Below the pieces are notes generated by a model. That model did not search any database and had not been told where the DNA came from. It saw only the letters and a program-made list of their open reading frames with translations. The position numbers and the translations under genes were made by a program. Shown piece by piece: positions 1 to 64,000 of a stretch of DNA of 64,000 bases. Positions within the stretch are counted from its first letter, which is position 1; every line of letters starts with the position of its first letter. Source of the DNA: Thelephora terrestris (taxonomy: Eukaryota > Basidiomycota > Agaricomycetes > Thelephorales > Thelephoraceae); assembly GCA_015956445.1 (NCBI GenBank), contig WIUZ02000012.1, forward strand, positions 1,054,001 through 1,118,000, given 5' to 3'.

Positions 1-1608
1 TGGAATACAATCTTTACGCGATCGTTGTGGTTGTTGAAGAGTTGCACCCTGCGGATTTGGTTGAGAATAGGATCGTTGTGGTCGTCGACCATATTGTGTG
101 TGGTGACTGGTGGAAGTGTGTTTCTTTTGAGAGCCAATATACGACGCTTCAAAAGAACATTGTCTTCTTCGGTGAGAAGCTTGTCCGGACTTGGCAATGT
201 ACCGTGTTCTCTGCGTGAAAAAAGAAGTAAGTCACTGCAGAAGTGGGCGAAGTTTGACGAACCCGTTGGAACGAATGGCGTGGTCGAAGAGCCTAGCACC
301 GATCCTGTTCTGGATCTCTGTCACCGTATCTCGGAGCTGCTTTGTGACAGCCTGGCCTTTCAAAGCGTCGACGGTATATGACTGAGTGGGGGCTGGCATA
401 ATGATGAATGCCACAACGGAAGTGTTTGATTCGGATTTCAACAGGCGGTAGTTCAGACCTGTGCGGGAATTGAGAAATGGGAATTTTTCAAAGGAGAGAG
501 GCACAGACGAGCCATCGACTCAATGAACATGTCCACCCCCTTGTTACGATATTCGTATCGGCCTGCAGTGAACATCTGAACAGTAGCGTGGTCAGGCGCC
601 ATTGGAAGCACAGCAGGAGAGAACCCACATAGAGAGTGTTCTCTAGTTCGAAGTTGTAATGTCCATAGAAGTGCCCACGGATAAATTCGTTGATCTTGGC
701 CTTTGCGGTAGCGTGGAGATTCTGGAATTCATGCATCGCTTGGAATTTGATGACGTTCAAACCATTGGGAAGCACACCGTCGGGCTTGCGTTTGAGTAGA
801 TGTTCCGACTCATAAGCGGTGATATGTGAGACGGTTGTGAACACATCAGCACAATGAGTTGAAGACCGTTCGATGCAGTATCTGTGGTAAATGCCACGTT
901 TGCCAGCCTCGTGATCAACGTCGAAGTATTGAAGATTGTTGTAAAAGTCGACACTACCCGCACAGAGGTAGCGGCCCAAAAGTGTCGCATGTGTGGTGAA
1001 AACTGTGGTGACATCGACGTGACGCTTCCTGCACAAGGATATGGCTACGCCAGCCTGCCATTCGTGAAAATGAGCTATAACGGCTTTGTTGAGCTGTCTG
1101 GAGACGTACTACATATGGTGATAAATTAGTACGGTGTCACGAAGAGATGTCGGACACGACTCACTTCCCCCAGGAACCAGGCGACGATGTAGCCGAAGAC
1201 GATCGCCTCGTTGGTCTCATGGTCGTTGGGAGGAGTTGGTATTCCGGCAAGGTTCCAAAGATCGCCTTTCCATTCGTCCAATCTAGAGTATTGGCTACCA
1301 GTGTCGAACAGGATGACCTTCGGAGCGCCCTCGACCAGCCACCTCCCATAGAGCAGGATCACGCCTTTAGCGCGCATGGACTCTATGGTTTCTCGTAGGA
1401 AGGGATCCGTCGGTTCCTCTGGCTCGACCTCCATTGGGGCGGACTTGTAAGATAGAGGTCCGATGAGGCAGTATCTATCCCCGTATTCCGAGACTGTGAC
1501 TGGGATTTTCGTCTTGATGACGGTGTAGATTCCGCCTACTTTGTTTGCAACCTCCCATGCGCACTCGAACAGCAATGGGCGGCGAACATCGCGGGTTGGC
1601 TGGGACAT
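1..1608 (-). CDS. GSY1: Glycogen synthase, 3' end outside the window
   Basis: Glycogen (starch) synthase, a GT3 family enzyme that transfers glucose from UDP-glucose to glycogen in the cytosol. Five exons are visible on the minus strand: about 1608-1165, 1108-629, 575-509, 458-264, and 210 to the window edge, with small GT-AG introns between them. Family blocks seen are the N-terminal [12 protein letters not shown], the [15 protein letters not shown] stretch, [31 protein letters not shown] and [16 protein letters not shown]. The last exon in the window reads into [10 protein letters not shown] and [12 protein letters not shown]. The start at 1608 (MSQPTRDV) fits the length of fungal homologues; an upstream in-frame Met at 1725 would add 39 residues that do not look conserved. 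The C-terminal half, including the regulatory phosphorylation tail, lies beyond the window. Identification is very secure; the exact start is less so. Confidence 0.95.
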
Positions 1609-1941
1609 ATCAGTAGGGTCGCTGGACGCGGGGGTGGAAACAACCAAAGAATGCCTTGAATTTTGTCGGAAGAAGTAGGCCGGGGAGGTTCGACTGTACG
1701 TCATCGGTTCACACGCTTGGTCCATGGATCATTCCAACCTGGGGACCGGTCCACGAGGCTTTGAGGGGTCTAGTTCCCGACTCCCCGATCACGATCAATT
1801 GATCAGCATGGGGGCCGGACCCTGGGTAAACTTTTTCATTCACCCACAGGGCGTCTCGATGCGTACTTCGGCTGGCACTGGAACTCTAGGGTCCTCGTTC
1901 TCGCTTTTGCCCGCGCCGGAGGACACCGTTTGTACGCCTTC
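1609..1941. promoter_or_regulatory. Divergent intergenic promoter region between glycogen synthase and the DUF6533 gene
   Basis: About 330 bp separate the two divergent start codons, so both promoters must lie here. A small palindrome, GATCAATTGATC, is visible near 1790-1803. No convincing TATA box was found. Open frames across this stretch look like non-coding shadows. Confidence 0.4.
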
Positions 1942-3578
1942 ATGGCGTCTCCTGGTGACCCCGACCCTCTCGATGCTTTACTTTTTGCCTGTGTGACTCT
2001 ACTGGTGCCGAGAATCGCCTGTCAGCTGGTGACAATGCTGATTGATTTTTAATTGGCAGGTGTATGATTACATGCTCACCTTCCAACTGGAGGTACGTCC
2101 CCTTCTGGGCCCGTCTCCATCCCGCATCTTACCCATCCCAGGTTGAGCTAGTGTGGAAACGCCAATGGGGACTTGGGACAGTACTCTTCGTGTTCAACAG
2201 ATACTCCCCTTTCATAGAGAGTATCATATCTCTCTCCAGTGAGTCAAGTCAGCGTTACTCACTAGTCAATCTTAACCTAACGTACCCTGCAGTCAGGTTC
2301 TTCTTTCTCAGCCCACAGGTTTATGCTTTTCCCGGGTGTTCATAAGAACAAGCTACTTACACATGTATGACAGATGTGCGAGAAACTCACAGCTATCCTG
2401 ACATGTGAGCACTGAAAGGGGTTTCGCTCCGGATTCTCGCCGTTGACTGGCTTCCTTCTGCACAGGGTTTATCGTCTTGGGATTGTTAACTTCGGAGTTT
2501 ATACTGATGCTCCGAACGTACGCAATTTGGGATAGGAGCCGCAGGGCACTGTACATTCTTTTTTCTACAGGAACCGTTCGTACTTCCAAACAAGTGGGAT
2601 CGTCCATCTGACTTCTCCTTATTAGCTCCTTTCAGTGTTGGGCATTGTATCCACGGAGATGGAGCTACGATCCATCAAATGTGTGCGCTCCGGGCCTACC
2701 CGCGCACGCCTTCATTGTAAATGACATAGCTAACTTTTGAACCATAGGGGAACATGCACCCGGTGGTAAGGGTTGTCACATTTCTGAAGCCGGCACCATA
2801 ATATTCCCGGCCTACATTTCACTGTTGATCTGCGAAACAAGTTAGTCCCTGAATGTTGTGAACAGGCTTAGACTCATTTTTATCTAGCAATAGCTGTTAT
2901 GACCGCCATGAAAGCATCTTCACATCGTGCGCATACGCTGGCTGTGGAAGTTCGGAAGCACAACTAATTTCACTTACACAGTACGGCGTTCACACTCCGA
3001 CTTTGTTGTCGTTCTTTATCGAGACGGTTCGCAAAAATTTACCCAAGAGATCGGCCATTTACTGATACGGCCGTTCCAGGGTTTTTGTTCTACCTCTACT
3101 GTATTGGTAACGTACTGCCCTGTGTCTGAGCGCATTGAACTCACTGTCACGCTAGGTATCTCCCTGTTGAACATTGTCTTAACAGCTACTGGACCGGTAA
3201 GCACAGTTGCTGATTGATGAAGGAAGGGATCTAATCTGCCTTCGGCAGAGGCTGGTGAACTGGCTTGTAACGTACGTGGATGTTGCCCTTTGGTATGGCC
3301 AACTTGCACCTAAACCATCCTAGGCTGCAGCATATCATCCACTCTATCTGTTGTTCTCGTGTGTTGTTCTTTATATTCAAGTCAAGACTTGGGATTTACA
3401 AAGCAGCAAACCACCGGTTCCCACGAGTTCCAATTACTTCACTTCTATCCTCCCGCCGCCAGCCACTGGGCATGATGAAGAGATTCAGATGAAGGAGATG
3501 GGACAAGTTAACAGGGGTGGCGGATTGGAGGATGTATATTCAAGTCACGACATTGTTAGGTGGGGGGCTGTTGATTAA
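1942..3578 (+). CDS. DUF6533-type multipass membrane protein, many small exons
   Basis: A fungal membrane protein of the DUF6533 family, of unknown function. No long open frame exists, but a phase-consistent model can be assembled. It starts MASPGDPDPLD at 1942. Further pieces are VYDYMLTFQLE (2060-2092), VELVWKRQWGLGTVLFVFNR (from 2142), MCEKLTAILTW joined to FIVLGLLTSEFILMLRTYA, an 18-nt microexon encoding part of HWEHAPGA (about 2749-2766), IFPAYISLLICETTIAVMTA, then HLRRSHSDFVVVLYRDG and FLFYLYCIGISLLNIVLTA. It ends EDVYSSHDIVRWGAVD and a stop at 3578. The hallmarks are YDY near the N-terminus, the W-KR-W segment before the first helices, LRTYA-W, and LYRDG before a late helix. Seven hydrophobic segments can be counted. 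About 265 residues are predicted. It is convergent with the ornithine carbamoyltransferase gene, with about 175 bp between the stop codons. Family assignment is from memory of the pattern; splice sites are inferred. Confidence 0.75.
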
Positions 3579-3752
3579 CAGTGTCGACTCTTCTGCCGAA
3601 GGGCGAGAGCATTTCTATCTAGAGAGGCCTTATTGGCAACTACCTATCCACTTTTTTGCCTGAGCGCACTGTCGGCCGCAGAAAGGTCCCATTTACCGAA
3701 TAGCAAACTATGGCCGAATTAGCATTGGCGTCGGTCGGCGCACAAAGGTGAC

Positions 3753-5038
3753 TTACTCGAACACTGCCATAATGGTCCACTTTCTGTTGTCAGACTCGGG
3801 GAATACGAGTGACCTGGGGCCGTAGAAAACCTGGGAGCTTCGGGGTGAATGGATGTGGAAGGGAGGAAGATTATTGCAAACCTCGTCATCAACCTCATGT
3901 TCTTTTCTAGGGAGACAGTGCAGGAACTTCCACTGGTCATTTGCACCTCCCTCGCGACATAGCGCTTCAGTAACCTGGTACCCTTGAAAGGCCTTGACTC
4001 TTTCTTCCTTTTCTGCTTCTTGACCCATTGAAATCCTGGGATCGGGTTATGAATAAAGTCGAATCAGTGCGTACGACGAAAGGTGAAATACCATGTATCG
4101 GTGACCACCACATCTGCACCTCGAACCGCTTCTCGTGGGTCCGGGCCCCACCAGATACCGGTATCACAGCCAAGTTTCAGCACACGGTCCCACACGGGCT
4201 GGGGAGGCCGATACTTTGGATCGTCGGGGGAAGCAACGCGAAGCGTGTGCCCAAGGCGAGGATAAGTCACGAGCATGTCGTGTAGGACATTTGCGGAATC
4301 GCCGACATACGCAATGGTGAGTGGTCTTAACGACGGCAGCTGGGGCAAATGTTTTAGGCCGTGGTTTGGAGTGTTGTCCTTCAGGTGGGAGAAGGAAGAT
4401 GCGTGTTCATGGAGGGTCAGTAGGTCGGCAAGAACTTGGGTTGGGTGCCATAATGAAGACAGTGCATTGAGGACAGGGACGGGAGAATGTTGAGCAAGCT
4501 CCTGGGTGATCCATTTTGCGTTAGAGCTGCGTTAAACCGACCATGTTGTACTCACTTCTATTTCACTATGCTCCCCAACTCGGGCAAAAATCCCTTGACA
4601 CATCCCACCGATGACCCGTGCAGTGTCCCTAGCACTTTCATTGACGCCCAACTGTATATCATCTTTGCCCAGAAACAATGCCTTGCCGCCGAGGAGTACA
4701 GCGGACGTTTCGGCACTTAGACGAGTACGTGTGCTCCTCTTAGAGAAAAGTAACGCAATGGTCTTGCTGAAAAGCGACTGTGAGGGCATGCGGAGTTTCG
4801 ACACCTTCGCACCCCGTTGTTGAGGAGAAAGCCACGGAAGCGAAATTTGCTTGAGGTAGTGCGCATGGGATACTATGCCGTTGATCTGAGAAGGCGATAG
4901 GTCCGCCAGGGTCATTAGATGAGGAACTGCCTTCGCAGCCCGACCAGCCATTGTGGAAGCAGAGCGAGGAGGGTGAGAACGGAGGTCACGCGCTCGGGGA
5001 GTCAATTTAGGCGAACTGGGGAATCTATGGATGTACAA
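3753..5038 (-). CDS. ARG3: Ornithine carbamoyltransferase (arginine biosynthesis, mitochondrial)
   Basis: Ornithine carbamoyltransferase makes citrulline from ornithine and carbamoyl phosphate, normally in mitochondria in filamentous fungi. Four exons (about 5038-4556, 4501-4092, 4035-3882, 3830-3753) join in phase to about 374 residues, normal for the family. Visible motifs are the carbamoyl-phosphate loop [35 protein letters not shown], the ornithine-side VVVTDTW-ISMGQE region, and the catalytic [14 protein letters not shown]. The first 40 residues are rich in Arg, Ser and Pro and lack acidic residues, like a mitochondrial presequence, so I kept the first Met. Only about 70 bp separate its start from the stop codon of the glycosyltransferase gene upstream on the same strand, so its promoter probably overlaps that gene's 3' UTR. 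Confidence 0.95.
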
Positions 5039-5110
5039 TGATCATTGTGTAATTCACAAGTCGACAAGAGAAGGTAAAGAGTGACAAAGGTGATAAGAGA
5101 GTAGGTAGGT

Positions 5111-7063
5111 CTAATGGGTGCCGAAATTGGTTTCAAGAAAGACGCTCAACCTCCTCATAAATGGAGAAACCCAACCGCCGTTGGGTTTTAGTGGCACTGC
5201 GGCCTCCAGTGGATCTGTGTGATGGAAGTGAGTTCGTTCCGTGTTCTGTATACCACTGACGGCGTACTTTTGCTCTTGACACACGAAGCTTTCAGGCGCT
5301 CCTTCCCAATCATCCAGGGCGTACTTTCCACCACCGCTCTCAGATGCGGAGGGTTCTTCCCCCCCCTTCTTCGGACCAAAGAGGTCCAAGGCCAGTTGCG
5401 TATGACTAACCCCTGCGTAAGTGGTTACACACCGAGGGTTTATGAGGATACGGGCCGGCCGGAAGACAGAATTTGGGACCGATAATCGTCTTGTTGGGAC
5501 TACCGAAAGTCCGTCATCTGTGTCTGGCATTGCGTCGAAATCAGAGCCCACGTTAGCGTCCGGATCTTCCTTGTGCTGCCTGCGGCCGTGATGGTTATCC
5601 CTTTCGACAATGGGGATGAATGGAAGATTGTGATCGGCAGGGTATTTGCTTTGGTCAATGCGCCGCTTATTCATAGGCTTGCGGCTATCCATAGTCTCGA
5701 CCTCCCTGACACCTTCTCTGGCTTGGTGGATCCAAAGGTCTCGACAGAACCAGTTTTGGCTACTGTCCAAGCAGGGTGCATCAGGAGGCCGATTCGGGAC
5801 ACCCTCAACTGAAGAAAGGTTGTGATAGTCCGGCCCTGCACGGTAATTGATACCTTGATAATAGGACTGCGCAGGATCGATGACGTGTGTTCCCGATTCG
5901 CAACAGAAAACCTGGAAAGGTAGGTGTTTGGAGTAACGAGACGCGCCTACAGTATCACGAGGGGGAGCTGCGTCTTGTTTAGACGAAGACTTTGACTGCC
6001 TAAATTGGTCTCCATTGATATCGCGTGTGCGCCAACTATGGAAGGGGTGGGGTCAGCACATGGTCAGGAAGAGGCGCGGAAGACCAACGTACCGGTCGGA
6101 AAAGATGAAGAAACCGCTATACTCTGCCCAGTCCATACCGCAAACCATAGCTGCCTCATTAACAAGGCTTATCTTGATGTTCTCAAGGATGTCGTTAGGA
6201 CATGTGAACCCCTTTAACCAGATGACCCTATCGAATTTGATCTTTCGCTTGAGGTGGAGTTCCTTCAGAGGCTCCAACGCGAGATTACGCATGTGAGCCT
6301 CCTCCAAGGGGTAGTACGCCGCCACAGGGTCCTCGGTCATCCGTGGCACCCTGCGTATTCTAAATGGAACGCCAAGGAGAGTCAGGACTGCCTCACAGAG
6401 GTCGACGAGGGTTTCCGTGGAATCGGTAGAATCGTAATCCAGCATCGACACAAATACGCTGGAGGGACCGAGGCGACGTGCCATTTGAACGATTACCGCC
6501 AGTTGGTCAACAAGAAAATGATCAGCCGAATGTATGACAATGGCGAAGTAGTAGAGACGGCGCTGTTGGACAAGGTCGTCGGTGTCATGCTTGTTTTGAC
6601 TGAATGGTCGAGTAAGGGTAGGACACTTCGCAGCAACCCAACCGTTCAGAGATAGGAGCTGCTCTACCGAAGAGAGGACCGATTGTGCATCCATATGGGA
6701 GGTGTCAGCGTTGGAAATGCTGGTGGAGGTCACTTAGTTCAGGCCACGAAGTACTCGCTGCACTCACAATGGTTTTTGAAACCTTGCCCAATGGTCTTGC
6801 ATCCCGTTCGAAATCACGTCGGAAAACATGTCCGGTCGTTCGTCACGACCGATTCGGACTTGAAGAAACTTGTGTTTTCGAGCATCGAGGAGGTCCGCGG
6901 AGCCTGTGACAATGTCCAGAACATTGTTCTCTTGGATTTCTGAGGGGTCGATAGTCGTATACCACGAAGACTTGAGGTAGAAATGGAGACCGAGTGGAAC
7001 GAGGAGGATGATAAGGGCGCGACTTCGACGAAGAAACATTGGGATGACCCACCAGTGCACCAT
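5111..7063 (-). CDS. CAP59/CMT1-type glycosyltransferase (GT69), Golgi type II membrane protein
   Basis: Member of the fungal family around cryptococcal CAP59 and alpha-1,3-mannosyltransferase CMT1 (GT69). Three exons (7063-6768, 6719-6093, 6035-5111) join in phase to about 615 residues. The N-terminus has a single hydrophobic anchor (ALIILLVPLGLHFYL) after a short basic segment, typical of type II Golgi enzymes. Family marks are VSMLDYDSTDSTETL, FRIRRVPRMTEDPVAAYYP, DRVIWLKGF-CPNDILE, MDWAEYSGFFIFSDRWRTRD, CCESGTHVIDP, DSSQNWFCRDLW and NPRCVTTYAGVSHTQLAL. A hydrophilic insert of about 80 residues (rich in D, H, K, R) lies between the FCRDLW and CVTTYAG blocks. The donor sugar cannot be deduced from sequence alone. 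Its start lies only about 62 bp from the divergent methyltransferase start. Confidence 0.85.
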
Positions 7064-7125
7064 CGATCACTTCCGCCCCTCATGTGCATGAAGATGTACT
7101 TACGTAAAGCTAAAAACTAACACCG

Positions 7126-8202
7126 ATGACTGACTACCAAGATTTGAATCTGGGTTCTTTATTCCCAGTACGAGGTTCAGTGATGTTCGCTTGTATCCTT
7201 TTACTGACACTCAAACCCTCAAGGACGAGCCTCGGCCTCAATCCCCCGCTCCTACCTTTGATTCTTATCATCGGGAAACAGAGGAGTGTACTGGTGACTG
7301 GTCTACAGTGGAAATACGGCTAGTCGGGTCTCACCCGCTTTGGGGACATCATCTGTATAATTTCGAATGCAAGTCGTGTCTTATTGGTGACTGATTAGTT
7401 TGTGTGCGAAAGGTGGAACGCTGCCAGAGCTTTTGCTGCGTATCTGGATGCCCACCCCCAGTTATATCAAAACCAAAATGTCATTGAACTTGGGGCTGGT
7501 GGTGGGTTGCCGGGGATTGTTGCCGCTCTCAATGGGGCTAATACAGTTTGTCTACGAGAGTTCACAATCGTTGCTGTCATTACTGATACCCTTAGGTCGT
7601 GTTGACCGACTACCCAGATCCCGCACTTCTCGAGAACCTTGAATATAACCTCAGCCGCAACCTAACGTCTAATGCAGGGTCGAGAGTATTTGTCAAGGTA
7701 TCTGTGCCTTCGGTTTTCCTCTTTGTCAGGCGCATGACAAGTTCAGGGATATATTTGGGGGAGACCAGTTGCCCACTTGCTCGAAGCCTTGCCGGACGGG
7801 AGTATGGGGTTCGACGTGATATTAATGTCAGATCTAATTTTCAACCACTCAGAGGTTTGTGTTTGAGTTACTGGTTAGGGTGATAACCCATTCTTATTTA
7901 CCCACAGCATGATGGCTTACTGAGGAGTTGTCTGCTACTAAATGCACACTCACCACCAACTTTGCTTGTCTTCTTCACACACCATCGTCCTCATCTTGCA
8001 ACAAAAGATATGGATTTTTTTGAAAAAACAAAGTCTCATTGGATTGCTCAGGAGGTGGTTAAAAAAACCTATCAGGTATGTAAGTTACTTTTCTTCCCTG
8101 AAAGACAATAGCTCAGGTTTACAGCCAATGTTTGTGGATGACCCAGGTGACATGGAAACTCGCAGTGTAGTCCATGGGTGGAAATTGTTGAAGGTAGATT
8201 AA
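7126..8202 (+). CDS. EFM7: EFM7/NNT1-type protein N-terminal and lysine methyltransferase
   Basis: A seven-beta-strand SAM-dependent methyltransferase of the EFM7 (Nnt1) family, which in yeast methylates the N-terminal region of elongation factor 1A. Seven exons (7126-7167, 7224-7354, 7413-7545, 7596-7697, 7747-7854, 7908-8075, 8125-8202) join in phase to 253 residues, close to yeast EFM7. Motifs are the N-terminal MTDYQDLNLGSLFPDEPRP, RLVGSHPLWGHHLWNAARAF, SAM motif I VIELGAGGGLPGIVAALNGA, the family-typical VVLTDYPDPALLENL, GYIWGRPVAHLLEAL, VILMSDLIFNHSEHDGLL, and a C-terminal PMFVDDPGD...VHGWKL. This is the last ordinary gene before the repeat-rich part of the window. Orthology to EFM7 is inferred from motifs; substrate is by analogy. 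Confidence 0.9.
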
Positions 8203-9568
8203 TTGTGTTCTGAACTTACATACACTCTGAAGCATCACAATGTCTAAGTTCTAATGTAGAGGTAAGACCTGTCTGCCCCAAAGTGGCCTGCATGGCAAAT
8301 TCAGAGCTTTTGCCTGGGGGGTTGGTACTGGATACTGTAGGCAATAATTATATGCACCTGTAATCATAGAACATTACATGTCCTGGTTTCTTATCTTTGA
8401 GTCCAACCCGACCAGGCTTCAAGTTCAACCAAAAGAAAATCATTGGATCTTTTAGTTGTTTCAGCTGTCCCTCAGATAAGCCTGCAATTGTTACATTCTG
8501 TATAAGATGGCCAAAGGACATTATAAATACTTGTCTCTTTTATATTGTCCTCTTCTATCAAAAACCCTATGCATTATATGATCTTTCTGATCTTTTTTTT
8601 AATTTAAAAATTCTGCTTCTACTCCAGTATGGTCTGCAGTCCCAAAAATACGTGTATACAGGCCAGAGGAGTTTACCATGTGGCTTGACTACTTTTAAGG
8701 GAGAATCAGTGTAAAGGGGATTCTTAACTACTGAGTAACAAAGTAGCTAGAAAGGCATAGGATAGTACACTGTGGGAAAAAATGGTACTGATTGTTCGTG
8801 ATTTGATCAGTACAGTGGTGTGTTACAATCCATCCCACTGGTACTGTGGGCAGTATCTCAGACAAGGCACACAGGTACTGATTTTAAGGTACTTCTATCA
8901 GTTGCTTTTGATGCACTTTGAGTACAAAAAAAATGACAACTTCAGTACAACACGGACTTGTGATCAGACACAAAGTCACTGATCTATCAGTACGGACAAG
9001 CCCACTTCTGGGTACTTCAGAAAATTAATGTATTCATTCAGGCGTTGATAAATTACAAACAAAAAACCAATTTAATTGAATATCCAGAATACACGAGTGT
9101 AGTAAACATAACTAATTACTTGTCATACTTGAAAGATGCTAGAAATGTCTGCGGGGTATAAAAAACGGATCCTTGTGCTTGGTTCAGTGAGACCCAACAC
9201 CATCAAACAGCCACTTGACTTGGAGAATATCGGGAAGATGTGTTGATCAGATCACTCAGATTGCCACCGTCCGAACATCGATTTGTGGCAAGAATACCGG
9301 CTGAGGGGAACTGCCTGTTGGACTGTCCAGCCGCATTCGACAGTCGATGAGAGAAGTGGCATTGTTTGTACTGGTGGCAAAACCTAAACGGTGTCAGTTG
9401 TTGATCTCGTTGTGAAGTCACCAAAGGAATTGGCAACTCACCCCTTCGAAATATGAAAGAGTTGTAGTGACTTACACAGGAACTTTCGAAGCTTCGTTGT
9501 TGAAAAATGAGAAAACGTGTACATGGTGCACACCCCGGTGATCATCAAAGATTGTGGGGTTTGTGCTT
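8203..9568. other. AT-rich intergenic sequence, no gene recognised
   Basis: No convincing exon was found. A sequence starting CACTGTGGGAAAAAATGG at 8768 is preceded by TA and could be one end of a decayed DNA transposon, but no matching right end was seen. This stretch separates the gene island from the first F2 element. Confidence 0.4.
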
Positions 9569-9853
9569 TGTCAGGAACATGGTATTTTTAAACTTTTTAT
9601 AACACACTCTTTCTTCGAACTCTTCTTACCATTTCTTATGTTTGAATGCTTCACATTCCTTATCCTTCACACCAAACATTCAAAACACACACACGCGTGT
9701 ACTATTCCCAGCGAATCATAACAACATGGCTATACAAAGTGCTAGCATCGTCCCATCAGAAATTGACTCTATCTACGGAAGGCCTAAAGGTCATCAACTG
9801 TCCATCCCGGAGATCGTAGTGCTGGCCCCTCCTCGCAAGGACCTCCCCAAACA

Positions 9854-10692
9854 CACTGGGGGCAAGGGGTCACTTACCCAGCAGATACATTGTGATTACA
9901 TTGTGATTTTTTAGACAATGTGTCCAGCCTGTGGCCAGGAGGTACATGCTGAGTTCTTTTACAAAGTACCCATCAATGCAACCACAATGTGGCCAGTGGG
10001 TCCATCTTGATCACTTTTACAAAGTGCCCATCAATTTGATCACAATGTGCCCTGTGGGTCCATGCAGGATACATTGTAAAAATATCCATCAAAGTGGCCA
10101 CTGGGCACTTTGTGAAAGAAACCCCTGGGTTCTTTCACAATTTTGTTCACAAAGTGTCCAGCATACACCTGAGCCACTCATTGAGAGTTCTTTCAGAAAA
10201 TATCCAGCAATGTGTCCACAAAGTATTCAACCAGATACTCAATGGTTTCTTTGGGAGTTTGTTGTGAAATCCAACCACATTGAGAGTTCATTGTGAAAAC
10301 ATTAAGAAGAACCCCCTGGGGACATTGTAGTTGCATTGCTGGGTACTTCTTGAAAGAACTCTCAATGAGTGGCTCAGGCACTCAGTAGGATACATTGTGA
10401 ACAAAATTGTGAAAGAACCCAGGGTTTCTTTCACAAAGTGCCCAGTGGCCACTTTGATGGATATTTTTACAATGTATCCTGCATGGACCCATAGGGCACA
10501 TTGTGATCAAATTGATGGGCACTTTGTAAAAGTGATCAAGATGGACCCACTGGCCACATTGTGGTCACATTGATGGGTACTTTGTAAAAGAACTCAGCAT
10601 GTACCTCCTGGCCACAGGCTGGATACATTGTCTAAAAAATCACAATGTAATCACAATGTATCTGCTGGGTAAGTGACCCCTTGCCCCCAGTG
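9854..10692. mobile_element. Palindromic CACTG element P-A (839 bp)
   Basis: Begins CACTGGGGGCAAGGGGTC and ends with the reverse complement. Flanked by the 3-bp duplication ACA. The two halves pair over most of their length, with about 150 less-paired bases near 10200-10340. Many copies of ACAATGTG and CACATTGT lie inside. No coding capacity. Nearly identical to P-D at 29585 but inserted at a different place in F2. CACTG ends with a 3-bp duplication fit the CACTA (En/Spm) superfamily; that assignment is inferred. Confidence 0.85.
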
Positions 10693-12500
10693 ACATGGTG
10701 TCACCATCTTCGGCGCTCAGCTGAACGACTAGTTCAAGCCGATAGGAAGAGATGCCTTTGAGCAGACCGATCAGCCTCCCAGATGTCACCGAACTGCGGA
10801 ACACCTGGTCCCACATCTCCATCACCAGGTGACTGCTCGGTAGCACTCTCGACGTAGTCGGCGAGCGACCCTCCGTCTCCCTCATCAGACCCCTGGGAGG
10901 GATCCTGTCTTGCGAGGCGAAGCTGGTGTCGGAGTTGGATCTCTGACTCGACCTGTCGGTAAGGACGGTTGACCTGATATTGGAATCCTCCCTCTCCTTG
11001 ACCAGACTGGTCACCATCCGACTCAACTGGTCGAGGGTAAGGGTTAGCCGATGGAGCCATGCGATGAGCAAGACGGCGTCGAGAGCGCCTGCAACGTTGC
11101 CCCTTAGTCACCGGACGTACCTCGGCAACCCTCGGAGTATCCTCAGCCTGATCGATGACCATGACCTCATCCTTGATCTTGACCAGCTGACTGATCGGCT
11201 GCAGTACCCAGCGCCCACAGTTCTCCTTGTCGGACTTGGCCAAAGTGGAAGCAGGAGCCGGAGTCGGAACGGGAATCACGTTCTCGATCGGAGGCGTAGC
11301 GTAGGATGACGGGTTAGGCGATGGAAGTACCACTTCGTCGGCGTACTCCAACTTGAACGGAACGTCGGCTGTCCCCTGACCAACCAACACAGGACCCTCC
11401 TTGCAGTTGCAGGTCTTGTCCTGCAAGGACGAGACTTGCGCTGTCAACACGGCCACCACGTCTTCGAGTTGTTCAGTCTAGAAGAAGTCTCTCAGTCATT
11501 GCATAAACCTGCAAAGACTGAAAGCACCTTTTCATCCCCCCTGGCCAACGCACCCTTAATGTTGTTATCCCGAACCTTCAGACCGGTGATCAACTCTTGA
11601 TGGTTAGCCACCATCGCCTCTAACGCTTCATTCGTCCCCTGCTGGAAGGTGGCCATAGTTGTCAGGCCGACGCGACCTCTACAGTTCAATAGCACTCTTG
11701 CTATCCAAACCTATCACACGCAGGGATCAAACACACAGTTATAACCCTGTTGCAAACCCAGGGATATCGGAAGTCTCTTCACGGACTAGATTGGAGAAGA
11801 GGAGAAAGAAGGAGACAAGGGTCTTCAGGCACTCTTGCTCTAAGCACACAGCAGTAGAGGTCACGGAGAGTCTGATGATAACAAATCTAAGGAGTACAGG
11901 CTAAACTACTCTGAGTATATATACTACTTAGATTTGTGACGTGACAGTGACATGTAACTACACTAATGATACAAACACAGACAAACATGGTCCGTGCACA
12001 GCACTGCACGGTCTGTGCGTTACGTGGTGACTAATGCTACAAATTATCAGCTGATAAACGAAAGTGTGGCGGCCAATAGCAATTTGAGAGCATTACAAAG
12101 CAGTTACAAAGCATGACGTAGCCTGGGAATGTTCGGAAGGAATGTGGGTATGACTGACTAACAGCCAATGGCAAAAGGGGAGCATATGACTAAGAAATAG
12201 GGGCATATGATGTCATGTGGGTCATGCGCAGTAAACAATAGAAATGATGACTCAACTCCTGAGTCGTGGAAGGGGCGTGGCATTTGGTATATAACCAAAG
12301 GGGGTTGGATGACTGGTCTCCCAACAAATCCTCCTTTGTTATACACATCCAACATGCCTCGTGCTCAAACTCGTGTTCCCACCCGCCGCTCTACTTCTTA
12401 CTCTCCTGTTCAGGAGAACAACTTCAATATTGACCGCTTCTCTCACGCTCGTCATGATGCTTCTCGTCCTTATCCCACTTTGGGAAACGTCATGGACTGG

Positions 12501-13505
12501 TGAACTAGCCACAAAGCCTTCGGAGTCCGAGAGGGCAGAGATGGCAGTTAGAAGGTCGGGTCCTCAGTTCAGAGGTGCGAGCCTCTAGGGAATCTGCGGG
12601 AAGCGAATGAACAGCAAGAGGGAAAGTCGGGATACGAACGGGAGAACGAGGCAGAGGACAACGGGAAAGCCAGAGAACGAAACTACCGATAACAAACAAG
12701 GGGAAACGTCGGGATACGTCGGGACAACAGAGTCAGAAATTGGAACACCAGCGGGACACGAGAGACCAGAGGGACAACGAGAACGAGGGCGAGACGACGA
12801 GGGAACCGAAGGGAGGACCGTAGCAACGCTGCTAGGCCTCAGAAGAGAGAGAGGGAACGCTGCTGATTGATTCTCTGGTCTATCGAATACAGGGGCTTTT
12901 ATATACAATGCTAAGGGCTCTGAGAACGAAGGGAACCAAAGGGAACGAACCAAAATGATGTCAAGAGACCTTATGACGAGTCTATGACATAGGGAAGGCG
13001 GGGGATCGAAGGGAATGATGAAGGAAAGGAATGTGGTTGAGAAACGAACCAGAGGGAGGTCTGGAGTCGCAAGCAGGGCGATCGATCGAGACGTTATCGG
13101 GATGCAGAGAATGGAGATAGGGAGATGAGAACTAAAGATATAAAACGTACTGAAAAGTCGGGACACAATCGGGACTGATCGGGACGTGATCGGGAGGGAA
13201 TGTGAAGGAAACAAAGTCCTAGGGATACTAAATGCTAAGAAACGCAGGTCGCAGGTCGCAGGTCGAGGGGGCGCAGGTCGCAGGTCTAAGTCGCAGGTCG
13301 CAGGTCGAAAGGGGAAAATGTCGGGATGTCGCGATGTCGCGAAGGGGGATAAGAAGAGAGGGAAGTGTAGCGAAGCAAAGGGACAGCGAATCCTCATCGG
13401 GACAGTCGAGAATGCTGAGGGAAGTCATCTAGACCTCGCGCAGCGGTTGTCGATAGTCGAGAGAAGGTCGCGATTCCGAATAGTGTCCGAAATACGGTCA
13501 CGACA
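12501..13505 (+). mobile_element. LTR3-1, probable solo LTR in an F1 exon
   Basis: 1005-bp purine-rich sequence starting TGAACTAGCC and ending GTCACGACA, flanked by CTGG on the left and CCGG on the right, where other F1 copies have a single CCGG. An internal TATA-like TTTTATATAC lies near 12897. No matching second LTR or coding region was found nearby. TG...CA ends with a short target duplication suggest a solo LTR; a 4-bp duplication is on the short side for that class. Confidence 0.7.
13245..13308. repeat. Short tandem repeat, unit CGCAGGT
   Basis: About eight imperfect copies of the 7-bp unit CGCAGGT inside LTR3-1. The other LTR3 copy does not show this array, so the expansion happened in this copy. 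Confidence 0.8.
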
Positions 13506-15347
13506 CCGGACCGCCACCGCCGACCCTAATGAGGGTTTTACCGACTTAGGTTCGGGATGCCGGTTGACATATTTGGCGTGTCTACTGACGTTCCGTTTTA
13601 GGCTTTAGGGATTTTATCCAGGCTTCTCGTAGGGTGTCTCGGCGCAAGTTGGCGTGCATTGAGACGAACCCCTATGCGACCGAACTCCTTAACAGGGGTG
13701 TCGAGTTCGTCACTGAGACCAATGAGACCTTCAACTCTGTGTTGGAGGCCAGCGTTATCCATACGGGTAACGTTGGGTCCATGTTGATGGATGAGATTGC
13801 TCATGTCAATGAGCGAGTTGATGGTCGTCGCGAAGAGATCGAGAAGTTGGAGAAGGAGTTCCTTGGATGTCACGAGGGCATCTTGAAGATTGAAGATGAG
13901 CAAGAGCAACATAGTATGGCGATCGACAGGTTGAAGGTAAATGTGGGGTCGGGAGATATTGGACATCTCTAACCTAACATTTCCTTTAGGGAGAGGTGAT
14001 CACACTGAAGGACTTGGTCCGGAGTCTCATTACAAAGACTGGGGAGTAGGAAGACAATAAGGTACTGGGACTGGGATCGAGGATAATTGTCACCTTCTAA
14101 CCCTGTTCCTTTTAGGTCCGCCTTACTCGTCGTGTCTCCGAGTTGACCGGGGAAGTCCGGGATCTCCAGAGGAGGTGTAACGAGCCAGAGGTCCGAGTCG
14201 AAGAAGAGGGGTTGGAGGTTCTGCATCGGGCCAGGTCGCCGATAGTCCCTAACCAGGCTGAGTCGCCGCCCGCTTGTTTGTTGGTTCGTCACGAGAACAG
14301 GTTGGTTCCCATCGATGATGAGGTCATTGAAATTGGGAGCGACGAATTCTATCAGAACGTAGGAGTTGTCCGTAGGGATACTCCTCGTCCTGAGTTCGTT
14401 TCTACTCCTTGGGGTAGTCGCCGTCAATGGCCTGCCTTGGAGTATGATCCGTACGCCGAGTTCGTTCCCGATAGTGAACCAAACTCTGATACGGAGCTTC
14501 CAGATTACGATGACTTGTCGGACGTGGATCCAAACGAGATCCGGGAGCAGAACTGGTTGAACGAGGAGTTGGTGAGATCAGCATTGGAAGTAGTACAAAG
14601 GATCCGAAGAGATATTGATTAGATAACTCTTTTGTACTGTTGGCTTCCAATGAATCTTCTTTCTTGTCTATTGCGTGTGATCCATGGGTCGTTAAGCATA
14701 ATGGTTTTCATAAGTCCAATCCAAGGGTCAGATTAATAAGCCGGTTGACTTCTGCGAGAGGTCAGCACGCGTCGCTTATTAATACATCCCTTGTTGTCAG
14801 TAGCCTGAATATCTACTAGTCGTCCAGGGGCAACGGAGGGCCAGGTAGGGGGGATCTTCATATGAGGGTCCGCCGGTACATGTTCACGTATTATACCTCG
14901 GGTCTTCTGGGGTATCTTGACTAGTAGCACGTTCCACGTATTGGACTTTGAATTGTTAAGCATAGGGCATACTGCATAATAAACAGTTTACCGCCGTGTT
15001 TAGGGCAAGGCACCAACTGACTTAGTGGTGATGAGGCGTTTAATAAAGAAAATAAAAGGGGGTAAACGACGAAATCATCACAATAGTCTCCTTTATCAGA
15101 AGACCCTCCGTTGACAGACGAAGGACGTCTGCCTTCGCCTCCTTCGCCTCGCACTCCAATTGTTCAACCTAGGCAGTTTGATTAGTCGAGAGTCATACTC
15201 AAATATTCAAATGGAAAACCTACTCGGCTTTCCCCCTCTCGAATGAGCAACCACAACAACGAGGTGGAAGTGGTGGCGTGGCGTACGGCCCGAGGAACGG
15301 TTGCCCCGTGCTCCAACAGGTCCTGATCATAGATCTCCCTTTGCAGG

Positions 15348-15845
15348 CACTGGGGGCAAGGGCCCAAATACCTACCAGGTACATTGTGGTTACAGTCAAC
15401 AAGTGATCCCAAGGTGCCCAGTGGGTAAAAATCAGGTACATTCAAAATGTGCCCAAAAATGTGAATTTAATATTACCGCTGGGCAAATACTGATCGCATT
15501 TACAATGTACCCAGTCATGTGACCATAATGCACCAAAACGCATGTCCTAGGCATATTTCAAATACATTTGATTCACATTGTAAAATCAACAACATTCAAA
15601 ATGTGTTCACAATGTACCCCACCAATTCCTCCACATGTTGAATACATTGTGAATGTGATCGTTGATCGCATTCAAAACACCTTTTAGGGCAAGTTTTGAA
15701 TGCAATCTACATGTTCGGTGATGGCAAAATTTGATTCACATGATGGAGTACATTCAAAATGTGTTCACAATGTACCCACTTTTTGACTGGGACCACAATG
15801 TAATCACAATGTGCCTGGTGGGTATTCAGGCCCTTGCCCCCAGTG
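15348..15845. mobile_element. Palindromic CACTG element P-B (498 bp)
   Basis: Begins CACTGGGGGCAAGGGCCC and ends with its reverse complement, flanked by the 3-bp duplication AGG. It lies in exon 2 of the F2-a gene. The central part is less well paired than the arms. A decayed relative of its interior lies at about 21560-21935. Confidence 0.8.
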
Positions 15846-17635
15846 AGGGTGTACCAGAGCTCCTTCTTGATCGGATGATCCAGTTCTCCGAACCTACCCC
15901 GCATCTGGAAGGCCACCTTCTCAGCGATCATGGTACGGACCCAGAGCTCGTCGTCCCAGGTCAATCCCATCAAATGAGGGATCGTCTCCCGGAGACGTTT
16001 GGCATCCACCCAATTGACGACCTCCAAAATCTAGAAGCCATTAGCTCGACTTCAATGCCGAAAGAACGGACCTCTACCTAGAGGAAGGAGTTAGCGCTAA
16101 TACAAGAAGCCCTAGCTCTCCCCCATACCTGATCATCTGTGGTATAGGGAGTCCCCGCCTCATTGGTGTAGGTCTTGCGAGCGGCGGCACGACGGTCGAT
16201 ACGGGAGATGGTAGAGATCCCATTGGCGACTTGGTAGGTATGGTTGTTGGGGAAAGACATTTTGGTGAGAAGATGGGGAAGTTGCTGGTGTTGCTGATCA
16301 AGGATGGCTCCAAGAAGATGTCCTTCTTATAGCCTAGATCAGCGATCCTTCACGTGACCTACCTCGACGCACCTCATTGGTCCGGGTCACATCAACTTCC
16401 GCCCCTGTACCATCATTGTTGGCTTACTATATCAAGCTGACACCTCGGCCCACGGGACGGCCTTGGAAGAACTTTGTTCCGGAACGCCTAGAACACGTGC
16501 GCCCTAAAAATAGGTCTCATGACCTTGATGACCCCTTTACAAACCCCTTTTACAACCCTGATGACTCATTTATGACATCACGATAACGACCAACCCTGGA
16601 TCCTGATCACACACGTGGACAGTCACATCACAGTCTCCTAACCAGAGGAAGGAATCACCGTTAATTGCTAGGAGTGCCTTAGACTCCTTTTGGTTAGCCA
16701 AGCGAATGTGGAAGTAGCCGTTAGCGTGAAACACTGGCAAATCTGTAATCCCTCATGTCCCATGAGTCTAGGCCCGACCTCCTCATGTTCGGACGTACGT
16801 TGAGGTTGCCACTATTCCGTGATGCTGTTACCGCCTACAGACAACAAGGGATGTTGAATGGTCTCTATCTTTGGCCTCTCCAAAGGAAGCATCCAAGAAG
16901 ATTCTCACCCGACCCTTGGGTGTGATCCCCAGGTACGAACTTTCATGACCCCATGCCCCTCTTTCTTTAGGACTAGTGTTATCTTTACCCCTATGTTTCA
17001 TGCGGACATTCGTTATCTCTTATGCAACCCTTCACACGCTAGTAAGGCCCTTTGTCCTTTATTCTCCCACGCATCATATTTGTTCGCTTCCCTTACTTAG
17101 CATTCTCACACTCCTCATCTCCCTTTGTTCTGGCTTGATAAGGGTATATTAGGGTATTGACGTCATGGCCACTCCTTTAGTATAAGTAGCAACTGTGGCT
17201 GTATCGTAGTACCTTAGTTTTGTTACCTCTGGAAATCCTCTGCCCTTCTCAGCCCAGTTGCAGTTAAGGACAAGTCAGAGTTTCTTGTTTGAACACAAGG
17301 CATCCCCCATCTGCTCTCCCTCCCGCTCTGCGCCTCAACTGCACCTCATAACTATAAGAATCCCAGCATTCATATTAGAACACCTCGAGCGTCCAGTCAA
17401 TCACCTGGTGGAGTCATCAATCCTGTTGTAGGGATAAACCCTTGTCTGTTAAACTGAACGAAGTACAGTTTAGGTTGGGTTTCTCTTTAGGATTTTGACC
17501 TGACTTGTAGTGACCTCGGACAACCTACCGGAAGAATAGAGAAGTGATCTTTCTCTCACAGCTAGTTGGGCTAGTGAGTACTCTGCGGAGTCGGCTCAGT
17601 GCACTGGTAGTTGTTGGGGTAGAGTGGCCCTGACA

Positions 17636-18312
17636 TGCTTGGCACTCCGCAGGAGGTTGGTGGAAGAGGATGTTTGGTGCGCAAAAGGGGACAGGTTTGG
17701 ATGGGCAGAATGTGGGTGAAGGAATGGAGGGAAAATGGGGAAGTTGGAGGTGATGGTGTAGCCAAGACGCAAAGTCCAACAAAATTGGCCCATGCACCCG
17801 CCCAGGCACTCGGTGCAGTACCTACGATGAGTACATGTGGTACTGACGTGTGTTTACTTATCCTGCAGTGAAAACACGTACTGATGGGCGTGCGTGCGAG
17901 TTCCCACAGTGGTAGCACATCTGTCAGGGTTAAAAGCCTAGGCATATCCTGATGTCAGAGGATCAGTGTTGAAGATAACAAGGGGCTGGGAGAAATTTCC
18001 AGGGATTTGAGGAGTAGAGGTAGAGGGATCTGGGTGTAGAGGGATAGAGGGGGTTTGTTCTCTGGATTAATCATCAGAAAAGATGGCATAAGGTTATCTG
18101 AGGTTATTCCTTACCTAATTTTTTGACCTACATCAAACAATCACAAAATAACCAATGAAAGGTGAATAGGGTGAAATAATCGACAAATAATGTCACTGCC
18201 ACCTATTCTGATGATACCTATAATCACTGAGAGACTGATGGCAGTATAATTGAGGGTTCACACTTCAGGCAATTTTTTGGCCCATCAAATGGAAGGAAGG
18301 GCAAGATTAGGA
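17636..18312. other. Short unique stretch between F2-a and F1 copy C2
   Basis: About 680 bp with no recognisable gene or repeat. It is the target DNA into which the neighbouring F2 and F1 elements inserted. Open frames here have no recognisable features. Confidence 0.4.
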
Positions 18313-20729
18313 TGTGATGATTTCGCCGTTTACCCCCTTTATTTTCATTCATTTAACGCCTCATCACCACTAAGTCAGTTGGTGCCTTGCCCTAAACACG
18401 GCGGTAAACTGTTTATTATGCAGTATGCCCTATGCTTAACGACTCAAAGTCCAATACGTGGAACGTGCTACTAGTCAAGATACCCCAGAAGACCCGAGGT
18501 ATAATACGTGAACATGTACCGGCGGACCTTCATACGAAGATCCCCCCTACCTGGCCCTCCGTTGCCCCTGGACGACTAGTAGATATTCAGGCTACCGACA
18601 ACAAGGGATGTATTAATAAGCGACGCGCGCTGACCTCTCGCAGAAGTCAACCGGCTTATTAATCTGACCCTTGGATTGGACTTATGAAAATCATTATGCT
18701 TTACGACTCATGGATCACGCGCAATAGAAAATAGAAAGAAGATTCCTTGGAAGTCAAATAGTACAAAAGAGTTATTTAATCAATATCTCTGCGTATCCTC
18801 TGTACTACTTCCAAGGCCGATCGCACCAACTCCTCATTCACCCAGTTCTGCTCCCGGATCTCATTCGGGTCCACGTCCGACAGGTCATCGTAATCTGGAA
18901 GCTCTGTGTCAGAGTTCGGTTCGCTATCAGGAACGAACTCGGCATACGGATCATACTCCAGAGCAGGCCATTGACGGCGACTACCCCAAGGAGTAGAAAC
19001 GAATTCAGGACGAGGAGTGTCCCTACGGACGACTCCTACGTTCTGATAGAATTCGTCGCTCCCGATCTCAATGACCTCATCATCGATCGGAACCAACCTG
19101 TTTTCGTGGCGAACCAACAAACAAGCGGGCGGCGACTCAGCCCGGTTAGGGATGATCGGCGACCCGGCCCGATACGGAACCTCCGGCTCCTCTTCTTCGA
19201 CTTGGACCTCCGGCTCGTTACACCTTCTCTGGAGATCCCGGACCTCTCCGGTCAATTCGGAGACACGACGAGTAAGGCGAACCTAAAACGAATAGGGTTA
19301 GAAGATATCAAAAACCTTCAACCCCTACTCGTTACCTTATCATCCTCCAACTCTCCAGTCTTGGCAACGAGGCTCCGGACCAAGTCCTTCAATGTGATCA
19401 CCTCTCCCTAAAGGAAATGTTGGGTTAGAGATGTCCAATATCTCCCGACCCCACATTTACCTTCAACCTGTCGATCGCCATACCATGCTGCTCCTGCTCA
19501 TCTTCAATCTTTAAGATGCCCTCATGACATCCAAGGAACTCCTTCTCCAACTTCTCGATCTCTTCTCGACGACCATCAACTCGCTCATTTACATGAGCAA
19601 TCTCATCCATCAACATGGACCCAACGTTACCCGTATGGATAACGCTGGCCTCCAACACAGAGTTGAAGGTCTCATTGGTCTCGGTGACGAACTCGACGCC
19701 CCTGTTAAGGAGTTCGGTCGCATAAGGGTTCGTCTCAATACGCGCCAACTTGCGCCGAGACACCCTACGAGAAGCCTGGATAAAATCCCTGAAACCTAAA
19801 AGGAGTTAGCTTGGTTTCCTGAATCGGAATGCGCAAGCAGGGCCCCCACCTAAGTCGGTAAAACCCTCATTAGGGTCTGCGGTGGCGGTCCGGTCCATAA
19901 CGGCTCCCAAGGTGGGATAAGGGCGGGAAGCATCCCGGCGAGCATGAGAGAAGCGGTCAATGTTGAAGTTGTTCTCCTGAACAGGAGAGTAGGAAGAAGA
20001 GCGACGGGTGGGAACACGAGTAGAGGCTCGAGGCATGTTGGCTGTGTGTAACAAAGGTGGGTTTGTTGGAAGACCAGTCATCCAACCCCCTTTGGTTATA
20101 TACCAAATGCCATGCCCCTTCCACGACTCAGGAGTTGAGTCATCATTTCTATTGTTTACTGCGCATGACCCACATGACATCATATGCCCCTATCTTTAGT
20201 CATATGCTCCCCTTTTGCTATTGGCTGTTAGTCAGTCATACCCACATTCCCTCCGAACATTCCCAGGCTACGTCATGCTTTGTAATTGCTCTGTAATGCT
20301 CTCAAATTGCTATTGGCCGCCACACTTTCGTTTATCAGCTGATAATTTGTAGCATTAGTCACCACATAAAGCACAGACCATGCAGTGCTGCGCACGGACC
20401 ATGTTTATCTGTGTTTGTATCCATAGTGTAGTTACATGTCACTGTCACGTCACAAATCTAAGTAGTATATATACTCAGAGTAGTTTAGCCTGTACTCCTT
20501 AGATTTGTTATCATCAGACTCTCCGTGACCTCTACTGCTGTGTGCTTAGAGCAAGAGTGTTTGAAGACCCTTGTCTCCTTCTTTCTCCCCCTCTCTAATC
20601 TAGTCTGTGAAGAGACTTCCGATATCCCTGGGTTTGCAACAGGGCTATAACTGTGTGTTTGACCCCTGAGTGTGATAGGTTTGGATAACAAGAGTGTTAT
20701 TGAACTGTAGAGGTCGCGTCGGCCTGACA
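18313..20729 (-). mobile_element. F1 copy C2, complete
   Basis: 2417-bp F1 element in reverse orientation, reading TGTGATGATTTCGCCG at the left end and GTCGGCCTGACA at the right end. The target duplication TAGGA is perfect on both sides. No insertion interrupts it. Confidence 0.92.
18776..20036 (-). CDS. F1 gene, copy C2, intact coiled-coil protein of unknown function
   Basis: Four-exon gene with the same layout as the copy at 43404. Exon 1 begins MPRASTRVPTRRSSSYS at 20036. Exon 2 carries SRRKLARIETNPYATELL and the heptad-rich HVNERVDGRREEIEKLEKEF stretch. Exon 3 is a 24-residue piece, GEVITLKDLVRSL... Exon 4 starts VRLTRRVSELTGEVRDL and ends QRIRRDID at 18776. No stop or frameshift was seen. 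Intron 1 is of the GTGGGGGCCC type shared with C5 and C6, unlike C1, C3 and C4. Confidence 0.75.
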
Positions 20730-23255
20730 TAGGATATGACTTGTACTCCCTGCATCATGGAAACAGAAATCACTTTAATGTACTTTTGAGTGATCAAAAG
20801 TTAAAAAGTGATCAAAGTTCCATGCCACTTTGAGAGCACATGGAATGCGTGGATCCACCTCTAAAGCTCTTTTGAAGTGGCGTATTCACTTCGAAAGTTG
20901 TTCAAGCGCCTAATATGACAGCCCAAGTTTTGACCCTTTCACTTGCTTTAGCTTAGTTCTAGTTTTTAATGGGGTAGAAACAAATGTATTGCACACGTGC
21001 TATAGTAACTACAGCTAACTACAGATATTAAGCAACCATTGACTATATTGAGTGGTTGTGAAAGGAGTGGAAAGTTTTGAGCAAGGGGGTTGATCAACTT
21101 AGGTGAAGGGTGGGGAGAGAGAGAGGTTTAAGTAGATGTTGACCAAGTTGTCTGCCAATGGACAAGAGTTGCTGAGGGAGCCAATATAAACTGTCAGTGT
21201 AGGTCTTGTCGATCACAAGTGAAGGAGACATATGCACTGACGCTGCCCATCCAGCAAGGCATTGGTGAAGAGTGAGGCCATGGTGATCATTATTATTGAC
21301 TGTCTGGATGCTGTCCATGACACTGGGAGCAAGGGGTCTAATAACCAGTGGGTTCAACATGTACCCACTGGGTATTTGACCCCTTGCCCCAGGGCTAGAC
21401 TTTTGGACAACACAGCCGCCCTCCTCCACCGCCAAGAATTTGCTCTTGGGCAGAACCTCATCAATGGGGCAATACTCCGATCCAATGATAATGAACTCAA
21501 GACCATCAATTCCCACTGACAAACACGACCACAAACTCACTGACAAGTCCTTGTGATCACTTGTTTACTGTGACTACCAAAATATGCCTAGGACATGCAT
21601 TTTGGTGTATCATGGTCACATGACTAACCAGTTACATTGTAAATGTGATCAGTATTTGCCAAGCAGTAATATTAAGTTCACATTTTTGGGCAAATGTTGA
21701 ATGTACCTGATTTTTACCCACTGGGCACATTGTGATCACTTGTTTACTGTGACTACAAGCCCAAAAATGTGAACTTAATATTACTGCTTGGCAAATACTG
21801 ATCACATTTACAATGTAACTGGTTAGTCATGTGACCATGATACACCAAAATGCATGTCCTAGGCATATTTTGAATACATTCAATTTACATTGTAAAATCA
21901 ACGACATTTGAAATGTGTTCACAATTTAACCACAATCTGTACTCAATCTCACCTGGGTACCACCCTCTGTTTGAATTTTCCATAGGCACTTACATAATAA
22001 ACATTTTCTTTCATGGAAATTTTTTAATTTTTAATTTGGTAATACCCATCATATTATGTCATCTTTTTATATTTGGAAATTTTCATTTTTAGGCAACTCC
22101 TAAATAGTTTCCCCATGCTATGCTTTGTACATATACCTGCAGAGGGGTATTTTTGTCTCTTACTTTCTTTCCCCCATCTGCAGTGACTTTAACGGACACA
22201 CTGGGTCTGACCGCTACCCCATCACCTCGAATGTTGGTTTCTATCCTCTGATCCATGAAGAAACCTTCATCTCAGCAATTGACATCTTTGTGGAAAGCAT
22301 GATTTCTGCTTCAAAGACAATGTGCAGGAGGGAACCCAAATCTTCAGGCAGCCAAACGGTTTGACAAAGAAGTCAAGTTGGTCCTCGGTACTGCTCAGAA
22401 AGCTTCAGACAAAGTAAGGACACAGCCCTCCCCCCATAACTTCCCCAGGGCCAAGGTCATGGACAAAAAACTCGAGTACCAGATCAAAAAGTCCAAAAGA
22501 TCACATGTGACAAAATATGCCTCTGAAGTCACCACCATTACCAACCTTCGGAGTTCAGCTTTGTCCATAAAGTTCATTGCCCATGAAAAATTGTGGTCCT
22601 TGAAAGCTGTAGTTAAACACTTGGTTCCACTTGTCTGGTCCCCTCACTGATAATCTTGAGACAATTGCCTCTAACTAAGACCAGAAGCAACATTGTCCCT
22701 TCCTCTCAGTGACAAATCAAGAAATTCTACACTTGTGAGTGAAGTAAGTGGCCGAGATTCTCTGATCTCCCTCCCATCCTTGTACACAACATAAAAGGGG
22801 GCAACCTCTGAAAAGATGAGGTCCCCAGGCAGATGCCTGATGCAAAGTTTGGGCTGTTGGATCCAAAAGCAGCCACCTTTGGTGAAGGTTCCCCCAGTGC
22901 GGAGCAGTATCTACAGCAGCCAAGGTGCGGAAGTAGGGCTCTTTTTCCATTGTGATTTCCTGCAGGTTTTAGTGATGAGACTCAGCCCCCAGATCAAGGA
23001 CCTTCAAAACATTGTTGAGTTGTTCTGTGACCAATCTGAACTCAGATTGGAGGGCCTGTGTAGAAGCAGTGAACTTTTTACCACTTGTGACAACCGATGA
23101 AGATTGGACAGGGGCATCTTTCTATCCTCACAATTCTAAAACCAATCCCCAACACCCAGGTGGCCTGTGATTACAAAGAACCCTCCAATGACAAGGCCGA
23201 TCAAATTGGGTTTACACCAACATCTCACTGCGCTGCTGACAGCTTACCTTAATTA
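20730..23255. other. Low-complexity and decayed repeat region
   Basis: No intact gene recognised. A 74-bp hairpin at 21321-21394 has the CACTGGGAGCAAGGGG-type ends of the palindromic elements. About 21560-21935 is a degenerate relative of the P-B interior (shared motifs such as CATGTCCTAGGCATAT). Open stretches at 22125-22650, for example SDFNGHTGSDRYPITS, could be exon remnants of an unrecognised gene. Confidence 0.45.
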
Positions 23256-23954
23256 CACTGGGGGCAGACCCCTACTTACCCAGCAGGCAAATTGAGGGTT
23301 TTTGAGAGTTTTTCAAAAATTTACTCAGATTTTACCCAGTGGATTCAATGTGAACAAATTTAAAACTTGCCCACCACTTTGCCCACACTTTGATTGCTGG
23401 GGAAGTTTTGAGTTTGTTCTCAACAAATCCATCAGTTTGCCCATGAGGTACTTCTTTGACAAAATTCCAAGGGTTCTTTGACAAATTGCACCAAATGTGC
23501 CCACCACATGCTCTGAGCCACTTGTCAAAAGTTCTTTGAAAACTTGCTCACAGTGTACTCAGTAACATACCCACCAGGTTCTCTTTGATGTAATCACACC
23601 AAACTCTCAACAAACCCACTGTGTATATGTTTGAACATGCTGTGGACAAATCATTGGGTGATTTGTGAAAAAACTCTAGGTGAGTCACTTGGCTCAGAAC
23701 ATGTGGTGGGCATATTTTGTGCAATTTGTGAAAGAATCCTAGGGGTTTGTCAAAGAAGTACCTCATGGGCAAACTGATGGGTTTGTTGAGAAAAAATTCA
23801 AAACTTACCCAGCAATCAAAGTGTGGGCAAAGTGGTGGGCAAGTTTTAAATTTGTTCACAATGAATCCACTGGGTAAAATCTGAGTAAATTGTTGAAAAA
23901 CTCTCAAAAAACCCTCAATTTGCCTGCTGGGTAAGTAGGGGTCTGCCCCCGTGG
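23256..23954. mobile_element. Palindromic CACTG element P-C (699 bp)
   Basis: Begins CACTGGGGGCAGACCCCTAC and ends with a slightly altered right end, GTCTGCCCCCGTGG. The 3-bp flank TTA is present on both sides. The same subfamily starts again at 63916. Interior motifs include repeated TTTGCCCA/TGGGCAAA-type words. Confidence 0.75.
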
Positions 23955-25397
23955 TTATCATATTGACAGCACAAGGTACTTCATCAGGGGTTTCTCTCAT
24001 TAGTCATGTAATCTCCACTGCACTCCCCCTGTTCCTTCCAGAAAGTGGCTTAGCCAGTACATCCCCTGCAGAGGAGAACACAGCCAACATTTCCAGCCTG
24101 TAGCATAAGTTGGCTGATCTGTTGCCTCAAGAGGGCAACTTGACAAACTCACCCCTGTTGGAGGACCACTCAGCTGGCTGGCTCTCTACTGTCAGGATGA
24201 CACCTGATCATCATTATCTGACTAAACATAAGTTACAATCTCCAAAGTTGGATTCCATTGCTTATCTGATCTCGTATGAGCTCTTAACCTCAGAGCGGTG
24301 GCCCACAGCCAAGATGCACCAGGGTTATCATTGGATCTATGATTTCAGCTGACTTCACCATAAACTCCATGCGCACAAGCAACCCCATTCCACCAAAGCT
24401 CCTGAGGACCTTATGCACTTCAGACAAGTTCCACAGGCCCTCCTTGACTATGGTGTGCATATGTTACAGTTGGCTGTGCTAGCCAGTCCTATGACCTAGT
24501 CATGTGATTGTGGGGATTTTCTTGTTGTATCTAGTAGTATTTGATCTCATCAATACACCTTGCTCTTGTCCCTCATCATAACTCTCAACAAGCATAAGTG
24601 CATGCCCTCGGGGTTTGGTGTGGCATCCCTGCAGGCAGGGCATCACAGCCAGTGGAAGAGAATGTTGTCAACATGATCCTTGGGGATGGTAGATTTGACC
24701 TAAGATCTACCTTGGGCCAAAGGCCGTGGGGGGATTCGGAGGGAGGGAGCCTTGCCCGATTGCTGGGAAAAAAAATTACAATTGCAGAGTCGTAGTCAGC
24801 CAGAAGGTGTTCCTTGTCACTGCCTATTGGAAAGAAGAGGGCCACAGAAATATGGCCACTGAGAGCATAGGCAAGTTGTGGTGGAAAGGTGAGATAGCAG
24901 TTGTCCAGGTTGGGGTGATCACACCTTTCTACAGACGTCCAAAAATCCCTCTCTCGTCAACAGGGCAGTCACTAGGTGTGGCTCCTCCACAGCGAGTTTT
25001 TTCCTCGTGGTTGACCACCTTCCTTCCAGATTCATTACAGAATTCAACTTCTGCATGGCAATGTCTAAGCCATTCCCGACATACATCAACATGGATGACT
25101 AGCATCCGTGGGTGGTCCCATCAACAGCACAACATGTGCAGCCTCAAGCGAACCCAACCTCTCAATGAACACTGGTTTACAATCTTCTCACACTATGCCT
25201 TCTCGCTTTATGCCTCCTCACTCTATGCATTTGTTTAGTCTGTTTTTGTTGTCTTCGTTTACTTTTTTCTGTTGCACAGGTGTGGTGGGCCTTGTGCTTG
25301 TCATCAAGGGGAGGAATATTGACTGCACCATTGAATCTGGACATGGTGGGCACAGCATTGACTGAGGAGGAGCAGGAGGAGGAAAAGGTACGTGGGG
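23955..25397. other. Unassigned region
   Basis: No gene recognised. Several open frames (for example around 24726-25238) lack family features or consistent splice structure. Target DNA of P-C and of the LTR3-related fragment to the right. Confidence 0.4.
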
Positions 25398-25583
25398 AAT
25401 TGAAACAGGGTTCCCGGGAAGAGAGTGCGAAGCGAGGAAGAACATTCAACGGACAATAGAAGTCTGGTGACTCGGACAAAGGCTGCCTCGAGGCAATCGT
25501 GAGGTCGAGCACCATCCGGAACTCAATGGAGTCGAGCGACCAATGGGAAGGAATCAGAGAACTGCCGGTTCCATGTCATGACA
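25398..25583 (+). repeat. Right-end fragment of an LTR3-related LTR
   Basis: Matches the last roughly 190 bp of LTR3-2 (52400-52585): ACAGGGTTCCCG, GGCTGCCTCGAGGCA, CCGGAACTCAATGGAGT and CGACCAATGGGAAGGAATC, ending TCATGACA. The left part is missing. It lies immediately upstream of a TTTAAAAG box and the ORF at 25652. Confidence 0.65.
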
Positions 25584-25651
25584 TCTCCATGGGACTTTAA
25601 AAGCCAACCGTCCTCAGTTGCCAACACAATAACTTTCCTCTCTCTCACTCG

Positions 25652-25957
25652 ATGGCCTGGAATCCTTCTGATGACAACGGGAACAAGCTCCTGTTGTTCG
25701 GCCCTCTCGACGAAGTCGACAAGCAAGGCAGTCTCTTCCCTAAGAAAGAGAATGACTTGCCATGGACTTTTGAGGAAGTGAAGGCCGCCTATCCGACGAC
25801 GAAGGGAATCTGGGAGTCGGTTTATGAGATATGGAGGCTCCGTTTGTTCGAAGAGGTCAGTACTGGAGATAGGACATGGAGCACGCTGCTCAGGGCATGG
25901 ATGGTGCGTTATCGAAGTTCTCTCGCACGAGAACATCCGACTGACTTCGAGTTCTAG
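25652..25957 (+). CDS. LTR-associated gag-like ORF fragment, unrecognised
   Basis: An open frame starting MAWNPSDDNGNKLLLFGP follows the LTR3-type end by about 70 bp and a TATA-like ACTTTAAAAG at about 25595. The arrangement (LTR end, TCTCC, TTTTAAAA box, start codon) is repeated at 62.6-62.8 kb. The product has a helical segment (EEVKAAYPTTKGIWESVYEI) and stops at HPTDFEF. Another open frame begins just after the stop (25958-26167). It is either a first exon or a truncated protein. I do not recognise a known domain. Confidence 0.45.
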   Translation: MAWNPSDDNGNKLLLFGPLDEVDKQGSLFPKKENDLPWTFEEVKAAYPTTKGIWESVYEIWRLRLFEEVSTGDRTWSTLLRAWMVRYRSSLAREHPTDFEF

Positions 25958-26518
25958 ATGAGGCACTTCGCCGTGTGCCGGGAGGCAGAGGTGCAGCTGT
26001 ACTGTCCAGTTGTGGACTACCTTCGACACGTGGTCCAGCGAAACCTCATCAACGGAGAGGAGCTTCTGTCAACGGAAGTGAAGGCACCAAAGACTCCGAA
26101 ACCAGGAGACCTACACTGCGCTCAAAACTTCTGTATGTTCTCATCCCTCCTACTCCGCAGCTCTTAAGAGGGGTGGGTAGTCATTCCTGGGGTGAGAGTT
26201 GGCTTTGCAGGGGGGGAGGGGCTGGGGTTGGCATTGAGGAACCTGCCTGATTATGGTCTGCTGTAGTGGGATCCCAGTGAGTAGAGAGGGTACAGGTCCT
26301 GTGGGTATGTATGATGCCACAACCAGTGAAGACTTTACCAGCATTCTTCTGGTCAACGATTGGATTGCTGGGACAGCATTCCTGTAGTCACGTCCAACAT
26401 ATGCAGGTGAGATGCACTCTTTAGATCTCCACAGAAAGAATGGACGAATGGGCAGAGGATCCTGACATGTCCCCCAGATGAAGACAGAGTCCTGCTTGGA
26501 AGCAGGGCTTTTTCCGTT
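25958..26518. other. Unassigned flank of F2-b
   Basis: Contains a possible continuation of the preceding gag-like gene (MRHFAVCREAEVQLYC..., 25958-26167) and then unrecognised sequence. F2-b is inserted at its end at a CCGTT target. Confidence 0.4.
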
Positions 26519-27815
26519 TGTCAGGGCCACTCTACCCTAACAACTACCAGTGCACTGAGCCGACTCCGCAGAGTACTCACTAGTCCAACTAGTTTGTGAG
26601 AGAACGATCACGTCTCTATTCTTCCGGTAGGTTGTCCGAGGTCACTACAAGTCAGGTCGAAATCCTAAAGAGAAACCCAACCTAAACCGTACTTCGTTCG
26701 GTTTAACAAGCAAGGGTTTATCCCTACAACAGGATTGATGACTCCACCAGTTGATCGACTGGACGCTCGAGGTGTTCTAATATGACTGCTGGGAGTCTAT
26801 AGTTACGAGGCGCAGTTGACGCGCAGAGCGGGAGGGAGAGCAGATGGGGGTGTCTTGGATCAAACAAGAAACTCTGACTTGTCCTTAACTGCAACTGGGC
26901 TGAGAAGGGCAGAGGATTTCCTGAGGTAACAAAACTAAGGTACTACGATACAGCCACAGTTGCTACTTATACTAAAGGAGTGGCCATGACGTCAATACCC
27001 TAATATACCCTTATCAAGCCAGAACAAAGGGAGATAAGGAGTGTGAGAACGCTAAGTAAGGGAAGCGAACAAAGGTGACACGTGGGAGAATAAAAGACAA
27101 AGGGCCTTACTAGCGTGTGAAGGATTGCATAAAAGATAAGAAATGTCCGCATGAAACATAGGGGTAAAGATAACACTAGTCCTAAAAGAAAAGGGGCATG
27201 GGGTCATGAAAGTTCGTTCCTGGGGATCACACCCAAGGGTCAGGTGGCAATCTCCCTTTACATAGTTGTACCAGCGGATTCGGGAGTAGAGCCATGCAAA
27301 CATCCCTTGTTGTCTGTAGGCGGTAACAGCATCACGGACAAGTGGTAACCTCAACGTACGTCCGAACATGAGGAGGTCGGGCCTAGACTCATGGGACATG
27401 AGGGATTACTGATTCGCCGGCGTTTCACGCTAACGGCTACTCCACATGCGCTGAGCTAACCAGAAGGACCCTAAGGCGATGCTTCCGAATAGCGGCGAGT
27501 CCTTCCTCCGGTTAGGAGACTGTGATGTGACTGTCCACGTGTGTGATCAGGGTCCAGGGTTGATCGTAATCGTAAAGTCATGAGGGGTCGTAAAAGGGGT
27601 TCGTGATGTCATAAAGGGGTCATCAGGGTCTTGAGACCTATTTTTAGTGCGCGCGCGTTCTAGGCGTTCCGGAACGAAGTTCTTCCAAGGCCGTCCCGCG
27701 GGCCGAGGTGTCAGCTTGATGTAGTAAGCCAACGATGATGGTACAGGGGCGGAAGTTGATGTGACCCGGACCAATGAGGTTCGTCGAGGTAGGTCACGTG
27801 AAGGATCACCGATCT

Positions 27816-27826
27816 AGGCTATAAGA
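27816..27826 (+). promoter_or_regulatory. TATA-like box of the F2 gene
   Basis: GGCTATAAGAAGG lies about 70 bp upstream of the F2 start codon and is conserved at the same distance in F2-c (about 50856) and F2-a. This suggests the gene has its own RNA polymerase II promoter inside the element. Confidence 0.55.
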
Positions 27827-27892
27827 AGGACGTCTTCTTGGAGCCATCCTTGATCAGCAACACCAGCAACTTCCCCATCATCTTACCAAAAC

Positions 27893-29497
27893 ATGTCCTT
27901 CCCCAACAACCACACCTACAAAGTCGCCAATGGTATCTCTACCATCTCTCGCATCGACCGTCGTGCCGCCGCTCGCAAGTCCTATGCCTGTGCGGCTGGG
28001 ACTCCCTATACCACGGATGATCAGGTATGGGGGAGAGCTAGAGCTTCGTGTGTTTGCACTAACGCCTTCCTCTAGGTAGAGGTTACGTTCTTTAGGGCGT
28101 TGATGTCCTGCTAACGGCTTCTAGATCTTGGAGGTCGTCACAGAAGTGGACCCCGAACGTCTCAGGGAGACGATGCCTCATTTGACAGGGTTGACCTGGG
28201 ACGACGAGCTCTGGGTCCGTACGATCATTGCCGAGAAGGTGGCCTTCCGAATGAGGGGTAGGTTCGGAGAGTTGGAGCATCCGATCAAGAAGGAGCTCTG
28301 GTACACCCTGCAAAGGGGAATCTACGATCAGGACCTATTGGAGCACGGGGCAACCGTTCCTCGGGCCGTCCGCCATGCCACTGCCGCCACGTCATTGTTG
28401 TGGTCGCTCGTTCGGGAGGGGGAGAGCAAGGTAGGTTCTCCGTTTGAATATTCGAGTATGACTCTCGAATAATCAAACTGCCTAGGTTGAACGTTTGGAA
28501 CGTGAGGTGAAGGAAGCGAAGGCAGACGTCCTTCGTCTATCTGCGGAGGGTCTTCAGATGAAGGAGACCTTGGCCGCCTTCCAGCAGGGGACGAACGAGG
28601 CGTTGGAGGCAATGGTCGCCAACCATCAAGAGTTGATTGCTGGGTTGAAGGTTCGGGACAACAACATCAAGGGGGCGTTGGCCAGGAGGGATGAAAAGGT
28701 AGCTTTCCTCATCTCGAAGACGAAATGAGGGAAGCTGACACTTCTTCTAGACTGAGGAGCTTGAGAACGTGGTGGCCGTGTTGACAGCGCAGGTCGAGTC
28801 CTTGCAGGACAAAACCTGCAACTGTAAAGAGGGTCCCAAATTGGTTGGTCAGGGGACCGCCGATGTTCCGTTCGAGTTGGAGTACGCCGACGAGGTGGTA
28901 CTCCCTTCTCCTAACCCGTCGTCCTATGCGACGCCTCCGATCGAGAACTCGGTTCCCGTTCCGACTCCAGGTCCGGCTTCCACCTTGGCCGCTTCCGACA
29001 AGGAGAACTGTGGGCGCTGCGTCTTGCAGCCGATCCATCAGTTGGTGAAGATCGAGGATGAGGTCATGGAGGTTGACCGAGCCGAAGATGCTCCGAGGGT
29101 CGCCGAGGTACGTCCGGTGACTAAGGGGCAACGTTGCAAGCGCTCTCGACGCCGTCCTGCTCATCGCATGGCTCCAACGGCTAATCCTTACCCTCGACCA
29201 GTTGAGTCGGATGGTGACCAGTCTGGTCGAGGTGGGGGACGAGAGTTCCGCTATCGGGTCCACCGTCCCTACCGACAGGTCGAGTCGGAGATCCAGCTTC
29301 GCCACCAGCTACGACTCGCAAGACAGGATCCCACCCAGGGGTCCGACGAGGGAGACGGAGGGTCGCTTGCCGACTACGTCGATAGTGCTGTCGAGCAGTC
29401 ACCCGGTGATGGCGATGTGGGACCAGGTGTTCCAGAGTTCAGTGACATCTGGGAGGCTGATCGGTCCGCTCGAAGGAGTCTCTTCCTATCGGCTTGA
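27893..29497 (+). CDS. F2 gene, intact coiled-coil protein of unknown function (465 aa)
   Basis: Four exons (27893-28024, 28125-28430, 28486-28698, 28751-29497), all joined in phase 0, give 465 residues. Residues 1-44 (MSFPNNHTYKVANGISTISR...) form a short basic leader. Residues 45-146 are a helical domain with LTWDDELWVRTIIAEKV and HPIKKELWYTL. Residues 147-245 are predicted coiled coil (VERLEREVKEAKADVLRL..., TEELENVVAVLTAQVESLQ) ending in a small Cys motif, KTCNCKEG. The C-terminal 220 residues are Pro, acidic and Arg rich and look disordered, with RCKRSRRRPAHR as a possible nuclear localisation signal. I do not recognise the family. A structural or gag-like protein, or a DNA-binding accessory protein of the element, are possibilities only. 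Two other copies in the window are broken. Confidence 0.75.
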
Positions 29498-29584
29498 ACT
29501 AGTCGTTCAGCTGAGTGCCGAAGATGGTGACGCCATGTTCGGGGAGGTTCTTGCGAGGAGGGGCCAGCACTACGATCTCCGAGA

Positions 29585-30424
29585 CACTGGGGGCAAGGGG
29601 TCACTTACCCAGCAGATACATTGTGATTACATTGTGATTTTTTAGACAATGTGTCCAGCCTGTGGCCAGGAGGTACATGCTGAGTGCTTTTACAAAGTAC
29701 CCATCAATGCAACCACAATGTAGCCAGTGGGTCCATCTTGATCACTTTTACAAAGTGCCCATCAATTTGATCACAATGTGCCCTGTGGGTCCATGCAGGA
29801 TACATTGTAAAAGTATCCATCAAAGTGGCCACTGGGCACTTTGTGAAAGAAACCCCTGGGTTCTTTTACAATTTTGTTCACAAAGTGTCCAGCATACACC
29901 TGAGCCACTCATTGAGAGTTTTTTCAGAAAATATCCAGCAATGTGTCCACAAAGTATTCAACCAGATACTCAATGGTTTCTTTGGGAGTTTGTTGTGAAA
30001 TCCAACCACATTGAGAGTTCATTGTGAAAACATTAAGAAGAACCCCCTGGGGACATTGTGGTTGCATTACTGGGTACTTCTTGAAAGAACTCTCAATGAA
30101 TGGCTCAGGCACTCAGTAGGATACATTGTGAACAAAATTGTAAAAGAACCCAGGGGTTTCTTTCACAAAGTGCCCAGTGGCCACTTTGATGGATACTTTT
30201 ACAATGTATCCTGCATGGACCCACAGGGCACATTGTGATCAAATTGATGGGCACTTTGTAAAAGTGATCAAGATGGACCCACTGGCTACATTGTGGTTGC
30301 ATTGATGGGTACTTTGTAAAAGCACTCAGCATGTACCTCCTGGCCACAGGCTGGACACATTGTCTAAAAAATCACAATGTAATCACAATGTATCTGCTGG
30401 GTAAGTGACCCCTTGCCCCCAGTG
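29585..30424. mobile_element. Palindromic CACTG element P-D (840 bp)
   Basis: Nearly identical to P-A, with ends CACTGGGGGCAAGGGGTC and inverse, flanked by AGA on both sides. It sits in the 3' non-coding part of F2-b, about 50 bp from the position P-A occupies in F2-a, so the two insertions are independent. Confidence 0.85.
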
Positions 30425-30706
30425 AGATGGACGCTTGGTGACCTTCAGGCCTGCCGTAGATAGAGTCGACTTTTAAGGATGTAGGATAGCACTTGTATAG
30501 CTCGTTGTGGATTCGCTGGGAATAGTACGCGCGTGTGTGTGTTTCGAATGATTGGCATGAAGGATAAGGAGTGTGAAGCATTCAAAACATAAGAAGTGGT
30601 AAGAAGAGTTCGAAGAAAGAGCGTGTTATAAAAAGTTTAAAAATACCATGTTCCTGACACCGTTGAATCAGGAAGATAAAGAACCCCTGCAGCTCCCGGG
30701 TTCTGA

Positions 30707-30935
30707 CACTGGGGACAAGCCCCTGTTTACTGACCAAGTACTTTTTGAATACATTGTAGTACCATGTTCAATGTACCAGCACTTTGCTGGGTGGGAACAA
30801 GTTGAGTTGTTTTTGAATGTACTGAACAATGTAACTACTACTTCCCAGCTCAGTAAATTGTGGAAAATTCCAAAAATTACTGAATCATGTGACTGCAATG
30901 TGTTGCAGGACACGATGAGAGAGAAAAGCCAAGTT
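30707..30935. repeat. One-ended CACTG element, decayed
   Basis: Starts CACTGGGGACAAGCCCCTG and continues with the AT-rich, TTTACTG- and ACATTG-containing sequence typical of these elements, but no matching right end was found. Right boundary is approximate. Confidence 0.45.
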
Positions 30936-31019
30936 GTATTGATGGGATCAACACTATTATATACCATTACAAAAATTCTCACAATCACATGATCAGATCA
31001 CATGACTGGCTGTCACAGC

Positions 31020-33233
31020 TAACTCCAACATGAAGAAAGCTGGAAAGACCCGACGAAGCATCTCTCTGTTCGACAGGCCGAGTGTGAGGCTATTCTGGAT
31101 CCTGTCATCAAAAGGAACGGCTCTGTAAACTATGAGAACTCCAATCCTATCCCTCTAGACATTGGGCCCAAGCTCAACCTGTTTTTTTCAAAGCATTACA
31201 GACCAAATGGCCACCGACTTATTGGGAGGACTGAGGATGAACCTTCCCAGGTTCAAGACCTGTATGTGTCAGAGGGGACACTTTGGGCAACATCTGTCAG
31301 TCCTACAGGTCCAGAGCCATCACATGGCTGGGAAAGGTGTATGGGAAGTCATCCATACCTCTCCTGTCTATCAGTTCTGTGTACATCCTGTGGGAGATGT
31401 GTCCGCTGCCTTATTACAAGAGCCAGCCAGCTCTAGTAAGCTCAACTCTCCAGTGTGTCAGTCAGCCTATCGACTCTTTATCCAGCTGTATAGGTGGACA
31501 GAACCCTTTTCTGAGTTGTTGGGAAATAGGGGTGTTGGTTGTGACTACAGCTTGTCTATGACGAACTTTCTCATTGAGGAGGATGACTGTGAACCAGACA
31601 TGTTTGCAAAGGTTCAGTTTTTCCACATTCCTGCTTGGGCAGGTTTTGACTGTCCAACTGCAGTTCTACGGAGTTTTACCTCCTAGCATTGCTGGATGCC
31701 TATGTCGCACCCACTCCAATAACCTGAGAGTCCGTCTGTGAGCAGCTCCTTTCTAAAGACCATGCTGAGGAAGTCCGAAATGCCATAGAGGACACAGGAT
31801 CAAGGGGGAGGATTCTTTGGGCCCTTACTCAACTTGGCTCAGATGCAGTAGCATGGTCTTAGAAACCAATGGCTTGCTTCTCTATGACCTCATCAAGGAA
31901 GGCGTCATCCAATCATCTCTCTTTGACCTCACGCTTGGCCCCAGGGCGAAGTCCTTGCAGCTGGGACATTGTCCCTGGGTCTCCACAAGGCTTTGGTGAG
32001 ACCCCGGTTTCGTAATGATTATGGTGAGCTGGCTAAAAGACAGCCAGGAATTGCAGAAGTGTCTCAATGAGTTCAAGAGCAACACTTCAATTGTCAACAA
32101 TCCCCAGGCAATGAACTGCGTTTTCTCTGAGAAAATCGTGTTGGAAGTTTTGAAGTTTGTAAATGTATATAATTCCACTCCAAGTCCTATATTTGAGGCT
32201 GACACTGCTTTTACAGTTCCAATCTGATCCTCTCAGTCAGAAGAGGAGAGAAAAGTTTGACAGGATGCCAACATCCTTCATCCAGGAATGTGAGATTCTA
32301 GGCCTCTTCCAGACTCCTATGTAGAAGCCCACTCATTCCTCTTCCAAGAAATTGGAAGGACCCCCTTGAAGAGAAGCCTTGTCCACCTGTACCCTGTTCT
32401 CAGCCCTGAGGATGTAGCCACCATCTACAAGTCTTTTACTTGGAAGAAACAGCATAAGAGGCCAAACCCTGCTAGGCTGGCTCCTCTACCTGCTGGAGCA
32501 AGGGTCACTCCTCGACCCCCTGCAGTAAGGTCGGCTCCTCTACCCCCTGCAGTCATTTCCAAGCCGCATTTGTCCAAATCCCAGGAACAAGGTTCAAAGC
32601 CAGCCTCTCACAAGGAGGGTGACTCGACAGGAAAGGAGGAGCCAGCCTCTCGCAAGGAGGGTTGCTCAGCAAGAAAGGAGCAGCTTGCAGGTGAAGAACC
32701 TGCCGTCTGTCTTCATACCTCCAGTGTCAAGGTGAAGAAGGAAGAAGAGGGGATGACGGACCTAGAGTTCGGGTCATGGCCAAAAACTCTGTCCTTTAGT
32801 GAAGACCTATTCAGGGCCATAGATGACCTTGAAAATGGCCCAGGGGCTGATGCACTTGAGTACGTTCCATCTACGATGCCAGAAGAGGAGGGAGGAGTTG
32901 GTGCTCCTGTCCAATATGGTCACTGGAACTGTTGACATTGTGGACTGTCAGCTCAAGATGGAGCTATTGACAGAGGGGGTCCCAATGGAAGGGGCAGAGC
33001 TGAGCCAACCGACCGGAGGTCACTCGGTTGACAGTCCTCAGGAACGGAGTGAAGATTGGATGGACCAGGTGGACGTCTGGGATGCAGGTGACGAAGAGTC
33101 CATGGAACAGATTACGGATCCCTCAGATGGAGCCGATGAACAGTCAATGGACCAGGTTACAGACCCCTCAGATGGAGATGAAGAAGAGTCCATCCACTCC
33201 CAGGGGGAAATCCACGCGTTGGACAGTGAGTAG
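31020..33233 (+). pseudogene. Remnant of an unrecognised multi-exon gene
   Basis: Several partly overlapping open stretches read in one direction: 31162-31686, 32366-32935 and 32823-33233. The middle one has a Pro-rich repeat (ARLAPLPAGARVTPRPPAV) and a charged repeat (EEPASRKEG). The last is acidic with tandem DPSDG-type repeats. The Pro-rich part (about 32455-32582) recurs in inverse orientation at 37575-37708, so it belongs to a multicopy family. No known domain was recognised; frameshifts or introns between the segments are unresolved. Confidence 0.4.
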
Positions 33234-33235
33234 AT

Positions 33236-34945
33236 TGAGTTTTGTTCACACATCTCACACTGATATACTATTGCAGTATACTCTATGGCAGGCCACAAGC
33301 CTATGAGGGCAGAAAAGGATGAGGCCCTACTTAAACTGAAGGAGGCCCGCCAGGTAAAGTATGGACTGTGAAGGACTGCTACCCCAGTCCCAACCAGCAG
33401 GATGGTCCACGACCAACAAACATTAGCTCTGATCTCATCTTCTTCCTGTTGAGCACACCTCCCATTTCACAATGAGGCTGTTGGACTTATTTGAACTTTC
33501 GATCTATTCAAGTTACCATAGTATACAGCTCGGTTCTTCCACTTTGTTGCCCCATCTTACAAGAGAATGATATCCTTCAGTTGAAATTGTGCAACACTTC
33601 CTACCTGCTACACACGTTAGAGGCCAGAGACCCCAGCAACTGTGCGATCACCTCCAGGTGGCAACAAGTATTTGAGACGGAGGTTATGTATGGATAATTA
33701 TCATCAAGGAAAGTCAAAAAGAGAAGAAAGGGGTACAAGTGACAAAAGGAAACCAGTCACAAATCGTGGCACTGGAACACAGATGAAAGCAAGAAAGAAA
33801 GTTAAGAATCAGCCACAATTACCACCCATGCTGGAATCATCTGCAACGCTCGGCTTTCTCGGCCTTCTCCTGGTGACCCTGTGATCGGAGAAGGGAGGGG
33901 GGGGGGTATTCTAAAAAAGGGGTTGATTCTATCATAGGAAGCGGTAGATACATGCGAACAAAAGTACAAGATCTCAAACAGATGTCGACAACATGGGTGA
34001 CTCTTGGCACAGTTCACAAGGATTACGGACACACTTCTGTGATGGTGAGAAACTCTGGGAAAGCATGAAAATTTTCAGCTTTATTGCAAACCGAGAGGTA
34101 AGCCCTAAAAAGTCGAATTAGACGAACTATCAGCAGCTGCCACAAGTCAATATTTCGCCAGGCATTCACACAGGAAAGATTATCCATTGGAAAGGTGAAT
34201 TTATTTGAACAGATGATGGGCAGATTGTCTAGCATGGTGGGGAACAAAGGTGTGGATGTGCTAGATGGGGCAAGACAAGTACAGACTTCGGATACAGTTT
34301 ATGATAAATGGGTGTAAGATAGCCTGTGGGACCAAACAAATTCATTTGTGAAATTGATGACGAGTTCATGGAAAGGGCGACCCTGAGATCGTTCAAACTT
34401 GATCTCGCTCCTCCAATCTTTTTCCTGCATAGCTCTTCCTGTCCCCTCCCTCAACTCATTCTTCCTCTTCTGGTACCAATGTTCTGCCACCGGAGCCCAC
34501 GCACAGAATTCAAGACTGGAAGTAGACCAGGCAGCAGGTTTTGGCCACCAACTGCTGTGCTAAGGGCGATCCTTTTCGTGCTCTAACACTCGTGAGTAAA
34601 ACCACTCTGTCGTGTTTCAACTGGACTTGCCTGGCCATTTGTAAAGCCCAACAATCATTTCCTCGTCCACCAAACAGAGAACGGGGACCAGTATCATCAG
34701 CCATTGATTATGTGGGTTTTGCAAGCTCCTTCATGGAAAAGGTGGACCAAGTCGGACTCTGTGGGTATTGGAAGAACGTTGACAGCAATCCTCAAAGGAT
34801 CCCACCAGAACACAACACCACCACATGAGCATGAGGGTAGAGCTCAAAGAAGTGGGCTACCTCAAGACAGTAGTAGGCCAGGTAGTCCACGAGTCCTACG
34901 GGGGGGGGGGGCTTTAGCCATCGGGGAGGTCACAGGACCTGGGTT
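33236..34945. other. Unassigned region with two G-homopolymers
   Basis: No gene recognised. Runs of about ten and twelve G occur near 33897-33906 and 34900-34911. Confidence 0.4.
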
Positions 34946-36851
34946 TCAATAGAAGGTTGCTCCTTCCTGGTAGCAGGGGTAGAGGATTTTGAAACAGAGG
35001 CCTTTTTGGATGAGATTTGAAACAAGTCCTTCTGGTTGGAGGTGCCACTGTTCCCTTTCTATTTGGAGCAGGACGAAAGGGTCTTCGATCAAGAGCTTCC
35101 AGGGATAAGTGTCGTTATCTCTGACCGTTGACAAGTATGCCTTTCCAACAGGCTGGATGTGAAGGACAGACCCTGACAGCTGCTGAGGGAGCCTGTCTCT
35201 GCCAGGATGGGACAGGTGGAGATCAAAGTTGGCAGTGAGCCCTTTGAGCCCGCCATTGAATAATCTTCGCAAAGTCATGTCAGAACATTCTGTGAGAAGG
35301 CCAAGTCTTCTAGGAAAAAATTTGTTGCAGGAAGGATCTTCTTCTCCAGTCAGATGGAGTGCCCAGCTCTTCAAAGCAAAGATGTGGTTGTCCAACCAGA
35401 TTTTTTGCCACACCTGTGTCCAGTGAGAACTGAGAGGTCTCAAGCTGATGCAGGAGAGAACCCTCCTGGAAAGTTGGGAGAGGGACATCTACAGCCATCA
35501 GATCTTCCTCTACAAATTCAAACTCTTCCATTTCGTCGCTGGAGAGCTCTTGGTTAAGGTGCATGTTCCGTTCAAAAGTGAATTCTTACGAAGTGTTCCA
35601 CTGGTTGAGGACACAGTCAAACCTGTGTGGTTTTTCAGTGAGAAGAAAGTGAAAATGAAACAAAAGTTCTTACTACAGATGACAGCTATCAGTAAGTTCC
35701 AGGTCGCGCAGGGCATCATGCCTTGTAAGCAGTTCACGAAAGCAACACTCCTTCTGACCATTGTGGACGGTAGAGCTTTCAAACCTATACTATTTGACAC
35801 TCCCAAGGTTTGCAAAGGACTTTGACGATTGGAGACGGTCCAACATGGCCTGTTTGTGGGGAGAGTTTTCAAGCTCCATAGGTATCTTCTTAACCTGCTT
35901 GTTGACATAGTCCATGGGGTGGCCGTAGGTCTGGATCTTCTTGGCAAAAGGTTGGGTGCCATAGATGGGAGGTGGGTCGAGGGGAGGAGGGGTTGTTACT
36001 GATGTGGGAAGTGCGGGGGTTTGTTCTGGGGCCTCTGGTAATGAGGAAGGAATCCAATGTTTGATGTAGTGGCCCTGGTGCAATGAATGGTAGGGGTTTC
36101 TGCCAGTACTTGGCCAAGACACATAGACAGGGATGCTGTACTATCTGGTACACTGCAAGGCAATACCTGCGAAGTTTCGGCTTGCATGTATCTCAGAAAG
36201 TGTCCTGAAAAGGTGCTTTGCTAAGGTATGTGAATCGCGAGCTGTTGAATTGAGTCTTGAATAGACCACAGAGAACAACAGCTCCAAACTCAGCTCGGGG
36301 TTGTTTGGGTTTGTCTCAGTACTCTTGTAAGTACGACTGGCTATGAGGTAGGAGCAGTATCTGAGGAGTCGTTGGAAAGTGTTGAGGGATTTCATCATGC
36401 ACATCTTTGCAAACTTCAACTGACTGTGAGTCAACATGTATCCATATTCCGAGGGGCGAAAGGGTTCTCTCTGTTCCAGGGGACAGATATGACCAGCACC
36501 AATTACAGAGATGGTCGCACACAAAATGTATTCGATATTCCCCCACAGAGATATCTGTTCATCATCCAGTTTGTACCCTGACCAATTGTGCATGATATTG
36601 GGGTTGGTCGACATTCCCAAGAACAGGGTGTATTTGAAGGAGATGACAGCAGGATGGTATGGGTACCATTCGTACTTGGGCTCTGCCCAGCAAATAGGGT
36701 AACCGTGTGGGTTCTTCACGGGTCCATAATGAGGGAATGGGTTGTGTTTTAGTGGAACTGAAAGCGGATCTGGGAAAAGGTTGGCATTCCTGTCATCACT
36801 GTTCCAGACGGACTTGATAGTTTCGGGATTGTGCTTGGGATCTTCAAACAT
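34946..36851 (-). CDS. Unrecognised multi-exon gene, member of a repeated family
   Basis: A long exon runs from MFEDPKHNPETIKSVW at 36851 to about 36150, followed by shorter open stretches (about 36100-35790, 35564-35310, 35488-34946) that probably represent further exons. A typical stretch is KNPHGYPICWAEPKYEWYPY followed by HPAVISFKYTLF. A paralogue with PRGFPIHYSQPEKYWLPY lies at 55190-55497 and is broken by insertions. I do not know the family's function; no domain was recognised. The upstream region (36852-37350) resembles the promoter of the paralogue at 46690-46960, including a TTATATAG box. Confidence 0.5.
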
Positions 36852-37354
36852 GGTAAGAAAACTCCCCTGATGCCGGAGAGGCCAGAGTGTTTTTCCCTGA
36901 CCCACAGTGAGGATTGGGGCAAAGAGGTGAAGAGCTAAGCACTCACCAGCATGGTATGAAAGTAGAGGAAAGACCACAGATCACAAGGAGGAATTGAAAG
37001 TGGGAAGGGGCCAGTCACAAGCTTACAAAAGGTCGTGACCACTTCAGCCTGAGAGTGTATGTTCAAACTTGACTGTGTCTGAACATCCTGGAGGAGTTTG
37101 GAAAGGAGAGGTGCAGGTGGAATATAGTAGAGAGGAGAGAAAGAACTCGACCAAAGGGTCAACCCTGATGTGAGGCAATGAGGATGAAGATGGTGGTTGA
37201 GAAGCAAAAAACAATAGCAAAATCAGCTTACTATATAAGGCTGGGCCACTCCCATGGGGAGGCAACCCCTCACATGGAGAGAAAAAAGGGGATGGGTAGG
37301 GAAAAAAGTTGTTGGATTGGCAGATCCCAGCAGGAATACTGGGTAAGGACCTGA
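36852..37354 (-). promoter_or_regulatory. Promoter and 5' region of the unrecognised repeated gene
   Basis: On the minus strand this reads a CCTTATATAG TATA-like box near 37230, preceded by GGCAACCCC/CCATGGGAGTGGCC. The same arrangement occurs at about 46800-46840. Upstream it abuts the half-palindrome at 37355. Confidence 0.5.
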
Positions 37355-37447
37355 CACCGGGGGCAAGGGTTGGTTTACTGAGTCAGTAAACTGTGAGTAA
37401 ATCACAAGTAAATGGAAAAAGAACCCAGCGAAATACTTGCCTGGCAA
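37355..37447. repeat. Single arm of a P-E type palindromic element
   Basis: Starts CACCGGGGGCAAGGGTTGG and follows the P-E left arm (TTTACTGAGTCAGTAAACTG) until CTTGCCTGGCAA, after which similarity stops. The other arm is missing. Confidence 0.65.
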
Positions 37448-37710
37448 AGCCAGGAGGGAAGGGACCTTCGGAGAAGGGGCCAGGAGGGAAGGAACTTGAA
37501 TGGAAGGGGCCTTCAACAACGGAACCTTTGCTGAAGGGGTCTTAAGTGAAGGAGTTACTTTTACCGGGCTTGAAGTTCAAAAGGGATTTGGACAAATGCG
37601 GCTTGGAAATGACTGCAGGGGGTAGAGGAGCCGACCTTACTGCAGGGGGTCGAGGAGTGACCCTTGCTCCAGCAGGTAGAGGAGCCAGCCTAGCAGGCTT
37701 TGGCCTCTTA

Positions 37711-38368
37711 CAGTGATCGAGTGGTCCTTGAACCAGTAGGGTTCCTTGAATCATCCAACTGTCAGGCTGCAACAACTCCATATTTCGGTCGGATATCGAG
37801 GTGGTACAATGGCCTACATACTTAGATGCTTGTGTAAGTAGTTCTTAGAAAAACATTATAATTCTACCAGGATAGTTCCAATTTACCTCTGAAATTGCAC
37901 AACATCAAACTACACATGATTTTATTTTGTACGATTGGATCTGCCGGTAGCCTAGAAATTATTAGGACATTATCTATTCATTAACTCAAGTACTCTAAAA
38001 AATATGGACACTTTAAACCATGTTCTTGCTTTCCTACCGCTAATTTTTCCATCCTCGCGAACGAGCGACAGGCCCAGGCGTGACAGTATCTGTCACAAAC
38101 AAACAGATTTCCTGCCATTTGCGTGGGAAATGCTTGTGACACACCTTCCATATCGGGTAGCTCAACACGGTTCACGTCGCTTGTTTTTTGGCCATTACGC
38201 GGATGGCTTACCACGGTGGAAAAAAGCAATAAAATTCAATTCTGTAGGGTAGGTATCGTTTTTAGGCACAAATACAAGGGTCTGAAAAAATGTTGGATCA
38301 GAATCTATAGAATTGCTGGCTTGGTGGACCGTTGTCGTAAAATTGGTTCAAGGACCACTCGATCACTG
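37711..38368. mobile_element. TA-flanked MITE, probably Tc1/mariner type
   Basis: A 658-bp element with perfect 25-bp terminal inverted repeats (starting CAGTGATCGAGTGGTCC) and a TA duplication on both sides (37709-37710 and 38369-38370). The flanks rejoin into sequence homologous to 32432-32480 (AAGAAACAGCA-TA-AGAGGCC), which confirms the empty site. No transposase is encoded. Confidence 0.85.
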
Positions 38369-38399
38369 TATGCTGTTTCTTCCAAGTAAAAGACTTGCA

Positions 38400-39366
38400 G
38401 GCCCTGATATGGACACAACCGTCCAGCTGCGAGCCGAAAGAAGGTCATTAGATGCTGCAGGCAGACTTGGCTTGGTCCCCCACTGGCTATCCTCAACAAT
38501 GCAGCAAACCAGCCTCCAACAAATATTTGCCCTCATCCCTGCCACTGTTTCAAGGTACCTTCGATTTGCCCTATTGATCCTCCTTGAAGTCCTGAGGCAG
38601 ATGCCTCAAGCAAAAATCGCTTGGCCCTGAGGTGATGAGTTCCTTGAACTCAGTGGCTATGTGTCCACATGACACCCACTTCTCCAGGGTGTCTTCAGTT
38701 CGATTGATGGGCTAAACCTGTCCTGCCAGGTATCAAGGGACGTCAAAGTGGAGAATGCCACTTACAATGGGTGGCTTCACCGCCATTTTATCAGTTCAGT
38801 TATTGTTTTCAGTGCCAAAGGTTCGTGTTTTCTGGGCCATGCTCATTCGGTGGATGCTCACGATTCAAACAGGAGAGATTATTGGGTGTCGCACAAATTG
38901 CCCTGGCAGCTGGCACAACTCATGTGTCACAGAAGGAATTTACGAGAAGCTGGAACATGAAACACCAGATGGATATCGTGTTGTCGCTGATGCTGTGTTT
39001 CCCACCAGTCACAACTGGATTGCCGGAAAAATAGTTGTCCCACTCAAAGCTTGGATGGACCTACCTCTGGATCTCACTCAGCGGAAGCACATATTTCAGC
39101 TCTTGCAATTGGTACTCTCCTATCATCAAACTGCAGAGTGGGGTATGTGGGAGTTGCAGGGGAGTTTTGGGCAGCTTCAGATACCCTTGGAGATTGAAGA
39201 TATGGAGAGGAGGGCCGACATTATTGAAAGCTGTTTCTGCCTCCACAACCTCCGAACACAATTGGTCAGCATCAATCAAATCAAGAGTGTTTATGTTCCT
39301 GTGTGGCGCGAGGGCAGTGAGAGGGTCTGGATGGGGTTTGGGGACATTTTATTTTCTGATAAATGA
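38400..39366 (+). pseudogene. PIF/Harbinger-type transposase (DDE_Tnp_4) pseudogene
   Basis: The reading frames encode, in order, LQQIFALIPATVSRYLRFAL, LRQMPQAKI-WP, FSSIDGLNLSCQVS, ENATYNGWLH, CPGSWHNSCVTEGIYEKLE, TPDGYRVVADAVFP, GKIVVPLKAWMDLP, SYHQTAEWGMWELQGSFGQL and ADIIESCFCLHNLRTQLV, ending at 39366. This is the order of the helix-turn-helix and DDE blocks of Harbinger-like transposases common in basidiomycetes. At least two in-frame stops (near 38628 and 38671) and frame changes break it. The ISL2EU/Harbinger subfamily cannot be resolved by eye. Confidence 0.75.
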
Positions 39367-39369
39367 AAG

Positions 39370-39726
39370 CATGACCGTGTTAGAACATTTCACGTTGAAG
39401 AGGAATGGTATTAGGAGTGTGTTTCTTTTAAATAACATGTCTGTTGAATCAAGAGCTTCTAAGGAGCGACAATGAGTTGGGCAGGATAAGTGGCACGGAA
39501 CAATGGCTTAGGTGAATGTGAAAGATTGCAAAACCAAGAAAGCAAAGGAGAGATGACACGAGTTGGGCAGTGTGAATGGTATTAGAAAGAGTTTAGGTAA
39601 ATATGATGTCATTGCTAAAAAGAGGAAGCTAAGGAGTGACAGCGAGTTTGACAGGGAGATTTTGGCGGAGAAAGACAGAAAAAGAAATGGCAACAGAACT
39701 TGCCCTCTATGGACCATTGCAATAGT
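39370..39726. other. Intergenic stretch, nothing recognised
   Basis: About 360 bp between the transposase remnant and the 3' end of the DUF6818-like gene. A loosely repeated segment (GGTATTAGGAGTG / GGTATTAGAAAGAG) is the only visible structure. Confidence 0.4.
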
Positions 39727-41890
39727 TTAGACCTCGTATGATGGGGCTGGGGAATGTGTGGGAGGGCTCCACGGAACCCGGGTCACCTCAACAACATCAT
39801 CATCATCACTGAATTGGTTGACATTCCTGAACCATGAGCAATGTCCACCATCGTGGAAGGTGACCTCATATCGGCGATTGTGGTCAGGAGTAGACTCAGG
39901 GGAGGGAAGAAATTGATATGGGAGAGGTGTGCCTGGGTACCTGGGTGGTTGATCGGAACAGGCGAGCATGAGTGACGGCGAAATTGATATCGAGTTGGTT
40001 TTGAAGCCGGTCGGCACGACAATCAGCATTGACACGGTGACGTTCTGCGTCATCAGCTTGGCTGCAGAGGGAAAGGATTGTGTTGTTGAGGTCACGAATC
40101 TGGAACTGCAGGAGGATGAGCTGGTGGGACTGAAACATCGAGGATGCATGATCAGCCTCACAACGGGACTGGGTCTCTGGATTGAAAATTTGGGAGATCC
40201 TTTCGAGAATATCAGTACCTTTAGTGGAGGGCTGGTATATTGATTCTTGGCTCAAAAGTGATGACTTAAGGCGTCGGGTACGAACGCGAGGGGTGGGCTT
40301 GCTGTGGGGAGCTGGGGTAGCCTCAATGTTGTCCTCAGGGGGGTCATAAGAGTCCGACATTTTGTCATCTGCATTATCGAAGCCGTTAACGTCCTCAAAA
40401 TCAACAATCTCTCCGTCCTCAAGGTCACGGCATGCAACCCTGGATCTTGTGTTTGATTTTGTGTGTGTGGGAGACCTCTGGTGGACACTCCACATCCCCC
40501 GTTGGTTTTTCTGTTTTAACAAGCTGTAAGAGAACCCTAAGCAATCATAACATGACTTTGAAGGGAGAAGAACATGCCTGTTTGTACTTCAACTCCAACG
40601 ACCTATTGGTCCTTGCTGGGTACTCGGCAACAGCTGCCCAATCATGGAATTGAGTGCCAACGACCTTCCAGCCCTTAGTGGCAATTGGGAGATCCTCCTC
40701 ACACTGGGGACAGGGGTTGGTTTACTGAGTCAGTAAACTGTGAGTAAATCACAAGCAAATGGAAAAAGAACCCAGCAAAATACTTGCCTGGCAAGCACAA
40801 AGCAAATTCACAATTTACTGAGCCAATTTACCTGCAATTTACTGGGTCATGTGACTATGGTTTACCCATTAGGTAAACCTTGGAAAAATTTACAATTTAC
40901 TGGGCCACTTACCCAATCAGTATGTTTTTAATTTGCTGAGTGATTTAATCACGATTTACTGGACTCAGTAAACTGGAAAAAAACCAAACTGGTTTACTGA
41001 CGACGTACCTGATTGGTCAATTTGAAAAATACCCGAAAATTTACCTGGACGTGTCATTGTCAGTAAACTGCAAGTTTTCTTTCAGTAAATCACAAATACA
41101 TGTAAAGTAAACCAGAAAACACGTAAACTTTGAATTTACTTACAGTTTACACGTGTTTTCTGGTTTACTTTACATGTATTTGTGATTTACTGAAAGAAAA
41201 CTTGCAGTTTACTGACAATGACACGTCCAGGTAAATTTTCGGGTATTTTTCAAATTGACCAATCAGGTACGTCGTCAGTAAACCAGTTTGGTTTTTTTCC
41301 AGTTTACTGAGTCCAGTAAATCGTGATTAAATCACTCAGCAAATTAAAAACATACTGATTGGGTAAGTGGCCCAGTAAATTGTAAATTTTTCCAAGGTTT
41401 ACCTAATGGGTAAACCATAGTCACATGACCCAGTAAATTGCAGGTAAATTGGCTCAGTAAATTGTGAATTTGCTTTGTGCTTGCCAGGCAAGTATTTTGC
41501 TGGGTTCTTTTTCCATTTGCTTGTGATTTACTCACAGTTTACTGACTCAGTAAACCAACCCTTGCCCCCAGTGTCAACAATGTCAAGAAGGACCTGGACC
41601 TCCCGAGGCTTATAATTTGGAGCTCCATGAGTGTGACCCCTTCTGCCTTCATGTTTATGAATCATCCTCTGGCCACAAATGGGATCATGCGCTCTCGTCG
41701 AGCGTTGCATGCACCTTGCGTTCCGTCCAATTTGCGCGGGACTCCGAAGCGTGGGAATGGCTGTTGCAGAGAAGGGGTGACTGTGATAGACAGGCAGAGG
41801 TAGGGTAGCTGGTTGAGAAAATCCATACATAAACTGGGAGGCATCACGATACCCCTCAGTTGCAAGTGGAGGCTGGGTGGCAAATTTCAC
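39727..41890 (-). pseudogene. Myb/SANT-like DUF6818 gene split by palindrome P-E
   Basis: On the minus strand the segment before the insertion reads GAPNYKPREVQVLLDIV and the segment after it continues EEDLPIATKGWKVVGTQFHD, then RTNRSLELKYKQ. Together these form a DUF6818-type Myb-like domain. Downstream come DLEDGEIVDFEDV, an acidic/Pro region, and a heptad-rich segment (LQFQIRDLNNTILSLCSQAD...). The C-terminal part shifts frame near 39960, so either an intron or a frameshift is present. The insertion falls inside the domain with a TCA duplication, so the gene cannot make a normal protein unless the palindrome is removed. Function of the family is unknown; DNA binding is inferred from the Myb-like fold. 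Confidence 0.6.
40702..41573. mobile_element. Palindromic CACTG element P-E (872 bp)
   Basis: Starts CACTGGGGACAGGGGTTGG and ends CCAACCCTTGCCCCCAGTG, flanked by TCA on both sides. The arms (over 400 bp each) are almost perfect inverted copies with a loop of about 15-20 bases near 41137. Dense copies of TTTACTG/CAGTAAA fill both arms. Confidence 0.9.
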
Positions 41891-42709
41891 CTATGTACGG
41901 GAAGGGACACCGGGAGTGGGATCAACTGAAGCCGACCCTGGGCCATTGGGTAGGCACATCAAGACTTAGGACAAGAAGAACAGGTTAACAGGAAATGCGA
42001 TGCCAGTATGAGTTCTTACGCTGTGTGCCTTGGGTCTTGGAGGATGGTAATCAGACAGGAGTAACAGTATCCACGGGACTTGTTTGCCCCGTTTGTGGGC
42101 TCCTGATAGAACATTTGGGAAGTGGCATGATCCACATGGAACCGCCGACCAGATTCAAAAGCGGCCATTGCAATGACTAAAAGAGAGGGTGGGTAAAGAC
42201 TGGAAAATGAGTGGAGGAGAAAGACGATGAAAAGCGAGCTGGATATGGAAGGCTGCTCTGCTACCTAGCGAAGAGCGGCTTATATACCTTGTTGTCCATC
42301 TAGTTCCGTGGTCAGGAGGTTGACACAACGTTATGACCCACACCAAAAACAAAAAGCTGATCCCTAAGAATGCAGCAGAGGAAATAAAGCCTTTGCATCA
42401 GGAAGGGAACATACAGCAAGAAATAAGCTTGCTGGGCATCAAGCGAAACAGGTGTCTCGTGTGAGTGAGTGATGGGCTTACCCCTTCAATGATTCACGTC
42501 TGAATCAAAGGTCCCTAACGAGTGTGAGACCCTTTCCTTTGTTTCACCAATAATGCAGAGCAGGAAGTAAGCAACCTTCACACAGTCTGGCAATTGAAAA
42601 AGGTAAAATCTAATGGAGATGGGCCTCGTACCAACTTGTGTATGGCGGACGGATCATGACGATATGCATGGTGCCTGGTGTGGAAAGGAATTAGGTTTGG
42701 GTGCAATGC
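41891..42709. other. Upstream region of the split DUF6818-like gene
   Basis: May hold a first exon of that gene on the minus strand (for example around 42140-42000 with a GTAAG donor), but I could not confirm a start. No other feature recognised. Confidence 0.35.
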
Positions 42710-43336
42710 TGTCAGGCCGACGCGACCTCTACAGTTCAATAGTACTCTTGCTATCCAAACCTATCGTAGACAGGGGTCAAACACACAGTTATAACCCTGT
42801 TACAAACCCAGGGATATCGGAAGTCTCTTCACAGACTAGATGAAAGAGAGGAGAAAGAAGGAGACAAGGGTCTTCAGGCACTCTTGCTCTAAGCACACAG
42901 CAGTAGAGGTCACGGAGAGTCTGATGATAACAAATCTAAGGAGTACAGGCTAAACTACTCTGAGTATATATACTACTTAGATTTGTGACGTGACAGTGAC
43001 ATGTAACTACCCTAAAGATACAAACACAGACAAACATGGTCCGTGCACAGCACTGCATGGTCTGTGCGTTACGTGGTGACTAATGCTACAAATTATCAGC
43101 TGATAAACGAAAGTGTGGCGGCCAATAGCAATTTGAGAGCATTACAGAGCAATTACAAAGCATGACGTAGCCTGGGAATGTTCGGAAGGAATGTGGGTAT
43201 GACTGACTAACAGCCAATGGCAAAAGGGGAGCATATGACTAAGAAATAGGGGCATATGATGTCATGTGGGTCATGCGCAGTAAACAATAGAAATGATGAC
43301 TCAACTCCTGAGTCGTGGAAGGGGCGTGGCATTTGG

Positions 43337-43343
43337 TATATAA
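43337..43343 (+). promoter_or_regulatory. TATA box of the F1 gene
   Basis: TATATAA within GGTATATAACCAAAGGGGG lies about 67 bp upstream of the start codon and is conserved in all six F1 copies (TATATAC/T in C5). It supports an independent promoter in each element. Confidence 0.65.
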
Positions 43344-43403
43344 CCAAAGGGGGTTGGATGACTGGGTTTCTAAACAAACCCTCCTTTGTTACACACAGCC
43401 AAC

Positions 43404-44665
43404 ATGCCTCGTGCCTCTACTCGTGTTCCCACCTGTCGCTCTTCCTCTTACTCTCCTGTTCAGGAGAACAACTTTAACATCGACCATTTCTCTCACGCTC
43501 GTCGTGATGCCTCTCGCCCTTATCCCACTTTGGGAAACGTTATGGACCGGACCGCCACCGCCGACCCTAATGAGGGTTTCACCAACTTAGGTTTGGGATG
43601 TCGGTTGACATATTTGGCGTGTCTTCTGATGTTTCGCTTTAGGTTTTAGGGACTTTATCCAGGCTTCTCGTAGGGTGTCTCGGCGCAAGTTGGCGCGTAT
43701 CGAGACGAATCCCTATGCGACCGAACTCCTCAACAGGGGTGTCAAGTTTGTCACTGAGACCAACGAGACCTTCAACTCCGTGTTGGAGGCCAGTGTTATC
43801 CATACGGGTAACGTTGGGTCTATGTTGATGGATGAGATTGCTCATGTAAATGAGCGAGTTGATGGTCGTCGGGAAGAGATCGAGAAGCTGGAGAAGGAGT
43901 TCCTCGGATGTCATGAGGGCATCTTGAAGATCGAAGATGAGCAAGAGCAGCATGGTATGGCGATCGACAGGTTGAAGGTAAGAAAGTTTGGGTCAGGAGT
44001 AATTGACCTTTCTAACTCAAACTTTCTTTCAGGGAGAGGTAATCACGTTGAAGGACTTGGTCCGGAGTCTCGTTGCGAAAACCGGAGAATTGGAAGACAA
44101 TAAGGTACTGGGACTGGGATTGAAGATAGTTGTCATCTTCTAACCCTGTTCCTTTTAGGTTCGCCTTACTCGTCGTGTTTCCGAGTTGACCGGAGAAGTC
44201 CGGGATCTCCAGAGGAGGTGCATCGAGCCGGAGGTCCGAGTCGAAGAAGAGGAGTTGGAAGTTCCACATCGGGCCGGGTCGCCGATAATCCCTAATCGGG
44301 CTGAGTCGCCGCCCGCTCGTTTGTTGGTCTGTCACGAGAACAGGTTGGTTCCCATCGATGATGAGGTCATTGAGATCGGGAGCGACGAATTTTATCAGAA
44401 TGTAGGAGTTGTTCGTAGGGACACTCCTCGTTCTGAGTTCGTTTCTACTCCTTGGGGTAGTCGCTGTCAATGGCCTGCTCTGGAGTATGATCCGTACACC
44501 GAGTTCGTTCCCGATAGTGAACCCAACTCTGATACGGAGCTTCCAGATTATAATGACTTGTCGGACGTGGACCCAAACGAGATCCGGGAGCAGAACTGGT
44601 TGAACGAAGAGTTGGTGAGATCGGCATTGGAAGTAGTACAAAGGATCCGAAGAGATATTGATTAG
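43404..44665 (+). CDS. F1 gene, intact coiled-coil protein of unknown function (366 aa)
   Basis: Reference copy of the F1 gene. Exons 43404-43590, 43643-43977, 44033-44104 and 44159-44665 join in phase to 366 residues. The N-terminal 62 residues are basic and Ser-rich (MPRASTRVPTCRSSSYS) followed by FNIDHFSHARRDASRPYPTL. Exon 2 has SRRKLARIETNPYATELL and a long predicted coiled coil (HVNERVDGRREEIEKLEKEF). Exons 3-4 continue it (VRLTRRVSELTGEVRDLQRR). The last 130 residues are acidic and probably disordered (EPNSDTELPDYNDLSDVDPN), ending in RRDID. I do not recognise the family. The intact state of several copies suggests use, or recent spread. Roles such as a gag-like structural protein or a partner of a trans-acting integrase are speculation. 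Confidence 0.75.
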
Positions 44666-45126
44666 ATAACTCTTTTGTACTGTTGGTTTCCAATGAATCT
44701 TCTTTCTTGTCTATTGCGCGTGATCCATGAATCGTAAAACATAATGGTTTTCATAAGTCCAATCCAAGGGTCAGATTAATAAGCCGGTTGACTTCTGCGA
44801 GAGGTCAGCACGCGACACTTATTAATACATCCCTTGTTGTCGGTAGCCTGAATATCTACTAGTCGTTCAGGGGCAACGGAGGGCCAGGTAGGGGGGATCT
44901 TCGTATGAAGGTCCGCCGGTACATGTTCACGTATTATACCTCGGGTCTTCTGGGGTATCTTGACTAGTAGCACGTTCCATGTATTGGACTTTTGGATCGT
45001 TAAACATAGGGCATATGGCATAATAAACAGTTTACCGCCATGTTTAGGGCAGGGCACCAACTGACTTAGTGGTGATGAGGCGTTAAATAAAGGAATTAAA
45101 AGGGGATAAACGGCGAAATCATCACA

Positions 45127-45483
45127 AATGCTAGCTGTAGTGCATATGCCTAACATGAAGTAAGTTTCAGCCTATGCCACAACCGCACTAGTGTTGGGGT
45201 GGGATGGTCAAACAACCACTGAGAGGGAAGCAATGTGGGAGTCAAGTGGAAAGAAGACACGGAATCTCGTTTGACCCCCACGATAACACAGCCTGTGGCC
45301 CGTTGAAAATAATATATTGAATCAATGGTTGGTACCTGGCATACATTTGGAACCCCAGATGAGGGGTTTAGAGACGATATTGTCATTCCGACACAACGGT
45401 CGGGGTCCTGACAGTTTCTTTATATGGGTTCGATACTCGTCTGGAAATGAGTGTACACCGTGTAGATCCTACAGATAGTCACC
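45127..45483. other. Unassigned DNA beside F1 copy C3
   Basis: About 350 bp with no gene or repeat recognised between the F1 copy and a partial palindrome arm. Confidence 0.35.
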
Positions 45484-45602
45484 CAGTAAATTGTGAATTT
45501 GCTTTGTGCTTGCCAGGCAAGTATTTCGCTGGGTTCTTTTTCCATTTGCTTGCAATTTACTCACAGTTTACTGACTCAGTAAACCAACCCCTGCCCCCAG
45601 TG
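45484..45602. repeat. Right arm of a P-E type palindromic element
   Basis: Matches the right end of P-E (CAGTAAATTGTGAATTTGC to CCCCTGCCCCCAGTG) but its left arm is absent. It abuts the large inverted duplication that starts at 45603. Confidence 0.7.
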
Positions 45603-46685
45603 TGAAGGGGTGGAAAATAGAAATTTTGACATACTGGATTTGAACAGGAAAGAGAGATTAGTTCATCGATTGAAGTGACAGGCAGATAAGCGAGCGACAT
45701 ATGGTGGTAAGACAGTTTCTCCACTGTGGAGACTCATGCCCACAATAGATCCCTCCTGAACAAGTAGGCAAGGTGGATGTGAGGCCCAAAGAGTCCAGTG
45801 TTAAGAAAGAAGGGACGGATTGAGGGATTGAAAGCCAGGAGGTGCCAGAAGAAATGGCGTGGAAGGGAAAAGAGAGGGTGGGAGGTAGAGATTCACTGGG
45901 GGCAAGGGCACCTGGAATCAATGATTACATCTTGATTACATGGTGAGCTCATGTGCACTTTGCAATAATTGTAATCACTGATTTCAGGTTGATTACATTT
46001 CAAATGTTACCTTGACATGTAATCCAACCAATGTCCACTAATTCCATCTGAAATGTTCTCAACAAATGTTTCTGGGATGTTTTTGACATGTCAGCAAAAA
46101 TTACATTGCAATGTAATCAACATTCTCTCAATTGTCTGAGATGTAATCTAAATGCGCTCAAAAACATGAGATGTTTTCATAATGTACCCACTGGGCACAT
46201 TCAGGAAACATTGCTAGGGAACATTTTGAGGAAATTTCAAATGGAGTTGGTGGGCACAGTTGAATTACATGTCAAGTTAACATTTGAAATGCAATCAACC
46301 TGGAATCAGTGATTACAATTATTGCAAAGTGCACATGAGCTCACCATTTAATCAAGATGTAATCATTGATTCCAGGTGCCCTTGCCCCCAGTGAATCTCT
46401 ACCTCCCACCCTCTCTTTTCCCTTCCACGCCATTTCTTCTGGCACCTCCTGGCTTTCAATCCCTCAATCCGTCCCTTCTTTCTTAACACTGGACTCTTTG
46501 GGCCTCACATCCACCTCGCCTACTTGTTCAGGAGGGATCTATTGTGGGCATGAGTCTCCACAGTGGAGAAACCGTCTTACCACCATATGTCGCTCGCTTA
46601 TCTGCCTGTCACTTCAATCGATGAACTAATCTCTCTTTCCTGTTCAAATCCAGTATGTCAAAATTTCGATTTTCCACCCCTTCAG
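45603..46685. repeat. Large palindrome: inverted duplication around element P-H
   Basis: The flank 45603-45893 is repeated in inverse orientation at 46394-46685, nearly identical. Palindromic element P-H occupies the centre, so the whole 1.08 kb can fold back. The right arm continues into the promoter of the paralogue gene at 46.7 kb, so the left arm is the duplicated one. Confidence 0.85.
45894..46393. mobile_element. Palindromic CACTG element P-H (500 bp)
   Basis: Starts CACTGGGGGCAAGGGCACC and ends in the inverse. Same subfamily as P-G at 54144. Instead of a direct 3-bp duplication its flanks are inverse complements (AGAGATT left, AATCTCT right), because the flanking DNA itself is inverted. 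Confidence 0.85.
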
Positions 46686-47133
46686 GTCCTTATCCAGTAT
46701 TCCTGCTGGGATATACGGAATGTCCTGTACCGGACACTGGCTGGATCTGCCAATCCATCACCTTTTCCCCTACCCATCATCTTTTTTCTCTCCACATGAG
46801 GGCTTTCCCGTGGGAATGGCCCAGCCTTTATATAGCAAGCTGATTTCGCTGTCATCTTTTGCTCCCCAACCACCATCTTCCTCCTCATTGCTTCACCTCA
46901 GGGTTGACCCTTTGGTTGAGTTTTTGCTCTCCCCTCTGCTCCAATCACCCGATCCAGGGAAGACTTGTGCTCTCTACTCCTCCAGGACACACTGTTTACT
47001 TTTTTTATAGTGTACGATAGCGGTAAGTCATTTATGCTGTTAGCCTTCATTTGTCACTCACAATCAGCATCAGCTCAGGATTTTCAAATTTGGCAGCGAC
47101 TTGGTCTTGACACTCAAACAGGATTCTGCCTGT
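46686..47133 (+). promoter_or_regulatory. Promoter and 5' part of a paralogue gene, cut by F2-c
   Basis: Homologous to the upstream region at 36.9-37.3 kb (minus), including a CTTTATATAG box near 46835. The gene's continuation lies at 55168-55497, beyond the 8-kb F2-c insertion (target CCTGT). Confidence 0.55.
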
Positions 47134-48277
47134 TGTCAGGGCCACTCTACCCCAACAACTACCAGTGCACTGAGCCGACTCCACAGAGTACTCACTAGCC
47201 CAACTAGCTGTGAGAGAAAGATCACTTTTCTATTCTTCCGGTAGGTTGTCCGAGGTCACTACAAGTCAGGTCAAAATCCTAAAGAGAAACCCAACCTAAA
47301 CCGTACTTCGTTCGGTTTAACAGACAAGGGTTTATCCCTACAACAGGATTGATGACTCCACCAGGTGATTGACTGGACGCTCGAGGTGTTCTAATATGAA
47401 TGCTGGGATTCTTATAGTTATGAGGTGCAGTTGAGGCGCAGAGCGGGAGGGAGAGCAGATGGGGGATGCCTTGTGTTCAAACAAGAAACTCTGACTTGTC
47501 CTTAACTGCAACTGGGCTGAGAAGGGCAGAGGATTTCCTGAGGTAACAAAACTAAGGTACTACGATACAGCCACAGTTGCTACTTATACTAAAGGAGTGG
47601 CCATGACGTCAATACCCTAATATACCCTTATCAAGCCAGAACAAAGGGAGATGAGGAGTGTGAGAATGCTAAGTAAGGGAAGCGAACAAATATGATGCGT
47701 GGGAGAATAAAGGACAAAGGGCCTTACTAGCGTGTGAAGGGTTGCATAAGAGATAACGAATGTCCGCATGAAACATAGGGGTAAAGATAACACTAGTCCT
47801 AAAGAAAGAGGAGCATGGGGTCATGAAAGTTCATACCTGGGGATCACACCCAAGGGTCGGGTGAGAATCTTTTTGGATGCTTCCTTTGGAGAGGCCAAAG
47901 ATAGAGACCATTCAACATCCCTTGTTGTCTGTAGGCAGTAACAGCATCACAGACTAGTGGCAACCTCAATATACGTCCAAACACGAGGAGGTCGGGCCTA
48001 GACTCATGAGACATGAGGGATTACAGATTCACCGGCATTTCACGCTAACGGCTACTTCCACATTCGCTTGGCTAAACAAAAGGAGTCTAAGGCACTCCTT
48101 CCGAATAATGGCGATTCCTTCCTCCGGTTAGGAGACTGTGATGTGACTGTCAACGTGTGTGATCAGGGTCCAGGGTTGGTCATAATCGTGATGTCATAAA
48201 TGAGTCATCAAGGGTCGTAAGGGGGTCGTAAAGAGGTCATCAAGGTCATGAGACCTATTTTTAGTGTGCGCGTGTTC

Positions 48278-50694
48278 TGTGATGATTTCGCCGTTTACCC
48301 CCTTTCATTTCCTTTATTTAACGCCTCATCACCACTAAGTCAGTTGGTGCCCTGCCCTAAACACGGCGGTAAACTGTTTATTATGCAGTATGCCCTATGC
48401 TTAACGACTCAAAGTCCAATACGTGGAACGTGCTACTAGTCAAGATACCCCAGAAGACCCGAGGTATAATACGTGAACATGTACCGGCGGACCTTCATAC
48501 GAAGATCCCCCCTACCTGGCCCTCCGTTGCCCCTGAACGACTAGTAGATATTCAGGCTACCGACAACAAGGGATGTATTAATAAGTGTCGCGTGCTGACC
48601 TCTCGCAGAAGTCAACCGGCTTATTAATCTGACCCTTGGATTGGACTTATGAAAACCATTATGTTTTACGATTCATGGATCACGCGCAATAGACAAGAAA
48701 GAAGATTCATTGGAAACCAACAGTACAAAAGAGTTATCTAATCAATATCTCTTCGGATCCTTTGTACTACTTCCAATGCCGATCTCACCAACTCCTCATT
48801 CAACCAGTTCTGCTCCCGGATCTCGTTTGGGTCCACGTCCGACAAGTCATCGTAATCTGGAAGCTCCGTATCAGAGTTTGGTTCACTATCGGGAACGAAC
48901 TCGGCGTACGGATCATACTCCAAGGCAGGCCATTGACGGCGACTACCCCAAGGAGTAGAAACGAACTCAGGACGAGGAGTGTCCCTACGGACAACTCCCA
49001 CGTTCTGATAGAATTCGTCGCTCCCAATCTCAATGACCTCATCATCGATCGGAACCAACCTATTCTCGTGACGAACCAACAAACGAGCAGGCGGCGACTC
49101 AGCCCGATTAGGGATGATCGGCGACCCGGCCCGATGCGGAACTTCCAACTCCTCTTCTTCGACTTGAACCTCCGGCTCATTGCATCTCCTCTGAAGATCC
49201 CGGACTTCTCCGGTTAACTCGGAGACACGACGAGTAAGGCGGACCTAACAGGAACAGGGTTAGAAGATGACAACTATCTTCGATCCCAGTCCCAGTACCT
49301 TATCGTCTTCCAATTCCCCGGTCTTCGCAACGAGACTCCGGACCAAGTCCTTTAATGTGATCACCTCTCCCTAAAAGGAAATGTTGGGTTAGAGATGTCC
49401 AATATCTCCCGACCCCACATTTACCTTCAACCTGTCAATCGCCATACCGTGTTGCTCCTGCTCATCTTCAATCTTCAAGATGCCCTCGTGACATCCAAGG
49501 AACTCCTTCTCCAGCTTCTCAATCTCTTCTCGACGACCATCAACTCGCTCATTAACATGAGCAATCTCATCCATCAACATGGACCCAACGTTACCCGTAT
49601 GGATAACGCTGGCCTCCAACACGGAGTTGAAGGTCTCATTGGTCTCAGTGACGAACTCGACACCCCTGTTAAGGAGTTCAGTCGCATAGGGGTTCGTCTC
49701 GATACGTGCCAACTTGCGTCGAGACACCCTACGAGAAGCCTGGATAAAGTCCCTAAAACCTAAAGCGAAATGTCAGAAGACACGCCAAATATGTCAACCG
49801 ACATCCCAAACCTAAGTCGGTAAAACCCTCATTAGGATCGGCGGTGGCGGTCCGGTCCATGACATTTCCCAAAGTGGGATAAGGGCGGGAGGCATCACGA
49901 CGAGCGTGAGAGAAACGGTCGATGTTAAAGTTATTCTCCTGAACAGGAGAGTAGGAAGAGGAACGACGAGTGGGAACACGAGTAGAAGCACGAGGCATGT
50001 TGGCTGTGTGTAACAAAGGAGGGTTTGTTTAGAAACCCAGTCATCCAACCCCCTTTGGTTATATACCAAATGCCACGCCCCTTCCACGACTCAGGAGTTG
50101 AGTCATCATTTCTATTGTTTACTGCGCATGACCCACATGACATCATATGCCCCTATTTCTTAGTCATATGCTCCCCTTTTGCCATTGGCTGTTAGTCAGT
50201 CATACCCACATTCCTTCCGAACATTCCCAGGCTACGTCATGCTTTGTAATTGCTCTGTAATGCTCTCAAATTGCTATTGGCCGCCACACTTTCGTTTATC
50301 AGCTGATAATTTGTAGCATTAGTCACCACGTAACGCACAGACCATGCAGTGCTGTGCACGGACCATGTTTGTCTGTGTTTGTATCTTTAGGGTAGTTACA
50401 TGTCACTGTCACGTCACAAATCTAAGTAGTATATATACTCAGAGTAGTTTAGCCTGTACTCCTTAGATTTGTTATCATCAGACTCTCCGTGACCTCTACT
50501 GCTGTGTGCTTAGAGCAAGAGTGCCTGAAGACCCTTGTCTCCTTCTTTCTCCTCTTCTCCAATCTAAGTCTGTGAAGAGACTTCTGATATCCCTGGGTTT
50601 GCAACAGGGTTATAACTGTGTGTTTGACCCCTGCGTGTGAAAGGTTTGGATAGCAAGAGTGCTATTGAACTGTAGAGGTCGCGTCGGCCTGACA
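48278..50694 (-). mobile_element. F1 copy C4, complete, in the 5' region of F2-c
   Basis: 2417 bp in reverse orientation with a perfect 5-bp target duplication TGTTC (48273-48277 and 50695-50699). It separates the F2-c 5' region from its gene. Confidence 0.93.
48738..49998 (-). CDS. F1 gene, copy C4, intact
   Basis: Four exons, start MPRASTRVPTRRSSSYS at 49998 and end RRDID at 48738. All four exons are open, including the small exon 3 (about 49372-49301, GEVITLKDLVRSL). Intron 1 is of the GTTTGGGATG type, as in C1 and C3. See the copy at 43404 for the domain description. Confidence 0.75.
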
Positions 50695-51467
50695 TGTTCT
50701 AGGCATTCCAGAATGAAGTTCTTCCAAGGCCGTCCCGTGGGCCAAGGTGTCAGCTTGATGTAGTAAGCCAACAATGATGGTACAGGGGCAGAAGTTGATG
50801 TGACCCGGACCAATGAGGTGCGTCGAGGTAGGTCACGTGAAGGATCACTGATCTAGGCTATAAGAAGGACGTCTTCTTGGAGCCATCCTTGATCAGCAAC
50901 ACCAGCAACTTCTCCATCATCTTACCAACATGTTTTTCCCAAACAACCACACCTACAAAGTCGCCAACAGCATCTCCACCATCTCCTGTATCGACCACCG
51001 TGCCGCCAACCGCAAGACCTACACCAATGAGGTGGGGGTTCCCTATACCACTGATGAACAGGTATGGGGGAGAGCTAGAGCTTCTTGTGTTTGCACTAAC
51101 TCCTTCCTCTAGATAGAGGTCGTACATTCTTTGGCACAGATGTCGAGCTAGCGACTTCTAGATCTTGGAGGTTGTCAAGCAGGTGGACGCTGAACGTCTC
51201 AGGGAGATGATCCCACATTTGATGGGGTTAACCTGGGATGATGAGCTCTGGGTCCGGTCGATGATTGCCGAGAAGGTGATCTTCCAGATGTTGGGTAGGT
51301 TCGGGGAGTTGGAGCATCCAATCAAGAAGGAGCTCTGGTACACCCTGCAGAAGGGGATCTATGATCAGGACCTGTTGGAGCACGGGGCAACTGTTCCTCG
51401 GGCCGTCCGCCATGCTACCGCTTCTACCACGCTGTTGTGGTCGCTCGTTCAAGAGGGGGAAAGCCGG

Positions 51468-52585
51468 TGAACTAGCTGAACACTCCGGGTAGTCGGATAC
51501 CCTAAAAAGAGTGTACAAGCAGTTGAGTTGGGTACCAGTTGAGTGTTGAGTCCTGTACGACCACCGGAACAGAAGATCTGCTCAGAGATGCCCGAAGATG
51601 TCTGGAGAATCGCCGGGGAAGACCGCGACGACTAGAGTAAAGCGCGAGATTCGAGACAAAGCAGAGGGGGATAGGAACCGAGGTTGCGGAGAGTTGCGAT
51701 AGAGAATCACTGCGAAGTCGTACAGTAGCTGAGGTAGGCTTTGGTAGGAGCAAGAGATAAGACACAGAGAAGCCGAAAACTTGACTTGAGAACTGGAGAG
51801 CGAACCAGAGAACTGGAGAACTCGGACTGAAACTGAACTGGGGGATCTAAGTCGATGCATTCCAGGTTATCTAAGACACAGTATATAAAGGAAACCGAAG
51901 AATCTCCTAAATAAGCAGTGTCGAGATAGTCCGTGAGAGAGAAGGGGAACGGAAAAGCGAAACTAAGAGGAACTTGGTAAGAGGGGTAACTACTAGGGGG
52001 GGAAACGACGACGAAGGCTGGGTAACTACAGGGACGATGACGAAGGGGTGATGACAGCACGAGAGGAAGCCGCGTCATACAGGAGAAAATGCAGGGGAAC
52101 AGAAATCGAGAGCGGAAGATAGCAATGGAGGCAAATGCCCAGAGAACGGAACAGTGCAGGGAATGGAACTGATCGATCGACCGGGAAGTTCCGATCGATA
52201 AGGAATTGCGGGGACGAGAGCGCAGAACAATGGGATAACCAGAGATCGATGGCGGGAGGAATCGATAACGATAGATAGCGATGGCGAAGGGCTAGAACGA
52301 GAGTTGAAATGAGGATGAAAGGCGAGGGGAACGAGGCGTCGGGGATATCAGAGTTCCGGAGGGTCAGATAGTGTGTGGCAGATGGCAGAACGCGAGGATT
52401 CAAAACAGGGTTCCCGAGGGGAGGTGCGAAGCAGGGAAGAACGTCTGAGGAACAATAGAGGCGGTCCGGTGATCAGGGTGAAGGTTGCCTCGAGGCAGTC
52501 GCGAGGCCAAGAAGAGTCCGGAACTCAATGGAGTTGAACGACCAATAGGAAGGAATCGGAGATTGGGAGTTTCGACGTCACGACA
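51468..52585 (+). mobile_element. LTR3-2, probable solo LTR in F2-c
   Basis: 1118 bp, TGAACTAGCTG to GTCACGACA, flanked by CCGG on both sides (51464-51467 and 52586-52589). Internal TATA-like AGTATATAAAGG near 51875. Similar ends and layout to LTR3-1. Confidence 0.75.
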
Positions 52586-52905
52586 CCGGGTAGGTTTTCA
52601 GTTTGGATATTCGAGTATGACTCTCGACTAACCAAACGGCCTAGGTTGAACAATTGGAGCGTGAGGTGAAGGAAGCGAAGGCAGACGTCCTTCGTCTGTC
52701 GGCAGAGGGTCTCTTGATGCAGGAGACTATGGCCGCCTTCCAGAAGGGGACAAACGAGGCGTTAGAGGCGATGGTTGCTAACCACCAAGAGTTAGTCGCC
52801 AGCCTGAAGGTCCAGGACAACAACATCAGGAAGGCCTTGGACACGAGGGACGATCGCCTAAATAGGCACTCGAAGAAGATCGTCGTCCTACGCCACGCCT
52901 CCGGT

Positions 52906-53781
52906 CACTGGGGGCAAGGGGTGGTGTTCTGGTCCAGAACATTGCAAGTTCATTGCAAGGAAATGGACGATGTGCCTGGCACAAACTGACCCAGTACATC
53001 GCAAACACATTCTGAATTTTCCAGGCTGATTTCCTTGCAGTGTTCCAGGACAGAAAATGGTCAGTACATTCACAGTATTCCAGTGATGTTCCCATTAGGT
53101 AATCCATGGGTACACTCAGACTTTTCCCAAAGAAAGTAACCTCGACGTCGATGATCGGTGCATTTACAATTTTCCTGGTCAGGAAATTTTAAAATGCACC
53201 CAAACAGTGTTTTTGCAGTGTTCCGGGGTGGTACATCCAGAATGTACTGGTGCCGTCGACTGCAATGTACTGAGTTCAGAAAACACCAGGAACACTGCAG
53301 GAACACTGCAAGGAAACTGGAAAAACTGGGAACATCACAAGTTCATTCAAAATGTTCCTGGGTTTTCCAGTTTCCTTGCAGTGTTCCTGCAGTGTTCCTG
53401 GTGTTTTCTGAACTCAGTACATTGCAGTCGACGGCACCAGTACATTCTGGATGTACCACCCCGGAACACTGCAAAAACACTGTTTGGGTGCATTTTAAAT
53501 TTTCCTGACCAGGAAAATTGTAAATGCACCGATTGTCGACGTCGAGGTTACTTTCTTTGGGGAAAGTCTGAGTGTACCCATGGATTACCTAATGGGAACA
53601 TCACTGGAACATTGTGAATGTACTGACCAGTTTCTGTCCTGGAACACTGCAAGGAAATCAGCCTGGAAAATTCAGAATGTGTTTGCGATGTACTGGGTCA
53701 GTTTGTGCCAGGCACATCGTCCATTTCCTTGCAATGAACTTGCAATGTTCTGGACCAGAACACCACCCCTTGCCCCCAGTG
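52906..53781. mobile_element. Palindromic CACTG element P-F (876 bp)
   Basis: Starts CACTGGGGGCAAGGGGTGG and ends in the inverse, flanked by GGT on both sides. Arms of about 430 bp are nearly perfect inverted copies with a short loop near 53340. Repeated words are GTACATT/AATGTAC and ACACTGCA/TGCAGTGT, different from the other subfamilies. Confidence 0.9.
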
Positions 53782-54143
53782 GGTAGAGAATGTGGTTCCC
53801 GTCCCAACTCCGGCTCCAGCTTCTACCTTGGCCGAGTCCGACAAGGAGAACGGTTGTCGTTGCCCACTGCAGCCGATCCATCAGCTGGTGAAGATTGAGG
53901 ATGAGGTCATGGTCGTTGACTGGGCCGAAGATGTACCAAGGGTTGTGGAGGTATGTCTGGTGACTAAGGGGCAACGTTGCAAACGCTCTCGATGCCGTCT
54001 TGCTTATCGCATGGCTCCTTTGGCTAATCCTTACCTTCGACCAGTTGAGTCGGATGGTGACCAGTCTGGTCGAGGCGAGGGAAGAGGATTCCGATATTGG
54101 GTCAACCGTCCCAACCAACAGGTCGAGTTGGAGGTCCAGCGTA

Positions 54144-54644
54144 CACTGGGGGCAGGGGCACCTGGAATCTGTGATTACATCTTGATTACATTGTGAGTTC
54201 ATGTGCAATTTTCAATGATTGTAATCACCGATTCCAGGTTGATTATATTCCAAATGTTACCTTGACATGTGATTCAACTGTGCCCACCAACTCTATTTGA
54301 AATTTCCTCAACATGTTCTCAAGCAATGTTTCCTGAATGTGCCCAGTGGGCACATTGTGAAAACATCTCATGTTTTTGAGCGCATTTAGATTACATCTTG
54401 GACGATTGAAGAACATGTTGACTACATTGCAGTATCATTTTTGCCAACGGGTAAAGAACATCCCAGAAACATTTGTAGAGAACATTTCAAATGTAATTGG
54501 TGGACATTGGCTGGATTACATGTCAAGGTAACATTTGAAATGTGCTCAACCTGGAATCGGTGATTACAATCATTGAAAAGTGCACATGAACTCACCATGT
54601 AATCAAGATGTAATCACTGATTCCAGGTGCCCCTGCCCCCAGTG
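54144..54644. mobile_element. Palindromic CACTG element P-G (501 bp)
   Basis: Starts CACTGGGGGCAGGGGCACC and ends in the inverse, flanked by GTA on both sides. Same subfamily as P-H (GATTACAT/ATGTAATC words). Inserted in the last exon of the F2-c gene. Confidence 0.88.
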
Positions 54645-55167
54645 GTAGGCACCTCACTCGACTCGCAATACAGGATTCCGCCCAGGCCTCCAATGAGGGA
54701 GACAGAGGGTCTCTCTTCAACGACGTTGACAGCGCTGCCGAGCAGTCACCCAGTGATGGAGATGTGGGACCAAGTGTTCCGCAGTTCGGTGACATCTGGG
54801 AGGCTGATCAGTCCGCTTGAAGGAGTCTCTTCTTATTGGCTTGAACTAGACGTTCAGTTGAGCACGGAAGATGGTGACACCATGTTCGGAGAGATCCTCG
54901 CGAGGAGGGGCCGGTTCTTCAATCTCCGGGATGGAACATTGATGACCATGAGGCCTGCCGTAGATCGAGTTGACTTTTGAGGGGATGTTTATAAGCATTG
55001 TATAACCATGTCGTTTCGTAGTGCTGTGAATGAATTGCGCGTTTGTGTGTTTTGAATGATTGGTATGAAGGATAAGGAGTGCGAAGCATTCAAAACATAA
55101 GGAATGGTAAGAAGAGTTCGAAGAAAGAGCGTGTTATAAAAAATTTAAAAGTACCATGTTCCTGACA

Positions 55168-55497
55168 CCTGTGACCCTTCTCCCCAAACCATGGGAACAC
55201 CTTCCCAACCAAACCCCAGATGTGACGTTCTCTGGGATCACAACCTCACCCTTCCCCTCTCTAGCAATCCCATCCCTGGCACCCCTGCAGAAAATCCACG
55301 TGGCTTCCCTATACATTATTCTCAGCCGGAAAAGTATTGGTTGCCCTATCTCCCTGCTGTGACTTCGTCGCATTATCCAATCTTCAGAAACTATGAAGCA
55401 AAACCGTCAGTGTTGGCGGAACAAGGCAATTTTTTCATTGACCGCAAAACCTCGGACCTTTGGTCGAAGATTGAAAATGCCATCCTGACTCTGATAA
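55168..55497 (+). pseudogene. Fragment of the repeated unrecognised gene, cut on both sides
   Basis: Reads MGTPSQPNPRCDVLWDHN, PRGFPIHYSQPEKYWLPY and KTSDLWSKIENAILTLI, paralogous to the gene at 36851. Its 5' part lies at 46.7-47.1 kb on the other side of F2-c, and its 3' part is cut by the CACTG element at 55498. Confidence 0.55.
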
Positions 55498-55972
55498 CAC
55501 TGGGGACAAGGGGTTAAATACCCGGGGGTACATGCTGAACACATTGTGATCACAGTCAAAAAGTGATCACAATGTGCCCAGTGGGGGAAATTTGATTGCG
55601 ATCACAATATACACATCAATGTGAACTCAATGTGCCTGCTGTGCACATTTTAATTTCTTTCACAATGTTCCCATCCATGTGCTCACAATGTACCCAGCTC
55701 ATTACATAATAGTTTCTTTCACAATGTTGTCCACAATGTGTCCAGCATGTGGCTGAGCCACTCATTCAAACTTCTTTCACAAAGTATCCAGTGATGTGTC
55801 TAGAATGTGGACAGCCATACACATAGTGATTTCTTTGAAAGTTCATGGTGAAATCAAACAATATTGAGATTAAATTGTGATTACTTCAAAAAGAATCCCC
55901 TGGGGACATTATGGACACATCACTGGGTAATCTTTGAAAGAATTTTGAATGAGTGACTCAGCCACATGCTGT
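55498..55972. repeat. Truncated CACTG palindrome (P-A-like)
   Basis: Starts CACTGGGGACAAGGGGTTA. Its left arm and the beginning of its right arm (TGAATGAGTGACTCAGCCAC mirrors GTGGCTGAGCCACTCATTC) are present, but the rest is replaced by F1 copy C5. The missing remainder is not found on the far side at 60818, so DNA was lost. Confidence 0.7.
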
Positions 55973-56456
55973 GATGATTTCGCCGTTTACCCCCTTTTAT
56001 TTCCTTTATTTAACGCCTCATCACCACTAAGTCAGTTGGTGCCCTGCCCTAAACACGGCGGTAAACTGTTTATTATGCAGTATGCCCTATGCTTAACGAC
56101 TCAAAGTCCAATACGTGGAACGTGCTACTAGTCAAGATACCCCAGAAGACCCGAGGTATAATACGTGAACATGTACCGGCGGACCTTCATACGAAGATCC
56201 CCCCTACCTGGCCCTCCGTTGCCCCTGAACGACTAGTAGATATTCAGGCTACCGACAACAAGGGATGTATTAATAAGTGTCGCGTGCTGACCTCTCGCAG
56301 AAGTCAACCGGCTTATTAATCTGACCCTTGGATTGGACTTATGAAAACCATTATGCTTTACGACTCATGGATCACGGGCAATAGACAATATAGAAAATTC
56401 ATTGGAAGCCAACAGTACAAAAGAGTTATCTAATCAATATCTCTTCGGATCCTTTG

Positions 56457-58882
56457 TGTCAGGCCGACGCGACCTCTACAGTTCAATAGCACTCTTGCTA
56501 TCCAAACCTATCACACTCAGGGGTCAAACACACAGTTATAACCCTGTTGCAAACCCAGGGATATCGGAAGTCTCTTCACAGACTTAGATTGGAGAAGAGG
56601 AGAAAGAAGGAGACAAGGGTCTTCAGGCACTCTTGCTCTAAGCACACAGCAGTAGAGGTCACGGAGAGTCTGATGATAACAAATCTAAGGAGTACAGGCT
56701 AAACTACTCTGAGTATATACTACTTAGATTTGTGACGTGACAGTGACATGTAACTACCCTAAAGATACAAACACAGACAAACATGGTCCGTGCACAGCAC
56801 TGCATGGTCTGTGCGTTACGTGGTGACTAATGCTACAAATTATCAGCTGATAAACGAAAGTGTGGCGGCCAATAGCAATTTGAGAGCATTACAGAGCAAT
56901 TACAAAGCATGACGTAGCCTGGGAATGTTCGGAAGGAATGTGGGTATGACTGACTAACAGCCAATGGCAAAAGGGGAGCATATGACTAAGAAATAGGGGC
57001 ATATGATGTCATGTGGGTCATGCGCAGTAAACAATAGAAATGATGACTCAACTCCTGAGTCGTGGAAGGGGCGTGGCATTTGGTATATAACCAAAGGGGG
57101 TTGGATGACTGGGTTTCTAAACAAACCCTCCTTTGTTACACACACACACAGCCAACATGCCTCGTGCTTCTACTCGTGTTCCGACTCGCCGCTCTTCTTC
57201 CTACTCTCCTGTTCAGGAGAACAACTTCAACATCGACCGCTTCTCCCATGCTCGTCGGGATCCGTCTCGTCCTTATCCCACTTTGGGAGCTGTTATGGAC
57301 CGGACCGCCACCGCCGACCCTAATGAGGGGTTCTCTGATTTAGGTGGGGGCCCTGCTTGCATATTCCGATTTAGGAAACCAAGCTAACTCCTTTTAGGTT
57401 TCAGGGATTTCATCCAGGCTTCTCGTAGAGTATCTCGACGCAAGTTGGCTCGTATCAAGACCAACCCCTATGCGACCGAACTCCTTAACAGGGGTGTCGA
57501 GTTCGTTACTGAGACTAATGAGACCTTCAACTCTGTGTTGGAGGCCAGCGTTATCCATACGGGTAACGTTGGGTCTATGTTGATGGATGAGATTGCTCAT
57601 GTCAATGAGCGTGTCGATGGTCGTCAGGATGAAATCGAGAACTTGGAGAAGGACGTTGCCGTGTTGCAAGATTGGACGATGAAGACGGATGATGCCGCTG
57701 AGAAACAGGCTGCGGATCTTGACATGTTGAAGGTAAGAAATGTGGGGTCGGGAGTAATTGACTTTCCTAACTCCACTTTTCTTTTAGGGAGAGATGATCA
57801 CGTTGAAGGACTTGGTCCGGAGTCTTATTGCTAAGACTGGAGAATTGGAGGACGATAAGGTAACGGGTAGGGGTTGAAGGTTTTTGATGTCTTCTAACCC
57901 TATTCGTTTTAGGTTCGCCTTACTCGTCGTATCTCCGAGTTGACCGGAGAAGTCCGGGATCTCCAGAGGAGGTGCAACGAGCCGGAGGTCCGAGTCGAAG
58001 AAGAGGAAGGGGAAGAGGTTCTGCATCGGGCCGGGTCGCCGATCATCCCTAACCGGGCTGAGTCGCCGCCTGCTTGTTTGTTGGTCCGTCACGAGAATAG
58101 GTTGGTTCCTATTGATGATGAGGTCATCGAAATCGGGAGCGACGAATTCTATCAGAACGTAGGAGTCGTCCGTCGGGACACTCCTCGTCCTGAGTTCGTT
58201 TCTACTTCTTGGGGTAGTCGCCGTCAATGGCCTGCTCTGGAGTATGATCCGTACACCGAGTTCGTTCCCGATAGTGAACCAAACTCTGATACGGAGCTTC
58301 CAGATTACGATGACTTGTCGGACGTGGACCCAAACGAGATCCGGGAGCAGAACTGGTTGAATGAGGAGTTGGTGAGGTCGGCATTGGAAGTAGTACAAAG
58401 GATCCGAAGAGATATTAATTAGATAACTCTTTTGTACTGTTGGCTTCCAATGGATTTTCTATATTGTCTATTGCGTGTGATCCATAAGTCGTAAAGCATA
58501 ATGGTTTTCATAAGTCCAATCCAAGGGTCAGATTAATAAGCCGGTTGACTTCTGCGAGAGGTCAGCGCGCGACGCTTATTAATACATCCCTTGTTGTCGG
58601 TAGCCTGAATATCTACTAGTCGTCCATGGGCAACGGAGGGCCAGGTAGGGGGGATCTTCATAGGAAGGTCCGCCGGTACATGTTCACGTATTATACCTCG
58701 GGTCTTCTGGGGTATCTTGACTAGTAGCACGTTCCACGTATTGGACTTTGAATCGTTAAGCATAGGGCATACTGCATAATAAACAGTTTACCACCGTGTT
58801 TAGGGCAGGGCACCGACTGACTTAGTGGTGATGAAGCGTTAAATAAAGGAAATGAAAGGGGGTAAACGGTGAAATCATCACA
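56457..58882 (+). mobile_element. F1 copy C6, inserted inside F1 copy C5
   Basis: 2426 bp in the opposite orientation to C5, with a perfect 5-bp target duplication CTTTG (56452-56456 and 58883-58887). This is a self-insertion of the family and the youngest event at this site. Confidence 0.93.
57157..58422 (+). CDS. F1 gene, copy C6, intact with a divergent coiled-coil block
   Basis: Exons 57157-57343, 57398-57732, 57788-57859 and 57913-58422 join in phase to 367 residues. Most of the protein matches other F1 copies closely, but the end of exon 2 (QDEIENLEKDVAVLQDW to QAADLDMLK) differs strongly over about 33 residues at exactly the same length. Exon 4 has one extra residue (EEEEGEEV). It ends RRDIN. 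Intact frame. See the copy at 43404 for the overall description. Confidence 0.75.
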
Positions 58883-60121
58883 CTTTGTACTACTTCCAAT
58901 GCCGACCTCACCAACTCCTCATTCAACCAGTTCTGCTCCCGGATCTCGTTTGGGTCCACGTCCGACAAGTCATCGTAATCTGGAAGCTCCGTATCAGAGT
59001 TTGGTTCACTATCGGGAACGAACTCGGCGTACGGATCATACTCCAGAGCAGGCCATTGACGGCGACTACCCCAAGGAGTAGAAACGAACTCAGGACGAGG
59101 AGTGTCCCTACGAACAACTCCTACGTTCTGATAGAATTCGTCGCTCCCGATCTCAATGACCTCATCATCGATCGGAACCAACCTGTTCTCGTGGCGAACC
59201 AACAAACGAGCGGGTGGCGACTCAGCCTGGTTAGGGATGATTGGCGACCCGGCCCGATGCGGAACTTCTGGCTCCTCTTCTTCGACTTGGACCTCCGGCT
59301 CGTTGCACTTTCTCTGGAGACCCCGGACTTCTCCGGTCAACTCGGAAACACGACGAGTAAGGCGAACCTAAAGGAATAGGGTTAGAAGATATCAAAAAAC
59401 CTTCAACCCCTACCCCTTACCTTATCGTCTTCCAACTCCCCGGTCTTCGCGACAAGACTCCGGACCAGGTCCTTCAATGTGATCACCTCTCCCTAAAGGA
59501 AATGTTAGGTTAGAGATATCCAATATCTCCCGACCCCACATTTACCTTCAACCTGTCAATCGCCATACCATGTTGCTCCTGCTCATCCTCAATCTTCAAG
59601 ATGCCCTCATGACACCCAAGGAACTCCTTCTCTAGCTTCTCGATCTCTTCACGACGACCATCAACTCGCTCATTAACATGAGCTATCTCATCCATCAACA
59701 TGGACCCAACGTTACCCGTATGGATAACGCTGGCCTCCAACACAGAGTTGAAGGTCTCATTGGTCTCGGTGACAAACTCGACGCCCCTGTTAAGGAGTTC
59801 GGTCGCATAAGGGTTCGTCTCAATACGCGCCAACTTGCGCCGAGACACCCTACGAGAAGCCTGGATAAAATCCCTGAAACCTAAAAGGAGTTAGCTTGGT
59901 TTCCTGAATTGGAATGCGCAAGCAGGGCCCCCACCTAAGTCGGTAAAACCCTCATTAGGGTCGGCGGTGGCGGTCCGGTCCATAACGGCTCCCAAGGTGG
60001 GATAAGGGCGGGAAGCATCCCGGCGAGCATGAGAGAAGCGGTCAATGTTGAAGTTGTTCTCCTGAACAGGAGAGTAGGAAGAAGAGCGGCGGGTGGAAAC
60101 ACGAGTAGAAGCACGAGGCAT
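58822..60121 (-). CDS. F1 gene, copy C5, altered C-terminus from the C6 insertion
   Basis: Starts MPRASTRVSTRRSSSYS at 60121, with exons 1-3 open. In exon 4 the frame runs ...LVRSALEVVQ and then enters the C6 terminal sequence, which adds about 20 new residues (SVMISPFTPFHF...) before a stop at 58822. It loses only the last seven native residues. The protein may still be made with a new tail. Confidence 0.65.
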
Positions 60122-60817
60122 GTTGGCTGTGTGTAACAAAGGGAGGTTTGTTGAGAAGACCCAGTCATCCAACCCCCTTTGGTTATATACTAAATGCCAC
60201 GCCCCTTCCACGACTCAGGAGTTGAGTCATCATTTCTATTGTTTACTGCGCATGACCCACATGACATCATATGCCCCTATTTCTTAGTCATATGCTCCCC
60301 TTTTGCCATTGGCTGTTAGTCAGCCATACCCACATTCCTTCCGAACATTCTCAGGATACGTCATGCTTTGTAACTGCTTTGTAATGCTCTCAAATTGCTA
60401 TTGGCCGCCACACTTTCGTTTATCAGCTGATAATTTGTAGCATTAGTCACCACGTAACGCACAGACCATGCAGTGCTGCGCACGGACCATGTTTGTCTGT
60501 GTTTTTATCCATAGTATAGTTACATGTCACTGTCACGTCACAAATCTAAGTAGTATATATACTCAGAGTAGTTTAGCCTGTACTCCTTAGATTTGTTATC
60601 ATCAGACTCTCCGTGACCTCTACTGCTGTGTGCTTAGAGCAAGAGTGCCTGAAGACCCTTGTCTCCTTCTTTCTCCTCTTCTCCAATCTAGTCTGTGAAG
60701 AGACTTCCGATATCCCTGGGTTTGCAACAGGGTTATAACTGTGTGTTAGACCCCTGTGTGTGATAGGTTTGGATAGCAAGTGTGCTATTGAACTGTAGAG
60801 GTCGCGTCGGCCTGACA

Positions 60818-61630
60818 CCTGTCGCAGGACAATATTTTCTTTTGCGTGGCTGCTGCCGGGTCAAGCACATCTCGCATAGAGGATGCAGGCAAAGCGAGGC
60901 AGGGTTCCTTCATAGACATGACATGTACAGGAATCCAATTTTTTACTGCTTTTCTGGCAAGAAAGATTGAGTAATCAATCTGGTGGCCATTTGGCATCGA
61001 GCGAGCGTGTTCAGGCATGCTCTCTCCTGCGGCTGGTATATTTTTCAAGTCAGACCAGGAGTCGGCACTTCAGTGATCGGCCGTGAGTAAATTATTTTAG
61101 CATCTCAACAGTAAATATCGTAACGGCGCAGGGCGCCAGTCCCCAACTCCTGGGACATTGATTACTTGGGATTTTTTTCTTTGCTTAGACAAGCAGAACG
61201 AATTTTCCATTTGGGAAGCAACAATGGATCCATATCTATTGTGGATAAGCAGTGGCAAATCAACAATAGTCAAGGTGTACAATCACTCGCCGGCGGTGGC
61301 ACTGACACTTGTTGCAGAAGCTCAGGGGTAGAGCACAGCACCAGCTGTTGTGTCTGTCACACAAAGTCATCCTGGATATGCTTGATGTAACCAGCCTTCG
61401 TTTTACATCCTATATGAATAGTTTCCCGGAACCTCTGAGCCCAATTCAAGAGGTCATTTTGAGGAAAAAGCAGCAAACGTGCAAAGAAATCACTGGAATT
61501 GGAGAGAAACGATGGAGGATAACAGTAGTCAAGCAGGTAGTACTCTTCTTGCATGGTAACGGATTCAATGTGTCAAATAGACTGTATCTGACTTTAGGAC
61601 CGTAAAACCCGTAAAACCGAGCAACCGTTG
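60818..61630. other. Unassigned region right of the F1 pair
   Basis: No gene recognised. A minus-strand open frame (about 61048-60818, MKNIPAAGESMPEHARS...) could be an exon remnant. Confidence 0.35.
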
Positions 61631-62640
61631 AACTGCTACTATCCGGGTGGAGTCGGGACACGACCAGAATAGCAGAAGTGGGGGTGAGGGGTCACCGGTT
61701 GTGCAGAGGTCGGGAAGGGGAGAGAAGCTAGACAGAGGAGAGGGAACCACGGTAGGTCGCGACGTTGTCGGGACGAGAAGGGAGAACTCCGTACTAGCAA
61801 ACTCCTGCTAGACGATGACGATGGGCTAAGGGGCTAGTGGGCGATGGGCTAGTAGGCTAGGGGTCTATTGGAACTATGGGGCTAGTGGAATCGATGTCAG
61901 AGCGAGGAGCTGGAGGTTTTCGATGATCAGGTCGTCCAAGCAGAAGGGAGAAGAGGTGTGAAGAGGCCCAGGGGTTTCTTGGTCGTTCAACTAGCTAGTA
62001 CAGGGTATTTATAGGTAAAGACAGTGCGATCTACGCGAAAGAGATGGGAAAAGTAGCGAACAAATGGAGAAACGGTGGGAGAATAAGAACAGGTAGATAG
62101 AAGGGGATAAACGAGAGTCCGATGCAGGGTAGGGAGACAAACGGTTCATCGGGAGGCCGGAACGAGGCTGGGACAGGTCTTACCGAGAGGATGGAGCGAT
62201 CGTGAGAAACAGGACCGAAAGGGGAAGTCTACGGGTTCGAGATCAAAAGATCGTAACCGGGCGGGAGAGCGGGAGCAGTCGAAGATGATTGGCGAGCGAG
62301 AGGGAACGAGTCGACACGTGTATAGACTGAAGGGAACCGGACCGAGGGAGGGGACACGTCATCTCGGCGAGATAAGGGATCGGGAGACATCGGCCGATCG
62401 CAACATCACGTGCCGTTCGGGGAGGACGGCCACGGAGGCAGAAACAGCGTGCGATGACGCGCGTCGAAGGGATCGCGGGAACGGTTCGATGATCGGGATG
62501 TCAAGTGGGCGTGACCCTCCTGTGACCGATCGAGGGGTCGTCGGCTCGCGTAGTCAGTAGCTAGCGGGGTAGGGAGGTAGGGACTGGGGACTAGCACTAG
62601 ATTCGAAGGTCGCGCGAATAGACAGCGGGTCATCTCCTCG
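61631..62640 (+). repeat. LTR3-like sequence upstream of a gag-like gene
   Basis: Purine-rich, starting TGAACTGCTAC and with a TATTTATAGG box about 370 bp in, as in LTR3-1 and LTR3-2. Its right border shows the same TCATCTCC...GACTTTTAAAA junction as the one at 25578-25600. Overall identity to LTR3 is low, so it is a related family at most. Boundaries are approximate. Confidence 0.45.
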
Positions 62641-62784
62641 AGACTTTTAAAATTCAACCACCCTTGGTTGCGTGAGGTTGCCATGAGGCACACGTGAGGC
62701 GTCCGAATCGGGAAGGCCGCGCGGAAGCAAAACGACGAGATCGCGGTTTCGCCAGCTCATCACTTCTCTTTTCTGGTCCTCATC

Positions 62785-63915
62785 ATGTCTTCCTCTTCTA
62801 AATGGACTCCTCCTGCTGCTGCCAGCGACCCGATTATCCTGGCCGCTATGATACAGAGCGCCAAGGCGGTGAAGATCCCGGACGACGAGAAGCATCCCAA
62901 TTGGGCTCGCCCCACGATCAAGGCCTTGGTGTCGGCTCAGGGACGTCCGGAAGCGTTCGAGCCCGTCTGGGCGACGGTCCTGCCGTTTTGGCGGCTCAAG
63001 GGGTTGGAGGAAAGGCTGGAGGGAGATAAGGAGTTGCGGGACCCTTGGGCGATGCATGCGTTGGCTTGGCTGGTGAGTCGAGTCGCGACGTTTCGATGTG
63101 GCGGGAGGGAGGGACTAAATCGTCGAGTTTGTAGGCTCGTCATCGGGACGTGTGCCGTAGTTTTGGGCTCCCGCCTCTGCAGTTGATCGTCGACTGGGCA
63201 GACGCGGCAGAGTCCATTGGTTGGTTAACTCCGGGCTCGACCCCTTTTGGCGAGGATGCAGAGGAGGCTCCCGCACCCGTGATTAGTCGTCAATCGACGC
63301 TTCGACCGGTCGGGAGTGCTGGGGGGGCTACTACGCCAGCTATGAGTCGTCAGCCGTCTATCCAGGCGGTCAGGGGCACGGTGGGCGATCTGCCGCCTCC
63401 CACCAGTCGCGAGCCCTCCATTCAGCCAACTCCACAGGTGTCCGAGCGAGACGAGGACTTTGAGATGGAGGATACGCCCAGAAGGAGCGCTGGGGGTGGT
63501 CGGAACACGACGGGGGGTAAAAGTGCGCTCATCCCATACGTTGCCGTCCCTCCTCGTCCCCAGGCTACCAGAAGGGATGTTTCGGCCACAGAGTCGAACG
63601 TCGGGTCGAAGCGGGATCTCCCCAGCTCGCCGAGTAAGGAGGAGTCCACCTCAAAACGTTCGCGGACGACGGGTACCACCGGGAAGGGGAAGGGCGTTCA
63701 ACGTGATCACGTCCCGGCCTTTTTAGCCATCGACCTCTCCGGCGAGACATATGAGGAGGAGGAGCAGCTGAATACGGTGAAGTTTCCGGGTGCGCGCAAA
63801 TACGTGAGTCTTTTAAACCTTTCGCGCTGTATCCGGGAGGTCTCATACTTCTTCCAGACATGTGATCGGTGCGACTCGTCCTCGTCGAAGGTGGTGAAGG
63901 ATGCGTGTCGTCCAA
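62785..63915 (+). pseudogene. LTR-associated multi-exon gag-like gene, cut by a palindrome
   Basis: A TATA-like CTTTTAAAATTC at about 62645 precedes the start MSSSSKWTPPAAASDPIIL at 62785. Exon 1 ends MHALAWL near 63072, exon 2 (from about 63136) reads HRDVCRSFGLPPLQLIVDWA, then a long Pro/Ser-rich stretch with repeated SRQPS/SREPS motifs, acidic patches and a basic KRSRTTGTTGKGKG. Exon 3 after an intron near 63804-63860 has TCDRCDSSSSKVVKDACRP, a possible Cys-cluster. The frame is cut at 63916 by a CACTG element. I do not recognise a named family. The overall layout (helical head, disordered tail, small exons) resembles the F1 and F2 genes. Confidence 0.5.
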
Positions 63916-64000
63916 CACTGGGGGCAGACCCCTACTTACCCAGCAGGCAAATTGAGGGTTTTTTGAGAGTTTTTCAACAATTTACTCAGGTTTTACCCAG
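63916..64000. mobile_element. Left end of a P-C type palindromic element
   Basis: Starts CACTGGGGGCAGACCCCTAC and matches the P-C left arm; the rest is beyond the window. Confidence 0.8.

Follow-up and report, generated by a model that had tools for sequence, protein, structure and literature searches.

An intron-containing gene inside a putative giant LTR of the fungus Thelephora terrestris

What kind of mobile element has the ends and target duplications of a retroviral-type insertion, is 2.4 kb long, and carries an intron-containing gene of its own? This question is raised by a locus in the window analysed here, a stretch of 64,000 nucleotides (C4:1054001-1118000) of the 40.6-Mb, 60-contig genome of Thelephora terrestris, an agaricomycete fungus by taxonomy that is described as ectomycorrhizal in a part of PMC7550596. 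A preliminary description of this DNA had listed six copies of the unit, here termed F1, had seen no recognisable enzyme in it, and had offered three readings: a coding solo LTR, a non-autonomous element moved by an integrase, or a new class of element.

The intact F1 copy at 42710..45126 (plus strand) starts with TGTCAGG, ends with CATCACA, and is flanked on both sides by the target site duplication (TSD) AATGC (42705..42709 and 45127..45131). Four further copies in the window have perfect 5-bp TSDs. The copy at 11660..15082 (plus strand, ATAGT) contains an insert of about 1 kb (12498-13504), and its empty site is present in copies of a second repeat family, F2. Another copy lies at 18313..20729 (minus strand, TCCTA/TAGGA), and the one at 48278..50694 (minus strand, GAACA/TGTTC) is placed within an F2 copy. 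The copy at 56457..58882 (plus strand, CTTTG) is nested in another F1, and other F1 copies provide the ungapped empty site (97.5% over 200 bp). The outer copy around it (55970..60817, minus strand) has no TSD (ACAGG/GCATG). All six copies are thus present with the ends that had been described, and the five perfect duplications stand. Scanning the window for TGTCAGG...TNACA bordered by equal 5-mers gave 11 hits (five F1 copies, and three F2 copies each found on both strands), compared to 0-2 hits for each of ten scrambled motifs, which rules out chance as the source of the F1 ends and TSDs.

A genome search with F1 yielded 315 candidates; the 40 that were scored comprised 48 matches, 29 of which span positions 1-2417 of the unit. 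When up to three mismatches were allowed, the 5′ end and the 3′ end each had 243 matches in the genome, versus 26 and 6, respectively, for reversed-pattern controls; about 100 of the 243 matches are listed for each end. This corresponds to about 220-240 genomic F1 copies. A perfect 5-bp TSD was found in 33 of the 37 distinct copies with both ends read, a count that leaves out L028 (5′-truncated) and L005 (a duplicate of L004); the exceptions are L006, L020, L029 (one mismatch) and the outer copy of the window. The TG/CA ends and the 5-bp duplications are confirmed, and the duplications fall within the 4-6 bp that are typical of Ty3/gypsy LTRs. The full copies read have the ends TGTCAGG and TGTGATG, that is, ends of the TG...CA (TGTNR) type. 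This TGTNR pattern is given for gypsy LTRs in part of PMC2836005, and TGTCA and TGTGA of F1 match it. For 40 elements (36 F1, three F2, one F3) the flanks were joined and used for searching; a spanning match, some of them weak or gapped, was obtained for 18. Nine of these 18 are ungapped over about 190-200 bp and represent eight distinct sites, L004 and L005 being one duplication. F1 hence behaves as a solo LTR does, a lone unit with a TSD whose empty site exists elsewhere, and our data demonstrate that it is a mobile unit with precise ends. No Rfam match was detected in 42600-45250, so an RNA gene in the unit, or a tRNA- or 5S-like LTR, is not supported.

The single gene of F1 is read on the plus strand. 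A TATA box (TATATAA, 43337..43343), which we take from its sequence to be functional, precedes the ATG at 43404. Exon 1 (43404..43590) follows the open frame and has the N-terminus of the annotated protein P0001; exon 2 (43643..43977) and exon 3 (44033..44104, coding for a coiled coil) were delimited by the aligned copies. Exon 4 (44159..44665, stop at 44665) encodes an acidic tail, and some annotated models add one more terminal exon by splicing. The introns are located at 43591-43642, 43978-44032 and 44105-44158. An intact frame was found in 26 of 32 aligned copies (25 plus L021, see below), two of the 32 being joined across inserts, where the frame may be misread. Introns 1 and 3 are present in 32/32 copies and intron 2 in 31/32. 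For the 25 intact copies (300 pairs) dN/dS is 0.123, while the other two reading frames, used as control, gave 1.6 and 2.4. The F1 gene is under purifying selection, and the view that the unit has its own intron-containing gene is confirmed.

The encoded protein consists of an N-terminal part, the coiled coil and the acidic tail, with low-complexity parts. A Pfam scan of four F1-family proteins revealed no domain above the cut-off, in line with the lack of a recognisable enzyme noted earlier, and the comparison of the F1 protein with Pfam and PDB gave only sub-threshold coiled-coil matches; the public database assigns PF10473 to 2 of 72 hits. All 72 hits of the protein search are T. terrestris proteins (BJ322DRAFT names). 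A profile search in which the 8000 best candidates were scored returned 81 hits, 79 from T. terrestris and two metagenome fragments. F1 encodes an orphan protein. Its modules are mosaic among the family members, and the protein P0070 resembles a fused F3-F1 gene model.

Divergence is distributed very unevenly along the unit. A constant 5′ flank (42710..43364, plus strand) with about 3% mean divergence among the 25 intact copies is followed by a variable transcribed unit (43365..44745, delimited by sliding divergence and change-point fits, with a broad right edge) and by a constant 3′ flank (44746..45126, from the divergence fits). If the gene is antisense to pol, the 5′ flank would be the R-U5 side and the 3′ flank the U3 end. 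The segment 43010-43360 shows 99-100% identity in the 40 best-scored of 229 candidates, and the remaining 29 copies of the alignment differ from L001 by 0-4.6% in it. In the 25 intact copies the noncoding ends differ by 3-4% on average, third codon positions by 18.5% and introns by 11-22%, with a mean dS of 0.34. Silent sites and introns of the transcribed unit are thus several times more diverged than the ends. As an example, the window copies starting at 42710 and 56457 are identical over 43010-43360 and differ at 22% of third positions. Divergence climbs some 40 bp upstream of the ATG, which is 20-30 bp past the TATA box, and drops about 80 bp beyond the stop. Change-point fits of 423 pairs placed the left edge at 43365-43439 (5-95%) and the right edge broadly at 44362-44744. 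The left edge of the variable unit is sharp and lies close to the predicted start site. The alignment combines the copies most similar to the window copy with the window copies themselves, a non-random sample.

Trees calculated from the 5′ flank, the gene and the 3′ flank disagree with each other. Site incompatibility within the unit clusters by distance (0/200 shuffles were as low); the flanks, which have few sites, show no such clustering. These data support recombination between F1 copies. An escape from RNAi as the cause of the silent divergence was also considered and rejected: shared 21-mers are not broken up (234 observed versus 187 shuffled, 391 pairs), the opposite of what escape predicts and a sign of clustered differences, although mosaicism confounds this test.

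The copy L021 (C23:170015-172375) provides information on the history of the gene. This copy lacks exactly intron 2 (43978..44032, plus strand), has an unbroken frame and still contains introns 1 and 3; the nearest relatives of L021 at both sides of the intron 2 site retain the intron. Of the listed genomic protein matches that cover exons 2 and 3 without a break, 13 show no additional length and another 13 are longer by 54 bases; F1 copies with an intron length that is not a multiple of three are split into two matches and appear in neither count. Exons 2 and 3 are joined without the intron in L021 and at 12 other listed places, a presence/absence polymorphism within one repeat family. The exact loss in L021 implies that spliced sense RNA was copied into DNA at least once. 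This supports an RNA step in the history of F1, which covers the copying of spliced sense RNA and not the full LTR cycle. Copying of sense RNA counts against F1 following a strictly antisense plan; the retention of introns 1 and 3 is compatible with a gene antisense to the genomic RNA.

Two routes could have led to young ends around an old gene. Each round of reverse transcription may combine a gene-bearing U3 anew with a common R-U5, or copied gene RNA may be written back into existing copies, which is conceivable in view of the intron 2 loss. Selective sweeps or constraint on the ends are other ideas that might account for the pattern.

At least three families, F1 among them, have the same plan and the TGTCAGG end. 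F2 and F3 also start with TGTCAGG, end with CA, have 5-bp TSDs and carry a single gene, and the TGTCAGG end of F2 sits on the same side of the gene as in F1. When each family is read in the direction opposite to its gene, all three finish with ...CCTGACA. The ends of F2 have 605 matches in the genome (control 3) and those of F3 have 296 (control 1). The lengths are 2.4 kb for F1, about 3.3 kb for F2 without its palindromic insert and 2.25 kb for F3, of which one complete copy was read (L041:310-2557, TSD ATGAC, gene starting with MSSFVANNA...). Together the three families could total up to about 3.2 Mb or 8% of the genome, an upper bound that takes truncated copies as whole. A dN/dS of 0.21 was determined for the last exon of the F2 gene (six pairs, four copies). 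Homology between the F1 and F2 proteins was considered and is not supported (hhalign probability 2.1%).

Three F2 copies were identified by sequence in the window: copy A at 26519..30659 (plus strand, TSD CCGTT, gene exons ending at 29497), copy B at 9569..17635 (minus strand, TGCTT), broken by the F1 at 11660, and copy C at 47134..55167 (plus strand, CCTGT), broken by the F1 at 48278 and by palindromic elements. Near-perfect palindromic fold-back elements are located at 40701-41574, 45603-46684 and 52906-53781, and their read ends begin/end with CACTGGGG / CCCCAGTG. Two F2 copies carry a palindromic insert in the same position (9853-10698 and 29584-30430); the inserts are 97.9% alike, compared to only about 87% for the surrounding F2 sequence. 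The window also contains an ORF for a DDE_Tnp_4 transposase (38755-39366; PF13359, E 2.5e-11), a possible further gene-bearing repeat (62785-63998, ORF MSSSSKWTPP...), and a segment (61626-62227) that is 96.7% alike to the flanks of other F1 copies (L029, L026).

F2 gives a clue to the origin of such units. We compared the first 100 listed of the 605 F2 5′ ends (contigs C1-C7, no mismatch) with the positions of reverse transcriptase (RT) hits. Measured from the RT of a gypsy family with an ORF of 1322/1367 aa, F2 5′ ends are found at +6191 on C1 and at +6197 on C4. A second F2 on the same strand lies beyond the RT, at −3127 (C1) and −2189 (C4), and all of these F2 units are antisense to pol. 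Two of the 37 integrase hits on C1-C5 are placed between same-strand listed F2 ends less than 15 kb apart, and both are the two members of this gypsy family on these contigs. By coordinates, a direct-repeat pair of F2 around pol is hence present in 2/2 members on contigs with listed F2 ends, out of eight members. The interior between the F2 units on C4 is about 5.1 kb, which fits the 1367-aa ORF; the interior on C1 would exceed this by about 0.9 kb. RT lies ahead of integrase, as in Ty3/gypsy elements. F2 positions were jittered by ±20 kb in 20,000 trials; these two elements, which were picked after the fact, had an equal offset in 18 of the trials and were both flanked on two sides in 1,058. 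The two loci may also stem from segmental duplication of one odd locus. As judged from the coordinates of these two elements, F2 is an LTR of about 3.3 kb, mostly solo, with a gene antisense to pol. At most about 16 of the 605 F2 ends could belong to the eight RT copies of this family. F2 5′ ends were also observed in head-to-head pairs with a spacing of 512-585 bp (C1:1296753/1297265, C1:4234717/4235235, C1:540555/541140).

According to the preliminary description, direct-repeat pairs of F1 around a polyprotein would make F1 an ordinary, if large, LTR. Such pairs were found for F2, by coordinates and at two elements. For F1, one of 144 integrase hits lies between two same-strand ends less than 16 kb apart (C4, 13.6 kb), among 125 usable 5′ ends and 130 usable 3′ ends; F1 is sense to pol in this candidate, and the arrangement does not recur elsewhere. 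No recurrent offset of F1 to RVT_1 (RT) hits was seen, also when 185 F1 places were pooled, and none to RVT_2 hits, so that a Copia partner is not supported. Near a family with a 1354-aa RT, F1 is sense in three of four cases with unequal offsets, and this orientation speaks against a strictly antisense F1 plan. Four weak integrase hits (C58:484112, C12:733958, C20:103341, C34:2452993) have near-equal scores and 92-aa frames and no listed RVT_1 or RVT_2 within 8 kb; they possibly represent an RT-less integrase gene with introns.

By analogy with its sister family F2, we consider it probable that F1 is the giant LTR of a Ty3/gypsy-type retrotransposon, that it holds an entire accessory gene together with its introns and a promoter of its own, and that most copies are solo. 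The first of the three earlier readings, the coding solo LTR, is thereby favoured through the F2 pairs around RT and integrase. The element would have integrated through a retroviral-type integrase, giving rise to the 5-bp duplications, and recombination between the two LTRs would have removed the interior and left a solo F1; as the gene sits inside the LTR, it would stay whole in this process. For F2, the position antisense to pol would spare the introns of the gene from splicing of the genomic RNA. The F1 protein is perhaps a regulator of the element, as may be the case for other antisense accessory genes.

The alternative that survives best, and that we regard as unlikely, is a single-unit non-autonomous element that never had a second LTR, in which a Ty3/gypsy or Ginger-like integrase would act in trans on LTR-like ends and the coiled-coil protein would be part of the process. 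The 33 of 37 copies that are lone units with their own TSD agree with it, and so do the 3′ flanks, of which the first 45 bases are all different in 30 copies except for the duplicate L004/L005; sequence pieces that the flanks have in common are F2 or other repeats. The 99-100% identity of the upstream 351 bp in the 40 best-scored of 229 candidates points to young copies, yet no pair was seen, and introns 1 and 3 are kept in all aligned copies. However, F2 has the same ends and plan and forms direct-repeat pairs around pol. With full elements as rare as in F2 (no more than about 16 of 605 ends), the 37 copies read should include about one paired F1, so that the absence of a pair says little. 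The RNA copying documented by the exact loss of intron 2 would be superfluous in a DNA-only cycle, and a mechanism for copying one unit would have to be assumed. The giant-LTR reading is more likely than a single-unit element.

It is very improbable that F1 is a Ginger DNA transposon, a cut-and-paste element related to gypsy integrases, or a deletion derivative of one. Ginger1 and Ginger2/TDD have TGTNR ends, and TDD-4 and TDD-5 have 5-bp TSDs, as reported in part of PMC2836005; for 12 of the 144 integrase hits, moreover, no RVT_1 or RVT_2 hit is listed at a distance of up to 8 kb. The long terminal inverted repeats (40-270 bp), the integrase-like transposase and the target preferences described there were not found in F1: its two ends have only TGT-A in common, the Pfam scan of four proteins revealed no encoded integrase, and CCGG, CCGT or TATA occur in 0 of 33 TSDs, which excludes targets of the CCGG/CCGT or RTATAY kind for these copies. 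Equally improbable is an autonomous DNA transposon moved by the F1 protein as a new type of transposase. In favour of it, this protein is the sole gene product found for the unit, is conserved under selection (dN/dS 0.12) and has no known domain above the cut-off. Against it, the protein resembles a coiled coil with acidic and low-complexity parts, and the F2 protein is not detectably related and yet goes with the same end type and TSD length, so that the moving enzyme is more likely shared and external.

How does a giant coding LTR compare to known elements? Mouse mammary tumour virus has a coding LTR with the sag gene, and HBZ of HTLV-1 is spliced. HBZ is antisense, as stated in a section of PMC11963269. 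In these viruses the gene, which has regulatory or interaction roles, lies within the LTR or is antisense from it, as would be the case for F1 and F2; unlike them, F1 carries an orphan gene in a fungus, and no sequence relation to these vertebrate retroviruses was found. An extra gene antisense to gag-pol is described for Grande (GENE23, maize), Retand (Silene), RIRE2 (rice) and Boty (brtn, Botrytis) in parts of PMC7264820 and PMC11963269. The same sections place these genes in the interior, between pol and the 3′ LTR, and in all or most copies of many such elements, report an own promoter for Grande, and mention proteins of unknown function, some with SMC-like or mitotic-checkpoint-like domains. 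F2 shares the antisense orientation of the extra gene. In contrast to these elements, the F2 unit lies on both sides of pol and the gene is inside the LTR (by coordinates for F2, and probably also in F1), resulting in two genes per full element and one per solo LTR. Helenus comprises fungal non-autonomous LTR elements, and some families consist only of fragments and solo LTRs with 5-bp TSDs (PMC10886601, in part). Helenus elements are short with tRNA-like LTRs in that account, while F1 matches nothing in Rfam and contains a gene for a protein.

The open-licence PMC literature contained no description that we could find of gene-bearing fungal LTRs or of T. terrestris repeats like these, nor did we find there the combination of a multi-exon gene under selection with a giant LTR as its site, several such families within a single genome, and a predominance of solo units. 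The relatives of F1 in protein searches, which had been suggested earlier as a check, are T. terrestris proteins and two metagenome fragments, with sub-threshold matches in PDB.

A wider scenario goes further, and we put it forward tentatively, at somewhat less than even confidence: in at least three Ty3-type families of T. terrestris the LTRs would have acquired a conserved gene that is spliced and, in F2, runs antisense to pol. Some 1,100 LTRs, most of them solo (up to about 8% of the genome), would then be self-contained dispersed gene units, and the F1 gene might be an exchangeable cassette inside near-identical ends, through reassortment or RNA write-back.

LTRs are normally regarded as non-coding. 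If an LTR can house a protein gene that is under purifying selection, solo LTRs count as gene copies and not as debris; LTR-LTR recombination would no longer destroy the gene, which would survive where the rest of the retrotransposon is lost. Many "hypothetical proteins" of T. terrestris (72 of 72 hits for F1, 69 of 79 for F2) would in that case be transposon genes. The constant ends around a variable gene, together with the intron 2 polymorphism, would offer a test of how reverse transcription and recombination separate the histories of the parts of an LTR.
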